DNA of 64,000 nt from Bacillota bacterium (GTDB lineage Bacteria > Bacillota > Limnochordia > Darwinibacteriales > DTU012), in the NCBI GenBank assembly GCA_012840925.1, contig DUVS01000009.1:62001-126000 (forward strand), read 5' to 3'. Numbering within the stretch: position 1 is the first letter of the stretch; each line of letters opens with the position of its first letter. A program made the position numbers and the translations under genes. Below the pieces are notes generated by a model. That model was given only the letters and a program-made list of their open reading frames with translations, did not search any database and was not told the DNA's origin. This document shows positions 1 to 64,000 of this stretch, piece by piece.

Positions 1-2
1 AT

Positions 3-2783
3 TCAAGTTCCGACACGGAGTTGGAGATTGTATCCGGGTTAGGTGGTTATCAGGAAGAAATTCTGATCACCAATGAGTCCGGGTATGTAGAGTGGACTTT
101 TGAAGTTGAACAGGCTGGGTTGTACAATGTTTGCCTTGAATATTATCCGTTGCCGGGGCGTGGGGTAGATATTGAACGTGAGCTTTGGATCAATGGGGAG
201 CGTCCCTTCAACAACGCCCAGTACCTGAAGTTTTACCGGGTATGGGGAGATGAAGGCGATTTTATTGTCGATTCATTAGGCAATCAGATTCGGGCCCGCC
301 AGGTTGAAAAACCACTGTGGATCAAGGAGGCGATCCGAGATCCGATCGGTTATGTCCAGGAACCCTACCTGTTCTATTTTAAAGAGGGCACCAACACGAT
401 GCGCCTGGTGTCGCGGATGGAACCGATGGCCATTGCTGAAATCAAGCTCTACCAGTACCCTCGGATTCCAACTTATGCCGAGGTGAAGCAGGGGTATGAG
501 GAAAAAGGTTTGAAAACTCTTGAGGGCATCGAGCTGAGAATCGAGGGACAGAATAGCACTGTCCGTTCGTCTCCCACATTATTCCCAGTATCTGATCATG
601 GTGATCCGACGGTTCTACCGTACCACCATGCGGAAATCCGCCTCAATTCCATCGGAGGCCACCGCTGGACTCAACCGGGGCAGTGGATTCGCTGGGAAGT
701 TGATGTTCCGGAAGCGGGATTATACAAGATTGCCATTAAGGCAAAACAAAACCAGAAGGTTGGTGCTTTTAGCACCCGCCGGTTGTATATCAACGGTGAA
801 ATTCCTTTTGCCGAGGTTTCGACCATTCCTTTCTATTATTCTACTTACTACCAAATGAATGTCATTGGCGACCCGGTTACTCAAGAACCATACCTGTTCT
901 ACTTCCCTGCCGGCAAGAATGAGATAACACTTGAGGTGGCTTTGGGCGATGTAGCCGATGTGCTTAGCCTTACCGAAGAGCATCTCTATGAGTTGAATAC
1001 GATCTACCGGCGGATCATCATGATTACTACAGGTAATCCTGATCCAATGCGTACTTATGAATTGGACAAAAGAATCCCGGAAGTCATCGAGCAAATTGGT
1101 TTACAAGCACAGATTTACCGGGATCTGGTAGAGCAGTTTGTTGCTGAAACTGGAATGGAGGGGGAACATACCCAGGCCTTGACTCAGATGGCTTTTATCC
1201 TCCAGAGGATGTATGACGATACCGATCGGATTCCTCGCCTGTTATCCGAGTTTAGGGATAATCTGGGTTCTTTAGGCCAGTGGGTTGCCCAAATGAAGGA
1301 GCAGCCGCTGCAGATTGATTTTTTGATGGTGGCCTCGCAGGAAAGAAAAATGCCGCGGGCAGAGCCAACTATCTGGCAATCGTTCCTCCATGAAATCAAA
1401 GCGATTATAGCTTCGTTTTACCGCAACTATGATATGGTAGGCAATATTGGCGATGCGGAAGCCATTGATCAAACCCGGGAGCCTTTGACAGTGTGGATTG
1501 GTTCCGGGCGAGACCAGGCTCAGATTTTGAAACAGTTAATCGATAACGAATTCAGCCCGCAAACCGGGATTCCTGTGAAACTGCAGTTGGTTCCCAACTT
1601 GAGTCAGCTTTTGATTCAAGCTGCCATTGCCAAGACCGCGCCGGATGTTGCCATCGGTATGCATACTCAGGACCCGGTGAATTTTGGAATGCGGGGAGCC
1701 TTGTATAATCTTGCTCAGTTTGAGGATTTCGATGATGTGATGCAGGACTTCATGGTCAGCTCATATGTTCCCTATACTTTCAGGGACAATGTTTGGGCTG
1801 TCGCTGCCCAGCAGTCATTTCCTGTCATGTTCTATCGCAAAGATATTCTCGCAGAACTAGGCCTGGAAGTGCCTCAAACCTGGGATGATGTTTACCGCAT
1901 CCTGCCGATTCTGCAGAAGAATGGTATGTCCATAGGAATCAAACCGTCAATCTTCTATACACTGCTTTATCAGCGGGGAGAATTGGTCTACAAGCCCGAC
2001 GGTGTGGAAACCAATCTTGATTCTGAGGTTGCCATTCAGACCTTTACCGAGTTGACTGAGCTGTTCAGCTTGTACGGACTCTTAGTCACATTCGATACTC
2101 ATAACAGATTCCGGTTTGGCGAGATGCCGATCGTGATCGAGGATTATGGATTGTACAACCGCTTGGCTGTCTTTGCCCCTGAACTGCGGGGAGAATGGGG
2201 ATTTGCTATGGTCCCCGGGACACTGCAGCCTGATGGTACCATTAATCGGACCGTAGTAGGAGTCATGGAAGGGAATCCCATGTCGGTTGACCTGGCAGGA
2301 ATTCAAGGGCCGGCAACAGGCATACTCTCCACAGCTTCTGATCCGGAAGCAGCCTGGGAATTCGTGAAATGGTGGATCAGCGCTCCTACACAGATCCAGT
2401 TTGGCCGTGAACTGGAAAACTTGATGGGCGCTGCAGCCCGCTACCCAACAGCGAACTTAGAGGCCTTTGCCCAACTGCCTTGGACTGCAGAGCAGCGTCA
2501 GATCCTGATGGATCAATGGCATTGGGTTGAAGGGTCATTGGAAGTGCCCGGCGGCTATTATATGGGCCGGATGTTTGACTGGGCCTTCAGGGCTGTTGTT
2601 GTATCCGACGATTTCAAATCGGCACGGGAGACCTTAATCAAATATAACATGGACATCAACTATGAATTGAGGCTGAAGAGACAGGAATTTGGCCTGGAGT
2701 TGGAATTGGATCAGATTCCAGAGGGGTATATCGATGTCTTTTGGTCACGGTTTACTCATATTAAGCGACGGGATCAGTATTGA
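3..2783 (+). CDS. Extracellular solute-binding protein with N-terminal beta-sandwich domains (5' end outside window)
   Basis: This is the substrate-binding subunit of a carbohydrate ABC importer, expected on the cell surface. The frame is open to the left edge, and residues before the first possible start still align with the full-length paralog at 52185-55271, so the N-terminus with its signal peptide lies outside the window. Two beta-sandwich (galactose-binding-like) domains cover about residues 5-160 and 175-320, each with the pattern W-x-[FV]-E-V-x-x-A-G-L-Y. A helical linker follows. From about residue 490 there is a family-1 type binding-protein fold, with VWIGSGRDQA, FYRKDILAELGLEVPQTWDD and a C-terminal AAWEFVKWW motif. 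At about 920 residues it is twice the usual length of a sugar-binding protein. It heads an operon with two permeases; the next gene starts 23 bases downstream. The sugar is unknown; pectic material is suggested only by the GH28 gene further along. Confidence 0.9.
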   Translation, partial: SSSDTELEIVSGLGGYQEEILITNESGYVEWTFEVEQAGLYNVCLEYYPLPGRGVDIERELWINGERPFNNAQYLKFYRVWGDEGDFIVDSLGNQIRARQVEKPLWIKEAIRDPIGYVQEPYLFYFKEGTNTMRLVSRMEPMAIAEIKLYQYPRIPTYAEVKQGYEEKGLKTLEGIELRIEGQNSTVRSSPTLFPVSDHGDPTVLPYHHAEIRLNSIGGHRWTQPGQWIRWEVDVPEAGLYKIAIKAKQNQKVGAFSTRRLYINGEIPFAEVSTIPFYYSTYYQMNVIGDPVTQEPYLFYFPAGKNEITLEVALGDVADVLSLTEEHLYELNTIYRRIIMITTGNPDPMRTYELDKRIPEVIEQIGLQAQIYRDLVEQFVAETGMEGEHTQALTQMAFILQRMYDDTDRIPRLLSEFRDNLGSLGQWVAQMKEQPLQIDFLMVASQERKMPRAEPTIWQSFLHEIKAIIASFYRNYDMVGNIGDAEAIDQTREPLTVWIGSGRDQAQILKQLIDNEFSPQTGIPVKLQLVPNLSQLLIQAAIAKTAPDVAIGMHTQDPVNFGMRGALYNLAQFEDFDDVMQDFMVSSYVPYTFRDNVWAVAAQQSFPVMFYRKDILAELGLEVPQTWDDVYRILPILQKNGMSIGIKPSIFYTLLYQRGELVYKPDGVETNLDSEVAIQTFTELTELFSLYGLLVTFDTHNRFRFGEMPIVIEDYGLYNRLAVFAPELRGEWGFAMVPGTLQPDGTINRTVVGVMEGNPMSVDLAGIQGPATGILSTASDPEAAWEFVKWWISAPTQIQFGRELENLMGAAARYPTANLEAFAQLPWTAEQRQILMDQWHWVEGSLEVPGGYYMGRMFDWAFRAVVVSDDFKSARETLIKYNMDINYELRLKRQEFGLELELDQIPEGYIDVFWSRFTHIKRRDQY

Positions 2784-2806
2784 TAACTAACAATGGGGGA
2801 AGCAAA

Positions 2807-3757
2807 ATGAGTTCAGTTGTGCGCAAGCAGTCCCAAGTTGGAGTAGAAACAAGGCCAGGCAGGCGCTCAGCACTGTTCAAAGAGATGGCTGCTCATAAAA
2901 TCTGTTATCTCTTTCTGGCACCGTATGCGATCCTGTTCATCGTTTTCACAGTTGTGCCTGTGGTGATGGCGATCTTGCTCAGTTTTACTTACTTCAATAT
3001 GCTGCAGCCGCCACAATGGATTGGATTGCATAACTACATCCGCTTGTTTTTGGAAGATGACATTTTCCTGATTGCTGTCAAGAACACTTTGGTCTATGCA
3101 ACGATTACCGGGCCCGTCAGTTATCTGTTGTCCTTTGTAACAGCCTGGTTGATCAACGAACTCAAGCCAAAGGCGAGGGCGTTTCTGACCCTGTTATTTT
3201 ATGCCCCGTCCATCTCAGGAAATGCTTATATGATCTGGCGGATAATCTTTAGCGGTGATACCTATGGAATCATCAACGGATTCCTGATGTACTGGGGCTT
3301 TATTGATGCACCGGTGCAGTGGCTGCTCAATCCAGATTATATTATGCCCCTTGTGATCTTGGTTGTATTGTGGATGAGCATGGGAACAGGATTCTTGGTG
3401 TTCATCGCCGGGCTGCAGGGAATCGATCCCCGGTTATATGAGGCTGGCGCTATTGACGGAGTGAGAAACCGGTGGCAGGAGCTGTGGTATTTGACTTTGC
3501 CGCAGATGCGGGGCTATCTGATGTTTGGTGCAATCATCACGATTACTTCGTCGTTTACTGTTGCCGGTGAGATCTCCAATCTGGTAGGCTTCCCCAGCAC
3601 AGATTACGCTGCCCATACCATTGTGCAGCATTTGCAGGATTACGGCTCAATCCGCTTCGATATGGGCTATGCCTCTGCAATTGCCGTGATCTTGTTCTTT
3701 ATGATGGTTGTAACGCAAAGGGTTGTTCAGAAGCTGCTGAACAAAGTCGGTGAATAG
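2807..3757 (+). CDS. Sugar ABC transporter permease (MalF/UgpA type)
   Basis: Inner-membrane permease of a carbohydrate importer, 316 residues. I chose the ATG at 2807 because GGGGGA lies about seven bases upstream and the paralog at 55354 begins with the same MSSVV; an in-frame TTG at 2780 overlaps the previous stop and has no ribosome binding site. About six hydrophobic segments are visible, the first near residues 35-60. The cytoplasmic EAA loop that contacts the ATPase begins at about residue 211 (EAGAIDG, then LPQM). It lies between the binding protein and the second permease with gaps of 23 and 12 bases, so it is co-transcribed. No ATPase gene is nearby. Confidence 0.93.
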   Translation: MSSVVRKQSQVGVETRPGRRSALFKEMAAHKICYLFLAPYAILFIVFTVVPVVMAILLSFTYFNMLQPPQWIGLHNYIRLFLEDDIFLIAVKNTLVYATITGPVSYLLSFVTAWLINELKPKARAFLTLLFYAPSISGNAYMIWRIIFSGDTYGIINGFLMYWGFIDAPVQWLLNPDYIMPLVILVVLWMSMGTGFLVFIAGLQGIDPRLYEAGAIDGVRNRWQELWYLTLPQMRGYLMFGAIITITSSFTVAGEISNLVGFPSTDYAAHTIVQHLQDYGSIRFDMGYASAIAVILFFMMVVTQRVVQKLLNKVGE

Positions 3758-3769
3758 GAGGATGAGAAG

Positions 3770-4639
3770 ATGGCATCGCGATTGAGTATTAGAAAAAGGC
3801 GTTTGGCGCGATCAACCGGTGGTGATCTGGTAATCATGATGTTTTTGCTGATCGGTGGGGCGTTTATGGTGATCCCCATGATCATGATTATCAGTAATGC
3901 ATTCAAGCCGTTAAATGAGCTCTTCTTGTTTCCTCCTCGCCTGATCGTACGCAACCCGACAACGAAGAATTTCCATGATTTGATGGTGATGATGGCCCAG
4001 TCCTGGGTGCCGTTTGGCAGATACCTGCTGAATTCATTAATCATCGTGTTCTTCGGCACGTTGGGGAATGTGTTCTTTGGTTCGTTGGCGGCTTACGTAA
4101 TCTCGATACGCAAAGTTCCGGGAACCAGATTTTTTATGGGAATAGTGATCTTGTCACTAATGTTTTCCTCAGAAGTCACCCGCATCCCTAACTATGTTAC
4201 GATTGCGTGGTTGGGTTGGATCGACTCTCTGAGAGCGATCATTATTCCCCGGTGGTCGTCGTCGATGGGATTGTACTTGATGAAAAACTTCATGGATCAC
4301 ATGATCGACCGCTCACTTGTTGAAGCTGCTGAAATGGATGGAGCTAACGACTTCCGGATTTACTGGCAGATCGTAATGCCCAATGTCAAGCCGGCCTGGC
4401 TGACTATGATCATCTTGCTTTTCCAAGAACTGTGGCGGACACAGGGTGGGCATTACATTTACTCCGAGCAGCTTAAGACTTTGCCGTATGCTTTGAGCCA
4501 GATTACTCAGGGTGGCGTGGCCAGGCAGGGTGTGCAGGCTGCTGTTACCTTAGTGATGATGGTAATCCCCATCATCGTCTTCTTGGTCAACCAGAGCAAG
4601 ATTGTCGATACAATGGGAACTTCAGGAATGGCAAACTAA
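3770..4639 (+). CDS. Carbohydrate ABC transporter permease (MalG/UgpE type)
   Basis: Second inner-membrane permease of module A, 289 residues, pairing with the product of 2807-3757. GGAGGATG lies just upstream of the ATG. The N-terminus is basic (RLSIRKRRLARSTGGD) and is followed by about six membrane segments. The EAA loop begins at about residue 185 (EAAEMDGAN, then VMPNVKP). The end, MGTSGM, is shared with the module A permease at 56310-57176. The next gene starts 14 bases after the stop, so the beta-propeller/Yip1 gene belongs to the same operon. Confidence 0.93.
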   Translation: MASRLSIRKRRLARSTGGDLVIMMFLLIGGAFMVIPMIMIISNAFKPLNELFLFPPRLIVRNPTTKNFHDLMVMMAQSWVPFGRYLLNSLIIVFFGTLGNVFFGSLAAYVISIRKVPGTRFFMGIVILSLMFSSEVTRIPNYVTIAWLGWIDSLRAIIIPRWSSSMGLYLMKNFMDHMIDRSLVEAAEMDGANDFRIYWQIVMPNVKPAWLTMIILLFQELWRTQGGHYIYSEQLKTLPYALSQITQGGVARQGVQAAVTLVMMVIPIIVFLVNQSKIVDTMGTSGMAN

Positions 4640-4653
4640 TCTTGGAGGACGGA

Positions 4654-6795
4654 GTGAGGAACTTGAAGTTATTTAAGACCTTTCTGTTTGTATGTATACT
4701 GATGGCCGTGGCATTCATGCCGGTGAGCGCAGTACCATACGAAACTTACACCTATGATTTCTGGAATAATCCTGTACCTTCTCCTCACGCTTATGTACCT
4801 ATTCGAGTTGTGGATGGCCAAGAGTTGGGGATAGGTAGTTTCAGGACACCTCAGGATATTTTTGCCATTGATGACCAGATATACCTGGTTGATTCCGGAA
4901 ACAATCGGATTGTCCACATGACCCGCGACTGGGAAGTGGTCAGGATCATTGACAGTTTCGATAACGAAGGCAACCGGGATACCTTCAAAAATCCCAGGGG
5001 TATTCATGTAACACCTGCGGGTGATCTGTATGTAGCCGATCGGGATAACAGCCGGATCGTGATCTTGGATCGGGATCTGAATCTGAAGCAGATCATTACT
5101 TCGCCTGTAGAGACACATGGTCAGTTGTTTACCAGTGATTTCCGCTTTAGGCCTGACAAACTTGGTGTCGATCAGTATGGATCAGTGTATGTGGTTTCGG
5201 CTGGTGTTTATGATGGGATTATGGAGTTTGACATCCATGGAGACTTCCAGGGATTTGTGGGAGCTCCGAGGGTGCATCCAACGTTGGCTGATTATATCTG
5301 GCGTTTGATTGGGACCAAGGCTCAAAAGGAGCGCATGAAATTATTCCTGCCGGTTGAACACAGCAATGTTCATGTGGATAGACGTGGGTTTATCTACGCA
5401 ACAGCCATCGGGGGAGAGATCGGCCCGGAAGACAAGATTCGCCGGATCAACACCGCCGGTTCAGATCGCTTGATGCGGATACCCGGTTCGCCGCCGATAG
5501 GTGATTTCCCGGATGTCACCAGTTCAGTTTTTGTGGACGTTGTCAGCCGCGAATATGACAGCTATTCAATTTTGGATCGGACAAATGGCCGGATCTTCAC
5601 ATACAACGCAACAGGGCATCTGCTGTATGCGTTTGGTGCAATCGGGGAAGTCCAGGGGGCATTTTCCAATCCAGCGGGATTGGCTGAATTGGACCAGCAT
5701 CTGCTTGTTGTTGATGCGATCAAGAATAGCATCACTGTATTTGCTCCCACAGAGTATCAGCAGTTAATCCACAATGCCATCGCCAACTATTCAATAGGAA
5801 ACTATGATGCAGCCACCGAGTGCTGGTACCAGGTGTTGGAGCTGAACTCCAACTTCGATCTGGCCTATACCGGTATCGGCAATGCTTACTTCATGCAGGG
5901 CAATTATGCCGAGGCCATGCGCAACTTCAAGCTGGCCAACGATCGCCCTAATTATTCAGAAGCATTTCGCTTTTACCGCAAACAGGTACTGGAAGACTAC
6001 TTCGGCTGGTTGATGGCTGCGGTCGTGATTATAGTCATCTATGTGCTGTTCTTTGCTACATCGAGAAAGAGTGAACAAAGTGTAGCTGAAGCAAAAGCTC
6101 AACAAGCGGCCACATATGATCAGGTCCGAACCTGGGAAGAAATGAAACGGCGGCCGCTCGGGATCCAGCTGAAGCGGATTGGATATGGACTGCAGTTTGC
6201 CCTAAAGGTCATAGTCAGTCCGCTGCAGGGTTTCTGGGATCTAAAATATGAGAAACGGGGTAATCTGCCTACTGCGGTTGTGCTGATCATTATGTTGGTT
6301 CTGTCTTACCTGGTGATGTATCAGTTCAGCGGGTTTATTTTCAACACCCGCAATCCCCGGTATCTGAACCTGGTATCTGAATCGGTGAGTATTCTGGTGC
6401 CGATTCTGATGTGGGTTACCATTAACTGGTCGTTGACAACACTGATGAATGGCAAAGGCTCCTATAAAGAAATTCTGATAGCCACGGCATATTCGTTTAC
6501 ACCACTGATTCTGGTATTGATACCGATGACCATCATCAGCAATTACTTGACTGCAGATGAGGGAGCGTTTTACTACCTGATTATGTCCATAGCCCTGGTA
6601 TGGTCATTGATGCTGCTCTTCTTTGGTACCATGGTTGTTCATGAATACAGCCTTGGTGCCACTATCGGAGTCACCATCTTCATTTTGGTCGGAATGGGCA
6701 TTACCATGTTTATCGCTTTGTTGTTTGTGGATATCGTTTTACAGTTATTTGCCTTCATTGGAGAAGTCTATCGCGAATTCGCCTTCAGGTTGTAG
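4654..6795 (+). CDS. NHL-type beta-propeller, TPR and Yip1-domain membrane protein
   Basis: A 713-residue membrane protein of unknown function. GTG at 4654 is chosen because GGAGG ends five bases before it; an in-frame TTG at 4642 lies upstream of that site. The order is: signal peptide (about 1-25); six-bladed NHL-like propeller (about 55-360) with repeats such as IYLVDSGNNRIVHM and LYVADRDNSRIVIL; two TPR-like helical hairpins (about 370-435); one membrane segment (about 450-470); then a Yip1-type bundle of about five membrane helices (about 510-713) preceded by GFWDLKYEKRG. The propeller and TPR would face outside. The gene at 25849-28050 has the same architecture, and both are followed directly by a DUF5696 gene and two permeases. 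A role in sensing or docking polysaccharide for the importer is inference from context. Confidence 0.88.
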   Translation: MRNLKLFKTFLFVCILMAVAFMPVSAVPYETYTYDFWNNPVPSPHAYVPIRVVDGQELGIGSFRTPQDIFAIDDQIYLVDSGNNRIVHMTRDWEVVRIIDSFDNEGNRDTFKNPRGIHVTPAGDLYVADRDNSRIVILDRDLNLKQIITSPVETHGQLFTSDFRFRPDKLGVDQYGSVYVVSAGVYDGIMEFDIHGDFQGFVGAPRVHPTLADYIWRLIGTKAQKERMKLFLPVEHSNVHVDRRGFIYATAIGGEIGPEDKIRRINTAGSDRLMRIPGSPPIGDFPDVTSSVFVDVVSREYDSYSILDRTNGRIFTYNATGHLLYAFGAIGEVQGAFSNPAGLAELDQHLLVVDAIKNSITVFAPTEYQQLIHNAIANYSIGNYDAATECWYQVLELNSNFDLAYTGIGNAYFMQGNYAEAMRNFKLANDRPNYSEAFRFYRKQVLEDYFGWLMAAVVIIVIYVLFFATSRKSEQSVAEAKAQQAATYDQVRTWEEMKRRPLGIQLKRIGYGLQFALKVIVSPLQGFWDLKYEKRGNLPTAVVLIIMLVLSYLVMYQFSGFIFNTRNPRYLNLVSESVSILVPILMWVTINWSLTTLMNGKGSYKEILIATAYSFTPLILVLIPMTIISNYLTADEGAFYYLIMSIALVWSLMLLFFGTMVVHEYSLGATIGVTIFILVGMGITMFIALLFVDIVLQLFAFIGEVYREFAFRL

Positions 6796-6811
6796 CAGGG
6801 AGGAAGCCATA

Positions 6812-9529
6812 ATGAAAATGCTTAAGCAATCAGGGGTTTTAATCTTACTACTAGTGCTGTCCTTGTTTGCTGCTGTGGATGCTAGTGCAGCTGTGGAGAT
6901 TAAAGGGTATGAATTTGTAACCGAAAACGAATATTTGAGCCTGTTTTTCAATCCCGAAACTGCTGAGGTAGCAGTTTATGATCAGCGTACTGAGCAGTTT
7001 TGGTTCACTAATCCCCAGAACCGGGCGAAGTTTGAAACCATTGCTCGCGGCGCAGCCAAGGATGCGCTGGCAGCCCAACTGCGGATCACATACTATGAGC
7101 CCGGCGACGTGATGCGGACAATGGACAGCTACAACGATAGTGTCAGTTATGGCCAGTTTGAAGTACAGCCTATCGATGGTGGAATTCGCGTTGAATTTGT
7201 CTTTGGCAAAGAGTGGGAAGACAAGTATTATTTGCCTCTCATAGTTGAAAAGGAATTATTTGAAACAGAGTTCTTCAGCAAACTGGATTCAAGTGCGCAG
7301 CGCACGATTTCCGGTTTGTATGCCCTGGTGGGAGTGGGTGAACCTGGAGAAGGTGAGACGGCCAATATTGCAGGCAAGTATGTGATTCAAGATGTTGGCG
7401 GAACTCTGGCATCACGGGATATGCGCGTGATTCATAATGTTTTTCTTGATCATGTAGTTAGCTATAAATCAAATCTGTCAGCACCTGGAGATGTGAAGCC
7501 GGAAGATGTGGAATCGTTTATTGATAAACCATTTTACATGCTCAAACAGCGGGAGCGGGATATGCTCAGCTGGGATAAAACCGCAGTGATTGATATTACT
7601 CGTTCGGTCGGTTTTGATCCTTTCGTCATTGGTGCAGGTTACGAGATTTATAATCTGGAAGCAGGAAAACCAAACATTTTGATCTTCAAAGTGCCTATTG
7701 AGTATCGCCTTGATGGCGAGAATTTGCTTGTCAATGTGGACACATCGGGGATCGAGTATCCTCTTAATGAAACCAACGCCGAAGGGAAAAAGGTAACCTA
7801 CATTTTGACACAAATTGATGTACTGCCCTATTTCTCCGCAGGCGAAAGGGGTACCAACGGGTATATGTTTGTACCCGATGGCACCGGATCGATCATTTAC
7901 TTTGACAATGGCAAGACACATTTCAACCCTTACACAAGGAGAGTCTACGATCAGGATCATGCCGTCAGCGTGCCCCCTATGAACGTTAATACCTATTTTA
8001 ACATTTTTCCAGTTTTCGGAATCAAACATGAAGACAGGGCGTTGTTCGCTATTGTGGAAGCTGGTGCCACTATTTGCCGGTTGAATGCCGATATTTCCGG
8101 CAGAAGGATCTCGTACAATACGATTTATCCTTCATTTGCGATCTTTGAACGGACCACCTCGTCGCTGCAGGGCGATATGCCTGATATCCATGGAGCCTCA
8201 GCCCAGTGGGTTGTCAGCGGAGGCGGCTCCATCAATGTGTACCAGCCGAAGATGTATGATCAAGATATTCAAATCCGGTATGCATTCCTTGGGGAATCCC
8301 AGGCCGATTATGTCGGGATGGCCCACTACTATCAGGATTATCTGGTGAATAACGGAATGCTGCAAAAGCTTCAGCCTCATTCGGGGATTCCGTTGATGCT
8401 GGAGATTATTGGCGCCGTACAGGATCGGCGTCCCATATTGGGTGTTCCCAGGGATGTATTGGTACCGATGACTACCTTTGCCCAAGCCAGATCATTTGTA
8501 TCTCAGCTGCATGCCAAAGGAATTACCAACCTCCATGTTGCCTACAATGGTTGGATGAAAAACGGCGTTAGCCATTATTATCCCGATACAGCGAGACTTG
8601 AGTCGAAGTTAGGGACTGAAGCAGAGTTTGTTGAACTGCACAAGCTGATCACCGCTAACGGCGGCAGCTTATACCCAGCAGTTAGTTTTCAACATGTCAA
8701 ATATGATCGGATGTTTGATACATTCTTCTCCATCCGGGATGGTTCCCGATCGTTGGTCCGGACTATCGCCACCAGTGTTGATCCCGTGACTATGCTGCCG
8801 TTTTATATTCTCTCCCCGGCGAAACTGGACCAGCTGGTTGACAGTTATTTAGCTTCGCAAAAGCGCTACCAGCTTTCAGGTATTCATCTGTCTGACTTGG
8901 CCAGCCGGCTGTATGGTGATTACCGCAGAGACAGGGTAGTGCTGCGGGAAAATGCCATCGAGATCATAACACGACAGTTGTCTAAGATCACTGAGGGTTA
9001 CGGGCTTAAGATTCAATCCAATGGGATTCATGCCTATGCTGTGCCTTATGTATCGAGCATTATCAATTTGCCGTTAGAGCACAGCGGTATTGATATCACG
9101 GATGAAGCGGTGCCATTCGTCCCGATTGTACTGCATGGATATATAGATTATGCCGGGGAACCGCTAAACCGGGTCGGCGATTACCGCGATTACATGTTGA
9201 AAATGATGGAACTGGGAGCTTATCCTTATTTCCAGGTATTTGGAACTGAAGCAAGCGTGCTGAAAGGCAGTCTCTATTCCGACTTTTACACCGGCGAATT
9301 CAGCAAGGCTGCGGAGGACATCGTCAGAGTATATCATGAATTGGACAGTGCGCTTAAATCCATCCAGGATCAGAGGATCATTGATCATCGGCAGCTCGAA
9401 GACCGAGTGTTCCTAACGGTGTACGAAAATGGTGTCCAGATTGTCATCAATTACAATCTGGAGTCGGTTGACATAGACGGAGAGCAGATCGCACCGAAGA
9501 GTTACCGAGTATTCGAGGGGGAGAAATAG
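6812..9529 (+). CDS. DUF5696-family secreted protein
   Basis: A 905-residue exported protein of the DUF5696 type, function not established. ATG at 6812 follows AGGGAGGA by seven bases and starts a clear signal peptide (about 1-27, ending ASAA). An N-terminal beta-rich half of about 450 residues contains GYMFVPDGTGSII. The C-terminal half (about 520-850) alternates strands and helices in a way that resembles a TIM-barrel glycosidase. Acidic positions shared with the paralog at 28076 include the D of LSDLAS and the E of GTEASVLK. The ending RIIDHRQLEDRVFLTVYENG is also shared. It starts 16 bases after the Yip1 gene and its stop abuts the next permease. A glycoside hydrolase or polysaccharide-binding role is inference only. 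Confidence 0.85.
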   Translation: MKMLKQSGVLILLLVLSLFAAVDASAAVEIKGYEFVTENEYLSLFFNPETAEVAVYDQRTEQFWFTNPQNRAKFETIARGAAKDALAAQLRITYYEPGDVMRTMDSYNDSVSYGQFEVQPIDGGIRVEFVFGKEWEDKYYLPLIVEKELFETEFFSKLDSSAQRTISGLYALVGVGEPGEGETANIAGKYVIQDVGGTLASRDMRVIHNVFLDHVVSYKSNLSAPGDVKPEDVESFIDKPFYMLKQRERDMLSWDKTAVIDITRSVGFDPFVIGAGYEIYNLEAGKPNILIFKVPIEYRLDGENLLVNVDTSGIEYPLNETNAEGKKVTYILTQIDVLPYFSAGERGTNGYMFVPDGTGSIIYFDNGKTHFNPYTRRVYDQDHAVSVPPMNVNTYFNIFPVFGIKHEDRALFAIVEAGATICRLNADISGRRISYNTIYPSFAIFERTTSSLQGDMPDIHGASAQWVVSGGGSINVYQPKMYDQDIQIRYAFLGESQADYVGMAHYYQDYLVNNGMLQKLQPHSGIPLMLEIIGAVQDRRPILGVPRDVLVPMTTFAQARSFVSQLHAKGITNLHVAYNGWMKNGVSHYYPDTARLESKLGTEAEFVELHKLITANGGSLYPAVSFQHVKYDRMFDTFFSIRDGSRSLVRTIATSVDPVTMLPFYILSPAKLDQLVDSYLASQKRYQLSGIHLSDLASRLYGDYRRDRVVLRENAIEIITRQLSKITEGYGLKIQSNGIHAYAVPYVSSIINLPLEHSGIDITDEAVPFVPIVLHGYIDYAGEPLNRVGDYRDYMLKMMELGAYPYFQVFGTEASVLKGSLYSDFYTGEFSKAAEDIVRVYHELDSALKSIQDQRIIDHRQLEDRVFLTVYENGVQIVINYNLESVDIDGEQIAPKSYRVFEGEK

Positions 9530-10456
9530 ATGAGCAGAAAGCGTAGGAGCCGTCTCAGTCTACGGACACGGGAAGCAATTAATGGGCATCTCTTTACCCT
9601 GCCATTTGTGATTGGGTTTATTCTGATGTTTCTATTCCCGTTCATTCAATCAATGATGTTCAGTCTCAGCAAACTGGAGATTAGTTCACAAGGGTATACA
9701 CTGACCTGGACTGGATTGGAGAATTACCACAATGCCCTCTTTATCAATGCCGAGTATCCGCGGTTGTTGCTGGAAACGGCCGTGCAGATGCTCAGAGATG
9801 TTCCTTTGATCCTGGTGTTCAGTTTCTTTGCATCGATCTTGTTGAATCAGCAGTTTAAAGGCCGTTTGTTTGCTCGTGTTGTCTTTTTCCTTCCCGTCAT
9901 TCTTTCGGCTGACATCATCCTACGCATGGAAAGTGCGGATTATATCTCTGCTTTTCTTGATGCGTCATTAGCTGAAGAAGCAGCGAGCCAAGGAACTTTA
10001 GGCACCATCTTCAGCCGGGGTCAGCTGGTCAGTTTGTTGATGTATATGAAGCTTCCACAGCAGCTGGTGACTTATATTGTCACCGGTTCGGAGCAAATTG
10101 CCACGATAATCCGTTCCTCAGGCGTGCAGATTTTGATCTTTTTGGCTGGTCTGCAGTCTATATCGCCTTCGTTGTTTGAAGTTGCCAAAATAGAGGGAGC
10201 GACTGGTTGGGAGTGTTTCTGGATGATCACTTTCCCAATGTTAAGTCCACTGATTGTCACCAATATCGTTTACAGCATAATAGATTTCTTTACAATTCCT
10301 TCAAACCCGTTGGTTGACTTTATTGAATCCAATATGTTTGGAGGGGCGGGATATGGAGTGGCTATGGCCATGAGCTGGCTTTACTTTGTCTTTATCGCTC
10401 TGTTCCTGCTGTTGACTGCCGGGTTGATTTCCCGCAGAGTAGTTTACATGGAGTAA
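9530..10456 (+). CDS. Sugar ABC transporter permease (MalF/UgpA type)
   Basis: First permease of module B, 308 residues. The ATG follows the stop of the DUF5696 gene with no gap, which implies translational coupling; GGGGAG before that stop serves as ribosome binding site. It has a basic N-terminus and about six membrane segments. The EAA loop is degenerate, starting near residue 217 (EVAKIEGATGWECFW), where the usual AA-DGA is relaxed. Its counterpart in cluster II (30859-31755) has the same degenerate loop (EASQVEGATGWENFW). That marks the two as a subfamily separate from the module A permeases. Confidence 0.92.
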   Translation: MSRKRRSRLSLRTREAINGHLFTLPFVIGFILMFLFPFIQSMMFSLSKLEISSQGYTLTWTGLENYHNALFINAEYPRLLLETAVQMLRDVPLILVFSFFASILLNQQFKGRLFARVVFFLPVILSADIILRMESADYISAFLDASLAEEAASQGTLGTIFSRGQLVSLLMYMKLPQQLVTYIVTGSEQIATIIRSSGVQILIFLAGLQSISPSLFEVAKIEGATGWECFWMITFPMLSPLIVTNIVYSIIDFFTIPSNPLVDFIESNMFGGAGYGVAMAMSWLYFVFIALFLLLTAGLISRRVVYME

Positions 10457-10474
10457 GGCAGGGGGGATGATGTT

Positions 10475-11383
10475 ATGAAACGCAAGTATGTGATAGGTTT
10501 TATAATCGGGATCCTCAGGTATCTGGTTATCGTCAGTATCTGTTATGTGATCCTAAGGCCACTGCTGGCCAAGATTGTGTCATCATTCATGATGGAACAG
10601 GACCTTTATGATCAAACTGTCAAATGGATTCCCCGTAACTTTACTTTGGAGAACTACCGGGCGATGTATGTGCACATGAAGTACTTGATTGCTTTGCGCA
10701 ACTCCCTGGCCTTTTCCCTACTGATTGCTTTGCTGCAGTTGGCATCTTGTACTTTGGTAGGCTATGGTTTGGCCCGGTTCCGGTTCCGGGCTGCAAAACT
10801 GATTTTTGCCTTGGCTATTTTTACATTGATTGTACCGCCGCAGATTATCATTCTGCCATTGTATCTCAATTTCCGTTTCTTTTCGATTCCATTTGTTATG
10901 CCGAAGCCGGGCATTAATTTGTTGGACAGCATCTGGCCATTTGTATTCATGGCCGCCAGCGGTACAGGGTTTAACAATGGCTTGTTTATCTATATCATGC
11001 GCCAATTCTTTAAGAATTCACCAAAGTCTTTGGAAGAAGCGGCTTACATTGATGGTGCCAATGCCATGCAGACATTCGTGCGGGTAATGCTTCCAGGCGC
11101 GGTTCCGGCATTGGTAATCGTCTTTCTGTTTGCCTTTGTCTGGCAGTATAATGATTATTTCTTTACCGGAATGTACTGGTCCAAAGCTGTGCTGCTGTCC
11201 CATACCCTGGACGTTGCTGCTGCAAACTATGCATATTCATTGGGGACTCACTTCCGGGGCCATTATATTTCTCTGTTAAACAACACCGGAATGATTCTCT
11301 TTATTCTACCGTTGCTTGTCTTGTTCGGATTCACGCAGCGCTACTTCATTGAAAGCGTGGAGCGTACGGGCATAGTGGGATAA
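10475..11383 (+). CDS. Carbohydrate ABC transporter permease (MalG/UgpE type)
   Basis: Second permease of module B, 302 residues, partner of 9530-10456. A GGGGGG run lies eight bases before the ATG. About six membrane helices are visible, and the EAA loop starts near residue 188 (EAAYIDGANAMQTF, then MLPG). The C-terminus QRYFIESVERTGIVG closely matches that of the permease at 31774-32739. The binding-protein gene follows after 97 bases that contain a short leader ORF. Confidence 0.93.
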   Translation: MKRKYVIGFIIGILRYLVIVSICYVILRPLLAKIVSSFMMEQDLYDQTVKWIPRNFTLENYRAMYVHMKYLIALRNSLAFSLLIALLQLASCTLVGYGLARFRFRAAKLIFALAIFTLIVPPQIIILPLYLNFRFFSIPFVMPKPGINLLDSIWPFVFMAASGTGFNNGLFIYIMRQFFKNSPKSLEEAAYIDGANAMQTFVRVMLPGAVPALVIVFLFAFVWQYNDYFFTGMYWSKAVLLSHTLDVAAANYAYSLGTHFRGHYISLLNNTGMILFILPLLVLFGFTQRYFIESVERTGIVG

Positions 11384-11412
11384 TGTATCCTGCATCAAGG
11401 GGCGGAGGTGAT

Positions 11413-11478
11413 ATGACAGATCAAGACGTTCAGTATCTGTTAGAAACTTCGGAGTTTCAATTATCAAGGAGGTATTGA
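11413..11478 (+). CDS. Possible 21-codon leader ORF before the binding-protein gene
   Basis: GGAGGTGAT, a full match to the 16S rRNA tail, sits directly before an ATG that opens 21 codons (begins MTDQDVQYLL, ends LSRRY). The TGA lies two bases before the ATG of the next gene, so the leader covers that gene's own AAGGAGGT site. This layout suits translational coupling or attenuation. There is no homology evidence, and expression is unproven. Confidence 0.4.
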   Translation: MTDQDVQYLLETSEFQLSRRY

Positions 11479-11480
11479 TA

Positions 11481-12806
11481 ATGAAAAAACGCATTTTGGT
11501 TGTTGGGTTAATCGTGGGTTTACTGGCCTTGGGCAGTACAGCACTGGCCTATGATCTGACCCAGTTTGGTCTGCAGCCAGCAGAAAACTATGACTTTGGC
11601 GGTGAGACTGTAACAATCATTTCTTGGACAAGCGAAAGAATGGCCAATTACTTTAACGATAACTTGCTGGTCCTGGGCCGTGTCCAAGAAGCAGAAGAGC
11701 TGTTTAACTGCAAGATCGACTTTATGCAAAACCGGGAAATTCCAGACATAAACTTTGCCCGGTTGTTATCAGGTGATTCAGTAAACGATTTATGGCATGT
11801 ACAGAACAAGATCGGTTATTGGCAGTTGGTGGCCAACGATGCTCTGTATCCGATCTATGAGATCCTACCGGAGGGATATTATGACGCTTTTCCACCCGGT
11901 ATCCTGGCAGTAGAAGAAGCTTTCAAATATAACGGCCAATATTGGGGTATTGGTACAGTTGAATACCGGCCAGTATTTGGTTACCAAAACGACTTGATTT
12001 TCGTAGCTTACAACAAGACCCTCTTTGAACGGGAAGGCTTGCCGGATCCATATGAGCTGTACTTAGCCGGAGAATGGACATGGGATGCCGCTACCGATAT
12101 CGCAGTTAAGGCCACCAGAGATCTTGACGGCGATGGTGAAACGGATCAATGGGGTATTGTCGATGCTCGTCAATGGGATCTGGCTGTATCAAATGGTGCC
12201 AGCATGGTTCGCGTTGACGAAAACGGAAAAGTTGTCTTTACGGCAGATGAGCCTGCTTATCTGGAAGCGCTGGAGCAACATCGGGAGTGGTGGAGTGAAC
12301 TGCAGGTTGCAATGCCCACCAACTCTTCGGGTGACTTGAAAAATGCCTTTATCAATGGCAATGCCGCTATGTGGTTCTACGCCGGTGCCTGGCAGCTGCC
12401 TGACCTGATGCCGATGACCGATGAATGGGTACTGGTACCTTATCCGAAAGGGCCAAGAGTTGATGAGCATCAATGGACAGTGCAGGCTATCAGCACCACT
12501 GTACTGCCGGTAAATGCCAAGAATCCAGAAGCTCTGATCGCCTTGAAGACTTTCCTGTGGCGGGAAGAGGATGCTCCACTAAACGATGTTCTGGCGACTC
12601 ATGTCCGCAACCAGGAATCTGCTCAGGTGTTCCTCGAAGGCAACCGTGCCTGGTCCGGAAATGTTTCGAGGATGTTTGAATCATTCCAGGCAACCTTTGT
12701 TGATGATGTTCGCCAGGTATCTGCAGGCAGTCTGAGCCCGTCTGCAGCCATGGCCGCCTTAAAACCTGTAGTGCAGGCAAATCTTGACGATTTGTTCGGC
12801 CAATAA
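11481..12806 (+). CDS. Extracellular solute-binding protein (sugar ABC transporter)
   Basis: Binding protein of module B in cluster I, 441 residues. ATG at 11481 is seven bases from AAGGAGGT; an in-frame TTG two codons earlier is less likely. A signal peptide covers about residues 1-23 (ending ALA). The mature start, with YDFGGETVTI, matches the DFGGKTVTI seen in the three cluster II binding proteins. A calcium-loop-like DLDGDGETD lies at about 214-222. The C-terminus has the MAALKPVVQANLDDLFGQ helix shared by this subfamily. Partner permeases are 9530 and 10475. A 10-bp hairpin follows the stop. Confidence 0.93.
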   Translation: MKKRILVVGLIVGLLALGSTALAYDLTQFGLQPAENYDFGGETVTIISWTSERMANYFNDNLLVLGRVQEAEELFNCKIDFMQNREIPDINFARLLSGDSVNDLWHVQNKIGYWQLVANDALYPIYEILPEGYYDAFPPGILAVEEAFKYNGQYWGIGTVEYRPVFGYQNDLIFVAYNKTLFEREGLPDPYELYLAGEWTWDAATDIAVKATRDLDGDGETDQWGIVDARQWDLAVSNGASMVRVDENGKVVFTADEPAYLEALEQHREWWSELQVAMPTNSSGDLKNAFINGNAAMWFYAGAWQLPDLMPMTDEWVLVPYPKGPRVDEHQWTVQAISTTVLPVNAKNPEALIALKTFLWREEDAPLNDVLATHVRNQESAQVFLEGNRAWSGNVSRMFESFQATFVDDVRQVSAGSLSPSAAMAALKPVVQANLDDLFGQ

Positions 12807-12835
12807 TACCAGGTTGATCATACATGGTCACATTT

Positions 12836-12859
12836 AGGAGGGGGATGTTTCCCCCTCCT
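12836..12859 (+). terminator. GC-rich hairpin after the binding-protein gene
   Basis: AGGAGGGGGA and TCCCCCTCCT form a perfect 10-bp stem with a four-base loop, between the binding-protein stop and the GH28 gene. No T run follows, so it may lower read-through or protect the upstream mRNA rather than end transcription fully. Confidence 0.5.
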
Positions 12860-12895
12860 GAGGATTTCTTCAACTAAGCCAATGTTAGGGGTGGC

Positions 12896-14287
12896 GTGGT
12901 TTTGGAATCTATGTACATAAATGAACCCGTATTCCCAGACTACACCGTGAATATTGCCGACTTCGGTGCCGTTTGCGACGGGAGAACTTTGAACACCGAT
13001 GCGATCAATGCAGCAATCGCTGCCTGTGCCGGCCAAGGCGGGGGAAGGGTGGTCATACCGCGGGGATTGTGGCTGACGGGGCCGATTATCCTCAAAAGTA
13101 ATATCAACCTGCACTTGGAAACGGGCGCTTTGGTGTTGTTCACACCTGATTACGATCAGTATCCTTTACGAAAAGTGAATCTCAATGGCATTGAGCAGAT
13201 CATGGTTACGCCACCGTTGTTTGGAGAGGGCTTGGATAATATTGCCATCACTGGCAGTGGAATCTTCGATGGTTCGGGACAGTACTGGCGGCCAGTTAAG
13301 AGAATGAAGTTGACCGAAAGGCAATGGCGCAAGTTGGTTGATTCCGGGGGTGTTGTGGATAGTGACGAAAGGATCTGGTGGCCGAATGCTGCCGCCATGC
13401 ATGGTGCCAGGAAGCTTCGGGAATTAGCCAGCCGGAGAGCGCCGCTTGAGGATTATGAATCTGTCAGGGTGTTTCTGCGGCCGCGCCTGATGAACCTGGT
13501 TAACTGTAAGAACGTATTGATCGATGGCCCGATTTTTCAGAATTCGCCCATGTGGAACCTCCATCCTTTGTTATGCGAAAATATCATCATCCGCAATATT
13601 ATGGTCCGCAATCTTTGGCATGCCCAAAACGGCGACGGTTTGGATCTTGAGTCCTGCCGCAACGTGCTTGTGGAAAACTCGATCTTCGATGTCGGCGATG
13701 ATGCGATTTGTCTCAAGTCCGGCAAAGATGAGATTGGCCGCAAGATTGGTGTACCCACCGAGAATGTGATCATTCGTGATTGTAAAGTGTATCACGGCCA
13801 TGGGGGTTTTGTAGTTGGCAGCGAGATGTCTGGTGGAGTAAGGAATGTGACTGTCACCAGATGTGAGTTTATTGGTACCGATGTAGGCCTCCGTTTTAAA
13901 ACTACCAGAGGCCGGGGCGGGGTTGTTGAAAAGATCAAAATCGATCAAATCAATATGATCAATATTGATGGGCCTGCTATCACTTTTGACATGTATTATG
14001 ACGCCGCTCCCGGCAATGAGATTGCCGCTGCGGTTACGGATGCTACTCCTCAGTTCCGGGACGTAGCGATTAGTAAGGTGATCTGCCGGGGTGCAGCAGT
14101 AGGCATCTTTCTGCGGGGTCTTCCAGAAATGCCGATTAGGAAGCTGAAGTTCAACCAGGTTGAGATTACGGCAAGGAAAGGAGTCGTCATGTCAGCTTGT
14201 GAACAGCTGGCTTTCAACGATGTTTTGGTGGAAAATGAACAAGGCCAGATCTTGTTTAACAGTGCAGAACAGAACAATGGCCAGTAG
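12896..14287 (+). CDS. Glycoside hydrolase family 28 (polygalacturonase-like), no signal peptide
   Basis: A right-handed beta-helix pectinase of family GH28, which hydrolyses alpha-1,4-galacturonosyl or related pectic links; 463 residues. Family signatures are present: NGDGLD with Asp247, GDDAICLKSG with Asp268 and Asp269, GHGG with His302, and RFKT with Arg333 and Lys335. GTG at 12896 follows AGGGGTGG by a few bases. The N-terminus enters directly into the fold (NIADFGAVCDGRTLNTDAI) with no hydrophobic leader, so the enzyme should be cytoplasmic and act on imported oligomers, as an exo-enzyme would. It follows the binding-protein gene by 90 bases. The exact substrate (oligogalacturonide or rhamnogalacturonan fragment) cannot be told. 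Confidence 0.9.
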   Translation: MVLESMYINEPVFPDYTVNIADFGAVCDGRTLNTDAINAAIAACAGQGGGRVVIPRGLWLTGPIILKSNINLHLETGALVLFTPDYDQYPLRKVNLNGIEQIMVTPPLFGEGLDNIAITGSGIFDGSGQYWRPVKRMKLTERQWRKLVDSGGVVDSDERIWWPNAAAMHGARKLRELASRRAPLEDYESVRVFLRPRLMNLVNCKNVLIDGPIFQNSPMWNLHPLLCENIIIRNIMVRNLWHAQNGDGLDLESCRNVLVENSIFDVGDDAICLKSGKDEIGRKIGVPTENVIIRDCKVYHGHGGFVVGSEMSGGVRNVTVTRCEFIGTDVGLRFKTTRGRGGVVEKIKIDQINMINIDGPAITFDMYYDAAPGNEIAAAVTDATPQFRDVAISKVICRGAAVGIFLRGLPEMPIRKLKFNQVEITARKGVVMSACEQLAFNDVLVENEQGQILFNSAEQNNGQ

Positions 14288-14375
14288 GATGCATCCATTA
14301 AGACGGGTGTACCCTGTGATACCGGAGTCGTACTTTCGGTTTATGAAGACTAGACTATTAGAAAGGAGTCAAGAG

Positions 14376-15359
14376 ATGAGGAAAAAACTCTCAATTGTGT
14401 TGTTGCTTGTAGGTGTGATGCTGTTAGCAGGTTGTTCAGATCTAGCATCCGTCCAGATCACACATGACGCAAGGTCTACTTTGGAGCTCGGCGAGACTGT
14501 CAATTTGACAGCCTCAGGACTAACCAGCTTGGACACACCAGCAAGGCTGACTGAAGCTGAGTGGACTGTGAGCAATGAGTCAGTCGCCACTGTCGTTGGG
14601 AATGGAACCGAAGCCGTACTGACAGTCGTTGGGCCTGGTGAAGTAGTTGTTACCGCAACGGCTCAGGGCGTATCTGGTTCAGTAGCCTTTACCGTCATTT
14701 CCAACCTGCCCGATCCAGTAGTATTCACAGAGTCATTTGAGGCTGGCGAAGTTGGAGCTTATCCGGCGGGATGGATCGTTGTTGAACAAGCTGTTCATGA
14801 TGGCACTGGACATTCTGGCGCCCGTATTTCCTCAGACCGGGCATCAGATGGTTCCCAATCTCTTAAGCTCACTAGTGTGCCTGATGGAGAAGGCGCTGCC
14901 GAGTTTGTCTTTGATCAACCCCTGCTGTACAATCGTCTCACAGTAGATCTCTGGAAAGATCCTAACGCTACCGAAAATGTGAATTTGGAGCTCCATACTG
15001 AGGAAGGCCGTATAGGCGGGTTGTTCATCACAAGCAGCGGCCAAATGGGATACCGCAGGCCAGATGGTGCCAACAAGCCCTATTACGAAGATGGAAATGT
15101 TCGCTTCCCTAACGGTCAGTGGAATAGAGTTGAATTTGAGTGGAACGATGAAGCCAAGATTTACAAGGTATTTGTCACTATCGATGGCAGCAGGCTTCAA
15201 CTCACACCGTCAAGCGGAACTCCATTTGAGGAAGCATATGCAGAAGGCCAGGTTGTCAAATTCAAAGCTTCCGTAACGAAGCGCGACATGGAAAAAGTAG
15301 CCTATATTGACAACATCGAAGTTGTGGATCTGGCGATTGTAGATATGCTGTCTCAGTAG
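14376..15359 (+). CDS. Lipoprotein with Ig-like and LamG-like domains
   Basis: A 327-residue surface lipoprotein. ATG at 14376 is six bases after GAAAGGAGTC. The signal sequence ends in the lipobox LLAGC with Cys20. Residues about 25-115 look like a bacterial Ig-like (Big2) domain (SLDTPARLTEAEWTVSNESVA). Residues about 125-320 form a concanavalin/LamG-like sandwich beginning VFTESFEAG and ending YIDNIEVVDL. The second domain is the same as the whole mature part of the next gene. A role in holding polysaccharide at the cell surface is inferred from the fold and from the neighbouring GH28 and importer genes. Confidence 0.82.
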   Translation: MRKKLSIVLLLVGVMLLAGCSDLASVQITHDARSTLELGETVNLTASGLTSLDTPARLTEAEWTVSNESVATVVGNGTEAVLTVVGPGEVVVTATAQGVSGSVAFTVISNLPDPVVFTESFEAGEVGAYPAGWIVVEQAVHDGTGHSGARISSDRASDGSQSLKLTSVPDGEGAAEFVFDQPLLYNRLTVDLWKDPNATENVNLELHTEEGRIGGLFITSSGQMGYRRPDGANKPYYEDGNVRFPNGQWNRVEFEWNDEAKIYKVFVTIDGSRLQLTPSSGTPFEEAYAEGQVVKFKASVTKRDMEKVAYIDNIEVVDLAIVDMLSQ

Positions 15360-15423
15360 AATAGCACAGGTGCAACACAGTGTTTGGCAAGAAATGTACC
15401 AATATCTCTATAGGAGGCTCAAT

Positions 15424-16083
15424 ATGAGAAAATTATCAATTGCAGTTGTAGTGATGATGTTGGTTGCAGCGTTCAGCATGACTGCTGCCGCCGAGGAACT
15501 GGTATTCTTTGATTCTTTTGAAGAGGGCACAGTTGGTGGGCATCCCGTGGGCTGGGATGTCAACCATGATACCGCTGGAATCGTTGTTGATGCAGCATCC
15601 GGCTTTGTTTCCGACGGGAATCTGGCTGTAGAGCTCAACAACAATCCTGGTGATGATCTGTATGGGATTATCGAACGCGCCATTCCCGAAGTCAGAGTAG
15701 GTAAACTCATGGTGGATTTCTATCAGAACAACGCCTGGAGAGACAACATTAACATTGAGGTGTTCAGCCCCAGCGGCAGGTTGATTGGAGTTTTCGTTAC
15801 CGGCAGCGGTAACGTCCGCCCCCGTCCAGGTGGGGAGCAAACAGGTAATCTTGTCAATCTGCCTAACGACAGATGGCACACTATGGTACTTACCTGGGAC
15901 GAGAACGTATTCAACGTCTACTACCTGGACAACGGCAATCTAGTTCCGATTCTGGAAAATGCGGCATTCGATCCAGCTGGCGGAGATGAATCAGCAACTA
16001 AAATCCTCTTGAATGTGTCTAGGCGTGAAGAGCCTAAGAAAGCCTACGTTGATAACATTCGGGTCTATGATTTGAGCAAATAG
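15424..16083 (+). CDS. Secreted LamG-like beta-sandwich protein
   Basis: A 219-residue exported protein with a typical signal peptide (about 1-22, ending AAA) and no lipobox. The mature region (VFFDSFEEGTVGGHPVGWDV to AYVDNIRVYDL) aligns along its length with the C-terminal domain of the lipoprotein just upstream, so one arose from the other by duplication with loss or gain of the Ig domain. ATG at 15424 has TAGGAGG six bases upstream. A carbohydrate-binding role is inferred. Confidence 0.8.
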   Translation: MRKLSIAVVVMMLVAAFSMTAAAEELVFFDSFEEGTVGGHPVGWDVNHDTAGIVVDAASGFVSDGNLAVELNNNPGDDLYGIIERAIPEVRVGKLMVDFYQNNAWRDNINIEVFSPSGRLIGVFVTGSGNVRPRPGGEQTGNLVNLPNDRWHTMVLTWDENVFNVYYLDNGNLVPILENAAFDPAGGDESATKILLNVSRREEPKKAYVDNIRVYDLSK

Positions 16084-16119
16084 GCCTTTATGCAACCACA
16101 CCGAAAGGATTGACTTGGA

Positions 16120-16398
16120 ATGGAAAGGAATAAGTTCAGCCTTATTCTGATTCTGTTGTTTGCCACCTTGCATTTAGGGTGCAGCTCTGATCTGGCAAAG
16201 GTACGGATCGAAACTGCAGCTACCTCTCTGGAGGCCGAGGCTGGCGATGAGGTCATCCTTAAGGTTGTGGGGTTGACTGCGCTTCATGCTCCGGTTGAGC
16301 TACCGGCAGGCCTTAGCCTGCCGGTTGTCCCTTTTATTGATGTTCGTAGTAAGAATCGAGCAAGCCACGGTGTAGAGCGAGTTAAAGGAGCATGGTAA
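16120..16398 (+). pseudogene. Truncated lipoprotein related to the Ig/LamG lipoprotein
   Basis: A 92-residue ORF beginning like the lipoprotein at 14376: a hydrophobic leader, LGC at residues 19-21, then SDLAKVRIETAATSLEAEAG parallel to SDLASVQITHDARSTLELGE. Similarity stops at about residue 60, exactly where a perfect 9-bp inverted repeat occurs (16303-16324). The rest (beginning PVVPFIDVRSKN) matches nothing recognisable. I read it as a remnant left by a deletion. A short functional lipopeptide is possible. Confidence 0.6.
16303..16324. repeat. Perfect 9-bp inverted repeat inside the truncated lipoprotein gene
   Basis: CCGGCAGGC and GCCTGCCGG face each other across four bases, followed by TTGTCCCTTTT. 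It may be a weak terminator or the scar of the deletion that shortened the gene. Confidence 0.6.
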
Positions 16399-16419
16399 GG
16401 AAGGGAAGGAGTGAGCTCT

Positions 16420-16968
16420 ATGAACAAGCGAGTACTATTCATTTTGATGGTTATGGCCTTGCTTATTGGCGCAGCCCAGGTTGCAGCCGCCAATGGGCTT
16501 GCTGATAAAATTGTCGCATTCTTGGCAGTAGATTTTATCAATCAAGGTGAGGGAACTGTTCAGTTTCCGACTGATCGGGCCTATCCTACTTTTTCCCATT
16601 GGGATTACCAAGGGCATTGGTTGGAGTGGAAAGTAACGATACCAGAGGCAGGCTTGTACATCCCCACCGCTATGTATGGAACTAACAGAGAACTTGCCTA
16701 CCGCCAGCTCAGCATTGACGGTGAGGTTCTGTCTGAAATGGTGTTCCATTCTACTGGGGATTTCCGCACATATAAGCTGGGTTACTTCGATCCCATTGAG
16801 TTACCCGCAGGAGAGCATATCATTCGCCTTACGGTAGCAGGCGATGCGGGGGTCCACCAAGGTGTAAACCCAGCATGGTTCGCATTTCTGCCTGTTGAGG
16901 TATTGCTGGAACTGGATGATGCGGCGATTATCGAAACTATAGATACCATGCTTGGCTTAAGGAAATAA
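16420..16968 (+). CDS. Secreted galactose-binding-like (CBM-type) protein
   Basis: A 182-residue exported protein. ATG at 16420 follows AAGGAG by eight bases; an in-frame GTG at 16411 overlaps that site. The signal peptide ends near residue 24 (AAA). The mature part is a single beta-sandwich with HWLEWKVTIPEAGLY and ELPAGEHIIRLTVAG, the pattern seen in CBM6/35-type modules and in the N-terminal domains of the binding proteins at 3 and 52185. A short helix (IIETIDTMLGLRK) ends it, resembling the tails of the next two lipoproteins. Probably a surface or soluble carbohydrate binder; no catalytic domain. Confidence 0.8.
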   Translation: MNKRVLFILMVMALLIGAAQVAAANGLADKIVAFLAVDFINQGEGTVQFPTDRAYPTFSHWDYQGHWLEWKVTIPEAGLYIPTAMYGTNRELAYRQLSIDGEVLSEMVFHSTGDFRTYKLGYFDPIELPAGEHIIRLTVAGDAGVHQGVNPAWFAFLPVEVLLELDDAAIIETIDTMLGLRK

Positions 16969-17041
16969 ACGGAGCAACATCCCAAGGGAAAACTGGTTTG
17001 ATAACTATCCAAAATTAGTTTTCTAGAAAGGAGTTGTGTTG

Positions 17042-17980
17042 ATGAGGAATACGCTTCAGTTAGGGTTGGTTGTGGCCTTGGTATTGGCTCTAACAGGGTG
17101 CTTTGGTTTCCTCAAACCTGAGGATGCGAAGTTGGAACAATTAGAGCTGACAGCCGGAGCAGAAGTTGTTGAACCCGGTGAGAGCGTTACACTGACGGTA
17201 GTAGGTAAAGATGCAAAAGGCAAAAATGTTGTCATTGAACCTACTGCAGATAACTGGTCTTGGGAACCTGAGAATGCTGGTACCTTGACAGTTGATGAAG
17301 CGGATCCAAAGCAGGCTGTATTCACAGCGAGCGCAGAGTTCGAAGGTGAGGTAACAGTCAAGGTCATCTATGAAGAGTTGGAGGCGGAAGTCAGTTTTAA
17401 TGTTGCTGAAGTAGAAATCCTTGGTGTTAAAGCCTGTGACTATGTCGATCAAGGGCCAGGAGATTATGAGCAGAATTATACAAATGCCAAGCAAACTGAT
17501 GACAACAACGGTGTTCGAAAACGTGAAAACGATGAACGTGGGTATAAAGCGTTGACATGGTTTAGCCACTGGAACTGGCCTGGGCATTGGATTCAATGGG
17601 AGATTGAGGTAGCTGAGGCAGGCGACTATGCCTTGGTAATGCGGTATGCGACTAAGGAAGTACCGCCATATACCGACAGATGGCTGAAGATCAATGACGA
17701 GGAAATCCATGGAGCTGACAACCCAATCGAATTCCCTTCAACCGGAGGCTTTGGCGACAGCCCTGAACAGTGGGGGTTTGTCGTTGTACCAGTCAACATC
17801 AAGGAACCTGGAACAATTGACTTGATCTTGACCCATGCCGGCCCTGAAGGAGAAAGGAAAGGTCTCAATCTTGCTTATCTGGCTTTGGTATCCCCAGCCA
17901 ACGTTACTGTAGACGAGGCGTTTTTGTTGAGGATCGAAGAGGCTATAGGCGTGGAAAGAATGGAAGGTTTCTGGAATTAA
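17042..17980 (+). CDS. Lipoprotein with Ig-like and CBM-like domains (paralog 1)
   Basis: A 312-residue lipoprotein. ATG at 17042 is eight bases after AAAGGAG. The lipobox is ALTGC with Cys20. An Ig-like domain (about 35-130, with SVTLTVVGKDAKGKNVVIEP) is followed by a galactose-binding-like sandwich (about 135-290, with HWIQWEIEVAEAGDYALVMRY and IDLILTHAGPEG). The end forms a helix (EAFLLRIEEAIGVERMEG). It is a close paralog of the next gene. A surface carbohydrate-binding role is inferred from the fold and location. Confidence 0.82.
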   Translation: MRNTLQLGLVVALVLALTGCFGFLKPEDAKLEQLELTAGAEVVEPGESVTLTVVGKDAKGKNVVIEPTADNWSWEPENAGTLTVDEADPKQAVFTASAEFEGEVTVKVIYEELEAEVSFNVAEVEILGVKACDYVDQGPGDYEQNYTNAKQTDDNNGVRKRENDERGYKALTWFSHWNWPGHWIQWEIEVAEAGDYALVMRYATKEVPPYTDRWLKINDEEIHGADNPIEFPSTGGFGDSPEQWGFVVVPVNIKEPGTIDLILTHAGPEGERKGLNLAYLALVSPANVTVDEAFLLRIEEAIGVERMEGFWN

Positions 17981-18087
17981 GATTTGGGTTGGAGGCAATA
18001 CGGAATTAAAGAACTAGGTGACACTGCCCTAATTGAGAACCCATTTTGGTGTAATCCAAGAAGAGTTGTCAAGAAAGGAGTTAAAAG

Positions 18088-19056
18088 GTGAGACGTAAAT
18101 TAGAGCTAGTATTGATTGTGCTGTTGTTGGTTGCTTTGACAGGATGTTTTGGCCTTTTGAAGCCTGGAGATCCGGAAGAACTTGATCTTAAAGCAGAAAA
18201 GAGTTCCATTATATTGGGCGGCACGAATACACTGACAGTTGTTGGTAAGGATGCTAGAGGCCGCAGTGTCGCAGTGGAGCCCGCTGCTGATGCCTGGTCA
18301 GTTGAACCTGCCGATGCTGGCACCATAACACCCGATGCGAAGAATCCTGCAGAGGCTGTGTTTAAGGCCAACGAAGAGTTTGAAGGCGGCGAGGTAACAG
18401 TTAAGGTTACTTGGGAAGATTTGGAGGCAGAAATCACATTCGAAGTTAAAGCAGTAGTTATCACCGGAGTTTGGGCGTACAATGATATCAAGGATCAAGA
18501 TGGGGCTTATAAAACCGATCCTAAGGTTAATCCAAACCATAAAGACGGGGCCAGGCAGGCTCCGGAAGAGAGCGAAGGCTCAGGTTTTGCCCGTTGTTAC
18601 TCGACAGGAGCAGTCTTCATTGATTGGCTGTATGGAGGACACTGGATTTCATGGGATATTGATGTGCCTGCTGCAGGTGAGTATGCCTTAGTGCTGCGGT
18701 ACAGCTGCCCGCTGAATGATGAAGATCAACAACATAGAGTGCGGACGCTAACAATCGATGGAGAAGACTACGGTACCTTTGAATTTATAAAAACTCCAGA
18801 GAATAGGTGGGGAAATGAACCTAAACATTGGGGCGTACAAGTCATACCAGGGATAACGATTGAAGAGGCTAAGACGATTGAGTTGAAACTTACCCATGCA
18901 GGGCCTGACGGACAGGCGGGACAGTCTACGGCTCTTGCCTATCTGGCGCTGGTATCACCACCCGATGTAGAGATTGACGAAGAATTCTTGTTGGAAATTG
19001 AACAGAAGCTCTGCATTGAGAGGGATCCAAATAAAGAATGGAACCAGGAGCAATAG
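18088..19056 (+). CDS. Lipoprotein with Ig-like and CBM-like domains (paralog 2)
   Basis: A 322-residue lipoprotein with the same architecture as the preceding gene: lipobox ALTGC with Cys20, Ig-like domain with NTLTVVGKDARGRSVAVEP, and a beta-sandwich with GHWISWDIDVPAAGEYALVLRY and IELKLTHAGPDG. The GTG start is seven bases after AAAGGAG. The shared N-terminal FGLLKP/FGFLKP and the domain order show tandem duplication. It is the last gene of cluster I; a strong hairpin follows. Confidence 0.82.
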   Translation: MRRKLELVLIVLLLVALTGCFGLLKPGDPEELDLKAEKSSIILGGTNTLTVVGKDARGRSVAVEPAADAWSVEPADAGTITPDAKNPAEAVFKANEEFEGGEVTVKVTWEDLEAEITFEVKAVVITGVWAYNDIKDQDGAYKTDPKVNPNHKDGARQAPEESEGSGFARCYSTGAVFIDWLYGGHWISWDIDVPAAGEYALVLRYSCPLNDEDQQHRVRTLTIDGEDYGTFEFIKTPENRWGNEPKHWGVQVIPGITIEEAKTIELKLTHAGPDGQAGQSTALAYLALVSPPDVEIDEEFLLEIEQKLCIERDPNKEWNQEQ

Positions 19057-19081
19057 CGTGAGTAGTCGATGTTAGTTGGTT

Positions 19082-19127
19082 GCTCGGGAATCATGGAGTG
19101 AAGCGTCCATGCTTCCCGGGCTTTCTT
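19082..19127 (+). terminator. Rho-independent terminator ending cluster I
   Basis: Nearly perfect 16-bp stem (GCTCGGGAATCATGGA against TCCATGCTTCCCGGGC, two mismatches) with an eight-base loop, followed by TTTCTT. Confidence 0.8.
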
Positions 19128-19145
19128 GTATTAAGATGACAGGGG

Positions 19146-19679
19146 ATGACGGAGATCAAGTACGGCAACTTGTTTTTTTTGCTACCAGTTGGCTATGTGT
19201 TTTTGCAGCATTTTAAGCAAGCGCTGCAAGGATCGGGAGCTATGTATGGGGTGTTTATAGGAATTATTTTGTTGGGTCTATTTGTTATGGGCTTTTGGAC
19301 GCGGCTGGCTGCAGTGGTACATCCCAAACGTTTATGGCATAATCGTTCTCTTGTCTATAATTGTATGATTGCAGTGAGCGCAGCGGCCGTGACTTATTGG
19401 CTGAATATCCACGCGGGGCTAGGTCCGTTGATTGCTTCGGGGCTGATGGGACTGATTGCCGGGTTTGCCCTGAAGCCAGATCAGACTAAGCTGGCTTATG
19501 CGGCAATCTTTATTGGTATGTCGGGAGCGGAGGTCACAAACTGGCTTACGGTGATAGCCGCAGGTCTGCTTATGAGTGTAGTCTACGAATTGGCTAGAGA
19601 GCAGTGTGCTGGTGTTGGGGGCAGGTTAGGTACGCTTGCAGCTTGTGTTGGCATAATGGCTGTCTGGCTCTTAAGCTAG
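19146..19679 (+). CDS. Unrecognised polytopic membrane protein with GGRLGT motif
   Basis: A 177-residue protein I do not recognise. It is almost entirely hydrophobic, with six or seven likely membrane segments. Near the C-terminus, GVGGRLGTLAACVG is repeated in near-identical form in the next protein (GIGGRLGTFAFVSV). The ATG is preceded immediately by AGGGG, a poorly spaced ribosome binding site, and no better in-frame start exists. A 27-base gap to the next gene suggests a two-gene operon, perhaps subunits of one membrane complex. Function unknown. Confidence 0.7.
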   Translation: MTEIKYGNLFFLLPVGYVFLQHFKQALQGSGAMYGVFIGIILLGLFVMGFWTRLAAVVHPKRLWHNRSLVYNCMIAVSAAAVTYWLNIHAGLGPLIASGLMGLIAGFALKPDQTKLAYAAIFIGMSGAEVTNWLTVIAAGLLMSVVYELAREQCAGVGGRLGTLAACVGIMAVWLLS

Positions 19680-19706
19680 GAACATGAAATTGGTGGGGAG
19701 GGTGCC

Positions 19707-20075
19707 ATGATTGCTGGTTTAGTGACAGGAGTCGGGTTTGGGCTGGCCATGTATTGGCTTCGCTTTGGGTTGAAGTTAACCGATGTGCAGGCATCAGCCT
19801 TACTTGTGCTTATTGCTGGGATTGCGGTTAGAGTTTTTGCTGTGGATTTTTCTTATGGGACAGTTGCTGCCTGCGTATCTTATGCCCTCATGTCTGATCA
19901 GGGGATCTTAAGTTCGTTCATGGATTATGTTTCTGTAGGACTGCTTACTGGTTTGGCCTTGACCCTTTTTAGCAAAACTCTGACGGGGATTGGGGGAAGG
20001 TTAGGTACTTTTGCCTTTGTGTCAGTACTTGTTTGGTTAGGTGTGAAACGATTATTCAGAACAAAAAAATGGTAA
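19707..20075 (+). CDS. Unrecognised small membrane protein with GGRLGT motif
   Basis: A 122-residue protein with four or five likely membrane segments and a basic tail (VKRLFRTKKW). It shares the GGRLGT motif at the same relative place near its C-terminus with the upstream gene, so the two look like diverged duplicates or partners. GTGGGGAGG lies a few bases before the ATG. Function unknown. Confidence 0.7.
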   Translation: MIAGLVTGVGFGLAMYWLRFGLKLTDVQASALLVLIAGIAVRVFAVDFSYGTVAACVSYALMSDQGILSSFMDYVSVGLLTGLALTLFSKTLTGIGGRLGTFAFVSVLVWLGVKRLFRTKKW

Positions 20076-20159
20076 ACTTTACGTAGTTGAAGGCACAGAT
20101 TCAGTTATTCTAGAAGCAGTTAGAGCAAGCGACTTCCCATAGCAGTTTCGTAATCCAAG

Positions 20160-20456
20160 ATGGAGATACGGAACCCAAAAGAAGAGCATATAGAGGGGTA
20201 TGGACCAGAAACCATAACAATGGTAGTCGACAATGCTCCTTTCTTTGCGTATGATCAGTATGGTTGGGATGAAGAAGTAGATCTTAACCTGGCTGAGTTT
20301 TTCAGCACATACTACCATGACGAATTCAAGATGGAACCTGAGTTCCAATCACACCTGGATCAGTATTGGGAATGGCGCAAATCAGTCCGTGAGGCTGAAG
20401 AGAAGCGCCTGGAAGCGGTGCAGTTTAAGGTCAACGAGGTCCTTAAAGATAAGTGA
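20160..20456 (+). CDS. Hypothetical 98-residue protein, possibly a gene fragment
   Basis: An acidic, soluble ORF rich in E, D and aromatic residues, ending in a charged helix (SVREAEEKRLEAVQFKVNEV). No ribosome binding site precedes the ATG. Just upstream, a different frame (20047-20142) reads as plausible protein (GKLYVVEGTDSVILEAVRAS, then a stop). The two may be parts of one frameshifted gene. I do not recognise it. Confidence 0.4.
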   Translation: MEIRNPKEEHIEGYGPETITMVVDNAPFFAYDQYGWDEEVDLNLAEFFSTYYHDEFKMEPEFQSHLDQYWEWRKSVREAEEKRLEAVQFKVNEVLKDK

Positions 20457-20537
20457 TCTGTAAGGTAGGCCTTCATGAGGCGCTCCTTATATTAGCACCA
20501 ATCATCTGGGTTGATGCCCTATAGAGGAGTGAGAAGT

Positions 20538-21467
20538 ATGAAACAATGTTTTGTTAAGCTTGTGATAGCATGCATTCTGGTCGTAATCTGCGGTGCTAGT
20601 TGCTATGCTCAAACTCTAAATGAGACTGTGATGCAAAGTTTCCAGCAAGGCCTAAAAAACGCAAGAGTGTATGAGGTAACAGTTGTTAATGACCGTAATG
20701 AAAAAATTGACGTTAAGCTTACTGTATACGCTGAGCCAGTTGTTATTGAAGGAGTGCTAAGATCTATGGAAGAAGCAGATGTTACCACACCAGAAGGGGT
20801 TTTACTATCTGATTTGTCTTGAACATCAGTTGAATGGCTTGAGTTCAATCGAAACGAAAAGATAGATTCGCAGCTTTGGGAATTTCATACTGTAAATTTA
20901 GCTGAACGCAGTATAATTATTAGTAAATCAATGCGGTTTTATGTTGTGGCAAGATGGGATTTAAATTACAACGGCGTAGACTATGTGATGTACAAAGTTT
21001 TCGAACAGCGGCTAGGTGATGAGAGAAAAAAGCATTACATGGGGGCAACTACTATAATTGGAAAAGATAGAGATCGCTGGAGCATTAAGTGGTTGTCTGC
21101 AGGCATATTTCCCATAGCAAGCTTATCAACCAATCTGCGGATAGTCGTTCTTGAAGATATGCTTTCGGGAAGATTCTACAGCCCTACTTTTGAGATCCAG
21201 GATCTGTACTCCAAATTAATTGCTGATGGCGTGTTCAACATGCATCTTTTTGACCGAGGAATGCGAGAATTATACGAGCTGAAATTCGATTTGTCAGAGA
21301 TATTTGGCACGTACGTTTACGAGGAGTATGAGCGTTACTCTGAGCTTGACTACTATGAGACACGCGCAGACTACGTTAGACAGGCAAATGAAGATCTAAA
21401 AGTGGTCGCGGAAGAGGCTCAGGCTATCATCGAAGTAGAGCTTAACCGAATTAGAGAATCGAAATAA
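20538..21467 (+). pseudogene. Secreted-protein gene interrupted by one in-frame TGA
   Basis: ATG at 20538 (GAGGAG upstream) opens a signal peptide (about 1-25, ending CYAQ) and 94 codons, then TGA at 20820-20822. The same frame then stays open for 214 codons to TAA at 21465-21467. The downstream part has no ribosome binding site before its first ATG (20931), so one gene of about 309 codons with a nonsense codon at position 95 is the simplest reading. The local sequence (SDLS, stop, TSVEWLEF) fits a former TGG. The product is unrecognised; its C-terminal third is acidic, helical and rich in tyrosine. TGA ends housekeeping genes here, so it is not reassigned. Confidence 0.7.
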
Positions 21468-21473
21468 AGCAAA

Positions 21474-21524
21474 GAAGCCTTGCTCGGTGCATACCCGATG
21501 GTTTTGCACAAGCAAGGCTTCTTC
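21474..21524. terminator. Bidirectional terminator between convergent genes
   Basis: GAAGCCTTGCT and AGCAAGGCTTC form an 11-bp perfect stem with a 26-base loop, lying between the plus-strand pseudogene and the minus-strand exporter gene. TTC follows on one side and TTT (minus strand) on the other. Confidence 0.6.
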
Positions 21525-21541
21525 TATATAGCAGCATACAA

Positions 21542-23335
21542 TCAGCCTTGAGCTGCTGCGCTGAACTGGCTCATATACAGGTTGTAATAGAACCCTTTGC
21601 GGTCGAGCAGTTCCTGATGCTTGCCCTGCTCGATGATACGGCCTTGGTCGATTACCACAATTAAGTCAGCGTTGCGGATGGTGCTCAACCGGTGAGCGAT
21701 GACAAAGCTGGTCCGGCCTTTCATCAGCTGCAGCATGGCGCTTTGAATCTGCTGTTCGGTGCGGGTATCGACAGAGCTCGTCGCTTCGTCGAGAATCAGG
21801 ATGGCAGGGTCTGCCAGGATCGCCCTAGCGATGGCCAAGAGCTGCCTTTGCCCTTGGCTCAAGTTGCTTCCGTCTTCCGATAGGACCGTGTCATAGCCGT
21901 TGGGCAGCCGAGTAATGAACGCATGGGCATTGGCCAGTTTGGCGGCCTGTTCCACTTCTGCGTCCGAGGCATCGAGCCTGCCGTAGCGAATGTTTTCCTT
22001 CACCGATGCCGCAAACAGGTAGGTATCCTGAAGGACGATCCCCAAGAGTGAACGCAGTTGGGCCCGCTTGATCTGGCGGATATCCAGTCCGTCGATGGTG
22101 ATCCGGCCTTGGTCGATATCATAAAACCGGGTCAGGAGGTTGATAATTGTCGTTTTGCCTGCGCCGGTGTGGCCAACCAGAGCAATTACCTGGCCTGGTT
22201 TTGCTTCCAGAGTGATCTCATGCAGCACCGGACGGCCCTGTTCATATGCAAAAGAAACATCACTGAAGCGCACTTCACCTTCGATCCGCTCCGGCACTGC
22301 CGCATCAGGGGCATCGGCCGGCTCCGGCCCTTGATCCAGCACCTCGAACACTCTTTCAGCTCCCGCCATGGCAGCTTGAATCATATTGAACAGGTTTGAC
22401 AATTCCATGACCGGCCTGGTGAACTGCCGGGAATAAGTGAGGAAACCGCCGATCACACCGATGCTGATCATGCTGCGGACGACCAGCCACCCGCCGAGGG
22501 CGGCGACAACCGCAAAGTTAAGATTGTTGAGGATGTTCATGAACGGCGGGATGAATCCCGAAAGAATCTGCGCTTTAATGCCGACATTCCTGTAATTGTT
22601 GTTGAGGGTGGAAAACCTATCAAGCACCTTTTGCTCACCTGTAAACACCTTGACCACTTTCTGGCCTGAGATTGTCTCTTCAATAAAGCCGTTCAGTTCA
22701 CCTAAAGCAGCCTGCTGCTGCATGAAATAACCACGGCTGACTGCTGCCACTTTCCGGGTGATGATCAACATCAGGGGAATGACGGCTAGGTTGGCCAGAG
22801 TCAAAGATGGGCTCAAGTACAGCATCATGACCAGAACCCCGGCCAATGTGATCACACTGTTGAAAACCTGAGTCACGCTACTGCTGAGGATCTGGCTGAT
22901 GTTGTCCACATCGTTGGTCAGCCGGCTCATCAAGTCGCCCCGCTCAGATGTATCGAAAAACTTCAGGGGCAGTGTTTGAATCTTGGCGAACACTTCCTGG
23001 CGAATCCTGCCGACAGTTGTCTGGGCCAGGCTGACTATGATCGAAGCCTGCAGCCAGTGGAAGAGGGCGTTAACCGCATATAAAGCGATCATGCCAGCAG
23101 TCAGTAAGGCCAATCCCCGCAAGTTACCCGGTATGATGAACTTGTCGATGGCGATTACCACCAGGTACGGCCCGATGATGCCAAAAACTGCGGTGCTCAG
23201 CACCAGGAAAAACACCAGGATCAGCTTGGTTCTGGCGAAGGCCAGATATTTTATGAGGCGTTTGAGTGTACACGCCATATCTTTAGCTCTGATTTTCGGC
23301 CTGGCAAAACCCGGACCCGGGCCTCTTCTAATCAT
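21542..23335 (-). CDS. ABC exporter half-transporter, canonical ATPase site
   Basis: A 597-residue half-transporter: six-helix exporter membrane domain (about 1-330) then ATPase domain (about 350-590). It carries Walker A GHTGAGKTT, a modified signature LSQGQ, Walker B with the catalytic Glu intact (LILDEATSSVD), and the switch His (IAHRLS). The ATG at 23335 is seven bases after AGGAGGT and overlaps the end of the upstream gene by eight bases; longer starts would lie within that gene. With its degenerate partner it should form a heterodimeric multidrug or lipid exporter of the BmrCD/LmrCD/TM287-288 kind. Substrate unknown. Confidence 0.92.
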   Translation of the reverse strand: MIRRGPGPGFARPKIRAKDMACTLKRLIKYLAFARTKLILVFFLVLSTAVFGIIGPYLVVIAIDKFIIPGNLRGLALLTAGMIALYAVNALFHWLQASIIVSLAQTTVGRIRQEVFAKIQTLPLKFFDTSERGDLMSRLTNDVDNISQILSSSVTQVFNSVITLAGVLVMMLYLSPSLTLANLAVIPLMLIITRKVAAVSRGYFMQQQAALGELNGFIEETISGQKVVKVFTGEQKVLDRFSTLNNNYRNVGIKAQILSGFIPPFMNILNNLNFAVVAALGGWLVVRSMISIGVIGGFLTYSRQFTRPVMELSNLFNMIQAAMAGAERVFEVLDQGPEPADAPDAAVPERIEGEVRFSDVSFAYEQGRPVLHEITLEAKPGQVIALVGHTGAGKTTIINLLTRFYDIDQGRITIDGLDIRQIKRAQLRSLLGIVLQDTYLFAASVKENIRYGRLDASDAEVEQAAKLANAHAFITRLPNGYDTVLSEDGSNLSQGQRQLLAIARAILADPAILILDEATSSVDTRTEQQIQSAMLQLMKGRTSFVIAHRLSTIRNADLIVVIDQGRIIEQGKHQELLDRKGFYYNLYMSQFSAAAQG

Positions 23336-25064
23336 TGGCAGCGACCTCCTGATTGATTTGGGAGTAGCAGATTTCCTGGTAGACGCGGTTTGACTGCAGC
23401 AGTTCTTGATGCGTACCCTCACCGGCAACGGTGCCCTGGTTAAGGACGATGATTTTATCAGCATCCATCACCGAACTGATTCTTTGGGCGATGATGAAAG
23501 TAGTGCAATTCTGGATCTCTCTGCGCAGAGCCTGCTGAATCCGGGCTTCTGTGGCCAAGTCCACCGAACTGGTACTGTCGTCCAGGATCAAAATAACCGG
23601 GTTTTTGATCAGCGCCCTGGCAATGGAAATGCGCTGTTTCTGCCCGCCGGACAGATTCACGCCCCTCTGGCCCAGGGCAGTGTCGTAACCCTCCGGGAAA
23701 CTGGTGATGAAATCATGGGCACTGGCGGCTCCCGCTTTGGCTGTTACTTCGCTGAAATCGGCGTTTTCGTTCCCCCACATGATGTTTTCCTTGATGGTTC
23801 CGGAGAACAGGATGGTATCCTGAAGCACAAAGCCGATCTTTTCCCGCAGCAGTGTGAGATCCAGGTCGCGCACATCATGCCCGTCGATCAGCACTGCGCC
23901 TTCAGTAACATCATACAGGCGGGGAATGAGGCTGACCAGTGTCGATTTGCCTGAACCTGTCTCACCCACAATGGCGATGGTTTGGCCAGGTTCTGCAGTA
24001 AAACTGATGTTTTCCAAGACCGGCCTGCCTTGGCTATTGGGATAACGGAAACTGACATTGCGAAATTCCACCCGGCCTTCAGCGGGTGCATATGGCAGTG
24101 GGTTTGGAGAAGATTGAATGTCCACCTGAGCCTCCAGCACTTCCGCAAGCCTTTCCCCAGAAGCTTTGAAGCGGGAGAAGGACATGAGGATAAAGGCCAC
24201 AGACATCACGGACATCAGAATCATCATCGTATAGTTGGTAAAAGCCAGTACTTCGCCAACCTGGATCCGGCCTTGGTTGATCATGATACCGCCGAACCAG
24301 ATGATGGCCACAACCGTGAAATTCATGATCAGCATGATCAGCGGCATGGCCAGAGCAACAATCTTGAATGCTTTGATCGATGTGTTAATCAGCTCGTCAT
24401 TGGCTGCGGCAAAACGCTGCTTTTCCCATTCGCCCCGGACAAATGCTTTAACCACCCGGACTCCGGCCAAGTTCTCCCGGGTTACGGTGTTCACCCGGTC
24501 CAGCTTTTCCTGAACGAGTTTGAAGTAGGGGAAACCCAACCGGATGATTACAGCCATGGCGACGCCAAGCACCGGAATGGCCACCAGCAGGACGGCGCCC
24601 AAGGGTACGTTGAGGGAAAGGGCCATGATCAAGCCGCCCAAGGCCATGAAAGGAGCCCGGATCATCATCCGCAAGGCCATGAGCACCGTGTTTTGGACAA
24701 TGGTCACATCATTGGTCAACCTGGTGATGAGCGAAGAGGTTTTAAACTGATCCAGATTAGCAAAGGAAAATTCCTGGATTTTCCGAAACAGGGCGTTCCT
24801 GAGATCAGTCCCGTAACGGTAGCTTGCCGCACTCGACACAACCGTGCAGCCAAATCCACCGATAAAGCCGATTGCGGCTGCAGCGATCATTTTGACTCCT
24901 GTGCGGATGATCAATGGTACGTCACCCTGGGCTACGCCCTGATCGATGATGGCTGCCATCAAGGTCGGTTGGTACAAGTCCATTGCCACTTCAAGCAGCA
25001 TCAGCACCGGCGCAGCCAGCGCTATCTTCCAATGGGGCTTAAGAAACCTAATCAGTTTCAGCAT
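23328..25064 (-). CDS. ABC exporter half-transporter, degenerate ATPase site
   Basis: A 578-residue partner of the downstream half-transporter. It has a six-helix membrane domain, then an ATPase domain with Walker A GETGSGKST and signature LSGGQ. The Walker B is LILDDSTSSVD, so Asp replaces the catalytic Glu, and Gln replaces the switch His (IAQRIS). This is the hallmark of the non-hydrolysing half of heterodimeric exporters. ATG at 25064 follows AGGAGGAG by five bases and overlaps the 3' end of the MarR gene by 17 bases, so the three genes form one coupled operon. Confidence 0.93.
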   Translation of the reverse strand: MLKLIRFLKPHWKIALAAPVLMLLEVAMDLYQPTLMAAIIDQGVAQGDVPLIIRTGVKMIAAAAIGFIGGFGCTVVSSAASYRYGTDLRNALFRKIQEFSFANLDQFKTSSLITRLTNDVTIVQNTVLMALRMMIRAPFMALGGLIMALSLNVPLGAVLLVAIPVLGVAMAVIIRLGFPYFKLVQEKLDRVNTVTRENLAGVRVVKAFVRGEWEKQRFAAANDELINTSIKAFKIVALAMPLIMLIMNFTVVAIIWFGGIMINQGRIQVGEVLAFTNYTMMILMSVMSVAFILMSFSRFKASGERLAEVLEAQVDIQSSPNPLPYAPAEGRVEFRNVSFRYPNSQGRPVLENISFTAEPGQTIAIVGETGSGKSTLVSLIPRLYDVTEGAVLIDGHDVRDLDLTLLREKIGFVLQDTILFSGTIKENIMWGNENADFSEVTAKAGAASAHDFITSFPEGYDTALGQRGVNLSGGQKQRISIARALIKNPVILILDDSTSSVDLATEARIQQALRREIQNCTTFIIAQRISSVMDADKIIVLNQGTVAGEGTHQELLQSNRVYQEICYSQINQEVAAND

Positions 25065-25503
25065 GGTACTCCTCCTGAACAACCTGTCTCAGGTTGTCTC
25101 GTATTTTCATGAAAATGGTTTTGGCCTGGGACATCTCCTCTTGGGTAAACCCGGCAAACATTTCCTGTTCCACCTGATGCAGCGCCGTTTCCAGCTCGGT
25201 CCGGATCCCTCTACCCCTGTCTGTCAGGTAAACGCGGGAACAGCGCAGGTCTTCGAGATCTGGTTTGCGCACCACAAAACCTGCTTTTTCCAAACGCTGC
25301 AGAATTACAGACATGGTGGCCGGCCTGACTTTGGCTTCGTCGCTGAGTTCTTTCTGCGTCAGCCCGTCCCGGCGCCATAGTGCAAAAAGTATCGGCGGTT
25401 GACCAGGATAAATGCCCATTTTGGTGAAGATCATTTGTGTACGTTTGAAATGAAGTTTGATTACACTGACGAACAGAGACTCCAGGGGGTGGGAGTTTTC
25501 CAT
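25048..25503 (-). CDS. MarR-family transcriptional regulator
   Basis: A 151-residue winged-helix regulator. The core GLTQKELSDEAKVRPATMSVILQRLEKAGFVVR is the recognition-helix region, and LRCSRVYLTDRGR is the wing. It is first in the operon with two exporter genes, so it most likely represses this operon and releases it on binding a toxic ligand. A consensus promoter and a palindrome over the predicted transcription start lie upstream. Confidence 0.93.
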   Translation of the reverse strand: MENSHPLESLFVSVIKLHFKRTQMIFTKMGIYPGQPPILFALWRRDGLTQKELSDEAKVRPATMSVILQRLEKAGFVVRKPDLEDLRCSRVYLTDRGRGIRTELETALHQVEQEMFAGFTQEEMSQAKTIFMKIRDNLRQVVQEEYHAETD

Positions 25504-25525
25504 TTTTACCCGCCCTTTCGCAAAT

Positions 25526-25543
25526 TAGTTAGCCGCCTAACAA
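25526..25543. promoter_or_regulatory. Probable MarR operator palindrome
   Basis: On the minus strand TTGTTAG and CTAACTAA face each other across GCGG; the central GTTAG/CTAAC arms are perfect. It lies just downstream of the -10 box, over the expected start of transcription of the marR-exporter operon, as in MarR autorepression. Assignment to this regulator is inference. Confidence 0.6.
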
Positions 25544-25548
25544 TGTTT

Positions 25549-25577
25549 ACTATAGATCGCTGCCGGGGCACTGTCAA
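25549..25577 (-). promoter_or_regulatory. Sigma-A promoter of the marR-exporter operon
   Basis: Minus strand TTGACA (25577-25572), a 17-base spacer, then TATAGT (25554-25549). Transcription would start near 25542, inside the palindrome, about 40 bases before the marR ATG. Confidence 0.8.
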
Positions 25578-25848
25578 TACCGCCACCGGAAAACTAAGGC
25601 GAATATGTATAAAAACCGGGTAATTTTCGGCAAAAATAGAAGGACATTCAAAGGTATGTTAATATATAATTAAATATCATGTTGAAAAGGTGAAAAAGAG
25701 CCGAATTTAAAGCAGATCTTAATCAGCTAGTGAAACTAAAAGAGGATTTAGTTAATATAAAGCGAACAATTAATTACGTAAGATTTAACATCGAGGCCGT
25801 TATGGAGCCATGAATCCACAATGATGATATTGGAAGGGGAGACCTGGA
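25578..25848 (+). other. AT-rich intergenic stretch before cluster II
   Basis: No complete gene. A TATAAT at 25665-25670 may be the -10 of cluster II, with only a weak -35 (GGACAT) 17 bases upstream. From ATG at 25679 a frame reads four codons, TGA, then 40 coding-like codons (beginning KRAEFKADLN, ending IEAVMEP) to TGA at 25811. It looks like a lysine-rich helical remnant without a ribosome binding site. AAGGGGAG just before 25849 is the ribosome binding site of the next gene. Confidence 0.4.
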
Positions 25849-28050
25849 TTGAGACCAAGTGGAACCAAAATGACGCCAGTTTATTTATTGCCAGTACTCG
25901 TATTGGGGTTGCTGATTTTCTTGAGTGCCGCAGTATTGGCTGTAGAACCGCTGGTCGTACCATATGAAAGCTATACTTATGATTTTTGGGGTTGGCCCGT
26001 ACCAGCACCACAAGCATACTTGCCAGTACGGATGATGACCGGTTTGGATATGGGTGCCGAACCATTGTCCAATCCCCAGGATATCACCGTTGTGGGTGAC
26101 AGAATTTATATTTTGGATACAGGTAAGCATCGCATTATTGAGCTGGATGAGAATTTCCAGTTTGTCCGTGCAATCACTCAGTTCCAGAATGGCGATGTCG
26201 TTGACAAGTTTGGTTCACCTGAAGGGTTTTTTGTAACTCAAGATGGTACGTTTTACATTGCTGATACAGCCAAAGAACGGGTTGTCATACTGGACAACGA
26301 TGGGAACTTGATTGATCTGATCACTTCTCCGCACGTGGACTATCCGGATTTCTTCCCAGATCGCTTTGTGTTCAGACCGCGCAAAATCGGCGTAGATTAT
26401 GTCGGCCGGATCTACGTAATTGCCCAGGACCTTTATGATGGTATCGTGGTGTTAAACAATGATGGTGAGTTTACAGGGTTCGTCGGTGCGCCTAAGGTGA
26501 AGCGGTCGGCGCTGGAGCTGTTCTGGAGTTACATCCAATCAGATGAACAGCGTAAACGCAGTCAATTGTACCTGCCGATTGAATACGCCAGTATTGATGT
26601 TGACCGGGAAGGTTTCATATATGCAGTAGTGGCTGGACCCGCAGAAGATGAAGCTCTGAAGAAACTGAATCCGGCAGGTATGGATATTATTACGCGTTCC
26701 GGTTTTGTTCCGATGCGGGGCGATTCAGCTGTACGTTTTGACAAAGATGAGGAAAATGATACCAGAAGCCGGTTTGTGGATGTAATAGGCCGCGAATGGG
26801 GCATGGTCAGTGTGCTGGATCGGCAAAGAGGCCGGATCTTTACCTATGACGGGCAGGGAAATCTGCTCTATGTCTTCGGTGGTATTGGTGATGCGATCGG
26901 GTTGTTTACCCGTCCGCAAGCCATAACAACCCGCGGAGATCAAATACTGGTTCTCGATGCCGATGGAAGGCTTACCTTGTTTGAGCCGACCAACTATGCC
27001 CGGTTGATTCACAGTGCCTTGGAGTATTATGATGGCGGTCACTATAAACGCTCAACTGAGATTTGGCAGGAGCTGACCAGGATTAATCCCAACCTGGATT
27101 TGGCACACACTGGTATTGGCAGGGCGTTGTTCTATGATGGCCACTATGAGGAAGCTATGACATCATTTAGGCATGGCCAAAACCGTTCCGGTTACTCGCA
27201 GGCATATGCCAAGTATCGCCAGTATTGGGTTAACGATCACTTTAGATGGGTAGCCTGGTCAATCATTCTCTTTTTCCTGATAGTATACTTGATAGCCAAG
27301 TATCACGTTTTGGGCCGGCTCAAGCGAGCCATTGGCCGAAGGATAGTGAAGAGTTGGGCTGAATCAGCAGCTACTGCCACTTACATGGGTGTACCGATCA
27401 GGGATACGCGTACGTTCAAAGCCCTTTTCCTAAGAACACTGGACGCCTTGCGTTATGCATTGCATGTGATTTTCCATCCCTTTGATGGTTTTTGGGACTT
27501 GAAGTATGAAAAGCGGGGTACAGTGGGAGCTGCGAATGTTCTCCTGCTTCTGACCATCTTGGCTTGGGTGTTTATGCGGCAGTACACTGCTTTCATCTTT
27601 AATAAGCTTCAGGTGCAGTACGTGAATATCTACTCCGAAGCTTCGAGTATCCTGATTCCGGTGCTGCTGTGGTGTACATGTAACTGGGCTTTGACCACTT
27701 TGATGGAGGGCAAAGGCACATTCAAAGACATCTACATTGCCACTGCATACGCTTTGACTCCATTGATTTTGATTTTTGTACCGGTAACTTTGATCAGTCA
27801 TTTTCTGATTGAAATTGAAGGATCTTTCATAGCCCTGGCAATTTGGATAGCTCTGGTCTGGATGGCAGGCCTGCTGTTTGTAGGTACAATGGTGACTCAC
27901 GAGTATTCGGGTGTCAAAACCATTCTTACCTCCATTTCAACCATTGCCGGTATCGCTATTGTCTTGTTTATCATGCTGCTGTTTACCAGCTTGGTCAGCC
28001 AAGTGATTGGATTTGTCTATAAGCTGTATATAGAGATCGCCTTTAGGTGA
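25849..28050 (+). CDS. NHL-type beta-propeller, TPR and Yip1-domain membrane protein (cluster II)
   Basis: A 733-residue paralog of 4654-6795 with the same order: signal peptide (about 1-34), propeller (about 60-370; IYILDTGKHRIIEL, FYIADTAKERVVIL), TPR-like hairpins (about 380-445; LDLAHTGIGRALFYDGHYEEA), one membrane segment (about 465-485), then a Yip1-type membrane bundle introduced by GFWDLKYEKRG. The TTG start has AAGGGGAG upstream; a later ATG (25870) has a weaker site. The mature N-terminus VPYESYTYDFWGWPVPAPQAY is almost the same in both paralogs, which points to a conserved contact. The DUF5696 gene follows at once. Confidence 0.88.
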   Translation: MRPSGTKMTPVYLLPVLVLGLLIFLSAAVLAVEPLVVPYESYTYDFWGWPVPAPQAYLPVRMMTGLDMGAEPLSNPQDITVVGDRIYILDTGKHRIIELDENFQFVRAITQFQNGDVVDKFGSPEGFFVTQDGTFYIADTAKERVVILDNDGNLIDLITSPHVDYPDFFPDRFVFRPRKIGVDYVGRIYVIAQDLYDGIVVLNNDGEFTGFVGAPKVKRSALELFWSYIQSDEQRKRSQLYLPIEYASIDVDREGFIYAVVAGPAEDEALKKLNPAGMDIITRSGFVPMRGDSAVRFDKDEENDTRSRFVDVIGREWGMVSVLDRQRGRIFTYDGQGNLLYVFGGIGDAIGLFTRPQAITTRGDQILVLDADGRLTLFEPTNYARLIHSALEYYDGGHYKRSTEIWQELTRINPNLDLAHTGIGRALFYDGHYEEAMTSFRHGQNRSGYSQAYAKYRQYWVNDHFRWVAWSIILFFLIVYLIAKYHVLGRLKRAIGRRIVKSWAESAATATYMGVPIRDTRTFKALFLRTLDALRYALHVIFHPFDGFWDLKYEKRGTVGAANVLLLLTILAWVFMRQYTAFIFNKLQVQYVNIYSEASSILIPVLLWCTCNWALTTLMEGKGTFKDIYIATAYALTPLILIFVPVTLISHFLIEIEGSFIALAIWIALVWMAGLLFVGTMVTHEYSGVKTILTSISTIAGIAIVLFIMLLFTSLVSQVIGFVYKLYIEIAFR

Positions 28051-28075
28051 GATGGGTAGAAGGGAGCTGACAGTT

Positions 28076-30862
28076 ATGAGGTTCAAGCACACCGGTATGA
28101 TATTTCTTATCTTGTTCATTTCATTATTGATGACAAGCAATATAGGTCTGGCTGAGGACGTTCCGTCCAACTATAAATTAATCTCAGCCTCCGATCAGAT
28201 ATCCTTTTATCTCGACACTCAGACAACGCATTTCCTGATTCAGCACAATGAAACCAAACAGATATGGTATTCTGTTCCTCCTGGAAGTAGAACTGATAAA
28301 GATACATTGTCTATTATCTACTACAATCCGTCGGATGAAATGAAGACGATGAACAATTTCAAAGACAGTATTGAATATAACCAGTATCAGATCGAAGAGA
28401 TTCCCGGCGGAGTCAGCATCAGTTACAAATTCGGCCCCGAATGGGTGGCAGAGGACTGGCTGCCGTTAATGGTGCCGCAGCATCGTTTTGAGAATGAGAT
28501 TTTGCCTCGCCTTTCCGACAAAGATGCAACGTGGTTGAAGAGTAAGTATAAACTGATCAGTCTTGTGCCGGTCAGCGACGAGAACCCACGCCTTACCATC
28601 GCTGATTTGCCGAATCAAGAGAAGCAGTTCGGAGACTATGTGGTAGTTTCACCCGGCCAGAAGTTAAGTGACAAGGATCGGGCAACATTGACAAAGTTGT
28701 TGGTTGACACGGTTGTTGCCGCCAACGATGATCTGAGTGATCGTGAAGATTTTCGGTTAGCCCATGCTGATCAGTTGATTGAAACTCCAGCCTATGTGAT
28801 TGACAACACTATCAGGCCTTGGGACCGTACCGATATCCAAGACATGATGAAGGCCATCGAGTATACTCCCCATGAGATAGCTAAAGACCACGAAGCTAAC
28901 AAGATCAAACCACCTGTCCTCAATGTGGAGACGTTTGATATTACCATCGAGTATATTGTCGAGGGCGATTCGCTAATAGTCAGGATACCCATGGAAAAGG
29001 TCGAGTATCCTGTGCAAGTGGAACCCAACGACCGCTATCTCACAGGTGTATCAGGAAACTTCAGGCCCACTAACCGTCCGCAAGTATATGATTATTTCGG
29101 TCAGATTGGTGGGACCTTGGTGGATTTCCCACTTTACTCGATAAATGTGCTGCCTCACATTGGCGCCTCTCCCACCGGCAATGACGGGTACATCTTTATT
29201 CCGGACGGTGCGGGAGCCCTGATTGACACTAAGGTGGCTACAGGGGTTCAGTATGCCAGGGACATGTACGGTACGGACCACAGTGTCGCTTATGGGTTGA
29301 CGCAACACGAATATCAGGATCCAATGGATCGCTACCTGAAAGAAAGATTATACATGCCTGTGTTCGGCCTGAAGGAAGATGATAAAGCATTTATGGCTGT
29401 GATTGAAGAAGGGCATGGAATGGCCCGGGTTAAGGCGAACACAGCTAGCAATATCAATCCGTATGCCAAGGTTTCCAGTGAGTATGTCCTGCTGCCGTAT
29501 GGGCAAATCAGTCTTACAACCACTGAACGGACTGTTGAGCTGGAGCGGCGGGCCCGTGGTGAAATTAAAGCGTATGCTTCGTCCCTTCCTAATGAAGACA
29601 TTGTGATTCGCTATACGTTCTTGACGGGAGACGAGGCCAACTATGTAGGTATGGCTCTGAGGTTCCAAGAGCATTTGGTGAACAAATACAGTTTGACCAG
29701 GATCAATCCGAAAGAAGATGTACCATTCTATCTGGAACTGGCGGGTGCCATCCCGGTGCGTAAATCGATCATGGGTATTCCGCGGGATGTAATTACACCC
29801 TTGACAACATTCGGACAGGCCCAGGATATTGCCAGTGAACTGGTGCAAAACCAGGTTAAAAATATCCAAGTGCGCTACTTAGGTTGGCGGGAGGGCGGAA
29901 TGTGGCCGCCGATGCCCATTCGGGCACGCCTTGAAAACCGGCTCGGTTCAAAAGAGGATTTTGACAAATTAGTCAGCTTCGCGGCTGATAATGACATCGG
30001 ATTCTATCCTGATATGGATTTCTTGAATATTTTCGACGACGAGATCATCAAGGTTGATCTGAAACGGGATGTAGCCCAAAGCCTCAATCGTCAGCCAGTA
30101 TGGATGATCAGGGATAATCTGGATTTTGCTTATGTGGTGGCTCCGTTGAAACTCGATGGCATGATCCAGAAATTTATGGTTGACTATCAGCAATTCAATA
30201 TAAGCGGGTTGTCTCTGGGTGATTTGGGTAGTCAAATCAACTCTGATTTCAACTTGAGTAATCCTGTTTCCAGGGCTGACAGCCTGGTGATCAACCAAGA
30301 TGCCATGCAGCGGTTAAGTGAAGAATACAAGTTGGATCTGATGATTAACAAGGCTAATATCTATGCGCTTCCGTATGCCAGTCATCTTGTCAATATCCCG
30401 TTAACATCCAATAATTACAATATTGTAAGCCGCAGCGTACCGTTTTATCAGATTGTCATGCATGGGTATGTCCATTATGCCGGATATCCTCTGAATTATG
30501 CTGCTGACTATGACTATGCCGTTCTCAAGATGGTGGAAACTGGTGCGGCTCCCTACTTCAGTTGGATGCATGCAGAGGGAACTGTAGTCAAAGAGACTTT
30601 GTTTCATCATCTCTTCCCTAATCATTACCGAGATTGGCTAGAGAGGGCTGTCCACACTTACCAGGAGGTTAATGCTGTTCTAGGTCAAGTTCAGGGCCAG
30701 AGGATCATTGATCATCAAATGCTTGCTGAGAATTTGTATATGACCAGTTATGAGAATGGATTGTCGGTCGTTGTCAATTACAGCCAGGATACAGTTGACT
30801 ATAGGGGTATAGAGATTGAGGGCATGAGCTTTAAGCTGATTAGGGAGGGTGAGATTCGGTGA
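28076..30862 (+). CDS. DUF5696-family secreted protein (cluster II)
   Basis: A 928-residue exported protein, paralog of 6812-9529. ATG at 28076 follows AGGGAG by nine bases and starts the signal peptide (ending GLAED); an earlier in-frame ATG at 28052 would add eight residues. A beta-rich N-terminal half contains GYIFIPDGAGALI. The C-terminal half, from about residue 540, resembles a barrel. The pair shares GIPRDVI, SGLSLGDLGS, GAAPYFSWMHAEGTVVKE and RIIDHQMLAENLY. Its last codons overlap the GTG of the next permease by four bases, which ties its expression to the importer. Function unknown; a glycosidase or glycan-binding role is inferred. Confidence 0.85.
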   Translation: MRFKHTGMIFLILFISLLMTSNIGLAEDVPSNYKLISASDQISFYLDTQTTHFLIQHNETKQIWYSVPPGSRTDKDTLSIIYYNPSDEMKTMNNFKDSIEYNQYQIEEIPGGVSISYKFGPEWVAEDWLPLMVPQHRFENEILPRLSDKDATWLKSKYKLISLVPVSDENPRLTIADLPNQEKQFGDYVVVSPGQKLSDKDRATLTKLLVDTVVAANDDLSDREDFRLAHADQLIETPAYVIDNTIRPWDRTDIQDMMKAIEYTPHEIAKDHEANKIKPPVLNVETFDITIEYIVEGDSLIVRIPMEKVEYPVQVEPNDRYLTGVSGNFRPTNRPQVYDYFGQIGGTLVDFPLYSINVLPHIGASPTGNDGYIFIPDGAGALIDTKVATGVQYARDMYGTDHSVAYGLTQHEYQDPMDRYLKERLYMPVFGLKEDDKAFMAVIEEGHGMARVKANTASNINPYAKVSSEYVLLPYGQISLTTTERTVELERRARGEIKAYASSLPNEDIVIRYTFLTGDEANYVGMALRFQEHLVNKYSLTRINPKEDVPFYLELAGAIPVRKSIMGIPRDVITPLTTFGQAQDIASELVQNQVKNIQVRYLGWREGGMWPPMPIRARLENRLGSKEDFDKLVSFAADNDIGFYPDMDFLNIFDDEIIKVDLKRDVAQSLNRQPVWMIRDNLDFAYVVAPLKLDGMIQKFMVDYQQFNISGLSLGDLGSQINSDFNLSNPVSRADSLVINQDAMQRLSEEYKLDLMINKANIYALPYASHLVNIPLTSNNYNIVSRSVPFYQIVMHGYVHYAGYPLNYAADYDYAVLKMVETGAAPYFSWMHAEGTVVKETLFHHLFPNHYRDWLERAVHTYQEVNAVLGQVQGQRIIDHQMLAENLYMTSYENGLSVVVNYSQDTVDYRGIEIEGMSFKLIREGEIR

Positions 30863-31755
30863 GGCGTTTCAGGTTGACGTTGCGTCAAAGAGACAATGTT
30901 TATGGATATATCTTTATCCTGCCATTTGTGATCGGCTTTATGCTGTTCGTATTGGCACCGGTGATTCAATCGATTATTCTCAGTATTACTGAAGTAACAA
31001 TTACCTCTACCGGGTTTGAGACAACTTATATCGGGTTTGAAAACTATTACTTTGCTCTGCGGGTGCATGCAGATTTCTTGCGCCAGCTGGTTGAAGTAAT
31101 GGGTATCATGCTTTTGAATGTATTCTGGATTTTGGTATTCAGTTTCTTTGCCGCCCTGTTGTTGAACCAGAAATTTCCGGGACGGCTGATCTTCAGAATC
31201 ATATTCTTCCTGCCGGTGGTCATGGCCTCAGGTGTGATTCTGCAGCTTGAGATTCAGGACTATATGATGGCCATCATTGGTGAGCAAGTTGTCGAAAACT
31301 ACTCCTTTGTTGATTTTCAAGTGTTGGCAACGTTCTTGATGCGGTTACAGGTTCCCGACAAATTCATGGAGTACATCGCCAGGGCTGTCGACGGAATCGC
31401 CAACATTATCAACGCATCAGGAATTCAAATCCTGATTTTCCTGGCAGGGCTGCAATCAATTCCGCCTTCACTTTACGAGGCGTCACAAGTTGAGGGAGCT
31501 ACGGGATGGGAGAATTTCTGGCTGATAACTTTGCCGATGGTCAGTCCCTTGATTCTGACTAATATCATCTATACGATCATTGACTTCTTCATCTCAACGT
31601 CAAACTCTCTGATCCAGTTGATTCGCAATACCACCACTCAGGGTGCTGGTTTTGGAGTAAGTGCAGCGATGTCCTGGATTTATTTCGCAGCCATCTGTGT
31701 CGTATTAGGAATTGTCTACTTGATCTTCAATAGATTGGTATTCTACCATGAATAA
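30859..31755 (+). CDS. Sugar ABC transporter permease (MalF/UgpA type, cluster II)
   Basis: A 298-residue permease closely related to 9530-10456. The GTG start overlaps the DUF5696 stop (GTGA), with GGGAGG upstream. About six membrane helices are visible, and the EAA loop near residue 207 (EASQVEGATGWENFW, then LPMV) is degenerate in the same way as its cluster I counterpart. It pairs with the next gene. Confidence 0.92.
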   Translation: MRRFRLTLRQRDNVYGYIFILPFVIGFMLFVLAPVIQSIILSITEVTITSTGFETTYIGFENYYFALRVHADFLRQLVEVMGIMLLNVFWILVFSFFAALLLNQKFPGRLIFRIIFFLPVVMASGVILQLEIQDYMMAIIGEQVVENYSFVDFQVLATFLMRLQVPDKFMEYIARAVDGIANIINASGIQILIFLAGLQSIPPSLYEASQVEGATGWENFWLITLPMVSPLILTNIIYTIIDFFISTSNSLIQLIRNTTTQGAGFGVSAAMSWIYFAAICVVLGIVYLIFNRLVFYHE

Positions 31756-31773
31756 TTGCTGGGAGGTTTAGAA

Positions 31774-32739
31774 ATGGCCAAAGCAACTGCTTATATCAGT
31801 TATGGAAAACTGATAGTGAACGGTAAGAGCGTGCTTAATTTCCGCAGGGTGGGCTCTTGGATCGGTTCAGTGCTGCGTTATCTGATCCTGATAGGGATTT
31901 CCTATGTAATCCTGTATCCCTTGGTTGTAAAATTCAGTTCTTCCATCATGACACGGACCGATATCTGGGATCCATCAGTATTGATCATTCCTAAGTATCC
32001 CAGCTTGAATAACTATAAGTTGGCTGTGCGATTCATGGAATATCCACTTGCATTCTGGAATTCATTCAAGCTTGCTTTCAGCGTCAGTACTTTACAACTG
32101 ATATCCTGCACCCTGGTTGGGTACGGCTTTGCCCGGTACCGGTTTTTTGGTAACGGATTCTGGTTTGCGCTGGTAATTTTTTCACTGGTAATTCCACCAG
32201 AGCTGATTCTGATTCCTTTATACTTGAATTTCCGGTTCTTTGATTTCTTCGGTATTTTGCCAGAAGGTGGTTTCAACCTCCTGGGAACTGCATGGCCGTT
32301 TGTGCTCCCGGCACTGACAGCTTCCGGGTTTAGGAACGGGTTGTACATTTACATCATGCGCCAGATTTTCCGGGGTGCTCCTAAAGAACTGGAGGAAGCA
32401 GCCTATGTGGACGGTGCCGGACCGTTCCGCACGTTTTTCAACGTTGTGCTGCCTGGCTCCATTCATGGTTTGGTGGTAGTGTTTTTGTTCTCCTTCGTCT
32501 GGATGTGGAACGACTTTAACTTAACCAGCTTCTATTGGCCGAAAGGGAAACTACTGCCAATCATGTTAAATGACTTAGCCCGTAACGTCCTGGGGGATCA
32601 GTACTTGCATGCTCCGGTAGAAGCTTCACTGGTCAATAACGCCGGAAGCTTCCTGATCATTCTTCCGCTGTTATTGCTTTATGCATTCTTACAGAGGTAT
32701 TTCGTCGAGAGTATTGAACGTACTGGCCTGGTAGGATAG
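31774..32739 (+). CDS. Carbohydrate ABC transporter permease (MalG/UgpE type, cluster II)
   Basis: A 321-residue permease. ATG at 31774 follows GGGAGGT by eight bases; an upstream in-frame TTG lies before that site. It has about six membrane helices, an EAA loop near residue 208 (EAAYVDGAGPFRTF, then VLPG), and the ending QRYFVESIERTGLVG shared with 10475-11383. The first of three binding-protein genes follows after 133 bases. Confidence 0.93.
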   Translation: MAKATAYISYGKLIVNGKSVLNFRRVGSWIGSVLRYLILIGISYVILYPLVVKFSSSIMTRTDIWDPSVLIIPKYPSLNNYKLAVRFMEYPLAFWNSFKLAFSVSTLQLISCTLVGYGFARYRFFGNGFWFALVIFSLVIPPELILIPLYLNFRFFDFFGILPEGGFNLLGTAWPFVLPALTASGFRNGLYIYIMRQIFRGAPKELEEAAYVDGAGPFRTFFNVVLPGSIHGLVVVFLFSFVWMWNDFNLTSFYWPKGKLLPIMLNDLARNVLGDQYLHAPVEASLVNNAGSFLIILPLLLLYAFLQRYFVESIERTGLVG

Positions 32740-32781
32740 TTAAGGAATACTGATCATCTGTCCAGATGAATTCGGGAGGTG

Positions 32782-32853
32782 ATGACGCCCTTTATCGATC
32801 TGATCATTGCTCATTCAAATGATCAAATTGCATCATACTGCAAATATAAATAA
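32782..32853 (+). CDS. Possible 23-codon leader ORF before the first cluster II binding protein
   Basis: GGGAGGTG abuts an ATG opening 23 codons (MTPFIDLIIAHSND, ending YCKYK) and TAA. The position matches the leader at 11413 in cluster I, and both begin ATGAC after GGAGGTGA, but the peptides are not similar. The ribosome site is unusually close to the ATG, so translation is uncertain. Confidence 0.3.
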   Translation: MTPFIDLIIAHSNDQIASYCKYK

Positions 32854-32872
32854 AGAAATAAGGAGGAGTATT

Positions 32873-34150
32873 ATGAAAAGGATTAGTGTGATGCTGATTG
32901 CGATGGTCTGTGTAGTGGCTCTGGCGGCTGGTTTTGCCTATGCTGAAGACTATGAACTGCCACCAGGTGTAAAGTCGCCGGAAGAAGTGGATTTTGGCGG
33001 CAAAACAGTGACCATCATACGTGGTGCTCTACCAGCTGATGCAGAGCGGGTAGAACGGGCAAAAGAACTGTTCAACGTCGAGTTTAATGAAATACGGCTG
33101 GAAAGCGCAGACCAAATCATGGCGCGGATTATGGCAGGAGATTCAAAATATGATATCATCAGAACTCCTCATCGCGAAGGGTATTTTGCCCTGGTGTCCG
33201 CAGGGATGCTTTTGCCTGCCGATGATTACTTACCGGATGAATTCTTCGAGTGGCTGCCGCCTGCCGATAGGTATACCATCGAGAAACTGCAGTATCAAGG
33301 CAAACGTTACGGCATTGGAGTTCACGAGGACGTTTTCAATGAATCGATTATGATTATGTCCTATAACAGGGACCTGATTGAACAATATGGTTTGCCTGAT
33401 CCATGGGAGCTCTATCTCGCCGGCGAGTGGACCTATGAAATGTTGGAAGAAATGGCAACCGTGATCACCCAGGATACAGACGGTGATGGTGTCATTGACC
33501 AAAGAGGTATTACCGATATTCCAAACAGAGACAGTTTCATTCGTTTTGCCCATTCAAACGGAGCTGAAATAGCTGTTCAAGAGAATGGGAAGTGGGTCTT
33601 TGCCTATAATCGTGAGAATGCCATTGAGGCGTTCAACACCATTTTACGGTGGAGAGAAAAGGGCATTATGGGCTCAGGCGACTATAATGCCGGTAAAGTT
33701 GGCTTTGTAATGCACACCCATCTGGCTGGAAACCGCCATGCTCAAGCTGCAGGCGTTAACTTTGGTTTTGTACCCATGCCCAGAGGGCCACATGCAGAGC
33801 GCCATTATTATCCGACATTTGCTTTCTGGATGATGACCCTGCCTACAAATGCAGAAGCTCCAGAGGACTTGATTGCTCTGGCAAACTACTTGTATCGTCC
33901 TGGTGACAGACAAGCCAAATTGGACGAACAAATCGGTCTCTATATGGTTGACCAACAGCATTACACAATGTATATGGAAGCCATCGAGAGCTGGCAAGGT
34001 GAAGGGGATCCGTTCCAAGGCACCGACATTTGGGGTGATCTGGGAACACCAGTTACAGAAGTACTTGGCGGCCAAAAAGGCGCTGCAGCGGCCATGGATG
34101 AAGTCGCTCCGATAATCCAAGCACATCTTGATGATCTGTTCAAACAATAA
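32873..34150 (+). CDS. Extracellular solute-binding protein 1 of 3 (cluster II)
   Basis: A 425-residue sugar-binding protein. ATG at 32873 is five bases after AGGAGGAG and begins a signal peptide (about 1-24, ending AYAED). The mature start EEVDFGGKTVTII is the subfamily signature. A calcium-loop-like DTDGDGVID lies at about 201-209. The C-terminus AAMDEVAPIIQAHLDDLFKQ is nearly the same in the next two genes. It is the first of three binding proteins behind one permease pair. Confidence 0.93.
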   Translation: MKRISVMLIAMVCVVALAAGFAYAEDYELPPGVKSPEEVDFGGKTVTIIRGALPADAERVERAKELFNVEFNEIRLESADQIMARIMAGDSKYDIIRTPHREGYFALVSAGMLLPADDYLPDEFFEWLPPADRYTIEKLQYQGKRYGIGVHEDVFNESIMIMSYNRDLIEQYGLPDPWELYLAGEWTYEMLEEMATVITQDTDGDGVIDQRGITDIPNRDSFIRFAHSNGAEIAVQENGKWVFAYNRENAIEAFNTILRWREKGIMGSGDYNAGKVGFVMHTHLAGNRHAQAAGVNFGFVPMPRGPHAERHYYPTFAFWMMTLPTNAEAPEDLIALANYLYRPGDRQAKLDEQIGLYMVDQQHYTMYMEAIESWQGEGDPFQGTDIWGDLGTPVTEVLGGQKGAAAAMDEVAPIIQAHLDDLFKQ

Positions 34151-34174
34151 AACTGTCTGCGTTGTAGTTCTGGG

Positions 34175-34209
34175 GGTAAAGCCAGTTCTATAATAGGACT
34201 AGCTTTACC
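34175..34209 (+). other. Inverted repeat between binding-protein genes 1 and 2
   Basis: GGTAAAGC and GCTTTACC form a perfect 8-bp stem with a partly paired interior (AGTTC/GGACT-like). No T run follows. It may act as an mRNA processing or stabilising hairpin rather than a terminator. Confidence 0.4.
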
Positions 34210-34330
34210 TATCAAATCAAACGTGCGTGCCTGAGTCAACGCTCAATATGGGCCAACCAGAGCGAAACCGCAGCAGTGTTTCACTGAGCTGATTCGAATT
34301 TATTCTTTAATAGATTGGAAGGGAGAGCCT

Positions 34331-35632
34331 ATGATTAGAAGGCACTGGGTGTTGTGGTTGTTGGTAGTCAGTGTTTTGATGCTGCATGCTTCATTTGTTT
34401 ATGCATACAATCCCCGTCCGGGCGTTTTGAGTCCTGATCAAGTTGATTTTGGAGGCAAGACTGTCACCATCTTGGTCGGCGATCTTGGCTATACTGGACC
34501 CAACGGTGGTTTTCCATCCGATGAGAGGATAGCCGAGGCAGAGGCTTTGTTTAATGTCAAAATCGCTACTCAAAGCCTTGGTACATCTAATGTTGTAGAT
34601 ACGATTACAGCTAGAATCCTGTCTGGAGATTCGACTCTGGATATCATTCGCATGCCGCACCGCTATGGTTACTACTCACTTGTTTCCGCAAACATGCTGC
34701 GGCCAATCAGTGATATCTTGCCGGATGAATACTATGAAACTTTGCCGAACGCAGATCGCTTCTGCATCGAGAAACTGCAGTATCAAAACAAATTGTATGG
34801 ATTTGGCATTGTCTATGGCTTGTTCAACTCGACAATGATGTTTACATTCTACAACCGGGATATCATTGAAAGAGAAGGTTTGCCGGATCCTTACGAGCTT
34901 TATCTCAATGGCGAATGGAGCCTGGATGCCATGACTGATTTGGCCATGGCTGCCACCAAGGATCTGACAGGAGATGGGCAACCTGACCAATTTGGTATTG
35001 AAGAGGGAAGTGTCAGCCATAGTTCCCGTGTATTCCGGATCGCCGGAGCCAATGGGGCAGAGCTGGCCAAACCCGATAGTACTGGAAAATGGGTGTTTGC
35101 CTACAATCAACCAGAGGCACTGGATATCATGTCTCTGATTGCCAAATGGAGATATGACCTTCAAGTTACCGGAGGCAGTCTGAACGGCGGTACAGCATTG
35201 TTCCATACCCACAATCATTTGGCTGGCGCCCGTAACTATACTATCAATTGGGGTATGGTGCCGATTCCGAGTACGGTTCCCGGGGAGTATCGCTATCCTG
35301 TATTTGACTTTGCCATGAACATGCTTCCCGTCAACAGTGCTAACCCAGAAGGCTTGATTGCATTGACTGAGTTCCTGTTCAGGGAAGAAGATGGCAATGA
35401 CTATCTGGACTACTACATCAATGCCTACATGAAGGATGAAAAGCACTTCCGTGTTTATGAAGCGGCAATTGAAAACTGGCAGGGAGAGGGTGACCCATTC
35501 CAAGAACTACTGTGGTCACCAGCTCAGGCAGCAATCCACTCTGTTATTCAGGGAACAAAAGGTGCTGCTCAAGCCATGGATGAAATAGCACCGACAATTC
35601 AAGCTGAATTGGATGACTTGTTTAAGCAATAA
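34331..35632 (+). CDS. Extracellular solute-binding protein 2 of 3 (cluster II)
   Basis: A 433-residue sugar-binding protein with GAAGGGAGAG before the ATG and a signal peptide (about 1-25, ending AYA). PRPGVLSPDQVDFGGKTVTI is nearly identical to the third copy, so copies 2 and 3 are closest relatives. DLTGDGQPD at about 211-219 is a weaker calcium loop. The ligand-pocket regions differ clearly from the neighbours, which argues for different sugars rather than gene dosage. Confidence 0.93.
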   Translation: MIRRHWVLWLLVVSVLMLHASFVYAYNPRPGVLSPDQVDFGGKTVTILVGDLGYTGPNGGFPSDERIAEAEALFNVKIATQSLGTSNVVDTITARILSGDSTLDIIRMPHRYGYYSLVSANMLRPISDILPDEYYETLPNADRFCIEKLQYQNKLYGFGIVYGLFNSTMMFTFYNRDIIEREGLPDPYELYLNGEWSLDAMTDLAMAATKDLTGDGQPDQFGIEEGSVSHSSRVFRIAGANGAELAKPDSTGKWVFAYNQPEALDIMSLIAKWRYDLQVTGGSLNGGTALFHTHNHLAGARNYTINWGMVPIPSTVPGEYRYPVFDFAMNMLPVNSANPEGLIALTEFLFREEDGNDYLDYYINAYMKDEKHFRVYEAAIENWQGEGDPFQELLWSPAQAAIHSVIQGTKGAAQAMDEIAPTIQAELDDLFKQ

Positions 35633-35645
35633 GTGTTAAACTGGC

Positions 35646-35674
35646 AGAGCCCTGCGAATTGATCCCAGGGCTCT
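35646..35674 (+). terminator. Hairpin after binding-protein gene 2
   Basis: AGAGCCCTG and CAGGGCTCT form a 9-bp perfect stem. The following CTGGCTA is not a T run, so this is a weak terminator or a stabilising hairpin. Confidence 0.45.
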
Positions 35675-35876
35675 CTGGCTATCCAACCTAAGCCCTGTGA
35701 GCTGTGAAAGCGTAAAACATGCCCACATAAGCAGGAAAAATAGGTTACTTAGCAAATATTTATGTATCAAATCGAAACAACAGGTTACGTTTGTAAACTA
35801 TATGGAAAGGAGAGGGTGATTAGCAAGACAAACATTGCCTATTCATTTAATTAAACAAAAATGAGGAGGAAATAAT

Positions 35877-37187
35877 ATGAACACAAAAATGAAAGTAATC
35901 TTGTTGCTTTCAGTGGTTGCCTGCTTGCTCCTGACTGTCGCTGGCATCGGTCTGGCCTATACTCCCCGTCCGGGTGTGCTCAGCCCCGATGAAGTGGATT
36001 TCGGCGGCAAAACTGTCACTGTGCTTGTGGGAGATTTGAACTGGGTAGTATTCAATGGCGGCAAGCCCCTCGAAGAGAGAATTGCTGAAGCAGAAGCGCT
36101 ATATAACTGTAAGATCGAGGTTGGTGCTACTGGCGGAGCCGATGCAATGATTGCCCGGATTTTGGCCGGTGACTCCACATACGATATTTTCCGCTTTGAG
36201 CATCGTGGTGGATATTTCCCATTGGTTACTCAGGATATGCTGCTGCCGGTCAGCGACATTCTGCCACCGGAGTACTTCGAGTCGCTGCCTTCAGCTGATC
36301 GCTATTCCATTGAGAAGTTGAAATTCCGCGGCAAGTTGTACGGTTTTGGTGTGACATATGATACCTTCAACGGTTCCATGATGATCACCATGTACAATAA
36401 GGATTTGATCGCAGCAGCCGGTTTGGAAGATCCATACGACCTCTGGAAAGAGGGGCGCTGGACATATGACGAACTGGAGAGATACGGAATTGCCTTAACT
36501 CAGGATACTGATGGCGATGGCGTGATCGATCAATGGGGAATTGGTGACTTGGCCAACCCGGCAGCAGTCTATCGCTTCATACCGTCAAACGGTGCGGAAC
36601 TTGCCAAGCAAAATGAGGAAGGCAAGTGGATCTACAGCCTCAATGACGCCGATGCCATTTATGCGCTGAACATGGTCAATCGCTGGCGCAATGAGTTGAA
36701 GATCATGGGCAGTGGTGACTTCTTGCAAGGCAAGGTTGTTATTGCACCTCATACCCACTTGGCTGGGGCACGCCACGCGATTAATGCTGGCCTCAATGTT
36801 GGCTATGTACCACAAGCAAAAGGACCGCATGTGGAAGAGAATCAACAGCCTACATTTGACTTTGCCGGCAATTTCTTGCCAGTCAATGTTGCTGAGCCTG
36901 AGAAATTGATCGCTTTGGCTGACTTCCTCTTCAGAGAGGGCGACGGCGATGCATATCTCGACTTCTATATCAACAACTATATGAGAAGCAAAGAGCATAT
37001 GGAAGTATACATGACCTGTGCCGAAAACTGGAAAGGCGAAGGAGATATCTTCCAATGGTCCGGATTGTGGGATATTACTGACTCTGCGGTTACACAGGTT
37101 ATCAACAACGAAAAGGGTGCTGCTCAAGCAACTGATGAGATTGCCCAGCAGGCGCAAGCATTCCTTGATGACCTCTTTGCTCAATAA
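35877..37187 (+). CDS. Extracellular solute-binding protein 3 of 3 (cluster II)
   Basis: A 436-residue sugar-binding protein. GAGGAGG lies before the ATG. The signal peptide is about 1-27 (ending GLAY). It has PRPGVLSPDEVDFGGKTVTV, a calcium-loop-like DTDGDGVID at about 210-218, and the shared C-terminal helix (ATDEIAQQAQAFLDDLFAQ). The 244-base space before it is the largest in the operon, so it may have its own promoter. A good terminator follows. Confidence 0.93.
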   Translation: MNTKMKVILLLSVVACLLLTVAGIGLAYTPRPGVLSPDEVDFGGKTVTVLVGDLNWVVFNGGKPLEERIAEAEALYNCKIEVGATGGADAMIARILAGDSTYDIFRFEHRGGYFPLVTQDMLLPVSDILPPEYFESLPSADRYSIEKLKFRGKLYGFGVTYDTFNGSMMITMYNKDLIAAAGLEDPYDLWKEGRWTYDELERYGIALTQDTDGDGVIDQWGIGDLANPAAVYRFIPSNGAELAKQNEEGKWIYSLNDADAIYALNMVNRWRNELKIMGSGDFLQGKVVIAPHTHLAGARHAINAGLNVGYVPQAKGPHVEENQQPTFDFAGNFLPVNVAEPEKLIALADFLFREGDGDAYLDFYINNYMRSKEHMEVYMTCAENWKGEGDIFQWSGLWDITDSAVTQVINNEKGAAQATDEIAQQAQAFLDDLFAQ

Positions 37188-37204
37188 TAGCAGAGTGCAT
37201 TTTG

Positions 37205-37236
37205 GCCCTGTCGGTAAGGCAGGGCTTTCTTTTTTG
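37205..37236 (+). terminator. Rho-independent terminator ending cluster II
   Basis: GCCCTG and CAGGGC stem with a nine-base loop, followed by TTTCTTTTTT. Confidence 0.85.
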
Positions 37237-37301
37237 ACAAGGACTTTGGAATCTTTGAACGAAGTATACCAAGGAAGAATCTGAGAAGGTGGTATCTTTA
37301 A

Positions 37302-37982
37302 ATGTGGCAGGCATTTATGGAATTGATCACAGTTACGCCTGATCTGTTCAACAGGTTTGTGATCGGGGTGCTGCTCTCTATCGGCATTGGACTAGGAATT
37401 GCCCTGGTTTACAAAATCACGCACCGGGGCCTAAGCTATGAAGCGACCTTCTTGACTAGCCTGGTGGCAATAGCTCCGGTGGTTGCGTGTGTCATGTTTT
37501 TTATTCAAGGCAACCTGGTATTATCACTGGGGTTGGTGGGATCGCTGTCCATCATTCGTTTCCGCACTCCCATTAAAGACTCTCGGGACATGGTATTTCT
37601 GTTTTGGTCGATTACGGCCGGGCTGGGAGCAGGCACTAACAACCTGGGTATTGTGATCGTTGCCAGTGTGATGATCGCGATTATGTTCATTATCATGCAC
37701 CTGGTGAACTATGGTATCCCGAAAAGGGCGGAGTATGTCCTGATAATTAAAGGTAATGGGCCCTATCCTGCCGGAGAATTGGATCAGTTGATCACCGGGT
37801 TTAAGATCGAAGCATATCTGCGCTCCCATGAAGTCAAGGAGGAGCAGTGGGAAAGAATCATTGAATTGAGGCTGGCCAAGGCAGACCCTCAAGTGATTGA
37901 CCAGCTGACAAGTATCATCAGTGAGCTGGAGCAGCTTACATCTGTGTCAATCCTCGCACCGCAGCTCGTACTGCCGATCTAG
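37302..37982 (+). CDS. DUF4956 membrane protein
   Basis: A 226-residue membrane protein with the DUF4956 hallmark SIIRFRTPIKDSRDMVFLFW between its membrane segments. About four helices occupy the first 145 residues and a soluble C-terminal domain follows (about 146-226). AAGGTGG lies upstream. DUF4956 genes commonly sit beside VTC-domain polyphosphate polymerases, as here (the next gene is 26 bases on), and may be the membrane or export partner; the exact role is not known. Confidence 0.88.
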   Translation: MWQAFMELITVTPDLFNRFVIGVLLSIGIGLGIALVYKITHRGLSYEATFLTSLVAIAPVVACVMFFIQGNLVLSLGLVGSLSIIRFRTPIKDSRDMVFLFWSITAGLGAGTNNLGIVIVASVMIAIMFIIMHLVNYGIPKRAEYVLIIKGNGPYPAGELDQLITGFKIEAYLRSHEVKEEQWERIIELRLAKADPQVIDQLTSIISELEQLTSVSILAPQLVLPI

Positions 37983-38008
37983 GATTACATACAAAAGGAT
38001 GTGGGTTT

Positions 38009-38794
38009 GTGCGCGTTACTCAAAGGTATGAACACAAATATCGACTTGATACAACGAAGATATATCAAGTACGCAACCAGATATTGGCCAGCGGCCTTGA
38101 ACGAGACTATTACTCGCAAGAACAGCCGTATTTTGTCCGCAGTCTATATTTTGACACCGATAATTATCACAGTTTCTTGGAAAACAGGGGTGGTTTTTTC
38201 AGCCGGGTCAAACTGCGGATCAGATCCTACAGCCCAACTCCTGCTGATCCGCTTTCGGTTGAAATAAAGACAAAAATCGGCAATCAGTCGCTCAAATACA
38301 GTACGTTCATTGCCCATGGCTGGTATGATACCTTTATGGAGACCAAACATTTTCCTGTCAACGATAATCCAGTTTTGATCGAGTTTGAACGCTTAGTGCA
38401 TCTGCTTGCCCTAAAGCCAAAGGTGATCATTGAATATGAGCGGGAAGGCTTGCGTACAGGCCGCGCAGCCAATCTGCGGATCACAATTGATCGTGAGATT
38501 CGCAGTGCAGCAGCAGACGAGTTGTTCCCCGAAGCACCTTCATTTCGGACACACTATGGGAAGGGAGCTATTTTGGAGATTAAATGCAGCGGCAAACAAC
38601 CGCGCTGGTTGAGTCAATGCGTGCAGGAGCATGGACTGCAATGGGTGGCAAACAGCAAGTATGTCCAGAGTATAGGCTTAAGCCGCCCGGATTTGGTCAC
38701 TGGATCTGCCAGCTTGCTCCGGATGCCCGTTGGCGCCTCAACCGTTGATACTCAGGCCGGGTTGGGAAGATTCAGAGCAGCAACCCATGTGTAA
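38009..38794 (+). CDS. VTC-domain protein (polyphosphate polymerase-like)
   Basis: A 261-residue protein with a VTC domain, the tunnel fold that makes polyphosphate from ATP in yeast Vtc4. Conserved basic and acidic positions are intact: YEHKYRL (Lys10), VRSLYFDT (Arg44), RVKLRIRSY, EIKTK (Glu85, Lys87), EFERL, YEREGL (Arg145), RITIDREIR and LEIKCSG (Glu190, Lys192). It starts at GTG with AAGGATG upstream. It lies between DUF4956 and an LRR/lamin-tail gene. Polyphosphate synthesis is likely by family; a protein-modifying role linked to the cell surface is also possible. Confidence 0.88.
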   Translation: MRVTQRYEHKYRLDTTKIYQVRNQILASGLERDYYSQEQPYFVRSLYFDTDNYHSFLENRGGFFSRVKLRIRSYSPTPADPLSVEIKTKIGNQSLKYSTFIAHGWYDTFMETKHFPVNDNPVLIEFERLVHLLALKPKVIIEYEREGLRTGRAANLRITIDREIRSAAADELFPEAPSFRTHYGKGAILEIKCSGKQPRWLSQCVQEHGLQWVANSKYVQSIGLSRPDLVTGSASLLRMPVGASTVDTQAGLGRFRAATHV

Positions 38795-38816
38795 ACGCTA
38801 ACGAGGGGGAGTCAAT

Positions 38817-39980
38817 TTGAGAAGTGCAGCAATCATTGTGATCGGACTATGCCTGTTTGCCAGTGGAGTTTTCAGTGGGATCTGCTTGGCGTTTGAAGAT
38901 CCTGTGCTGGATCTGGCCGTACAATTGGAATTGGCCAGGATTAAGGCGGGCAATGACCTGTCACAAATTACCAGTTTGGACCTGGGCTTTCTTGGTATTT
39001 CATCATTATTAGGTATTGAACAGCTGAAGAATCTAGAGTCACTTGACCTGCGAGGCAATCCCATTCGTGATCTGACACCGATTCAGGGGTTAACCAAACT
39101 AACCAGCCTGAATTTGCGGGAAACCGCTGTGGCCGATCTGAGCCCGATCAAGAATCTGACTGGGCTCAGGTACTTGAATCTGCATTCAACCCCGGTGACA
39201 GACATTTCTGTGATCGCAAACTTCGCAAATTTGGAAACACTGATCATGCGTAATGTGCCTGTAGGCAGTCAAATCGAATTGGTGAAAGGGCTGTCCAAGC
39301 TGAGACGTTTAAACATTCGCAACACTGGTGTCACTGATCTGACCGTTTTGGGGGCCTTGATGGAGCAGGGGGCACTGCAGGATGTGCAGCAGCTCGGCAT
39401 CCAAGCGGAAGTCGATCTGAGGGATAACCCCCTACAGGCAGACCCGCGCCATGATGACTATGCAAGCATCAGGCCGTATTGGAACCGGATATCCATTAGG
39501 GAACCGTATGACCTACCCAGTATAAAGGAACAGGTTGTGTATATTAATGAAATAATGTCTTCCAATGGAGGAGTGCTCCGGGATCGTCAGGGAGACAGCC
39601 CCGATTGGATTGAACTCTATAATCCGAATTCCCATGCAGTTGACTTGTCGGGATATTTCTTGAGCGATGATCAATCGCAGATTTCTAAATGGCAGTTTCC
39701 ACAGGGTACAGTGATCGAAGCCAAGGGTTATTTGGTCATTTTTGCTTCGGGCAAAGATATGGCAGCCCATGGCGAGCTGCACACCAATTTCAGCATTAAC
39801 GCTCTGGGAGAGCCGATTATCCTTGCTGATCCCGCTCGGGAGATGGTTGATTTTCTGCCTGCAGTGGAAATCGCCCGTGATGTTGCCTATGGCCGTCTGC
39901 CTGATGGCAGCTGGGAGCTGTGGTATCTGCCTTTGCCCACACCGGGCAACCGCAACAGCTCTTTTGGATCTTATCAGTAA
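38817..39980 (+). CDS. Secreted LRR and lamin-tail-domain protein
   Basis: A 387-residue exported protein. The TTG start has GAGGGGG six bases upstream and a signal peptide follows (about 1-25). Internalin-like leucine-rich repeats fill about 50-200 (ESLDLRGNPIRDLTPIQGL). A lamin-tail domain covers about 240-360 (YINEIMSSNGG, DWIELYNP, LSGYFLSDD). In many Firmicutes the VTC/DUF4956 pair accompanies a CotH kinase with a lamin-tail domain; here the kinase part is absent and LRRs stand in its place. Role unknown; probably a surface or coat protein. Confidence 0.85.
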   Translation: MRSAAIIVIGLCLFASGVFSGICLAFEDPVLDLAVQLELARIKAGNDLSQITSLDLGFLGISSLLGIEQLKNLESLDLRGNPIRDLTPIQGLTKLTSLNLRETAVADLSPIKNLTGLRYLNLHSTPVTDISVIANFANLETLIMRNVPVGSQIELVKGLSKLRRLNIRNTGVTDLTVLGALMEQGALQDVQQLGIQAEVDLRDNPLQADPRHDDYASIRPYWNRISIREPYDLPSIKEQVVYINEIMSSNGGVLRDRQGDSPDWIELYNPNSHAVDLSGYFLSDDQSQISKWQFPQGTVIEAKGYLVIFASGKDMAAHGELHTNFSINALGEPIILADPAREMVDFLPAVEIARDVAYGRLPDGSWELWYLPLPTPGNRNSSFGSYQ

Positions 39981-40006
39981 CTGGTATGTAAACTGCAGAC
40001 AAATAC

Positions 40007-40033
40007 AAAAGTCCCTGGTCTTCAGGGACTTTT
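40007..40033. terminator. Bidirectional terminator
   Basis: AAAAGTCCCTG and CAGGGACTTTT form an 11-bp perfect stem with a short loop, between the convergent LRR and aroF genes, with A and T runs on both sides. Confidence 0.85.
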
Positions 40034-40054
40034 CAAATTCTGTCTATAGTTTGC

Positions 40055-41071
40055 TCAATGGACTATGCTTTTATTGACAGCGATAATCTGATTGACAGCA
40101 GCAACTAAGTGCTGGAATTTCTCTGGCTTTAGTGACTGGTTGCCGTCGGACAGAGCCATTTCCGGCTGGTGGTGCACTTCCACCATGAGTCCGTCAGCGC
40201 CAGCAGCAATAGCTGCTTTGGCAAGAGGCGTGACCAATTCCCATTTTCCTGCAGCATGGCTTGGATCACAAATAATCGGTAGGTGGGACAACTCCTTGAT
40301 GGCTACGATGGCACTGATGTCCAGGGTGTTGCGGGTATATGTTTCGTAGGTGCGAATCCCTCGTTCACACAAGATTACCCGCTCGTTTCCTTCGGCCAAA
40401 ATGTACTCGGCGGCCATGAGCAGTTCATCTATTGTTGCAGACATGCCTCGCTTAAGCAAGACTGCCCGGTCTGTCTGGCCTACTTTTTTCAGTAATGCGA
40501 AGTTTTGCATGTTGCGGGCGCCGACTTGAATGACATCGGCATACTCAGCTACAAGCTCGACGGTATCCACAGAAATGCATTCTGTTACAATTGGCATTCC
40601 AGTCAGTTCCTTGGCTCGCCGCAAAAGTTCCAAACCTTGTATACCCAGGCCTTGAAAACTATAGGGGGAGGTCCGAGGTTTATAAGCCCCGCCGCGCAGC
40701 AGCTGGGCACCGGATATCTTGATCTGTTGAGCGATGGTCATCAGCTGCTCCTCGCTTTCCACTGAACATGGCCCGGCAATGATCACAGTGTTGCCGCCGC
40801 CGATTTTGTGGCCGGCAATATCAATGACAGTATCCTCGGGATGAAACATGCGGCTGACCCGCTTGAAAGGATGCTGGACACGTAAGATGCGATCGACAAA
40901 AGGATTAGCTTGTAGTTGGCTTTCGTCAATCCTGGTGGTATCACCGATTAAGCCAATGATGGTGTGGTTTTCGCCTTGCGAGAAGTTGATCTCAAAACCC
41001 ATCTGCCGCAAACGGACTTTAAGCTGTTCCAGCTCGTTGATGGGTGTGTTTTGTTTCATCACGATAACCAT
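40055..41071 (-). CDS. aroF: 3-deoxy-7-phosphoheptulonate (DAHP) synthase, AroA I-beta type
   Basis: The first enzyme of the shikimate pathway, joining phosphoenolpyruvate and erythrose 4-phosphate; 338 residues. An N-terminal ferredoxin-like regulatory domain (about 1-70) precedes the barrel. Barrel motifs are present: IIAGPCSVES, LRGGAYKPRTSPYSFQG, VGARNMQNF, LLKRGMS, DPSHAAG and MVEVHHQPE. The ATG has AAGGGGG upstream and a consensus promoter. It stands alone; aroK and aroQ lie about 20 kb away in this window. Confidence 0.95.
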   Translation of the reverse strand: MVIVMKQNTPINELEQLKVRLRQMGFEINFSQGENHTIIGLIGDTTRIDESQLQANPFVDRILRVQHPFKRVSRMFHPEDTVIDIAGHKIGGGNTVIIAGPCSVESEEQLMTIAQQIKISGAQLLRGGAYKPRTSPYSFQGLGIQGLELLRRAKELTGMPIVTECISVDTVELVAEYADVIQVGARNMQNFALLKKVGQTDRAVLLKRGMSATIDELLMAAEYILAEGNERVILCERGIRTYETYTRNTLDISAIVAIKELSHLPIICDPSHAAGKWELVTPLAKAAIAAGADGLMVEVHHQPEMALSDGNQSLKPEKFQHLVAAVNQIIAVNKSIVH

Positions 41072-41098
41072 GGCACTGCCCCCTTGGATTTAGGCTAA

Positions 41099-41127
41099 AT
41101 TATACAAATCTTGATCTCACTTGTCAA
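41099..41127 (-). promoter_or_regulatory. Consensus sigma-A promoter of aroF
   Basis: Minus strand TTGACA (41127-41122), a 17-base spacer, then TATAAT (41104-41099): a full consensus promoter. The leader before the ATG is only about 20 bases, so there is no room for a riboswitch. Confidence 0.9.
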
Positions 41128-41209
41128 GCATAAACAAACTAGTTTACTTAGTAATTACAGCAGGATTTTGATTGTAATACTAGAACTGTAAATTAGCCCC
41201 AAATAAGTG

Positions 41210-41215
41210 TATAAT
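41210..41215 (+). promoter_or_regulatory. Probable -10 box for the LarA-like gene
   Basis: TATAAT lies 34 bases before the GTG at 41250. The -35 region (TGTAAA, 17 bases upstream) is weak, so expression may need an activator. Confidence 0.5.
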
Positions 41216-41249
41216 AAAGACAGAACGATTTAGCAAGGAAGGTGATACT

Positions 41250-42521
41250 GTGGGTGTAATATCAGAACTAGTAAGAGATATTCCCATACCGAGAATGGTT
41301 AAAGTCAGCCAGAAATTTGACGCTCCACGGCTTCACGATGTAGAAGGCGATTTGAGGGCTCAATTGCGGCAGGAGCAAATCCAAGGAATGATCAAACCGG
41401 GAATGTCAATAGCTATTGCTGTAGGCAGTCGTGGTGTAAACCGGATCGCTGAGATTACAAAAACCGTCGTCGAAGAGCTGAAGGCCCTCAAAGCCGAACC
41501 ATTTATCGTACCAAGTATGGGCAGTCACGGTGGAGCTACGGCTGAAGGTCAAATAGAGGTACTGCGTCATCTGGGGGTTACCGAAAACTCGGTAGGCGCT
41601 CCCATTCGATCATCAATGGAAGTCAATCAGATTGCTTCGCTGGACAACGGGCTTCCAGTCTATGTAGACCGGTTAGCATGCCAGGCTGACGGTATTGTCG
41701 TCATCAACCGGGTCAAACCTCACACAGCATTTCGCGGCCCGATTGAGAGCGGTTTGATGAAGATGTTGAGCATCGGCCTGGGTAAGCAAAAAGGTGCTGA
41801 AGCCTGCCATCAGCTGGGATTTAAACATATGGCTGAGCATGTTCCGGCCATGGCCAGGATTATTATTGACAAGCTGCCGGTGTTGTTTGGAGTTGCCACG
41901 GTAGAAAATGCTTTTGATCAAGTAATGAAAATCCAAGTGGTTCCAGCCCATGCGATTGAGAATGAGGAAACGGAATTGCTCAAGATCGCCAAAGCTAATA
42001 TGCCCAAGTTGTGGTTTGATCAGATTGATGTCCTGATCATCGATGAGATCGGCAAGAATATCAGTGGTGACGGTTTTGATCCCAATGTGGTGGGGCGTTA
42101 TCCGACTCCTTATGCCTATGGAGGCCCCGATGTGACCAAGATTGTGGTTTTGGATCTTACTGATGAGACCGAGGGAAATGCCAACGGAATCGGGACTGCC
42201 GACTTCACTACCAGATATTGTGTAGCCAAGGTTGATTACAACAAGATTTACGCCAATGGGTTAACCTCAACAGTGGTGGCGCCAACCAAGATCCCAACGA
42301 CTCTGGATAATGATCGGGAGGCGATTCAGGCTGCCATCAAAACCAGCAACATCCTCGATTTCACCAAGGTCCGTCTTGTGCGGATCAAGAATACCCTGGA
42401 GCTTGCAGAAATAGAAGTGTCGGAACCAATGATTCCTGAAATCGAAGGGAATCCAAACTTGCAGATTCTTTCCCAGCCATACCACTGGGAGTTTAACGAT
42501 CAAGGCAATTTGATTCGTTAA
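41250..42521 (+). CDS. LarA-like (DUF2088, lactate racemase N-terminal domain) protein
   Basis: A 423-residue protein of the lactate-racemase-like superfamily, whose characterised members use a nickel-pincer cofactor to racemise or epimerise hydroxy acids. Visible motifs are VGSRGVNRI, PSMGSHGGAT, RVKPHTAFRG and MLSIGLGKQKGAE. The GTG start has AAGGAAGGTG upstream. An SDR dehydrogenase follows after 65 bases, so the pair may interconvert a hydroxy or sugar acid. No larB, larC or larE is visible here to make the cofactor. Substrate not known. Confidence 0.8.
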   Translation: MGVISELVRDIPIPRMVKVSQKFDAPRLHDVEGDLRAQLRQEQIQGMIKPGMSIAIAVGSRGVNRIAEITKTVVEELKALKAEPFIVPSMGSHGGATAEGQIEVLRHLGVTENSVGAPIRSSMEVNQIASLDNGLPVYVDRLACQADGIVVINRVKPHTAFRGPIESGLMKMLSIGLGKQKGAEACHQLGFKHMAEHVPAMARIIIDKLPVLFGVATVENAFDQVMKIQVVPAHAIENEETELLKIAKANMPKLWFDQIDVLIIDEIGKNISGDGFDPNVVGRYPTPYAYGGPDVTKIVVLDLTDETEGNANGIGTADFTTRYCVAKVDYNKIYANGLTSTVVAPTKIPTTLDNDREAIQAAIKTSNILDFTKVRLVRIKNTLELAEIEVSEPMIPEIEGNPNLQILSQPYHWEFNDQGNLIR

Positions 42522-42586
42522 CGGAACACTATCACAAGGCAATAATAACCAGCAAAAAATTAACATTTCGGAAAGGAGTCTGGAAT

Positions 42587-43357
42587 ATGTCAGATCTATT
42601 CAGCTTAAAAGGGAAAACAGCGGTGATCATGGGAGGTAACAGTACCCTTGCCCGATCGATCATTGAAGGTTTTGTACTCCACGGCGCAAAAATTGCATCA
42701 GTGGTGATGAAACCGGAGTATGCAGGAGAAGTGGAAGAACAAGTGCGGGCTCTAGGCGGCGAGATCAAATCGTTTATTGCTGATGTAACCGATTTGGAGT
42801 CAGTGCAAAAAGCAGCCGATGACATCCAAGCTTGGACTGATTCAATTGATATTCTCCTATATGCCCCGGGAGTAAACTCGAGCACACCCTTCTTGGAACT
42901 GGACATGGGAGAATGGGATAACATCATGGCAGTTAACTTGAGGGGTTGTGTGGCGGCGATTCAGATCTTTGCCAAGAAAATGATCGAACAAGGTACCGGT
43001 GGCAGTATTATTAATATTTCATCGGTATCATCGGGGCCTCCGTTATCAAAAGTGTTTACTTATTCTGCATCCAAAGCCGGAATCAACAGTATTACTCAGT
43101 ATCTGGCCCGGGAGCTGGCCCCTTACAACATCAGGGTGAATGCGATTATACCTGGATTCTTCCCGGCTGAACAGAATCGCAGGATTTTAACGGAAGAACG
43201 TGTCGCTGATATTATGCGCCACACACCGATGAAGCGCTTTGGGGAGCCGAGGGAACTGCAGGGAGTCTGCATTTGGCTGGCATCAGAGAAAGCATCCAGT
43301 TATGTCACAGGGTCATTGATCAGAGTTGATGGTGGCTTTGGCGCCATGACCATCTAG
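42587..43357 (+). CDS. SDR-family oxidoreductase (sugar-acid type)
   Basis: A 256-residue short-chain dehydrogenase. The catalytic Ser (near 146), Tyr159 and Lys163 (YSASK) are present. The nucleotide-binding loop is unusual: MGGNSTLA (15-22) replaces the usual TGxxxGxG, so two glycines are lost, and YAPG replaces NNAG. The C-terminus YVTGSLIRVDGGFGAMTI resembles SDR-type fructuronate/mannonate reductases, which would suit a pectin degrader, but this is only likeness. GAAAGGAG precedes the ATG. It is probably co-transcribed with the LarA-like gene. Confidence 0.82.
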   Translation: MSDLFSLKGKTAVIMGGNSTLARSIIEGFVLHGAKIASVVMKPEYAGEVEEQVRALGGEIKSFIADVTDLESVQKAADDIQAWTDSIDILLYAPGVNSSTPFLELDMGEWDNIMAVNLRGCVAAIQIFAKKMIEQGTGGSIINISSVSSGPPLSKVFTYSASKAGINSITQYLARELAPYNIRVNAIIPGFFPAEQNRRILTEERVADIMRHTPMKRFGEPRELQGVCIWLASEKASSYVTGSLIRVDGGFGAMTI

Positions 43358-43383
43358 ATTTCTTGGTTGGGAGAGGATTTAGG

Positions 43384-43791
43384 ATGATAAAGCAAGCGTA
43401 CATTCTTGTGGCGTTGGCGCTGGTCATAGTACTAGGTGTGGCAGCAGCGTTTCTGTTGTGGCAGCCTGCAGACCCCGATGAATTGGCTGAAGTTGGTAAC
43501 ACAATCGAGATCAAGGTAATCCTGAGCGAAAACAATGGTCAAAATCCCATTGTCTACTATTTCAAAATCCCCTCAGACAAGAACTATACCTTGCTGGAAT
43601 TGATGGAGCGCAAATTCCTCATCGAACATGACAATGGTTATATCACTTCAATTCAGGGGAAAATGGCTTCAATGGCTGATCAAACAGCTTGGATGTATGA
43701 CATCAACGGGGAAATGGCTCTGGTTGGCGCAGCGCAGTACCGGATCAAAGACGGAGATGTCTATCACTGGGATTTACGCTCATGGCAGTAA
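43384..43791 (+). CDS. DUF4430 (transcobalamin-like) membrane-anchored protein
   Basis: A 135-residue protein: one N-terminal membrane segment or uncleaved signal (about 1-22), then a DUF4430 domain with YTLLELMERKF, DQTAWMYDINGE and YRIKDGDVYHWDL. In Firmicutes this domain commonly accompanies ECF S components and corrinoid uptake. ATG at 43384 has GGAGAGG upstream. Its stop overlaps the next gene's start by ten bases. Confidence 0.85.
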   Translation: MIKQAYILVALALVIVLGVAAAFLLWQPADPDELAEVGNTIEIKVILSENNGQNPIVYYFKIPSDKNYTLLELMERKFLIEHDNGYITSIQGKMASMADQTAWMYDINGEMALVGAAQYRIKDGDVYHWDLRSWQ

Positions 43792-44300
43792 GGCGTCAAG
43801 TCAGGGAACAGGCTGTTATTGCGCTGCTTTCAGCAGCTAGCATTGCTGGCAGAGTGGTAATGGAGCCAATCCCGGGATTTCAGCCAACAACCGTGATCGT
43901 AATGGTGACAACGATGGCCCTGGGATTGCGCCAAGGAGTCTTGGTGGCAATTATCAGTACCTGGATATCAAATCTCCAGCTTGGCCATGGGATTTGGACA
44001 TTTTTTCAGATGTTAAGTTGGTCGGCTGTGGCTTTTGTGAGCTTCTATTATGGAAAGACCAAGTGGAGCCGGAATCTGCTCGTGTCTGCCGCCGCTGCCG
44101 GTTTGTTGGGCATTATATATGGCATGGTCGTGTCTCTAAATGGGTTGCTGTTTACCCGGAGGATCATTGCCTATTACCTGGCAGGTTTGTCTCATGATCT
44201 GACGCATGCCGCCGGCAATGTAGCCATGTATGTGGCATTTGGCGACAGACTGGGCAAATTGCTGCGTAAATACAGCGAGGCTTATTTTGGGCAAAAATAA
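43782..44300 (+). CDS. ECF transporter S component
   Basis: A 172-residue membrane protein with five or six helices and the typical ECF S start (AVIALLSAASIAGRVVM), followed by GFQPTTVIVMVTTMALGLRQG. It is translationally coupled to the DUF4430 gene. The transmembrane T and ATPase subunits are not nearby, so it would use a shared group-II module. A corrinoid or other vitamin is the most likely substrate, inferred from the DUF4430 partner. Confidence 0.82.
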   Translation: MAVRRQVREQAVIALLSAASIAGRVVMEPIPGFQPTTVIVMVTTMALGLRQGVLVAIISTWISNLQLGHGIWTFFQMLSWSAVAFVSFYYGKTKWSRNLLVSAAAAGLLGIIYGMVVSLNGLLFTRRIIAYYLAGLSHDLTHAAGNVAMYVAFGDRLGKLLRKYSEAYFGQK

Positions 44301-44312
44301 GCCCCGCTTTTT
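44279..44312 (+). terminator. Terminator at the 3' end of the ECF S gene
   Basis: GGCTTATTTT and AAAATAAGCC form a 10-bp stem spanning the stop codon, followed by CCGCTTTTT. It separates the DUF4430-ECF pair from the decarboxylase operon. Confidence 0.6.
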
Positions 44313-44332
44313 GTCGCTCATATCATGGAACA

Positions 44333-44611
44333 TTGCATCAGGAGGTGGCGGTCATCAGTGCACTAGAAATCAGTATCCTGGGAACGGTCGTTGTGTTCTT
44401 GACCTTGGTGGCTCTGGCTGTTTTGGTTTGGCTGATCGGGCGCCTGATCAGAGTAACGGTGCCCTCTGCAAGCATGGCCATGGAGAAACCAGGCAAGGAA
44501 CAGCCCCTTGCCAGCGTGGATTCCAATCAACAGCAGGATCTCGTGATCATTGCAGCTGTTATGAAACAGCTCGGTGTGGAAGGCGAACTGAAAATTACGC
44601 AAATCAAGTAA
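44333..44611 (+). CDS. Sodium-pump decarboxylase gamma subunit (OadG type)
   Basis: A small membrane protein: one membrane helix ([21 protein letters not shown]) then a charged, low-complexity tail. Size and operon position fit the gamma subunit that anchors the biotin-dependent Na+ pump. The start is uncertain: the best ribosome site (AGGAGG, 44340-44345) lies inside the reading frame and points to ATC at 44354, a very rare start; TTG 44333 and GTG 44345 are the ordinary alternatives. The biotin carrier gene follows after 31 bases. Confidence 0.75.
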
Positions 44612-44642
44612 AATCGAAGTAAATCAGACTGGAGGGCAGCGT

Positions 44643-44975
44643 ATGACTAAGTATCGTGTTACCATTGATGGCAGAGTCTATGAAGTGGAAGTAGAACCTA
44701 TGACCCCATCAGGGCAGCCAGTGGAGCTGCAGGAACAGAGGCAGCCATCAGAGCGAAAAGCAAGCGGTACACCAGTGAAATCACCTTTAGCAGGCACGAT
44801 TCTATCAGTAAAGGCCAAAATAGGCGACCAAGTCAAGGAAGGGGATGTGCTTCTGACTCTGGAAGCGCTGAAGCTGGAAAATGAGATTACTGCTCCCGTA
44901 GCTGGCACTGTCATTCAGATCGTAGACATTGGTGCAACGGTGGAGGCAGAACACGTGCTGGCCATTATTGAATAG
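44643..44975 (+). CDS. Biotin carboxyl carrier protein of the decarboxylase
   Basis: A 110-residue biotinyl carrier. The N-terminal part (about 1-40) is linker-like; the biotinyl domain (about 43-110) has [10 protein letters not shown] and [16 protein letters not shown]. The target Lys is residue 77. The motif around it is EALKL rather than the usual EAMKM, so both flanking Met are Leu; such variants can still be biotinylated. It carries CO2 between the carboxyltransferase (alpha) and the membrane beta subunit. GGAGGG lies upstream. Confidence 0.9.
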
Positions 44976-44990
44976 AGAGGAAAGTAGGAA

Positions 44991-46109
44991 ATGCTAGGAG
45001 TTTTATTGGAAAGTACCGGGTTGTATGCGATTTCATGGCGGGAAGCACTGATGATCGGTATTGCCTTCGTCCTGATGTACCTGGGGATTCGCAAAAAATA
45101 TGAACCATTATTGTTAGTGCCGATTGCTTTTGGAGTCTTCTTAGCCAATTTTCCTAAGACAGGCATCATGGAGCCAGGCGGTTTACTGCATATTCTGTAT
45201 AAGGGTATCGAACTGGGGATCTATCCACCTTTGATTTTTCTGGGAGTAGGTGCCATGACCGATTTCGGGCCTTTGATCGCTAATCCTCGCAGCTTGCTTT
45301 TGGGCGCCGCCGCTCAGTTGGGGATTTTTACCACATTTAGTATAGCCTCATGGTTTAATTTCCCCGGCTTGAGTTTTACCCTGCAGGAAGCAGCCGCGAT
45401 TGGAATTATTGCCGGTGCTGACGGGCCAACGGCAATTTTCTTGACTGCCATGCTGGCGCCGCACCTGTTAGCCCCGATTGCGATTGCAGCCTACTCATAC
45501 ATGGCATTGGCACCGATCATCCAACCTCCTGTTATGAAGCTCTTGACTACCAAAGCAGAACGGAAAATCAAGATGACACAGCTGCGCAAGGTGAGCCGTA
45601 CAGAGAAAATACTGTTTCCCATTGTCGTCGCTCTCTTTTCCGGTTTGTTAGTGCCGAATTCTCTCCCTCTGATTGGAACCTTGATGTTTGGCAACTTGCT
45701 CAGAGAGTGCGGTGTGACTCAGCGTTTATCTTACACAGCCCAGAACGAACTGATGAATATTGTCACCATCTTTGTCGGGCTGACCGTGGGCGCTACAGCC
45801 AACGGGGAGGCATTTCTAAGTATATCTACGATTACAATCCTGGTTTTGGGTGCCGCTTCCTTTGCTTTGGCTACAGCGGCCGGAGTATTGTTCGGCAAGC
45901 TCTTATGTGTGCTGTCGAAGGGCAAAATCAATCCTCTTATTGGAGCTGCCGGTGTTTCTGCCGTTCCCATGAGTGCCCGGGTGGTACAGGTGGTAGGCCA
46001 GGAAGAAGACCGCACCAATTTCCTGCTGATGCATGCCATGGGCCCCAATGTTGCGGGAGTGATTGGCTCGGCAATCACTGCAGGAGTGCTGCTGTCGGTG
46101 CTGGGATAG
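44991..46109 (+). CDS. oadB: Sodium-translocating decarboxylase beta subunit
   Basis: A 372-residue polytopic membrane subunit that couples decarboxylation of carboxybiotin to Na+ export. The family signature [18 protein letters not shown] holds the intramembrane Asp. A second signature near the C-terminus, [10 protein letters not shown] then [16 protein letters not shown], is also conserved. AGAGGAAAG precedes the ATG. It may serve oxaloacetate, methylmalonyl-CoA or glutaconyl-CoA; the alpha subunit next door favours oxaloacetate. Confidence 0.93.
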
Positions 46110-46122
46110 GAGGTAGAGATTA

Positions 46123-47451
46123 ATGCAGCGCAAAGTTGGAATAACTGAAACTCTTTTTCGTGATGCCCATCAGTCATTGTTAGCCACCCGGCTGAAACTT
46201 GAGCATATGCTCACTGTGGCGGAAATGATTGATCAGGCAGGCTATCATTCAGTGGAAGTGTGGGGAGGTGCCACATTTGACACCTGTCTGCGGTATTTGA
46301 ATGAAGATCCGTGGGAAAGGCTGCGGAAGCTGCAAAAAAAGATGCCAAACACAAAACTGCAGATGTTATTAAGGGGTCAAAACCTGGTGGCTTACCGCCA
46401 ATATCCAGATGATGTGGTTGATACCTTTGTGGCTAAAGCTGTGGAAAACGGGATTGACATAGTTCGCATCTTCGATGCTCTCAATGATATACGCAATATT
46501 GAAAGAGCTTTGCTGGCAACAAAAAAAGCCGGTGCCCATGCCCAGGCATCGGTGGTTTATACAGTCAGCCCTGTCCATGATATCCAAGGATATGTCAAGA
46601 TTGCCAAGGAACTTGTAGAGATGGGTGCTGATTCAATTTGCATCAAAGATATGGCAGGGATTTTAACACCAGTCAGAGCCAGAGAACTGGTTCAACAGCT
46701 GAAGCAAGCTGTATCCGTTCCGATTCAGCTCCATTCCCACTATACTTGCGGCCTGGCCTCCATGACCTATTGGGAAGGGATTCAGGCTGGTGTAGCGGTA
46801 GTGGATACTGCAATTTCAGCATTGGCTTTGGGCACATCACAACCCCCTACAGAAACATTAGTCAAGACACTTCAGGAAACGGAATACGATACTGGCCTTG
46901 ATTTGAATTTACTGGCCAGGATCAATCAAGAGATCAGGAAAGTCTTGGCCGACTATAAACGGCCTCAGGCGACAGTGAACACGGAAGTGCTGGTGAGCCA
47001 GATTCCCGGAGGGATGTTATCCAATCTTCGTGCCCAACTAGACCAGCAGAAACTGAGCCACAAATATGATGACATTTTGCGGGAAGTTCCGCAAGTCCGG
47101 AAAGAATTGGGCTATCCTCCTTTAGTGACACCCATGAGTCAAATTGTGGGTACTCAAGCAGTTCTCAATGTGATCACCGGGGAACGGTACAAAATCAAGA
47201 CCAAAGAAATCAAAGATTATGTGAAAGGTCTGTATGGACGCCCGCCGATCCCGATTGCGCCTGAAACACAGAATATGATCATTGGGGATGAAAAGCCAAT
47301 CACAGCTCGTCCGGCGGATAACCTGGCACCGGGAATGGAGGCTGCCAGGGGGGAGATTAAAGACTTAGCCACCAGCGATGAGGATGTCCTCAGCTACATC
47401 CTCTTCCCTGAATATGCACGCCAGTTTTTCCAAAACCGTAAACAGGCATAG
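46123..47451 (+). CDS. oadA: Oxaloacetate decarboxylase alpha subunit (carboxyltransferase)
   Basis: A 442-residue carboxyltransferase that moves CO2 from oxaloacetate to biotin, releasing pyruvate. Motifs are ETLFRDAHQSLLATR (metal-site Asp), MLLRGQNLVAYRQYPDD, RIFDALND, CIKDMAG and HSHYTCGLAS (metal-site His pair). It lacks a C-terminal biotinyl domain, which is supplied by the separate carrier gene 44643-44975. GGAGGTAGAG precedes the ATG. The operon order is gamma, carrier, beta, alpha. Confidence 0.93.
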   Translation: MQRKVGITETLFRDAHQSLLATRLKLEHMLTVAEMIDQAGYHSVEVWGGATFDTCLRYLNEDPWERLRKLQKKMPNTKLQMLLRGQNLVAYRQYPDDVVDTFVAKAVENGIDIVRIFDALNDIRNIERALLATKKAGAHAQASVVYTVSPVHDIQGYVKIAKELVEMGADSICIKDMAGILTPVRARELVQQLKQAVSVPIQLHSHYTCGLASMTYWEGIQAGVAVVDTAISALALGTSQPPTETLVKTLQETEYDTGLDLNLLARINQEIRKVLADYKRPQATVNTEVLVSQIPGGMLSNLRAQLDQQKLSHKYDDILREVPQVRKELGYPPLVTPMSQIVGTQAVLNVITGERYKIKTKEIKDYVKGLYGRPPIPIAPETQNMIIGDEKPITARPADNLAPGMEAARGEIKDLATSDEDVLSYILFPEYARQFFQNRKQA

Positions 47452-47499
47452 TCACCCGCAGGCCGGGTAAGCTAAGGGAGAAGAAGGAGGTCGATCCCA

Positions 47500-47739
47500 A
47501 TAAACCGCTGCTTGGTTGTAGTAGTCATAGCTGCTTTGCTATTAGCTCCCTTAAGCGGATTTATCTCGGCTGCAGATCTTAATCGGCGCAGCCAGCGAGG
47601 ATACTCGGATGCATCGGAACTGGCGCCTTTACCTTCGAAGGAAATGGAAAGAGCTGGAGCAAAATGAGCCTTGTGGGGCGGGATCGGCTTAATCGTTTTT
47701 GCCATCGTTGCCAACGCAGCCCGTAGGAGAGTCAAGTGA
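47500..47739 (+). pseudogene. Small membrane-protein gene with ATA in place of a start and an in-frame TGA
   Basis: AAGGAGGTCG (47485-47494) is an excellent ribosome site, but the codon at the right distance is ATA (47500). The frame then reads a hydrophobic leader (NRCLVVVVIAALLLAPLSG), about 30 polar residues, TGA at codon 56 (47665-47667), then a second membrane segment and basic tail (ALWGGIGLIVFAIVANAARR) to TGA at 47737-47739. ATG to ATA and TGG to TGA are both single G-to-A changes, so a recently decayed gene is likely. It lies at the end of the decarboxylase operon, directly before its terminator. Confidence 0.6.
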
Positions 47740-47744
47740 ATAAT

Positions 47745-47776
47745 AAAACAGGGCTTGAGCCAAGCCCTGTTTTTAG
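47745..47776. terminator. Bidirectional terminator
   Basis: AAAACAGGGCTT and AAGCCCTGTTTT form a 12-bp perfect stem with a five-base loop and a T run; it serves the decarboxylase operon and the convergent M42 operon. Confidence 0.9.
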
Positions 47777-47793
47777 TTTGATTAGTCATCAGC

Positions 47794-48783
47794 TTAGAAT
47801 TCCTCGAGGGGGTCCCGGCAGATGGCTAAGACAAGATCTACACAGTTTTGCACATCGTCCAGATCAATCATCTCTGAGGGTGAATGCACATAGCGGCAGG
47901 GAATAGAGATAGTCCCGGATGGGACTCCGGATTTGGTGAGATGAATCGCACCGGCATCTGTTCCACCCGCTTCCAGAACTTCCAATTGATACTTGATATG
48001 GCTGGACTCGGCAAGACGGACCATGAGATTCTTGACTTTAGGATGGGCGATCACTGAGGAGTCCTTAACCTTGATGGCTGCACCTTTGCCCAGGCTTACG
48101 TCCATGCGGGGAGCTTCCGGAGTATCGCCAGTCCTCGTTACATCGATGGCAATTCCCAGATCGGGATCAATACCATAGGCTGCTGTCCGGGCTCCTCGCA
48201 GACCTACTTCCTCCTGGGCACTGAAGACAAAGTAAAGATCGTGATTGGACTGATCCAACCTGCGAATAGCCTCAACTAAAACTGCACAGCCGATCCGGTC
48301 ATCCATGCTTTTGGCTACTAAACGCTGTCCTAAATCACAGAATTCGCGGTGAAATATGGCGAAATCACCAATGGCGACCTTCTTCCGGGCTTCCTTTTTA
48401 GAATCAGCACCAATGTCAATAAACAGTTTATCCAGGGTCAAATCTTTCAACTCACCTTTTTCCCTGCCAATTACACCGATAACACCATTGGCGAAACGGA
48501 CCCTGTTTCCAAGCAATGTGAGGAGGTTCAACCCACCCACATTGCTAAAGCGCAAGAACCCGTCATCATCGATGTAGGTAACGATGACACCGATCTCATC
48601 AGCATGGGCAGAGAACATTACTTTTTTGCCGCTGCCTTTTTTACGGGCAATCAGATTGCCGAGTGGGTCTACATAGCATTCATCAACATAATCGGTGATA
48701 TAGGAGCGGATCTTATCTGTCACTTCAGATTCAAAACCGGTTGGGCCATAGCTTTCCACCAGATCCTTAATCAGGCTCTTCAT
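47794..48783 (-). CDS. M42-family aminopeptidase (third of the operon)
   Basis: A 329-residue metallo-aminopeptidase of family M42 (tetrahedral, cobalt- or zinc-dependent). Metal and catalytic motifs are SAHADEIG (His60, Asp62), MDDRIG, SAQEEVG, AIDVTRTGD and YVHSPSEM. Its ATG shares one base with the stop of the upstream paralog (TAATG), with GGAGGAG upstream. It should trim short peptides in the cytoplasm. Confidence 0.93.
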   Translation of the reverse strand: MKSLIKDLVESYGPTGFESEVTDKIRSYITDYVDECYVDPLGNLIARKKGSGKKVMFSAHADEIGVIVTYIDDDGFLRFSNVGGLNLLTLLGNRVRFANGVIGVIGREKGELKDLTLDKLFIDIGADSKKEARKKVAIGDFAIFHREFCDLGQRLVAKSMDDRIGCAVLVEAIRRLDQSNHDLYFVFSAQEEVGLRGARTAAYGIDPDLGIAIDVTRTGDTPEAPRMDVSLGKGAAIKVKDSSVIAHPKVKNLMVRLAESSHIKYQLEVLEAGGTDAGAIHLTKSGVPSGTISIPCRYVHSPSEMIDLDDVQNCVDLVLAICRDPLEEF

Positions 48784-49808
48784 TAAATGTCTCCTCCTTC
48801 TTCTTCCAAACTGTGCAGGAATAACTTAACCAGCTTAACTGCATGATCATAGTCGGTTTGGCTGCCGACAGCCACCGGAGAGTGGATATAGCGGCACGGA
48901 AGGGCAATAACGGCAACTGGGACTCCCTGACGGCTCTGTTGGATTTTACCGGCATCGGTGCCCCCGGCTGTATTGCGACGGTATTGAACAGGGATGTTGT
49001 GCTTTTCTGCCAGCTGCATCAGTTTAGCCACCAGGCGGGGATCGGGAATCACAGAACTGTCCATGACCGTCAGGCTTGGGCCTTTGCCCACGGTAGTAGC
49101 GTGCTTATGTTCAGGAATTTCGGGTACATCAGAGGCAGTCGTGCCTTCGAGTACCAGGGCAAGATCAGGCTGGACCTGATAAGCAGCAGTACCGGCACCG
49201 CGCAAGCCCACTTCTTCCTGTACCGTAAATACGCCGTACAGCGGAAACTGATAACTATCCTTGAGAATATCGATCAGCATAGCACAGCCGACTCGATCAT
49301 CCAAAGCCTTTGCCTTGAACTTGTCAGGGCCAATTTCGGCAAATTCGGTTGTAAAGTAGGCTAAGTCGCCAACGTTGACCAGCCGTTCTGCTCCTTCTTT
49401 TTTGGAAACACCAATATCAATATACATCTCTTCAATGGTTAGAGCTTTCTTTCGTTCGTCAGGCCTCTGCAGGTGAATCGGTTTGGATCCAATTACGCCA
49501 GGGACCCGATTTTTGCCGATTACCACAGTTTTGGCAACCAGAACCCGGGGATCAATGCCGCCAATGGGGCTGAACTTGAGCAAGCCGTTTTTTTCAATAC
49601 CCATAATCATCAAGGCAACCTCATCCATATGGGCGGCAATCATTACTTTGGGCCCTGCCTTGGTGCCTTTTTTTACGGCGATCAGGTTGCCAAGGGCATC
49701 GGTTGTTACCTGATCAGCCAGATCTTTAACCTCAGCACGGATCAGATCCCGGACTTCGTCTTCCTGGCCTGGTCCGCCACAAGCTTCAGTCAGTCTTTTT
49801 AGAAGCAC
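48783..49808 (-). CDS. M42-family aminopeptidase (second of the operon)
   Basis: A 341-residue M42 enzyme. Motifs are AAHMDEVA, LDDRVG, TVQEEVG, VLEGTTASD and YIHSPVAV. Glu takes the place of the Asp ligand in the fourth motif (VLEG against ALDV in the first paralog). The GTG start overlaps the end of the upstream gene by ten bases. Tandem paralogs of this family often differ in residue preference and can form mixed dodecamers; that is inference here. Confidence 0.93.
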   Translation of the reverse strand: MLLKRLTEACGGPGQEDEVRDLIRAEVKDLADQVTTDALGNLIAVKKGTKAGPKVMIAAHMDEVALMIMGIEKNGLLKFSPIGGIDPRVLVAKTVVIGKNRVPGVIGSKPIHLQRPDERKKALTIEEMYIDIGVSKKEGAERLVNVGDLAYFTTEFAEIGPDKFKAKALDDRVGCAMLIDILKDSYQFPLYGVFTVQEEVGLRGAGTAAYQVQPDLALVLEGTTASDVPEIPEHKHATTVGKGPSLTVMDSSVIPDPRLVAKLMQLAEKHNIPVQYRRNTAGGTDAGKIQQSRQGVPVAVIALPCRYIHSPVAVGSQTDYDHAVKLVKLFLHSLEEEGGDI

Positions 49809-50863
49809 TTCAATCCCTCCACAAATTCCTGATCTAGTTCAGAAATGAATTGGGCCAGCAAACGGGCTGTTTTCCGCACATCGTCATAGTCTAGGGTCTC
49901 AACGGCAGTATGCATGTACCTTAGGGGCAGGGACAAAAGGGCAGTGGGAATTCCCGCCTGGGTGATCTGGATTGCAAAAGCATCAGTGCCGCCCGGCCGT
50001 ACTGCTGGCTCCAGAGTATAGCTGATGTTCCAGTCCTTGGCAGTCTGCACCAAGCGCTTGTGGAGACTGGGGTGTACGTGTGGCCCCATGGCAATGCCAG
50101 GTCCGTTGCCAAGGCTGATGGTAAGATGCTCAGCCACCCCCGGCATGTCTCCATGCCCTACATCAAGGGCAATGCCGATGTCCGGGACTATTCCGTATGT
50201 ACTGGTGGTAGCTCCCCGGACACCTACCTCTTCTTGCACAGTGGCGACGGCATACACATCAGCGATGTGGTTCATGTTGGCCAGTGCCTTAAGGCATTCC
50301 AGCATAACAGCCACACCGGCACGATCATCCATTGCTTTGCCAGCCATCAGTGAACCATTCAGATTTACCACCTTGCGGTTAATCGTAGCCAGATCGCCAA
50401 TACCTACCAGTTCAGCCAGTTGGTCTTTGGAATCATAGCCGACATCAATGTACAATTCATCCATCGGCACAGCATTATTGCGTTCCTCGGGGGCTTGGAC
50501 ATGGGGTGGCTTGGCGCCGATCACACCAGGCAGATCAGTCTTTCCATGGACGATGACCTCTTGCGCTAGCAGCACTCTTTGATCAATACCGCCAACCGTA
50601 CTGAAGCGTAAAAAGCCTTCATCATCGATTTTTGTGATGATCAAACCAATCTCGTCCATGTGAGCCGCCAGCATTACCTTTGGCCGGTAAGCGTGCTCCA
50701 CTGCCGGCTTGGCCCGTTTCAGCATGATCAGATTGCCCAGCTTGTCTCGGCGGATTTCATCAGCCCACCGGCAATTCTGTTCCAGATAGTCAGCAACGCC
50801 GTGTTCATAGCCGGATACTCCTGTGCCTTCTGATAGGTTAACCAGTATTTCTTTGACATCCAT
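49799..50863 (-). CDS. M42-family aminopeptidase (first of the operon)
   Basis: A 354-residue M42 enzyme, the longest of three tandem copies. Motifs are AAHMDEIG, MDDRAG, TVQEEVG, ALDVGHGD and YMHTAVETLD. The start is an ATG with a purine-rich GGAAAAGGAG upstream. It is the operon leader: a TATAAT lies about 100 bases upstream on the same strand, divergent from the patatin-like gene. Confidence 0.93.
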   Translation of the reverse strand: MDVKEILVNLSEGTGVSGYEHGVADYLEQNCRWADEIRRDKLGNLIMLKRAKPAVEHAYRPKVMLAAHMDEIGLIITKIDDEGFLRFSTVGGIDQRVLLAQEVIVHGKTDLPGVIGAKPPHVQAPEERNNAVPMDELYIDVGYDSKDQLAELVGIGDLATINRKVVNLNGSLMAGKAMDDRAGVAVMLECLKALANMNHIADVYAVATVQEEVGVRGATTSTYGIVPDIGIALDVGHGDMPGVAEHLTISLGNGPGIAMGPHVHPSLHKRLVQTAKDWNISYTLEPAVRPGGTDAFAIQITQAGIPTALLSLPLRYMHTAVETLDYDDVRKTARLLAQFISELDQEFVEGLKCF

Positions 50864-50965
50864 TTCGATTCACTCCTTTTCCATTGAAGTTGATCAAGCG
50901 CTAATCGTGGTTGCCGTAGTGAGCAATCAAATGCTGTCTCAATATCTGGCAATCAATCTTTGTTT

Positions 50966-50971
50966 ATTATA
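50966..50971 (-). promoter_or_regulatory. Probable -10 box of the M42 operon
   Basis: TATAAT on the minus strand in the divergent 184-base spacer. No clear -35 at 17 bases. Confidence 0.45.
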
Positions 50972-50990
50972 ACATAACACCCCAATTTGA

Positions 50991-51019
50991 TTGTACTAAA
51001 ATTTATGATTTGATATACT
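50991..51019 (+). promoter_or_regulatory. Promoter of the patatin-like gene
   Basis: TTGTAC, a 17-base spacer, then TATACT, 28 bases before the ATG at 51048. Confidence 0.7.
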
Positions 51020-51047
51020 GAGAACTGGATGACAGGGAGTGAGAACA

Positions 51048-51869
51048 ATGGATCTGAAGGCTTTGATTGCCGAGTTAAAACAGATGCAGCAGCAACCAAG
51101 TATTGGCCTGGCCTTGGCCGGCGGCAGTGCCTATGGCCTGGCCCATATCGGAGCATTGCGTTTTATTGAGGAAGTTGGGATGCCAATCCATGTAGTAGCT
51201 GGAACTTCAGCAGGTGCGGCTGCAGGAGCAGCATGGGCCAGCGGTGTTTCCAGTGATCAGATGTATCAAGCAGCGAAACAAACAGACTGGTTATTCTTGG
51301 CTAAGCCGGTAGCTTTCAAAAGTGGCTTAATGAGCTCTGAAGGAATCGAAAACTGGATCAACCGCCTTCTGGACGGCAAGGACTTTAGCGACTTGAAGAT
51401 ACCGTTCGCGGCTGTTGCTTGTGATTTTACCACTGGTGAACTGACAGTGCTCAACGAAGGTAATGTAGCCCGCGCGGTTCGGATTAGCTGTACTGTGCCG
51501 GGAATCTATCATCCGGTAGAATCTGGGGGGCGTTTGTTGGTGGACGGGGGATTGGTGCAGAACCTGCCGGCAAGTGTCTGCCGCTCGATGGGCGCCGAGT
51601 TTGTGATTGGGGTGGACTTGCATGCGAACTTGGCGAGTCTAAAGCCGCGGACGGTCATGCGGTCATTGATCCATGCCACTCATATTCTCCAGCGCCAGAA
51701 TGAACTCATTCAGCTGCAATACGTAGATGTGGTTATTCAACCGCAGCTGGCGAAGTTGAACCCGTTTAACTTCCGCCCTGTCGACGAGTATGTGGATTTG
51801 GGGTATCGGGCAGCCCGGGAAGCAGCGGAACAGCTGGGCCAGATGCTGAGGGAAATCATAGGCAACTGA
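51048..51869 (+). CDS. Patatin-like phospholipase (RssA type)
   Basis: A 273-residue Ser-Asp dyad acyl hydrolase. The oxyanion loop LALAGGSAYGLAHIG, nucleophile motif GTSAG and dyad DGGLVQNLP are all intact. ATG at 51048 is eight bases after CAGGGAG; an in-frame GTG at 51039 overlaps that site. There is no signal peptide, so it is cytoplasmic or membrane-associated. It is monocistronic, with its own promoter and terminator. Lipid substrate unknown. Confidence 0.93.
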   Translation: MDLKALIAELKQMQQQPSIGLALAGGSAYGLAHIGALRFIEEVGMPIHVVAGTSAGAAAGAAWASGVSSDQMYQAAKQTDWLFLAKPVAFKSGLMSSEGIENWINRLLDGKDFSDLKIPFAAVACDFTTGELTVLNEGNVARAVRISCTVPGIYHPVESGGRLLVDGGLVQNLPASVCRSMGAEFVIGVDLHANLASLKPRTVMRSLIHATHILQRQNELIQLQYVDVVIQPQLAKLNPFNFRPVDEYVDLGYRAAREAAEQLGQMLREIIGN

Positions 51870-51903
51870 AACCAAGCTTCCCAAGTTAAGCTTGGTTTTT
51901 TTG
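51869..51903 (+). terminator. Rho-independent terminator
   Basis: AAACCAAGCTT and AAGCTTGGTTT form an 11-bp perfect stem, then a run of T. Confidence 0.9.
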
Positions 51904-52007
51904 TCTGTCACAGGATTGCCTTTTCTGGGCTGGTAAAAAAGTTATGGTTTCGGGAAGGGAAATTCGGATCAATGGTTAATTATATATTGCAGAGATATTA
52001 ATCATGA

Positions 52008-52026
52008 TTATGATACGGAATCATAA
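52008..52026. promoter_or_regulatory. Operator-like inverted repeat upstream of cluster III
   Basis: TTATGAT and ATCATAA are perfect inverted arms around a five-base centre (ACGGA), typical in size for a dimeric repressor site. The regulator is not encoded nearby. Confidence 0.4.
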
Positions 52027-52063
52027 GCAAAGGAGGTTACTGAACGGCCGGGGGAGCAGATTG

Positions 52064-52102
52064 ATGTCGCTTTTGGCAGACATTCTTGAGATAAATACTT
52101 AA
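52064..52102 (+). CDS. Possible 12-codon leader ORF before cluster III
   Basis: ATG with GGGGGAG eight bases upstream opens MSLLADILEINT and stops. An in-frame CTG at 52040, close to AAAGGAGGT, would extend it to 20 codons. It is one of three short ORFs placed before binding-protein genes in this window. Weak evidence. Confidence 0.25.
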   Translation: MSLLADILEINT

Positions 52103-52184
52103 TATAAAGGATTTATTCGCTCGGTGTTTAATAATTACTTAGGGTATATCGGGCTTGAATTTGTTTTGGTTACTGGGATGAGAG

Positions 52185-55100
52185 ATGAGAAAGGAGACTA
52201 TCTCGAAAATGTGGGAAATCAGAAACAGAAAAGCTGCTATTCTTACCACTGTGCTTCTTGCTTTTGTCTTACTGCTTAGTACGGGTTTGCCACAATTGGT
52301 GGGGGCACAAACGGACAGTTCTTCTCAGGCGGCGGAAGCCACAGAGGCATTAGCAGAAGGGACACCAGACGGCAATGACGATGTCGGATCAGCTACAGCA
52401 CAGCTTACTGCTTATCGGCGTGCTATCAACTATCCTGAGTATTTGGCACAGTATGATGAAGTAGTCAGGCCAGATCGGGAAATCGTGATTCCGGCTGTAA
52501 GTCTGTCCAACTTAGACACTGAGATAAAACTGCTGTATGACTATGAAGGTATGCCTGGCATATCAGTCCAAACCAGTGAACGTGGATTTGTTGAGTGGGA
52601 AGTGGACATTGAAGAAGCAGGTTTTTATAATATCGAGATTACTTATTATCCTGTAACAGGCCGCAGCGCACCGATTCAAAGAGCGGTGGATATTAATGGA
52701 ACCAGGCCTTTCTCTGAGGCAGGCTACTTAGTGCTGCACCGTACTTGGGGAGATGGAGGCCCGGTTGAAACGGATATTTATGGGAACCAGCTCAGACCGC
52801 GGCAAGTCGAGAAACCCCTTTGGCGTACGGAGGCTTTTATCGATCCCACCGGTTATGAAAATGTTCCGTTTTTATTTTATTTCAAAGAAGGGACTAATAC
52901 CATTAGACTGGATGCAGTCTCCGAGGGTTTAATCATCCATTCGCTAAGACTATTCCAATATGACGAGCCTTTACCCTACGAGGAAGTTCGTAAAGTACAT
53001 GAAGAATCAGGATATAAGCCAACTTCAGGCATATATAAGCAGCTTGAAGGCGAAGCGGCAGTTTATCGTTCCAGCCCGACCATCATGCCGGTACACGATA
53101 TGGGAGATCCCACCCTTGTACCATATCATCCTGCTCAAATCCGCCTCAACAGTATTGGCGGTACCGGCTGGAAGACGGTAGGGGATTGGGCGACATGGGA
53201 ATTTGAAGTTCCGGAAAGTGGCTTGTATCAGATTGCGATAAAGGGTAAACAGGATCAACGGCGGGGAATTTATACATCGAGACAGCTGTTCATTGATGGT
53301 AAAGTGCCGTTTAAGGAAGCTGATGCCCTTAAGTTCAGATTTGATAACCGGTATGACATGATTGTACCTACTACTGAAGATGGTGAAACTGCTCTGGTTT
53401 ATCTGGAAGCGGGTAAACACGAGTTGACTCTCAAGGCGGTGTTAGGTGATGTCGCCGGACTTATCCGCAAGATTGAGAACCTAATCTATGACCTCAATAC
53501 GATCTATCGCCGGATCATTATGATCACATCCGGCCAACCGGACCCGCTCCGGAGTTACGAGTTAGATAAAAAGATCCCTGGCTTGATCGACGCATTAAGG
53601 GAACAAGCTGCAATTCTACGAAGTGTCGCCGACGAATTTGAGTCCTTCACAGGCCAAAGAGGTGGGCATATTGCAACACTGACCACCTTTGCCAGAGTAT
53701 TGGAAGATATGGCAGACAGACCTCATGCGATTCCCAGCTTGTTAGGTGAGTACCGCGACAACGTGGGTGCATTGGGAACATGGTTAAATCAGACTATGGA
53801 ACAACCTGTGCAAATAGATTTTATCGTGGTTGCATCACCGGATCAAACGCTGCCAAATCCAAGGCCAACCGCTCTCCAGACTTGGCTGCATGAGATCAAA
53901 GCGTTTATTGCCTCGTTTACCTATGATTATACCCGTGTTGGCGATCGGGGATTGTTGACAGATACCGATGAAGTTTTGCGGGTGTGGATTGGATCCGGAC
54001 GGGATCAGGCTCAAGCCTTGAAGCAGATGATCGAGGACAGCTTCACTCCTGCCACTGGAATTCCTGTGGACCTGGAATTGATTCAGAGCATGGATTCTCT
54101 GTTGATTCCGTCGATTATCGCCGGGACCGGCCCGGATGTGGCGTTGGGAGCTTCCAACATGGACCTGGCATTCCGGAATGCCTTGGCAGATCTGTCACAG
54201 TTCGAAGACTTTGAAGAAGTTGCCCAGCGGTTTATGAAAAGTGCTTTTGTACCGTTTAGGTTCCGGGATAAAGTCTATGCCCTGCCGGAAGTTCAAGGCT
54301 TCCCTATGCTGTTCTATCGCAAGGATATCCTGGCAGAGTTGGGGCTTGAGGTTCCCCAGACATGGGAAGATGTCTATGCTATCATTCCCGAACTGCAGAA
54401 GGAGAACATGGACTTCGGCCTGAGGGCAAACACGGGTACCTATCAGATGTTCCTGTATCAGCAAGGGGTTCCCTTGTTCAAAGAAGACGTTATCATGACC
54501 AATCTAGACGCTGAGGTGGCAGTACAGACCTTTAAAGATTTGACTCAGCTGTACACTCTGCACAACCTGTTATACGAATACAATGAAGCCAATAGGTTCC
54601 GTACCGGTGAAATGCCGTTGCTGATTGCCAATTACGGCCTTTACAACACCTTGTCAGTATTTGCGCCTGAGCTGCGTGGTGAATGGGGTATGACCATGGT
54701 TCCTGGTACAGTGATGGAAGATGGTACCATTAACCGTGCTGTACCTGTTGCTGGGACTGCCGTGGCTCCTGGTGCGGTGGCAGTGCCTGCTGGTACCTCC
54801 GGTGCGGTAATACTGGAAACCTCGAAGCGGAAAGAATGGGCTTGGGAGTTCCTCAAATGGTGGACCTCAACTGAGATTCAGGCGCGTTTTGGACGGGAAA
54901 TGGAGAGTTTGATGGGAGCGGCAGCCCGCTATGCAACTGCCAACGTTGAAGCCCTCACTCAACTGCCATGGAATGTCCATGACCGCGATGTCCTCTTAGA
55001 ACAATGGAAGTGGGTGGAAGGAGTCCCGGCAGTTCTGGGCGGATACTACGTTACCCGGCAGTTTGACTGGTTGTTTAGGGCGGTAGTCTTCCGTAATGAA

Positions 55101-55271
55101 CCGCTGCGTGAATCCATACTGGAGTATAATCGCAAGATTAACGAAGAAATAACCCGTAAACGGGAAGAGTTTGGTCTGGAAACAGATTACAGCAAGTTGG
55201 ACCAAGAGTTGAAAGACCTATATTGGAGCCATTATACCCACTTATATAGATTGGAAATTGAGAAGCAATAG
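52185..55271 (+). CDS. Extracellular solute-binding protein with two N-terminal beta-sandwich domains (cluster III)
   Basis: A 1028-residue binding protein, the full-length paralog of the gene at the left edge. Order: signal peptide (about 15-42), polar linker (about 43-95), first galactose-binding-like domain (about 98-270; GFVEWEVDIEEAGFYNI), second (about 290-430; DWATWEFEVPESGLYQI), helical segment (about 440-560), then the binding-protein fold (about 590-950; VWIGSGRDQA, FYRKDILAELGLEVPQTWED). The ATG at 52185 has only GGGATGAG upstream; an alternative ATG at 52209 is 13 bases after AAAGGAG, so the start is uncertain by eight residues. The extra domains may grip polymer while the C-terminal lobe takes the released oligomer. 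Confidence 0.9.
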   Translation: MRKETISKMWEIRNRKAAILTTVLLAFVLLLSTGLPQLVGAQTDSSSQAAEATEALAEGTPDGNDDVGSATAQLTAYRRAINYPEYLAQYDEVVRPDREIVIPAVSLSNLDTEIKLLYDYEGMPGISVQTSERGFVEWEVDIEEAGFYNIEITYYPVTGRSAPIQRAVDINGTRPFSEAGYLVLHRTWGDGGPVETDIYGNQLRPRQVEKPLWRTEAFIDPTGYENVPFLFYFKEGTNTIRLDAVSEGLIIHSLRLFQYDEPLPYEEVRKVHEESGYKPTSGIYKQLEGEAAVYRSSPTIMPVHDMGDPTLVPYHPAQIRLNSIGGTGWKTVGDWATWEFEVPESGLYQIAIKGKQDQRRGIYTSRQLFIDGKVPFKEADALKFRFDNRYDMIVPTTEDGETALVYLEAGKHELTLKAVLGDVAGLIRKIENLIYDLNTIYRRIIMITSGQPDPLRSYELDKKIPGLIDALREQAAILRSVADEFESFTGQRGGHIATLTTFARVLEDMADRPHAIPSLLGEYRDNVGALGTWLNQTMEQPVQIDFIVVASPDQTLPNPRPTALQTWLHEIKAFIASFTYDYTRVGDRGLLTDTDEVLRVWIGSGRDQAQALKQMIEDSFTPATGIPVDLELIQSMDSLLIPSIIAGTGPDVALGASNMDLAFRNALADLSQFEDFEEVAQRFMKSAFVPFRFRDKVYALPEVQGFPMLFYRKDILAELGLEVPQTWEDVYAIIPELQKENMDFGLRANTGTYQMFLYQQGVPLFKEDVIMTNLDAEVAVQTFKDLTQLYTLHNLLYEYNEANRFRTGEMPLLIANYGLYNTLSVFAPELRGEWGMTMVPGTVMEDGTINRAVPVAGTAVAPGAVAVPAGTSGAVILETSKRKEWAWEFLKWWTSTEIQARFGREMESLMGAAARYATANVEALTQLPWNVHDRDVLLEQWKWVEGVPAVLGGYYVTRQFDWLFRAVVFRNEPLRESILEYNRKINEEITRKREEFGLETDYSKLDQELKDLYWSHYTHLYRLEIEKQ

Positions 55272-55283
55272 GACACAGCATTC

Positions 55284-55320
55284 AGTTATTCCATCGCAGG
55301 ATGCTCCTGCGATGGAATAA
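55284..55320 (+). other. Perfect 17-bp hairpin between binding-protein and permease genes
   Basis: GTTATTCCATCGCAGGA and its exact reverse complement are separated by TGC, with no T run after. Hairpins here in sugar importer operons commonly protect the binding-protein mRNA and reduce permease expression. Confidence 0.75.
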
Positions 55321-55353
55321 CGGACAAATATTTCCAGGATTGGAGGGGCTCTT

Positions 55354-56298
55354 GTGAGTTCTGTAGTTACGCGTAGACAAATGGTCCGTCCAGGGATCGA
55401 ATATAAGGAAAGCCTCTGGGCCCGGATTAAAAAAAGCTGGCGTTCATACCTGTTCATAGGACCGTTTATGTTCCTGTTCGCTGTATTTACGGTTATACCT
55501 GTGCTCTTATCCATTGTACTCAGCTTTACCTACTTTAATATGCTTGAGTTCCCGACTTGGATTGGATGGAGCAACTACATCCGCCTGTTCTTGGCCGACG
55601 AAGTATTCTTGATTGCTGTAAAGAATACTCTCTTGTTTGCTGTGATTACAGGCCCTCTCAGCTATATGATGTGTTTTATCTTTGCCTGGTTTATCAATGA
55701 ACTACAGCCAAAGGTGCGGGCTTTTTTAACCTTGCTCTTTTATGCGCCGTCAATTTCCGGAAATGTATACATCATTTGGCTGACCCTCTTTAGTGCGGAC
55801 ACCTATGGATATATCAACGCCCATCTGCTGAATTTGGGCTTGATTGACAAGCCCATCGGGTGGTTGATCGAACCCAGATGGATGATGTCTATTGTAATCA
55901 TCGTCTCGCTGTGGATGAGTCTGGGAACGACGTTCTTGGCTTTTATTGCCGGCCTGCAGGGTGTCAGCCCCACATTATATGAAGCCGGTGCCATCGATGG
56001 TATTAAAAACAGGTGGCAGGAGCTGTGGTACTTGACATTGCCAGCAATGCGCACATACTTGATGTTTGGAGCAATCATGTCCATTACCGGATCGTTTAAT
56101 GCTGCGGGGAACATCCAAGCTTTAACGGGGCCGACACCAACGGACTATGCTACGTGGACAGTCATGCAGCACTTGCAGGACTACGGTAGTGTGCGCTATG
56201 AAATGGGATATGCATCTGCCATATCGGTGGTGTTGTTCCTTGTTATGTTAGGCAGTCAGAGGGCAGTGCAGCGGATGCTGCAAAAGATCGGTAACTAG
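55354..56298 (+). CDS. Sugar ABC transporter permease (MalF/UgpA type, cluster III)
   Basis: A 314-residue permease nearly co-linear with 2807-3757. The GTG start follows GGAGGGG by five bases. About six membrane helices are visible; the EAA loop near residue 210 (EAGAIDGIKNRWQELW, then LPAM) is almost identical to that of cluster I. It is separated from the binding-protein gene by the 17-bp hairpin. Confidence 0.93.
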   Translation: MSSVVTRRQMVRPGIEYKESLWARIKKSWRSYLFIGPFMFLFAVFTVIPVLLSIVLSFTYFNMLEFPTWIGWSNYIRLFLADEVFLIAVKNTLLFAVITGPLSYMMCFIFAWFINELQPKVRAFLTLLFYAPSISGNVYIIWLTLFSADTYGYINAHLLNLGLIDKPIGWLIEPRWMMSIVIIVSLWMSLGTTFLAFIAGLQGVSPTLYEAGAIDGIKNRWQELWYLTLPAMRTYLMFGAIMSITGSFNAAGNIQALTGPTPTDYATWTVMQHLQDYGSVRYEMGYASAISVVLFLVMLGSQRAVQRMLQKIGN

Positions 56299-56309
56299 GA
56301 GGGATCGCA

Positions 56310-57176
56310 GTGGCAATCAGAATCAGGAAGAAACGTTTATCTCGTTCTACTGGTGGAGACGTATTAATTTTCTTCTTTCTGGGATTAGGCGCGGCATTTA
56401 TGGCTATGCCCATGGTTTATACAATCAGCCAGGCTTTTAAGCCCCTCAATGAGTTGTGGCTGTTCCCACCGCAGTTTTTCGTGAGGAACCCCACCTTGGA
56501 TAATTTTAACGATCTGTTGGTGTTAATGGGTAAATCCTGGGTGCCAATTACCAGATACTTTTTTAACTCACTGTTCATTGTCTTTGTGGGCATGGCAGGA
56601 AACGTGCTTACAGGGTCTTTGGCAGCATACGCCCTTGCTAAACATGTTTTCCCAGGCAGGAAAGCAATTGAACGAATCATTGTCTTGTCCCTGATGTTTA
56701 CACCGACTGTAACTTCGATCCCCAACTACTTGCTTATGTCACGGCTTAAATTGATCAATACTTATTGGGCCGTTGTAATACCTCAATGGCAGTTTACTTT
56801 AGGTTTGTATCTAATGCGCAACTTTATTGGGGCCATGGTCCACGATTCATTGCTGGAAGCCGCCCGAATTGATGGCGCCAGTGAGCTCAGGATCTATGCC
56901 CAGATTGCGATGCCCATTGTTAAGCCAGCGTGGTTGACTCTGATTATTCTCGTATTCCAAAATCTGTGGCGAGAGACCGGTGCATTGTTTATCTACCGTG
57001 AGGAATTGAAGACGCTGCCCTATGCATTAAGCCAGGTGGCAGCCGGCGGCATTGCCCGGGCTGGTGTATCAGCAGCTATTACTTTGATAATGATGACAGT
57101 GCCGATCCTCATCTTTGTGATCAATCAGAGCAAGATTGTGGAGACGATGGGTACATCTGGAATGGGTGGAGAATAG
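56310..57176 (+). CDS. Carbohydrate ABC transporter permease (MalG/UgpE type, cluster III)
   Basis: A 288-residue permease, counterpart of 3770-4639: same basic RKKRLSRSTGGD start, an EAA loop near residue 183 (EAARIDGASELRIY), and the MGTSGMGG ending. The GTG start follows GGAGGG. It is the last gene of cluster III; no DUF5696 or Yip1 gene follows, unlike in cluster I. Confidence 0.93.
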   Translation: MAIRIRKKRLSRSTGGDVLIFFFLGLGAAFMAMPMVYTISQAFKPLNELWLFPPQFFVRNPTLDNFNDLLVLMGKSWVPITRYFFNSLFIVFVGMAGNVLTGSLAAYALAKHVFPGRKAIERIIVLSLMFTPTVTSIPNYLLMSRLKLINTYWAVVIPQWQFTLGLYLMRNFIGAMVHDSLLEAARIDGASELRIYAQIAMPIVKPAWLTLIILVFQNLWRETGALFIYREELKTLPYALSQVAAGGIARAGVSAAITLIMMTVPILIFVINQSKIVETMGTSGMGGE

Positions 57177-57202
57177 ATCGGCAGAGTTTTCATGGTAGAC
57201 GA

Positions 57203-57232
57203 AAAGCTGTTTGCAGCTATGCAAACAGCTTT
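57203..57232. terminator. Bidirectional terminator after cluster III
   Basis: AAAGCTGTTTGC and GCAAACAGCTTT form a 12-bp perfect stem with a six-base loop, between convergent genes. Confidence 0.75.
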
Positions 57233-57234
57233 CT

Positions 57235-57963
57235 CTAGTATCGGAAAAAGGTATGCCCGCCGATGACTGCGGTTACCGGATGGGAACGAACCCAGCGATC
57301 GGTGGTTTTGGCCGGATTGAAAAATCCGGTTGCTCCATTTGTGGGGTCAAAGCCAGCCAAAGCCTGAAACGCAGCTTGGTAGTCCTGGGCACGCGGTGCC
57401 AGCTTGATTCTGCCATCAGCCACCGGCGAATACTGGTACCGCCCGTTTACTCGCTGATAGATTACCCCGGTTATGGTTGATGGATAGCGGTCGCTTTCAA
57501 CTCTGTTAAGAACGGTTGCAGCAACAGCGGCTTTGCCCACGGCAGTTTCGCCTTCAGCCTCTGCCCGGGTGATTCTGGCCAGGGCATCGATTTCTTCCTC
57601 ATTTAAACTGGATTTGACTGAGAAGTCAAGCCGATTGGTCCCCGGTTCAACAACAACGGTAACCGTTGTTGGTTGACGGTAGGGGCCAGTTATTTTCAGG
57701 GCTTGGGTTCCCACTGGAACATCACTGAGTGTGAAGCGTCCTTCGGTGATGGGAGCAGACCGATTATCAAGTGTAACAGTTCCTGACTGCAGTGGCAGGC
57801 CAGATTCTGCAGCTGTGATTGTCCCGGTGATGGAGTTTTCCCAAAGATCATTGCTTAGGATGATTGAGAGCTTGTTGACGGAAACAGCAGCATATGCCAT
57901 TGTTGTCAAAGAGTGGATAATCAGGATCAACACAGCGAACGCCTTGAGCATGCCTGTTTTCAT
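57235..57963 (-). CDS. Cell wall hydrolase, SleB/CwlJ type, with a carboxypeptidase-regulatory-like domain
   Basis: A 242-residue exported hydrolase. ATG at 57963 follows GGAGG by seven bases and starts a signal peptide (ending AYAA). Residues about 40-125 form a small beta domain like the carboxypeptidase regulatory fold (GTITAAESGLPLQSGTVTLDN). Residues about 130-242 are the SleB-type hydrolase (LARITRAEAEGE with the catalytic Glu, AVAATVLNRV, and GHTFFRY at the end). SleB/CwlJ enzymes cut muramic-lactam cortex during spore germination; a vegetative wall role is possible because the usual peptidoglycan-binding repeats are absent. Confidence 0.88.
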   Translation of the reverse strand: MKTGMLKAFAVLILIIHSLTTMAYAAVSVNKLSIILSNDLWENSITGTITAAESGLPLQSGTVTLDNRSAPITEGRFTLSDVPVGTQALKITGPYRQPTTVTVVVEPGTNRLDFSVKSSLNEEEIDALARITRAEAEGETAVGKAAVAATVLNRVESDRYPSTITGVIYQRVNGRYQYSPVADGRIKLAPRAQDYQAAFQALAGFDPTNGATGFFNPAKTTDRWVRSHPVTAVIGGHTFFRY

Positions 57964-58130
57964 GTCAATTCCTCCTTGTCCAGAGTAGGTCATGGCTACG
58001 GTTTCATAGCATAACATGAAAACAGCCGGCAAGTCAAAGGAAAGACTTGATCAAAATTGAGAAAGCTGGATATTGTCCCTTTAGTCTTTTTGTGATATCG
58101 TGAGTATTATTGATTATTGGAGTTAATGGA

Positions 58131-58361
58131 GTGATAGCCTTAATGGACAGTGGCCCGTGGTATTTACGTTTACTGTGGCGCGTTCCTCAGCTGCCAAAGA
58201 AAAAGATTCGCTTCTTCATGAGATTAGGAGATTATTTCCTTGACAAAGAAGATGATGCTGCAGCAAGGTTTTGCTATCATAAAGCGAAAGAACTTGCGGA
58301 CAGCATCGGGGCAGTGCACTATCTTAAGAAGACCAATGACAAGCTGAGCAATCTGTCCTGA
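58131..58361 (+). CDS. Hypothetical small basic protein
   Basis: A 76-residue ORF. GTG at 58131 is eight bases after GGAG; TTG 58110 and ATG 58143 are alternatives. The sequence holds GPWYLRLLWRVPQLPKKKIRFF and an helix-turn-helix-like TPR-type hairpin (DYFLDKEDDAAARFCYHKAKEL). I do not recognise it. After the TGA the frame stays open for another 32 codons, which may be chance. It lies upstream of sigK. Confidence 0.55.
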   Translation: MIALMDSGPWYLRLLWRVPQLPKKKIRFFMRLGDYFLDKEDDAAARFCYHKAKELADSIGAVHYLKKTNDKLSNLS

Positions 58362-58489
58362 ACACCAGATCATGATGTTTGGCAGAGTTTGCGTTTTTTG
58401 GAAGTAGACAGACACAAAACAATCCTCAAGGTCATAAGCTGTAAAGTGGAGGTTTTATGATCAGTCTTTGACCTTGGGGGGGTGACAGG

Positions 58490-59194
58490 ATGCTTCCTTG
58501 GTTGGCATTTGTTGCTCTGAAGTGGATAGTCGACGGCATAGGCCTGCTTGTTTCGTATATCACCAACAGTAATGTTTTTCCGAAACCTCTGACACCAGAG
58601 GAGGAAAAGGATTTATTGGATAAAATGAAAGCCGGCTCTGTAGAGGCGCGCAATACCTTGGTGGAACGCAATCTCAGACTTGTAGCCCATATCGTCAAGA
58701 AGTTTGACAAAAAAGGTGAGGATCTGGAGGATCTAATATCCATCGGTACGATCGGTTTGATTAAGGCCATTAATACTTATGACGCTGATAAACAGACCAG
58801 ACTGGCAACATATGCTGCCCGCTGTATTGAAAATGAAGTTTTGATGCATCTCCGGACCACGAAGAAACTGAAGCGGGAAGTGATGCTTTACGATCCGATC
58901 GGATCCGATCGGGAGGGTAACGAACTAAGCCTTATTGACATATTTGGGACCGACTCGGATTACGTTTTCGATCAGGTTGAGCTGCAGGCGGATCAAGCTG
59001 AGCTGCAGGATAAACTCAAATACTTGAGTAAACGGGAAAAACAAGTTCTGGTGCTTCGCTACGGCCTAGGACAGTCAGAAAGGCAGACTCAGCGTGAAAT
59101 CAGTCAAAAGATGGGCATTTCTCGTTCGTATGTATCCAGGATTGAAAAAAGGGCGTTATCTAAACTACAAGAACGAATGGGTGTTGATCTGTGA
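58490..59194 (+). CDS. sigK: RNA polymerase sporulation sigma factor SigK
   Basis: The 234-residue late mother-cell sigma factor. The N-terminus (about 1-20, hydrophobic: LAFVALKWIVDGIGLLVSYI) matches the pro-sequence of pro-sigma-K that is removed by SpoIVFB. Region 2 has NLRLVAHIVKKF, GEDLEDLISIGTIGLIKAI and TYAARCIENEVLMHLR. Region 4 has QREISQKMGISRSYVSRIEKRAL. The gene is continuous, with no skin-type element splitting it. GGGGGGTGA precedes the ATG and a terminator follows at once. Confidence 0.95.
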   Translation: MLPWLAFVALKWIVDGIGLLVSYITNSNVFPKPLTPEEEKDLLDKMKAGSVEARNTLVERNLRLVAHIVKKFDKKGEDLEDLISIGTIGLIKAINTYDADKQTRLATYAARCIENEVLMHLRTTKKLKREVMLYDPIGSDREGNELSLIDIFGTDSDYVFDQVELQADQAELQDKLKYLSKREKQVLVLRYGLGQSERQTQREISQKMGISRSYVSRIEKRALSKLQERMGVDL

Positions 59195-59215
59195 GGGGGC
59201 TAAGCCCCTTTTTGT
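59194..59215 (+). terminator. Terminator of sigK
   Basis: AGGGGCT and AGCCCCT form a short stem overlapping the stop region, followed by TTTTT. Confidence 0.75.
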
Positions 59216-59232
59216 GTATTATGGATAGGTTG

Positions 59233-59241
59233 TGGTATAAT
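59233..59241 (+). promoter_or_regulatory. Extended -10 promoter of the yqeG operon
   Basis: TGGTATAAT, an extended -10, lies 29 bases before the ATG at 59270. The -35 region overlaps the sigK terminator and is weak. Confidence 0.65.
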
Positions 59242-59269
59242 AAGGAAAAAACGTAAGCAAGGAGTCATT

Positions 59270-59809
59270 ATGAAGCTGTTACTGCCAAAGCAAGTGTGTA
59301 ACCGCGTTACTGACATCAATTTAGCAAAATTGCGCAAGCTAGGGATATCAGGACTAATGCTGGATCTCGATAATACACTTGTACGCTATGATAGCGAAGA
59401 GCTGGACCAGGAGTTCAAGGCGTGGATTGCCAAGGCAAAATCGGAAGGCTTCAGGATCTGCCTCGTGTCCAATGGCAGGCCGAAAAGAGTGATGCGCTTC
59501 GCCCGGCTGATGGAGATCCCTGCGGTGATCCGCGCTTACAAACCGAAAAGAAGCCCGTTTTTTCAGGCCCTTAAACTCCTGGACAAAGCAGCGTCCCAGG
59601 TGGCTATGATCGGCGACCAGTTGTTTACAGATGTTCTTGGCGCCAACCGGATCGGCATTCATACCATCCTGATCACCCCGTTGGGGAAGAAGGAATTCAG
59701 CACTACCCGTATGGTCCGCAAACTGGAGCAAAGGATGTTGAAAAGGTTCGTCAAAAAAGGTTTGTTGGCTGATGAAGTAGTTAATCAGCGCAGTGGAGGA
59801 GAACAATGA
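59270..59809 (+). CDS. yqeG: YqeG-family HAD-IIIA phosphatase
   Basis: A 179-residue HAD-superfamily phosphatase. Motif I is MLDLDNTLV (nucleophile Asp plus general-acid Asp), motif II is LVSNGRP, a Lys lies in YKPKRSPF, and motif III is MIGDQLFTDVLGANR. AAGGAG precedes the ATG. It overlaps yqeH by four bases (ATGA), the conserved order in Firmicutes. Substrate unsettled. Confidence 0.92.
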   Translation: MKLLLPKQVCNRVTDINLAKLRKLGISGLMLDLDNTLVRYDSEELDQEFKAWIAKAKSEGFRICLVSNGRPKRVMRFARLMEIPAVIRAYKPKRSPFFQALKLLDKAASQVAMIGDQLFTDVLGANRIGIHTILITPLGKKEFSTTRMVRKLEQRMLKRFVKKGLLADEVVNQRSGGEQ

Positions 59810-60909
59810 AAACACAAAGACAATGTCCCGGGTGTGGTGCAGTTTTACAATCGGACCATCCAGACGCACTGGGTTACCTGCCCAGGCATGTGCTTAAATC
59901 AGAGCAAGATGAGCTGATTTGCCAGCGCTGCTATCGAATCAGGCATTATGGCAAGAACCAGGCTTATACGGATCAATGGGATGCGGAGCAGGTAGTCCTT
60001 GAGGGCCTTAAGTGGGCTCAAGGCATTGTGGTGATCCTGGACTTGATGGATTTTGAAGCAAGTATTCCCAGAAACATCCGTCGGTTTATTCATAAACATG
60101 AGGCGATCATTGTCCTGAACAAGGTAGATTTACTGCCGCCCAGGACCAGCGTCTTGGAGGCTAAGCAATGGGCTGAAGACTATCTTCACAACTTGGGGAT
60201 TGACACTGAGGTAGTGGCCGTAAGCAGCACTACCGGGTATGGGATTGAGAGCTTACTGGCCAAGATGGCCCGGTCTACTGCTCAGAAATGGATTGTCACT
60301 GGAGTTACCAATGCAGGCAAATCAAGTCTGATTGCCAAGGTTCTACAGCATCAAGCAAGGGATACTCACCTTGTACCCACCACAGCTTTATTTCCAGGCA
60401 CGACCGTTGCTTTGACTCGATGGAACTTAGATCACGGCCTCGTTCTCAGCGATTCACCAGGGCTGGTTCCTAAAGGCAGGCTTACTGATTTGGTCTGCCC
60501 GGACTGCGCTGTTAAGCTAATTCCGGCCCAACGGCTGAAAGTGAGCCTGCACCGGATTAACCAACGCAGTGCTTTAGTTATTCCTGGGCTGGCTGCCGTT
60601 CAGCCTCAAAACAATAAAGACACAGTAGTGGTTGGATTTACTGCCTCGCTGGTTGCCTGGCAGCGGGCTAATGCGGACAAGATCTCGAATTGGCTCGCTC
60701 AGAGATGCGGCAGCTGTCGATTCGAAGAGTGGACTGATGTTGATGTTACAGTAGAGCCAAACCAAGAGCTGTACATCCACGGTTTAGGCTGGGTTTCAAT
60801 CCGAGGGCATCGATTCGCATGCAAGCTGACGATACCCAAGGGCGTGGACTATACGATCCGGGCTAACCTGATCGGCGAAAAAGCAGTTCAATCAATACGG
60901 GTTCAATGA
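59806..60909 (+). CDS. yqeH: Circularly permuted ribosome-assembly GTPase YqeH
   Basis: A 367-residue GTPase needed for 30S subunit assembly. An N-terminal zinc finger (CPGCG near residue 6 and CQRCY near 38) precedes a permuted GTPase domain: G4 (NKVDLLP), G5 (SST) come before G1 (GVTNAGKSSL) and G3 (DSPG). A C-terminal domain (about 215-367) follows. Length fits the family, so its terminal TGA is a genuine stop. Confidence 0.95.
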   Translation: MKTQRQCPGCGAVLQSDHPDALGYLPRHVLKSEQDELICQRCYRIRHYGKNQAYTDQWDAEQVVLEGLKWAQGIVVILDLMDFEASIPRNIRRFIHKHEAIIVLNKVDLLPPRTSVLEAKQWAEDYLHNLGIDTEVVAVSSTTGYGIESLLAKMARSTAQKWIVTGVTNAGKSSLIAKVLQHQARDTHLVPTTALFPGTTVALTRWNLDHGLVLSDSPGLVPKGRLTDLVCPDCAVKLIPAQRLKVSLHRINQRSALVIPGLAAVQPQNNKDTVVVGFTASLVAWQRANADKISNWLAQRCGSCRFEEWTDVDVTVEPNQELYIHGLGWVSIRGHRFACKLTIPKGVDYTIRANLIGEKAVQSIRVQ

Positions 60910-61013
60910 TTCAAGCAGCTCCTAATCTGGGAGTTGTTTCTCTTTGCAGGAATTTCCAGTATGGATAGAGAAAAACCTTTGTTGAAATCATACACAATGA
61001 TGAGGCTACCCAT

Positions 61014-61544
61014 ATGGTTCAAAACCTGATTCTGATCGGATTCATGGGAACAGGAAAGACTTCTGTTGCCCGCTGCTGCGCTCCAAGACTGAATTGGTTG
61101 TTTGTCGATATTGATCAAGAAATAGAAGCAAAGCTTCAGTGCAGTATTGCGGATGTTTTCAGCAGCCATGGGGAACAGTTTTTCCGCCAGGTTGAGCTGG
61201 AGGTACTGAGAGCGGTATTGCAGAGAAATCAGCAGGTGGTTGCCACTGGGGGTGGTGTTGTCACTCAGCCGGCAGCCCGCAGCTTGTTGGAGCAAAGCCG
61301 CAATACTGGTAGCAGAATCATCTGGCTGCAAGCTAGGCCTGAAGTGATTCTGAAACGGGTTGGCCGCAGCCGCAAAAGGCCGCTTCTTAATCACAGCGAT
61401 CCCTTGCTTGTTATTAACGAGTTATTGGCCAAGCGCCAGCGTTGGTACCAACAGGTTGCCGACGTGGTAATCGACACATCAGATCTGACGATAGACGAGG
61501 TTGTTCAGACTGTTTTAAGTTACTTAGAGATGGGTGAATCATGA
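61014..61544 (+). CDS. aroK: Shikimate kinase
   Basis: A 176-residue kinase that phosphorylates shikimate in the aromatic pathway. It has Walker [10 protein letters not shown] (8-16), the shikimate-binding Asp in [15 protein letters not shown], and the LID region with RKRPLL. GATGAGG lies upstream. Its TGA overlaps the ATG of aroQ (ATGATGG), so the two are coupled. In many Firmicutes aroE occupies the place after yqeH; here aroK does. Confidence 0.95.
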
Positions 61545-62023
61545 TGGAGATTTTGCTTGTCAATGGCCCAAATCTCAATTTGCTTGGCACTCGGGAGCCA
61601 GAAGTATATGGCGATGCAGCTCTGGCAGACATTGAGCGGATGGTAGCACTAGCCGCGGGTAAACAGGGATTTCGTCTCTGCTGTTTTCAAGCCAATGGTG
61701 AAGGGGAGATTATTGATTTCCTGCAAGAGCATCGCCGAGCAGTGGGCCTGATCATTAACCCAGGTGCTTTCAGTCACTATTCATATGCGATCCGGGATTG
61801 TATCAAGGCATTGGCGATTCCTGCGGTGGAGGTACATATTTCCCAGATTTACCAGCGGGAACCATTTAGGCATACCTCGGTGATTGCACCAGTTTGCATC
61901 GGACAAATAAGCGGGTTCGGTGATTTTGGCTATTTATTGGCATTACAAGGTTTGATTGATTTTCTGTGCAGAGAGGAGAAAAGCAGTGCTGGAACAGATA
62001 CGCAGTCATTTGCAGGAAATTAG
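61541..62023 (+). CDS. aroQ: 3-dehydroquinate dehydratase, type II
   Basis: A 160-residue type II dehydroquinase. Motifs are [17 protein letters not shown] (catalytic Tyr and Arg), [27 protein letters not shown] and [19 protein letters not shown] (catalytic His). The C-terminal tail (about 145-160) is longer than usual because the frame runs 38 bases into the next gene. Two adjacent ATGs (61541, 61544) are possible starts. Confidence 0.95.
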
Positions 62024-63047
62024 TTGTGATGTTTTTATTTCCACTCATCGGACACACAGACGCTATTTGACCAAGTTTACAGGTAGTGCTGGTTTAGTGT
62101 GGATTGGCCTTGACAGCAAAATCCTGGTTACAGATTTCCGCTACACTGAACAGGCAGGGGAGCAAAGCCCGGATTGGGAGATTGTCCTGCTGCAGCCTAC
62201 TCTGGAAGAAACTATGGCCAGACTGATCGAAGAACAGCAGGTGCGAAGAATAGCCTTTGAGAGTGAACATATTACTGTGGAACAGTTGACCAAGTGGCAG
62301 GAGAAGTTCGAAGCAGTGGAATTTGTACCCACGAAGACCTGGGTTGCCCAGCTGCGTCAGGTAAAAACTCAGGAGGAGATCGACAAGATCGCCGCTGCTG
62401 CCAAAATTACAGTGCAGGCGTTAACTGCCTTAGTTCCCCAGATCAAACCGGGAGTGACCGAAATTGAGCTGGCATTGGAGTTGGAATACACCATGCGCAG
62501 ACTGGGAGCGGAAGCTGTGGCGTTTGATCCCATAGTAGGCTCCGGCCCAAGGGGAGCTTTACCCCATGCCATCCCCGGCGATCGCAAAATTCAAGCTGGT
62601 GATTTCATTGTGATCGATATGGGTTGTGTCTACCAAGGCTACTGCTCCGATCTAACCCGGACTTTTGTAGTTGGCCGTCCCGATCCAAAACAACTGGAAA
62701 TCTACCATATCGTTCTGGAAGCGCAGCTGGCGGCCTTAAATGCTTTAAAGCCGGGGCTGAGCGGCAAAGAGGTGGACAGTGTAGCTCGGGAGATCATTAA
62801 AAATGCAGGCTATGATCAGCATTTTGGCCACAGCCTTGGTCACGGAGTCGGCCTGGAGATCCACGAAGAACCCCGATTGTCTCAGTTTAATGAAGAGCCT
62901 CTGGCTCCTGGAATGGTGGTCACTGTTGAACCAGGTATTTATTTGCCTGGTTGGGGAGGAGTGCGGATTGAAGATCTAGTGGTTGTCACTGAAGAGGGAT
63001 GTAGGATTCTTACAGAGCTAACCAAGGAGCTTGTAATCATTGAATAG
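61986..63047 (+). CDS. Xaa-Pro aminopeptidase (M24B)
   Basis: A 353-residue metallopeptidase that removes N-terminal residues before proline. A creatinase-like N-terminal domain (about 1-125) precedes the pita-bread domain with metal ligands in [19 protein letters not shown] (two Asp), [16 protein letters not shown] (His) and VTVEPGIY (Glu). GTG at 61986 is eight bases after GAGGAG; a longer ATG start at 61956 lies deep in aroQ. The aroQ-pepP-efp order is conserved in Bacillus. Confidence 0.93.
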
Positions 63048-63071
63048 TTTTAAACGGAAGGGAAGGTAGGC

Positions 63072-63629
63072 ATGATTTCTGTTAATGATTTACGGACAGG
63101 CTTAACCATTCAAGTAGATGGCGAAGTATTTAGTGTGGTTGAGTTCTTGCATGTCAAACCCGGTAAAGGTGCTGCTTTTGTGCGGACAAAATTAAAAAAT
63201 GTAAAAACCGGTGCAGTCCGGGAAATGACGTTCAGGGCTGGTGAACGGGTAGAACGGGCGATGGTGGAGACGAGGCAGATGCAGTTTCTTTATGCAGCTG
63301 ATGAAGAGTATTTCTTCATGGATACCGAGGACTATAACCAGATCAGTCTGCGGAAAGAGGACCTGGGGGATGCCCCTAACTACCTGTTGGAGAACATGGT
63401 GATTGGAATCCAGTTCTTTGAAGGGTCGCCTATCGGTGTTGATTTACCGACTACCGTTAACCTGCGGGTTACCCACACTGAGCCGGGATTCCGGGGCGAT
63501 ACGGCCACCGGTGCGACAAAACCAGCAGTACTGGAAACGGGAATCACAGTGCAGGTACCTTTGTTTATTGAACAGGGAGAAGTAGTCAAGGTGGATACCA
63601 GAACTGGGGAATATCTCTCCAGAGCATGA
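63072..63629 (+). CDS. efp: Translation elongation factor P
   Basis: A 185-residue EF-P, which relieves ribosome stalling at polyproline. Three beta-barrel domains; the tip loop KPGKGAAFVR places Lys32 at the modified position, and the C-terminal signature with VNLRVTHTEPGFRGDTATGATKPA is complete. AAGGGAAGG precedes the ATG. The TGA end at the usual length confirms TGA as a stop in this genome. Confidence 0.97.
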   Translation: MISVNDLRTGLTIQVDGEVFSVVEFLHVKPGKGAAFVRTKLKNVKTGAVREMTFRAGERVERAMVETRQMQFLYAADEEYFFMDTEDYNQISLRKEDLGDAPNYLLENMVIGIQFFEGSPIGVDLPTTVNLRVTHTEPGFRGDTATGATKPAVLETGITVQVPLFIEQGEVVKVDTRTGEYLSRA

Positions 63630-63659
63630 GGTAATACTAAAATTCAGGGGGTGTATAGG

Positions 63660-64000
63660 TTGGCAACAATCAAAGAGAAAATTGCCTATTTGCGAGGGAT
63701 GTTAGACAGTACGGACGACATTGGCAATGCCGACAAGTTGAAGGTCGTTTTACACAGACTGATGGAAGTTTTGGATGATTTGGCCGATGATGTGGAGGAC
63801 TTGTATTACGGTCAAGAGGAACTGGAGGACTATTTGGAGGCAATTGATGCAGATTTGGCTGATCTGGAAGAGTATGCCTGCGAATGCCAGGATGATGATG
63901 CGGATCAGGACTTCGACGATGAAGTTGAAATGGTTGAAATGGAGTGCCCCAGCTGTCAAAACCTGATTTGTTTTGAAGAGGATTTTCTCTATGATGAAGG
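63660..64000 (+). CDS. CD1247-type zinc-ribbon protein (3' end outside window)
   Basis: TTG at 63660 with GGGGGTG about eight bases upstream opens a frame that runs off the window end (113 codons seen). It starts MATIKEKIAYLRGMLDS, continues with acidic helices (about 25-75), then MECPSCQNLICFEEDFL, a zinc-ribbon CPxC half. This matches the CD1247-N-terminal-domain proteins found beside efp in many Clostridia. Function unknown. Confidence 0.8.
   Translation, partial: MATIKEKIAYLRGMLDSTDDIGNADKLKVVLHRLMEVLDDLADDVEDLYYGQEELEDYLEAIDADLADLEEYACECQDDDADQDFDDEVEMVEMECPSCQNLICFEEDFLYDE

Follow-up and report, generated by a model that had tools for sequence, protein, structure and literature searches.

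ABC sugar importers are built from a binding protein, two permeases and an ATPase. Among them, the CUT1 importers (MalEFGK2, MsmEFGK and the shared MsmX-type ATPase) are the closest described systems to the locus considered here, which likewise has paired MalF/MalG-type permeases with EAA-type motifs, the SBP_bac_1 domain in its binding proteins and a separate MalK-type ATPase gene. Unlike CUT1 importers, the cassette has two further obligate proteins, an NHL-TPR-Yip1 protein (NTY) and a DUF5696 protein, together with a second permease pair and a solute-binding protein (SBP) with two jelly-roll domains. Judged by its description, the Bacillus YknWXYZ system offers a likeness to NTY, as YknW is a Yip1-family membrane protein that is encoded with an ABC transporter and modulates the assembly of YknXYZ (PMC4887032, PMC4338810). 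However, YknW serves an exporter, whereas NTY goes with a sugar importer and also has an NHL propeller and a TPR domain. A regulator, an ABC importer and glycosidases likewise come together in Gram-positive polysaccharide utilization loci, but the cassette loci hold an importer type that is undescribed in the literature found. A literature search for Yip1 or NHL proteins with sugar importers returned no relevant paper, and none of the papers searched mentions DUF5696.

The window, the whole 64,000-nucleotide stretch of DNA that was analyzed, belongs to a 1.72-Mb metagenome-assembled genome of a Bacillota bacterium that is 94% complete (hereafter the host genome). It contains two cassettes, copy 1 and copy 2, and an orphan gene set:

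1..2783, + strand: SBPbig of copy 1, 1027 aa; the gene starts about 300 bp before the window (L022:11700-14783)
2780..3757, + strand: F1 of copy 1, MalF-type permease
3770..4639, + strand: G1 of copy 1, MalG-type permease
4654..6795, + strand: NTY of copy 1 (NHL-TPR-Yip1), GTG start; from Pfam, AF2 model, Foldseek and hydropathy
6812..9529, + strand: DUF5696 of copy 1, predicted exported protein with GH129 fold; from Pfam (5e-180), AF2, VIA and HHalign
9530..10456, + strand: F2 of copy 1, permease of a subfamily limited to DUF5696 genomes
10475..11383, + strand: G2 of copy 1, MalG-type permease
11475..12806, + strand: SBP2 of copy 1, solute-binding protein; phmmer 216 and 191 bits against the SBPs of copy 2
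12896..14287, + strand: GH28 (polygalacturonase-like), adjoining copy 1
25849..28050, + strand: NTY of copy 2; NHL, TPR and Yip1 by Pfam
28052..30862, + strand: DUF5696 of copy 2; Pfam 2e-169
30859..31755, + strand: F2 of copy 2
31756..32739, + strand: G2 of copy 2
32807..37187, + strand: three tandem SBP genes of copy 2 (32807-34150, 34331-35632, 35877-37187)
52185..57176, + strand: orphan SBPbig-F1-G1 set (52185-55271, 55354-56298, 56310-57176), without NTY or DUF5696

The initial annotation had described a five-gene order of NTY, DUF5696, two permeases and a binding protein at 4654-12806 and again at 25849-37187. This order is present twice at those positions and the Pfam domains were found in both, but the unit as drawn is too short, because copy 1 also has SBPbig, F1 and G1 upstream. 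The operon of copy 1, which begins upstream of the window, runs SBPbig, F1, G1, NTY, DUF5696, F2, G2, SBP2; the full unit comprises seven to eight genes in one operon, among them two permease pairs, and its minimal core is NTY-DUF5696-F2-G2. The orphan set is homologous to the SBPbig, F1 and G1 genes of copy 1. A single binding protein per cassette, as had been assumed, holds for copy 1, while copy 2 ends with three SBP genes. The junctions had been called tight, and they are so within NTY-DUF5696-F2-G2 (-4 to +18 bp; +16, 0 and +18 bp in copy 1 and +1, -4 and 0 bp in copy 2) and equally between G1 and NTY of copy 1 (14 bp), but they widen to 91 bp (copy 1) and 67 bp (copy 2) between G2 and the SBP gene. 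At the mature N-terminus, where near identity had been reported, the two NTY proteins proved to be similar (VPYETYTYDFWNNPVPSPHAYVP and VPYESYTYDFWGWPVPAPQAYLP).

DUF5696 is encoded by seven genes in the host genome, and Yip1 by eight. All seven DUF5696 genes have NTY directly upstream and F2/G2 directly downstream, SBP2 is present at six of the seven cassettes, and the eighth NTY lies where a 3.3-kb contig ends; another host-genome cassette (L021) also has SBPbig-F1-G1 upstream. Beyond this genome, 80 loci were collected with a DUF5696 profile from Paenibacillus, Cohnella, Mahella, Lachnospiraceae, Treponema and uncultured Bacillota, and 40 further loci came from evenly sampled genomes of the phylum, for a total of 120 with some records common to both sets. 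Across these loci the commonest orders were SBP2-SBPbig-F1-G1-NTY-DUF5696-F2-G2 and SBPbig-F1-G1-NTY-DUF5696-F2-G2-SBP2, and SBPbig/F1/G1 were absent from many cassettes. NTY was missing upstream of DUF5696 solely at contig ends, with one further copy masked by the ORF picker and recovered by tblastn, and F2 was missing downstream only at 310 bp or less from contig ends. Median gaps were 13 bp for G1-NTY (77 junctions), 14 bp for NTY-DUF5696 (114 junctions) and -4 bp for DUF5696-F2 (115 junctions).

The sample of 299 phylum genomes gave the same picture. DUF5696 scored above the cut-off in 26 genomes, which represent about 16 to 21 genera; NTY (E <=1e-20) was found in the same 26 and in one more with a partial propeller only; and the F2 profile exceeded 200 bits in the same 26, the next scores (<=159 bits) belonging to ordinary permeases. 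Since these genomes are not independent, counts are given rather than probabilities. Weak DUF5696 matches of 18-25 bits occurred in other genomes, and the two inspected by eye were other glycoside-hydrolase-like proteins. Mirror-tree distance correlations, calculated without NTY, gave r of 0.86-0.94 for all gene pairs and were not discriminating. As DUF5696, NTY and F2 mark the same 26 genomes, DUF5696 and NTY partner one permease subfamily. A chance neighborhood was rejected on the basis of 7/7 genes in the host genome and 26/26 genomes in the phylum sample, and it is firmly supported that NTY-DUF5696-F2-G2 is an inseparable, obligate gene unit. The proposed coupling of NTY and DUF5696 to a sugar ABC importer is thereby borne out in both the 120 loci and the 299 genomes, and a check of whether DUF5696 and Yip1 genes lie mostly apart from importers found them never apart except at contig ends. 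The best reading of the cassette, which we consider somewhat probable, is an oligosaccharide importer of CUT1 type in which two accessory subunits are obligate; for these we propose the roles of a membrane scaffold (NTY) and of a largely non-catalytic barrel that binds glycans (DUF5696).

The cassette is carried by many soil, rumen and digester bacteria. LacI, AraC and GntR regulators were found upstream of cassettes, and two-component systems were also seen. The genes downstream encode GH26, GH38, GH9, fucosidase, GH43 and GH20, and those near host-genome cassettes encode GH28, GH42, fucosidase, an apiosidase-like enzyme and arabinofuranosidase. A regulator, an ABC importer and a glycosidase thus occur in one locus, the combination by which Gram-positive polysaccharide utilization loci are recognized. 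Pectin, which the initial annotation had named among the glycans to assay, was rejected as a general substrate because the flanking enzymes vary this widely. A constant importer with variable enzymes instead suggests a general oligosaccharide module in which the choice of glycan is made by SBP2 and perhaps DUF5696.

A Pfam scan of the two DUF5696 copies reported PF18952 alone (5e-180 and 2e-169). An AlphaFold2 model built from 62 sequences had a mean pLDDT of 92, and over the full DUF5696 length its fold resembles those of GH129 (NagBb, PDB 5wzn; ZgGH129/DagB, PDB 5opq) and GH101. In VIA the model matched NagBb with Z 29.8 over 571 residues at 4.0 A and ZgGH129 with Z 29.7, the next families being GH101 at about 20 and other α-glycosidase barrels at 18-20; Foldseek gave E 5e-31 against GH129 structures. 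At the profile level, the match to GH129 was collinear including the C-terminal β domain (hmmsearch 5e-9; HHalign probability 98.5%, E 1.9e-15). On the basis of this model, DUF5696 is predicted to have the GH129 glycosidase fold over nearly its full length. It differs from GH129 in an identity of about 16-17%, the lack of a Pfam GH129 match and of a conserved acid/base glutamate, and the fixed link to an importer. The GH129 profile PF11308 matched neither the DUF5696 copies nor any protein of the host genome, and a search of the 299 phylum genomes likewise gave no match, but control genomes were silent too, so that this does not count as an absence; a plasmid search with a ZgGH129 fragment found no GH129 relatives. 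Membership of DUF5696 in GH129 was rejected, as the fold fits but the PF11308 profile and the acid/base glutamate fail.

The catalytic residues of GH129 were mapped by hand onto DUF5696 through a shared (W/Y)-A-V-P / W-I-P motif. The acid/base of NagBb is reported to be Glu478. Other catalytic candidates are Asp435 of NagBb and, in ZgGH129, Asp486, Glu517 and Glu531 together with Asp202 contributed by the other monomer (PMC5698469). Both Glu478 of NagBb and Glu517 of ZgGH129 map to DUF5696 column 737, where 121 sequences show Ser 32, Asn 22, Asp 22, Thr 13 and Glu 12 times; the tested columns near 737 held no conserved glutamate in these sequences. For the nucleophile (NagBb Asp435, ZgGH129 Asp486), strand position and motif point to column 695, at which barrel strand 4 ends and which is Asp in 77/121, whereas HHalign places it near column 703, which is Asp in 110/121; given these two possible columns, an altered DUF5696 catalytic mechanism may exist. 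Asp695 and Glu737 occur together in one sequence, and Asp703 and Glu737 in seven. Nearly invariant in DUF5696 are Trp581, Asn740 (His in the window copy), Asp703, Arg712 and Asn786, and Asp764 of the pocket is strongly conserved. In the modeled fold, the conserved residues fit a sugar pocket that is maintained but lacks canonical GH129 catalysis. The initial annotation had given DUF5696 a barrel-like C-terminal half and had it either process or hold glycan; the barrel is here predicted to be a GH129-like glycosidase fold, and as the acid/base is not conserved, holding is better supported than processing.

The same data bear on an alternative that we regard as unlikely, in which DUF5696 is an active glycosidase at the membrane; its catalytic residues would be altered, and it would remove a capping residue from the oligosaccharide immediately before import. 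The full-length GH129 fold, whose nearest structures are active enzymes, would agree with such a role, as would the strong conservation of Trp581, Asn740, Asp703 and Asp764 in the pocket and the adjoining glycosidase genes. However, Ser, Asn, Asp or Thr occupies the acid/base column in 89 of the 121 sequences with no conserved glutamate in the tested columns nearby, residue 695 is not aspartate in 44 of them, and one conserved protein accompanied by very different enzyme sets is ill suited to being a narrow exo-glycosidase.

Both NTY proteins of the window matched NHL, TPR and Yip1 (PF04893, E about 1e-13) in Pfam, and Yip1 was above the cut-off in both and in all eight host-genome matches. 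The AF2 model of NTY (pLDDT 87.6) shows an NHL propeller, a short TPR, one transmembrane helix, a charged linker and the Yip1 helices, and the best Foldseek matches of the propeller were the NHL domains of Trim71, Thin and Lin41. For copy 1 the predicted parts are a propeller at about 32-365, TPR at 367-428, a transmembrane helix at about 447-470, a cytoplasmic linker and Yip1. Hydropathy likewise predicted a signal peptide, the helix at about 447-470 and about five transmembrane segments in the Yip1 part, a pattern by which the propeller and TPR should face outside the cytoplasm. NTY occurs in many loci as two adjacent genes, one for NHL-TPR of about 490 aa and one for Yip1 of about 207 aa; the two are annotated as split genes on a plasmid of Butyrivibrio fibrisolvens, and NTY is fused on a plasmid of Paenibacillus cellulosilyticus. 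That the two halves are fused in some species and separate in others suggests a joint function.

An extracytoplasmic propeller and TPR joined to a multi-transmembrane domain resemble a receptor, and regulators adjoin many cassettes, so that NTY and DUF5696 could be a sensor of glycan or of transporter state that signals inward, with neither protein being a transport subunit. We consider this improbable, because Pfam shows neither an enzymatic nor a DNA-binding domain in either window copy of NTY, and because the strict tie is to the F2 subfamily while the regulators vary (LacI, AraC, GntR, two-component).

In the permeases, Pfam found BPD_transp_1 in G2 and in F1/G1, and both F2 were below the curated cut-off. 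All four permeases of copy 1 carry an E[AV]...[DE]G...P motif; a strict EAA regex matched 95/111 G2, 70/115 F2, 81/84 G1 and 6/85 F1, and in F1 of the window the motif reads EAG. SBPbig contains two jelly-roll domains, CBM35/Golvesin_C-like by weak matches and visible as a repeat in the alignment, followed by SBP_bac_1, which is also present in the copy 2 SBPs; SBP2 of copy 1 had no Pfam match at 1e-3 and was assigned to the family by its similarity to the copy 2 SBPs. No lipobox was found at the window SBP2 N-termini, and one is present in 36 of 40 Paenibacillus SBP2. The host genome encodes Omp85, so an outer membrane is probable in the host. No MalK/MsmX-type ATPase is encoded within the operon, and the host genome has exactly one TOBE_2 ATPase of this type, 386 aa in length; ugpC adjoins a cassette in P. 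cellulosilyticus. It is very improbable that the jelly-roll SBP, the barrel and the two permease pairs form one complex for long polysaccharides, as in the Sphingomonas alginate system, since the two permease pairs per operon, the extra jelly-roll domains and the large accessory barrel that invite this comparison are offset by ordinary CUT1 permease lengths, by the many cassettes without SBPbig/F1/G1 and by the glycosidases adjoining the loci.

For the CUT1-type importer with accessory subunits, we propose that NTY is an integral membrane scaffold with its propeller and TPR outside the cytoplasm and Yip1 in the membrane, where NTY would help F2/G2 to assemble with exported DUF5696. DUF5696, with a GH129-type pocket mostly devoid of GH129 catalysis, may hold or order the glycan at the mouth of the permease, and SBP2 would pass oligosaccharides to F2/G2. 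SBPbig and F1/G1 may handle the same or a related glycan; this part is less certain, because these genes are also found apart from NTY/DUF5696 (52185-57176) and some cassettes lack them. Power for the permeases would come from the one MalK/MsmX-type ATPase that the genome encodes. We infer the scaffold role of NTY, the non-catalytic grip of DUF5696, the pairing with the ATPase and the cooperation of the two permease pairs, and conserved gene order is by itself no proof of contact among NTY, DUF5696 and the permeases.

A permease subfamily that occurs across Bacillota, is seen in Treponema and is always accompanied by two further proteins would represent an importer type not yet described, one that probably grips glycans unlike ordinary importers. 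It is quite possible, and we put it forward tentatively, that a glycosidase fold has here been turned into a mostly non-catalytic, glycan-gripping importer subunit tied to the permease by a propeller/TPR/Yip1 scaffold, giving the importer extracytoplasmic subunits beyond the binding protein. DUF5696 and a bacterial Yip1 protein would gain a testable job, and the cassette would help to predict the glycans taken up by Paenibacillus and by rumen and digester bacteria.

The large binding protein SBPbig and its MalF/MalG-type permease pair F1/G1 are also encoded at window positions 52185-57176, where neither the NHL-TPR-Yip1 protein gene nor the DUF5696 gene lies beside them, indicating that the SBPbig-F1-G1 half can stand alone. 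Copy 2 of the cassette contains one permease pair followed by three tandem binding protein (SBP) paralogues (32807-37187), and such arrays reach up to six consecutive SBP ORFs in related digester genomes (L135). Immediately 3' of these three genes, at 37302-39980, a DUF4956 gene adjoins genes for a VTC-domain protein and an LRR and Lamin-tail-domain protein.

Downstream of copy 1, about eight small ORFs follow the GH28 gene in a row on the same strand (14160-21467). Most carry N-terminal transmembrane or signal segments, and the first harbors a Big_2 domain. Some of the ORFs are weakly similar to one another or to SBPbig.

The cassette is also carried by large plasmids of Butyrivibrio fibrisolvens (pNP243, L175) and Paenibacillus cellulosilyticus (L176), the latter with ugpC immediately 5' and several flavin-dependent oxidoreductase genes 3'. 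Finally, the host genome encodes an Omp85 homologue (G000:C2:24378-25259, L174), and therefore this Bacillota-related host probably possesses an outer membrane.
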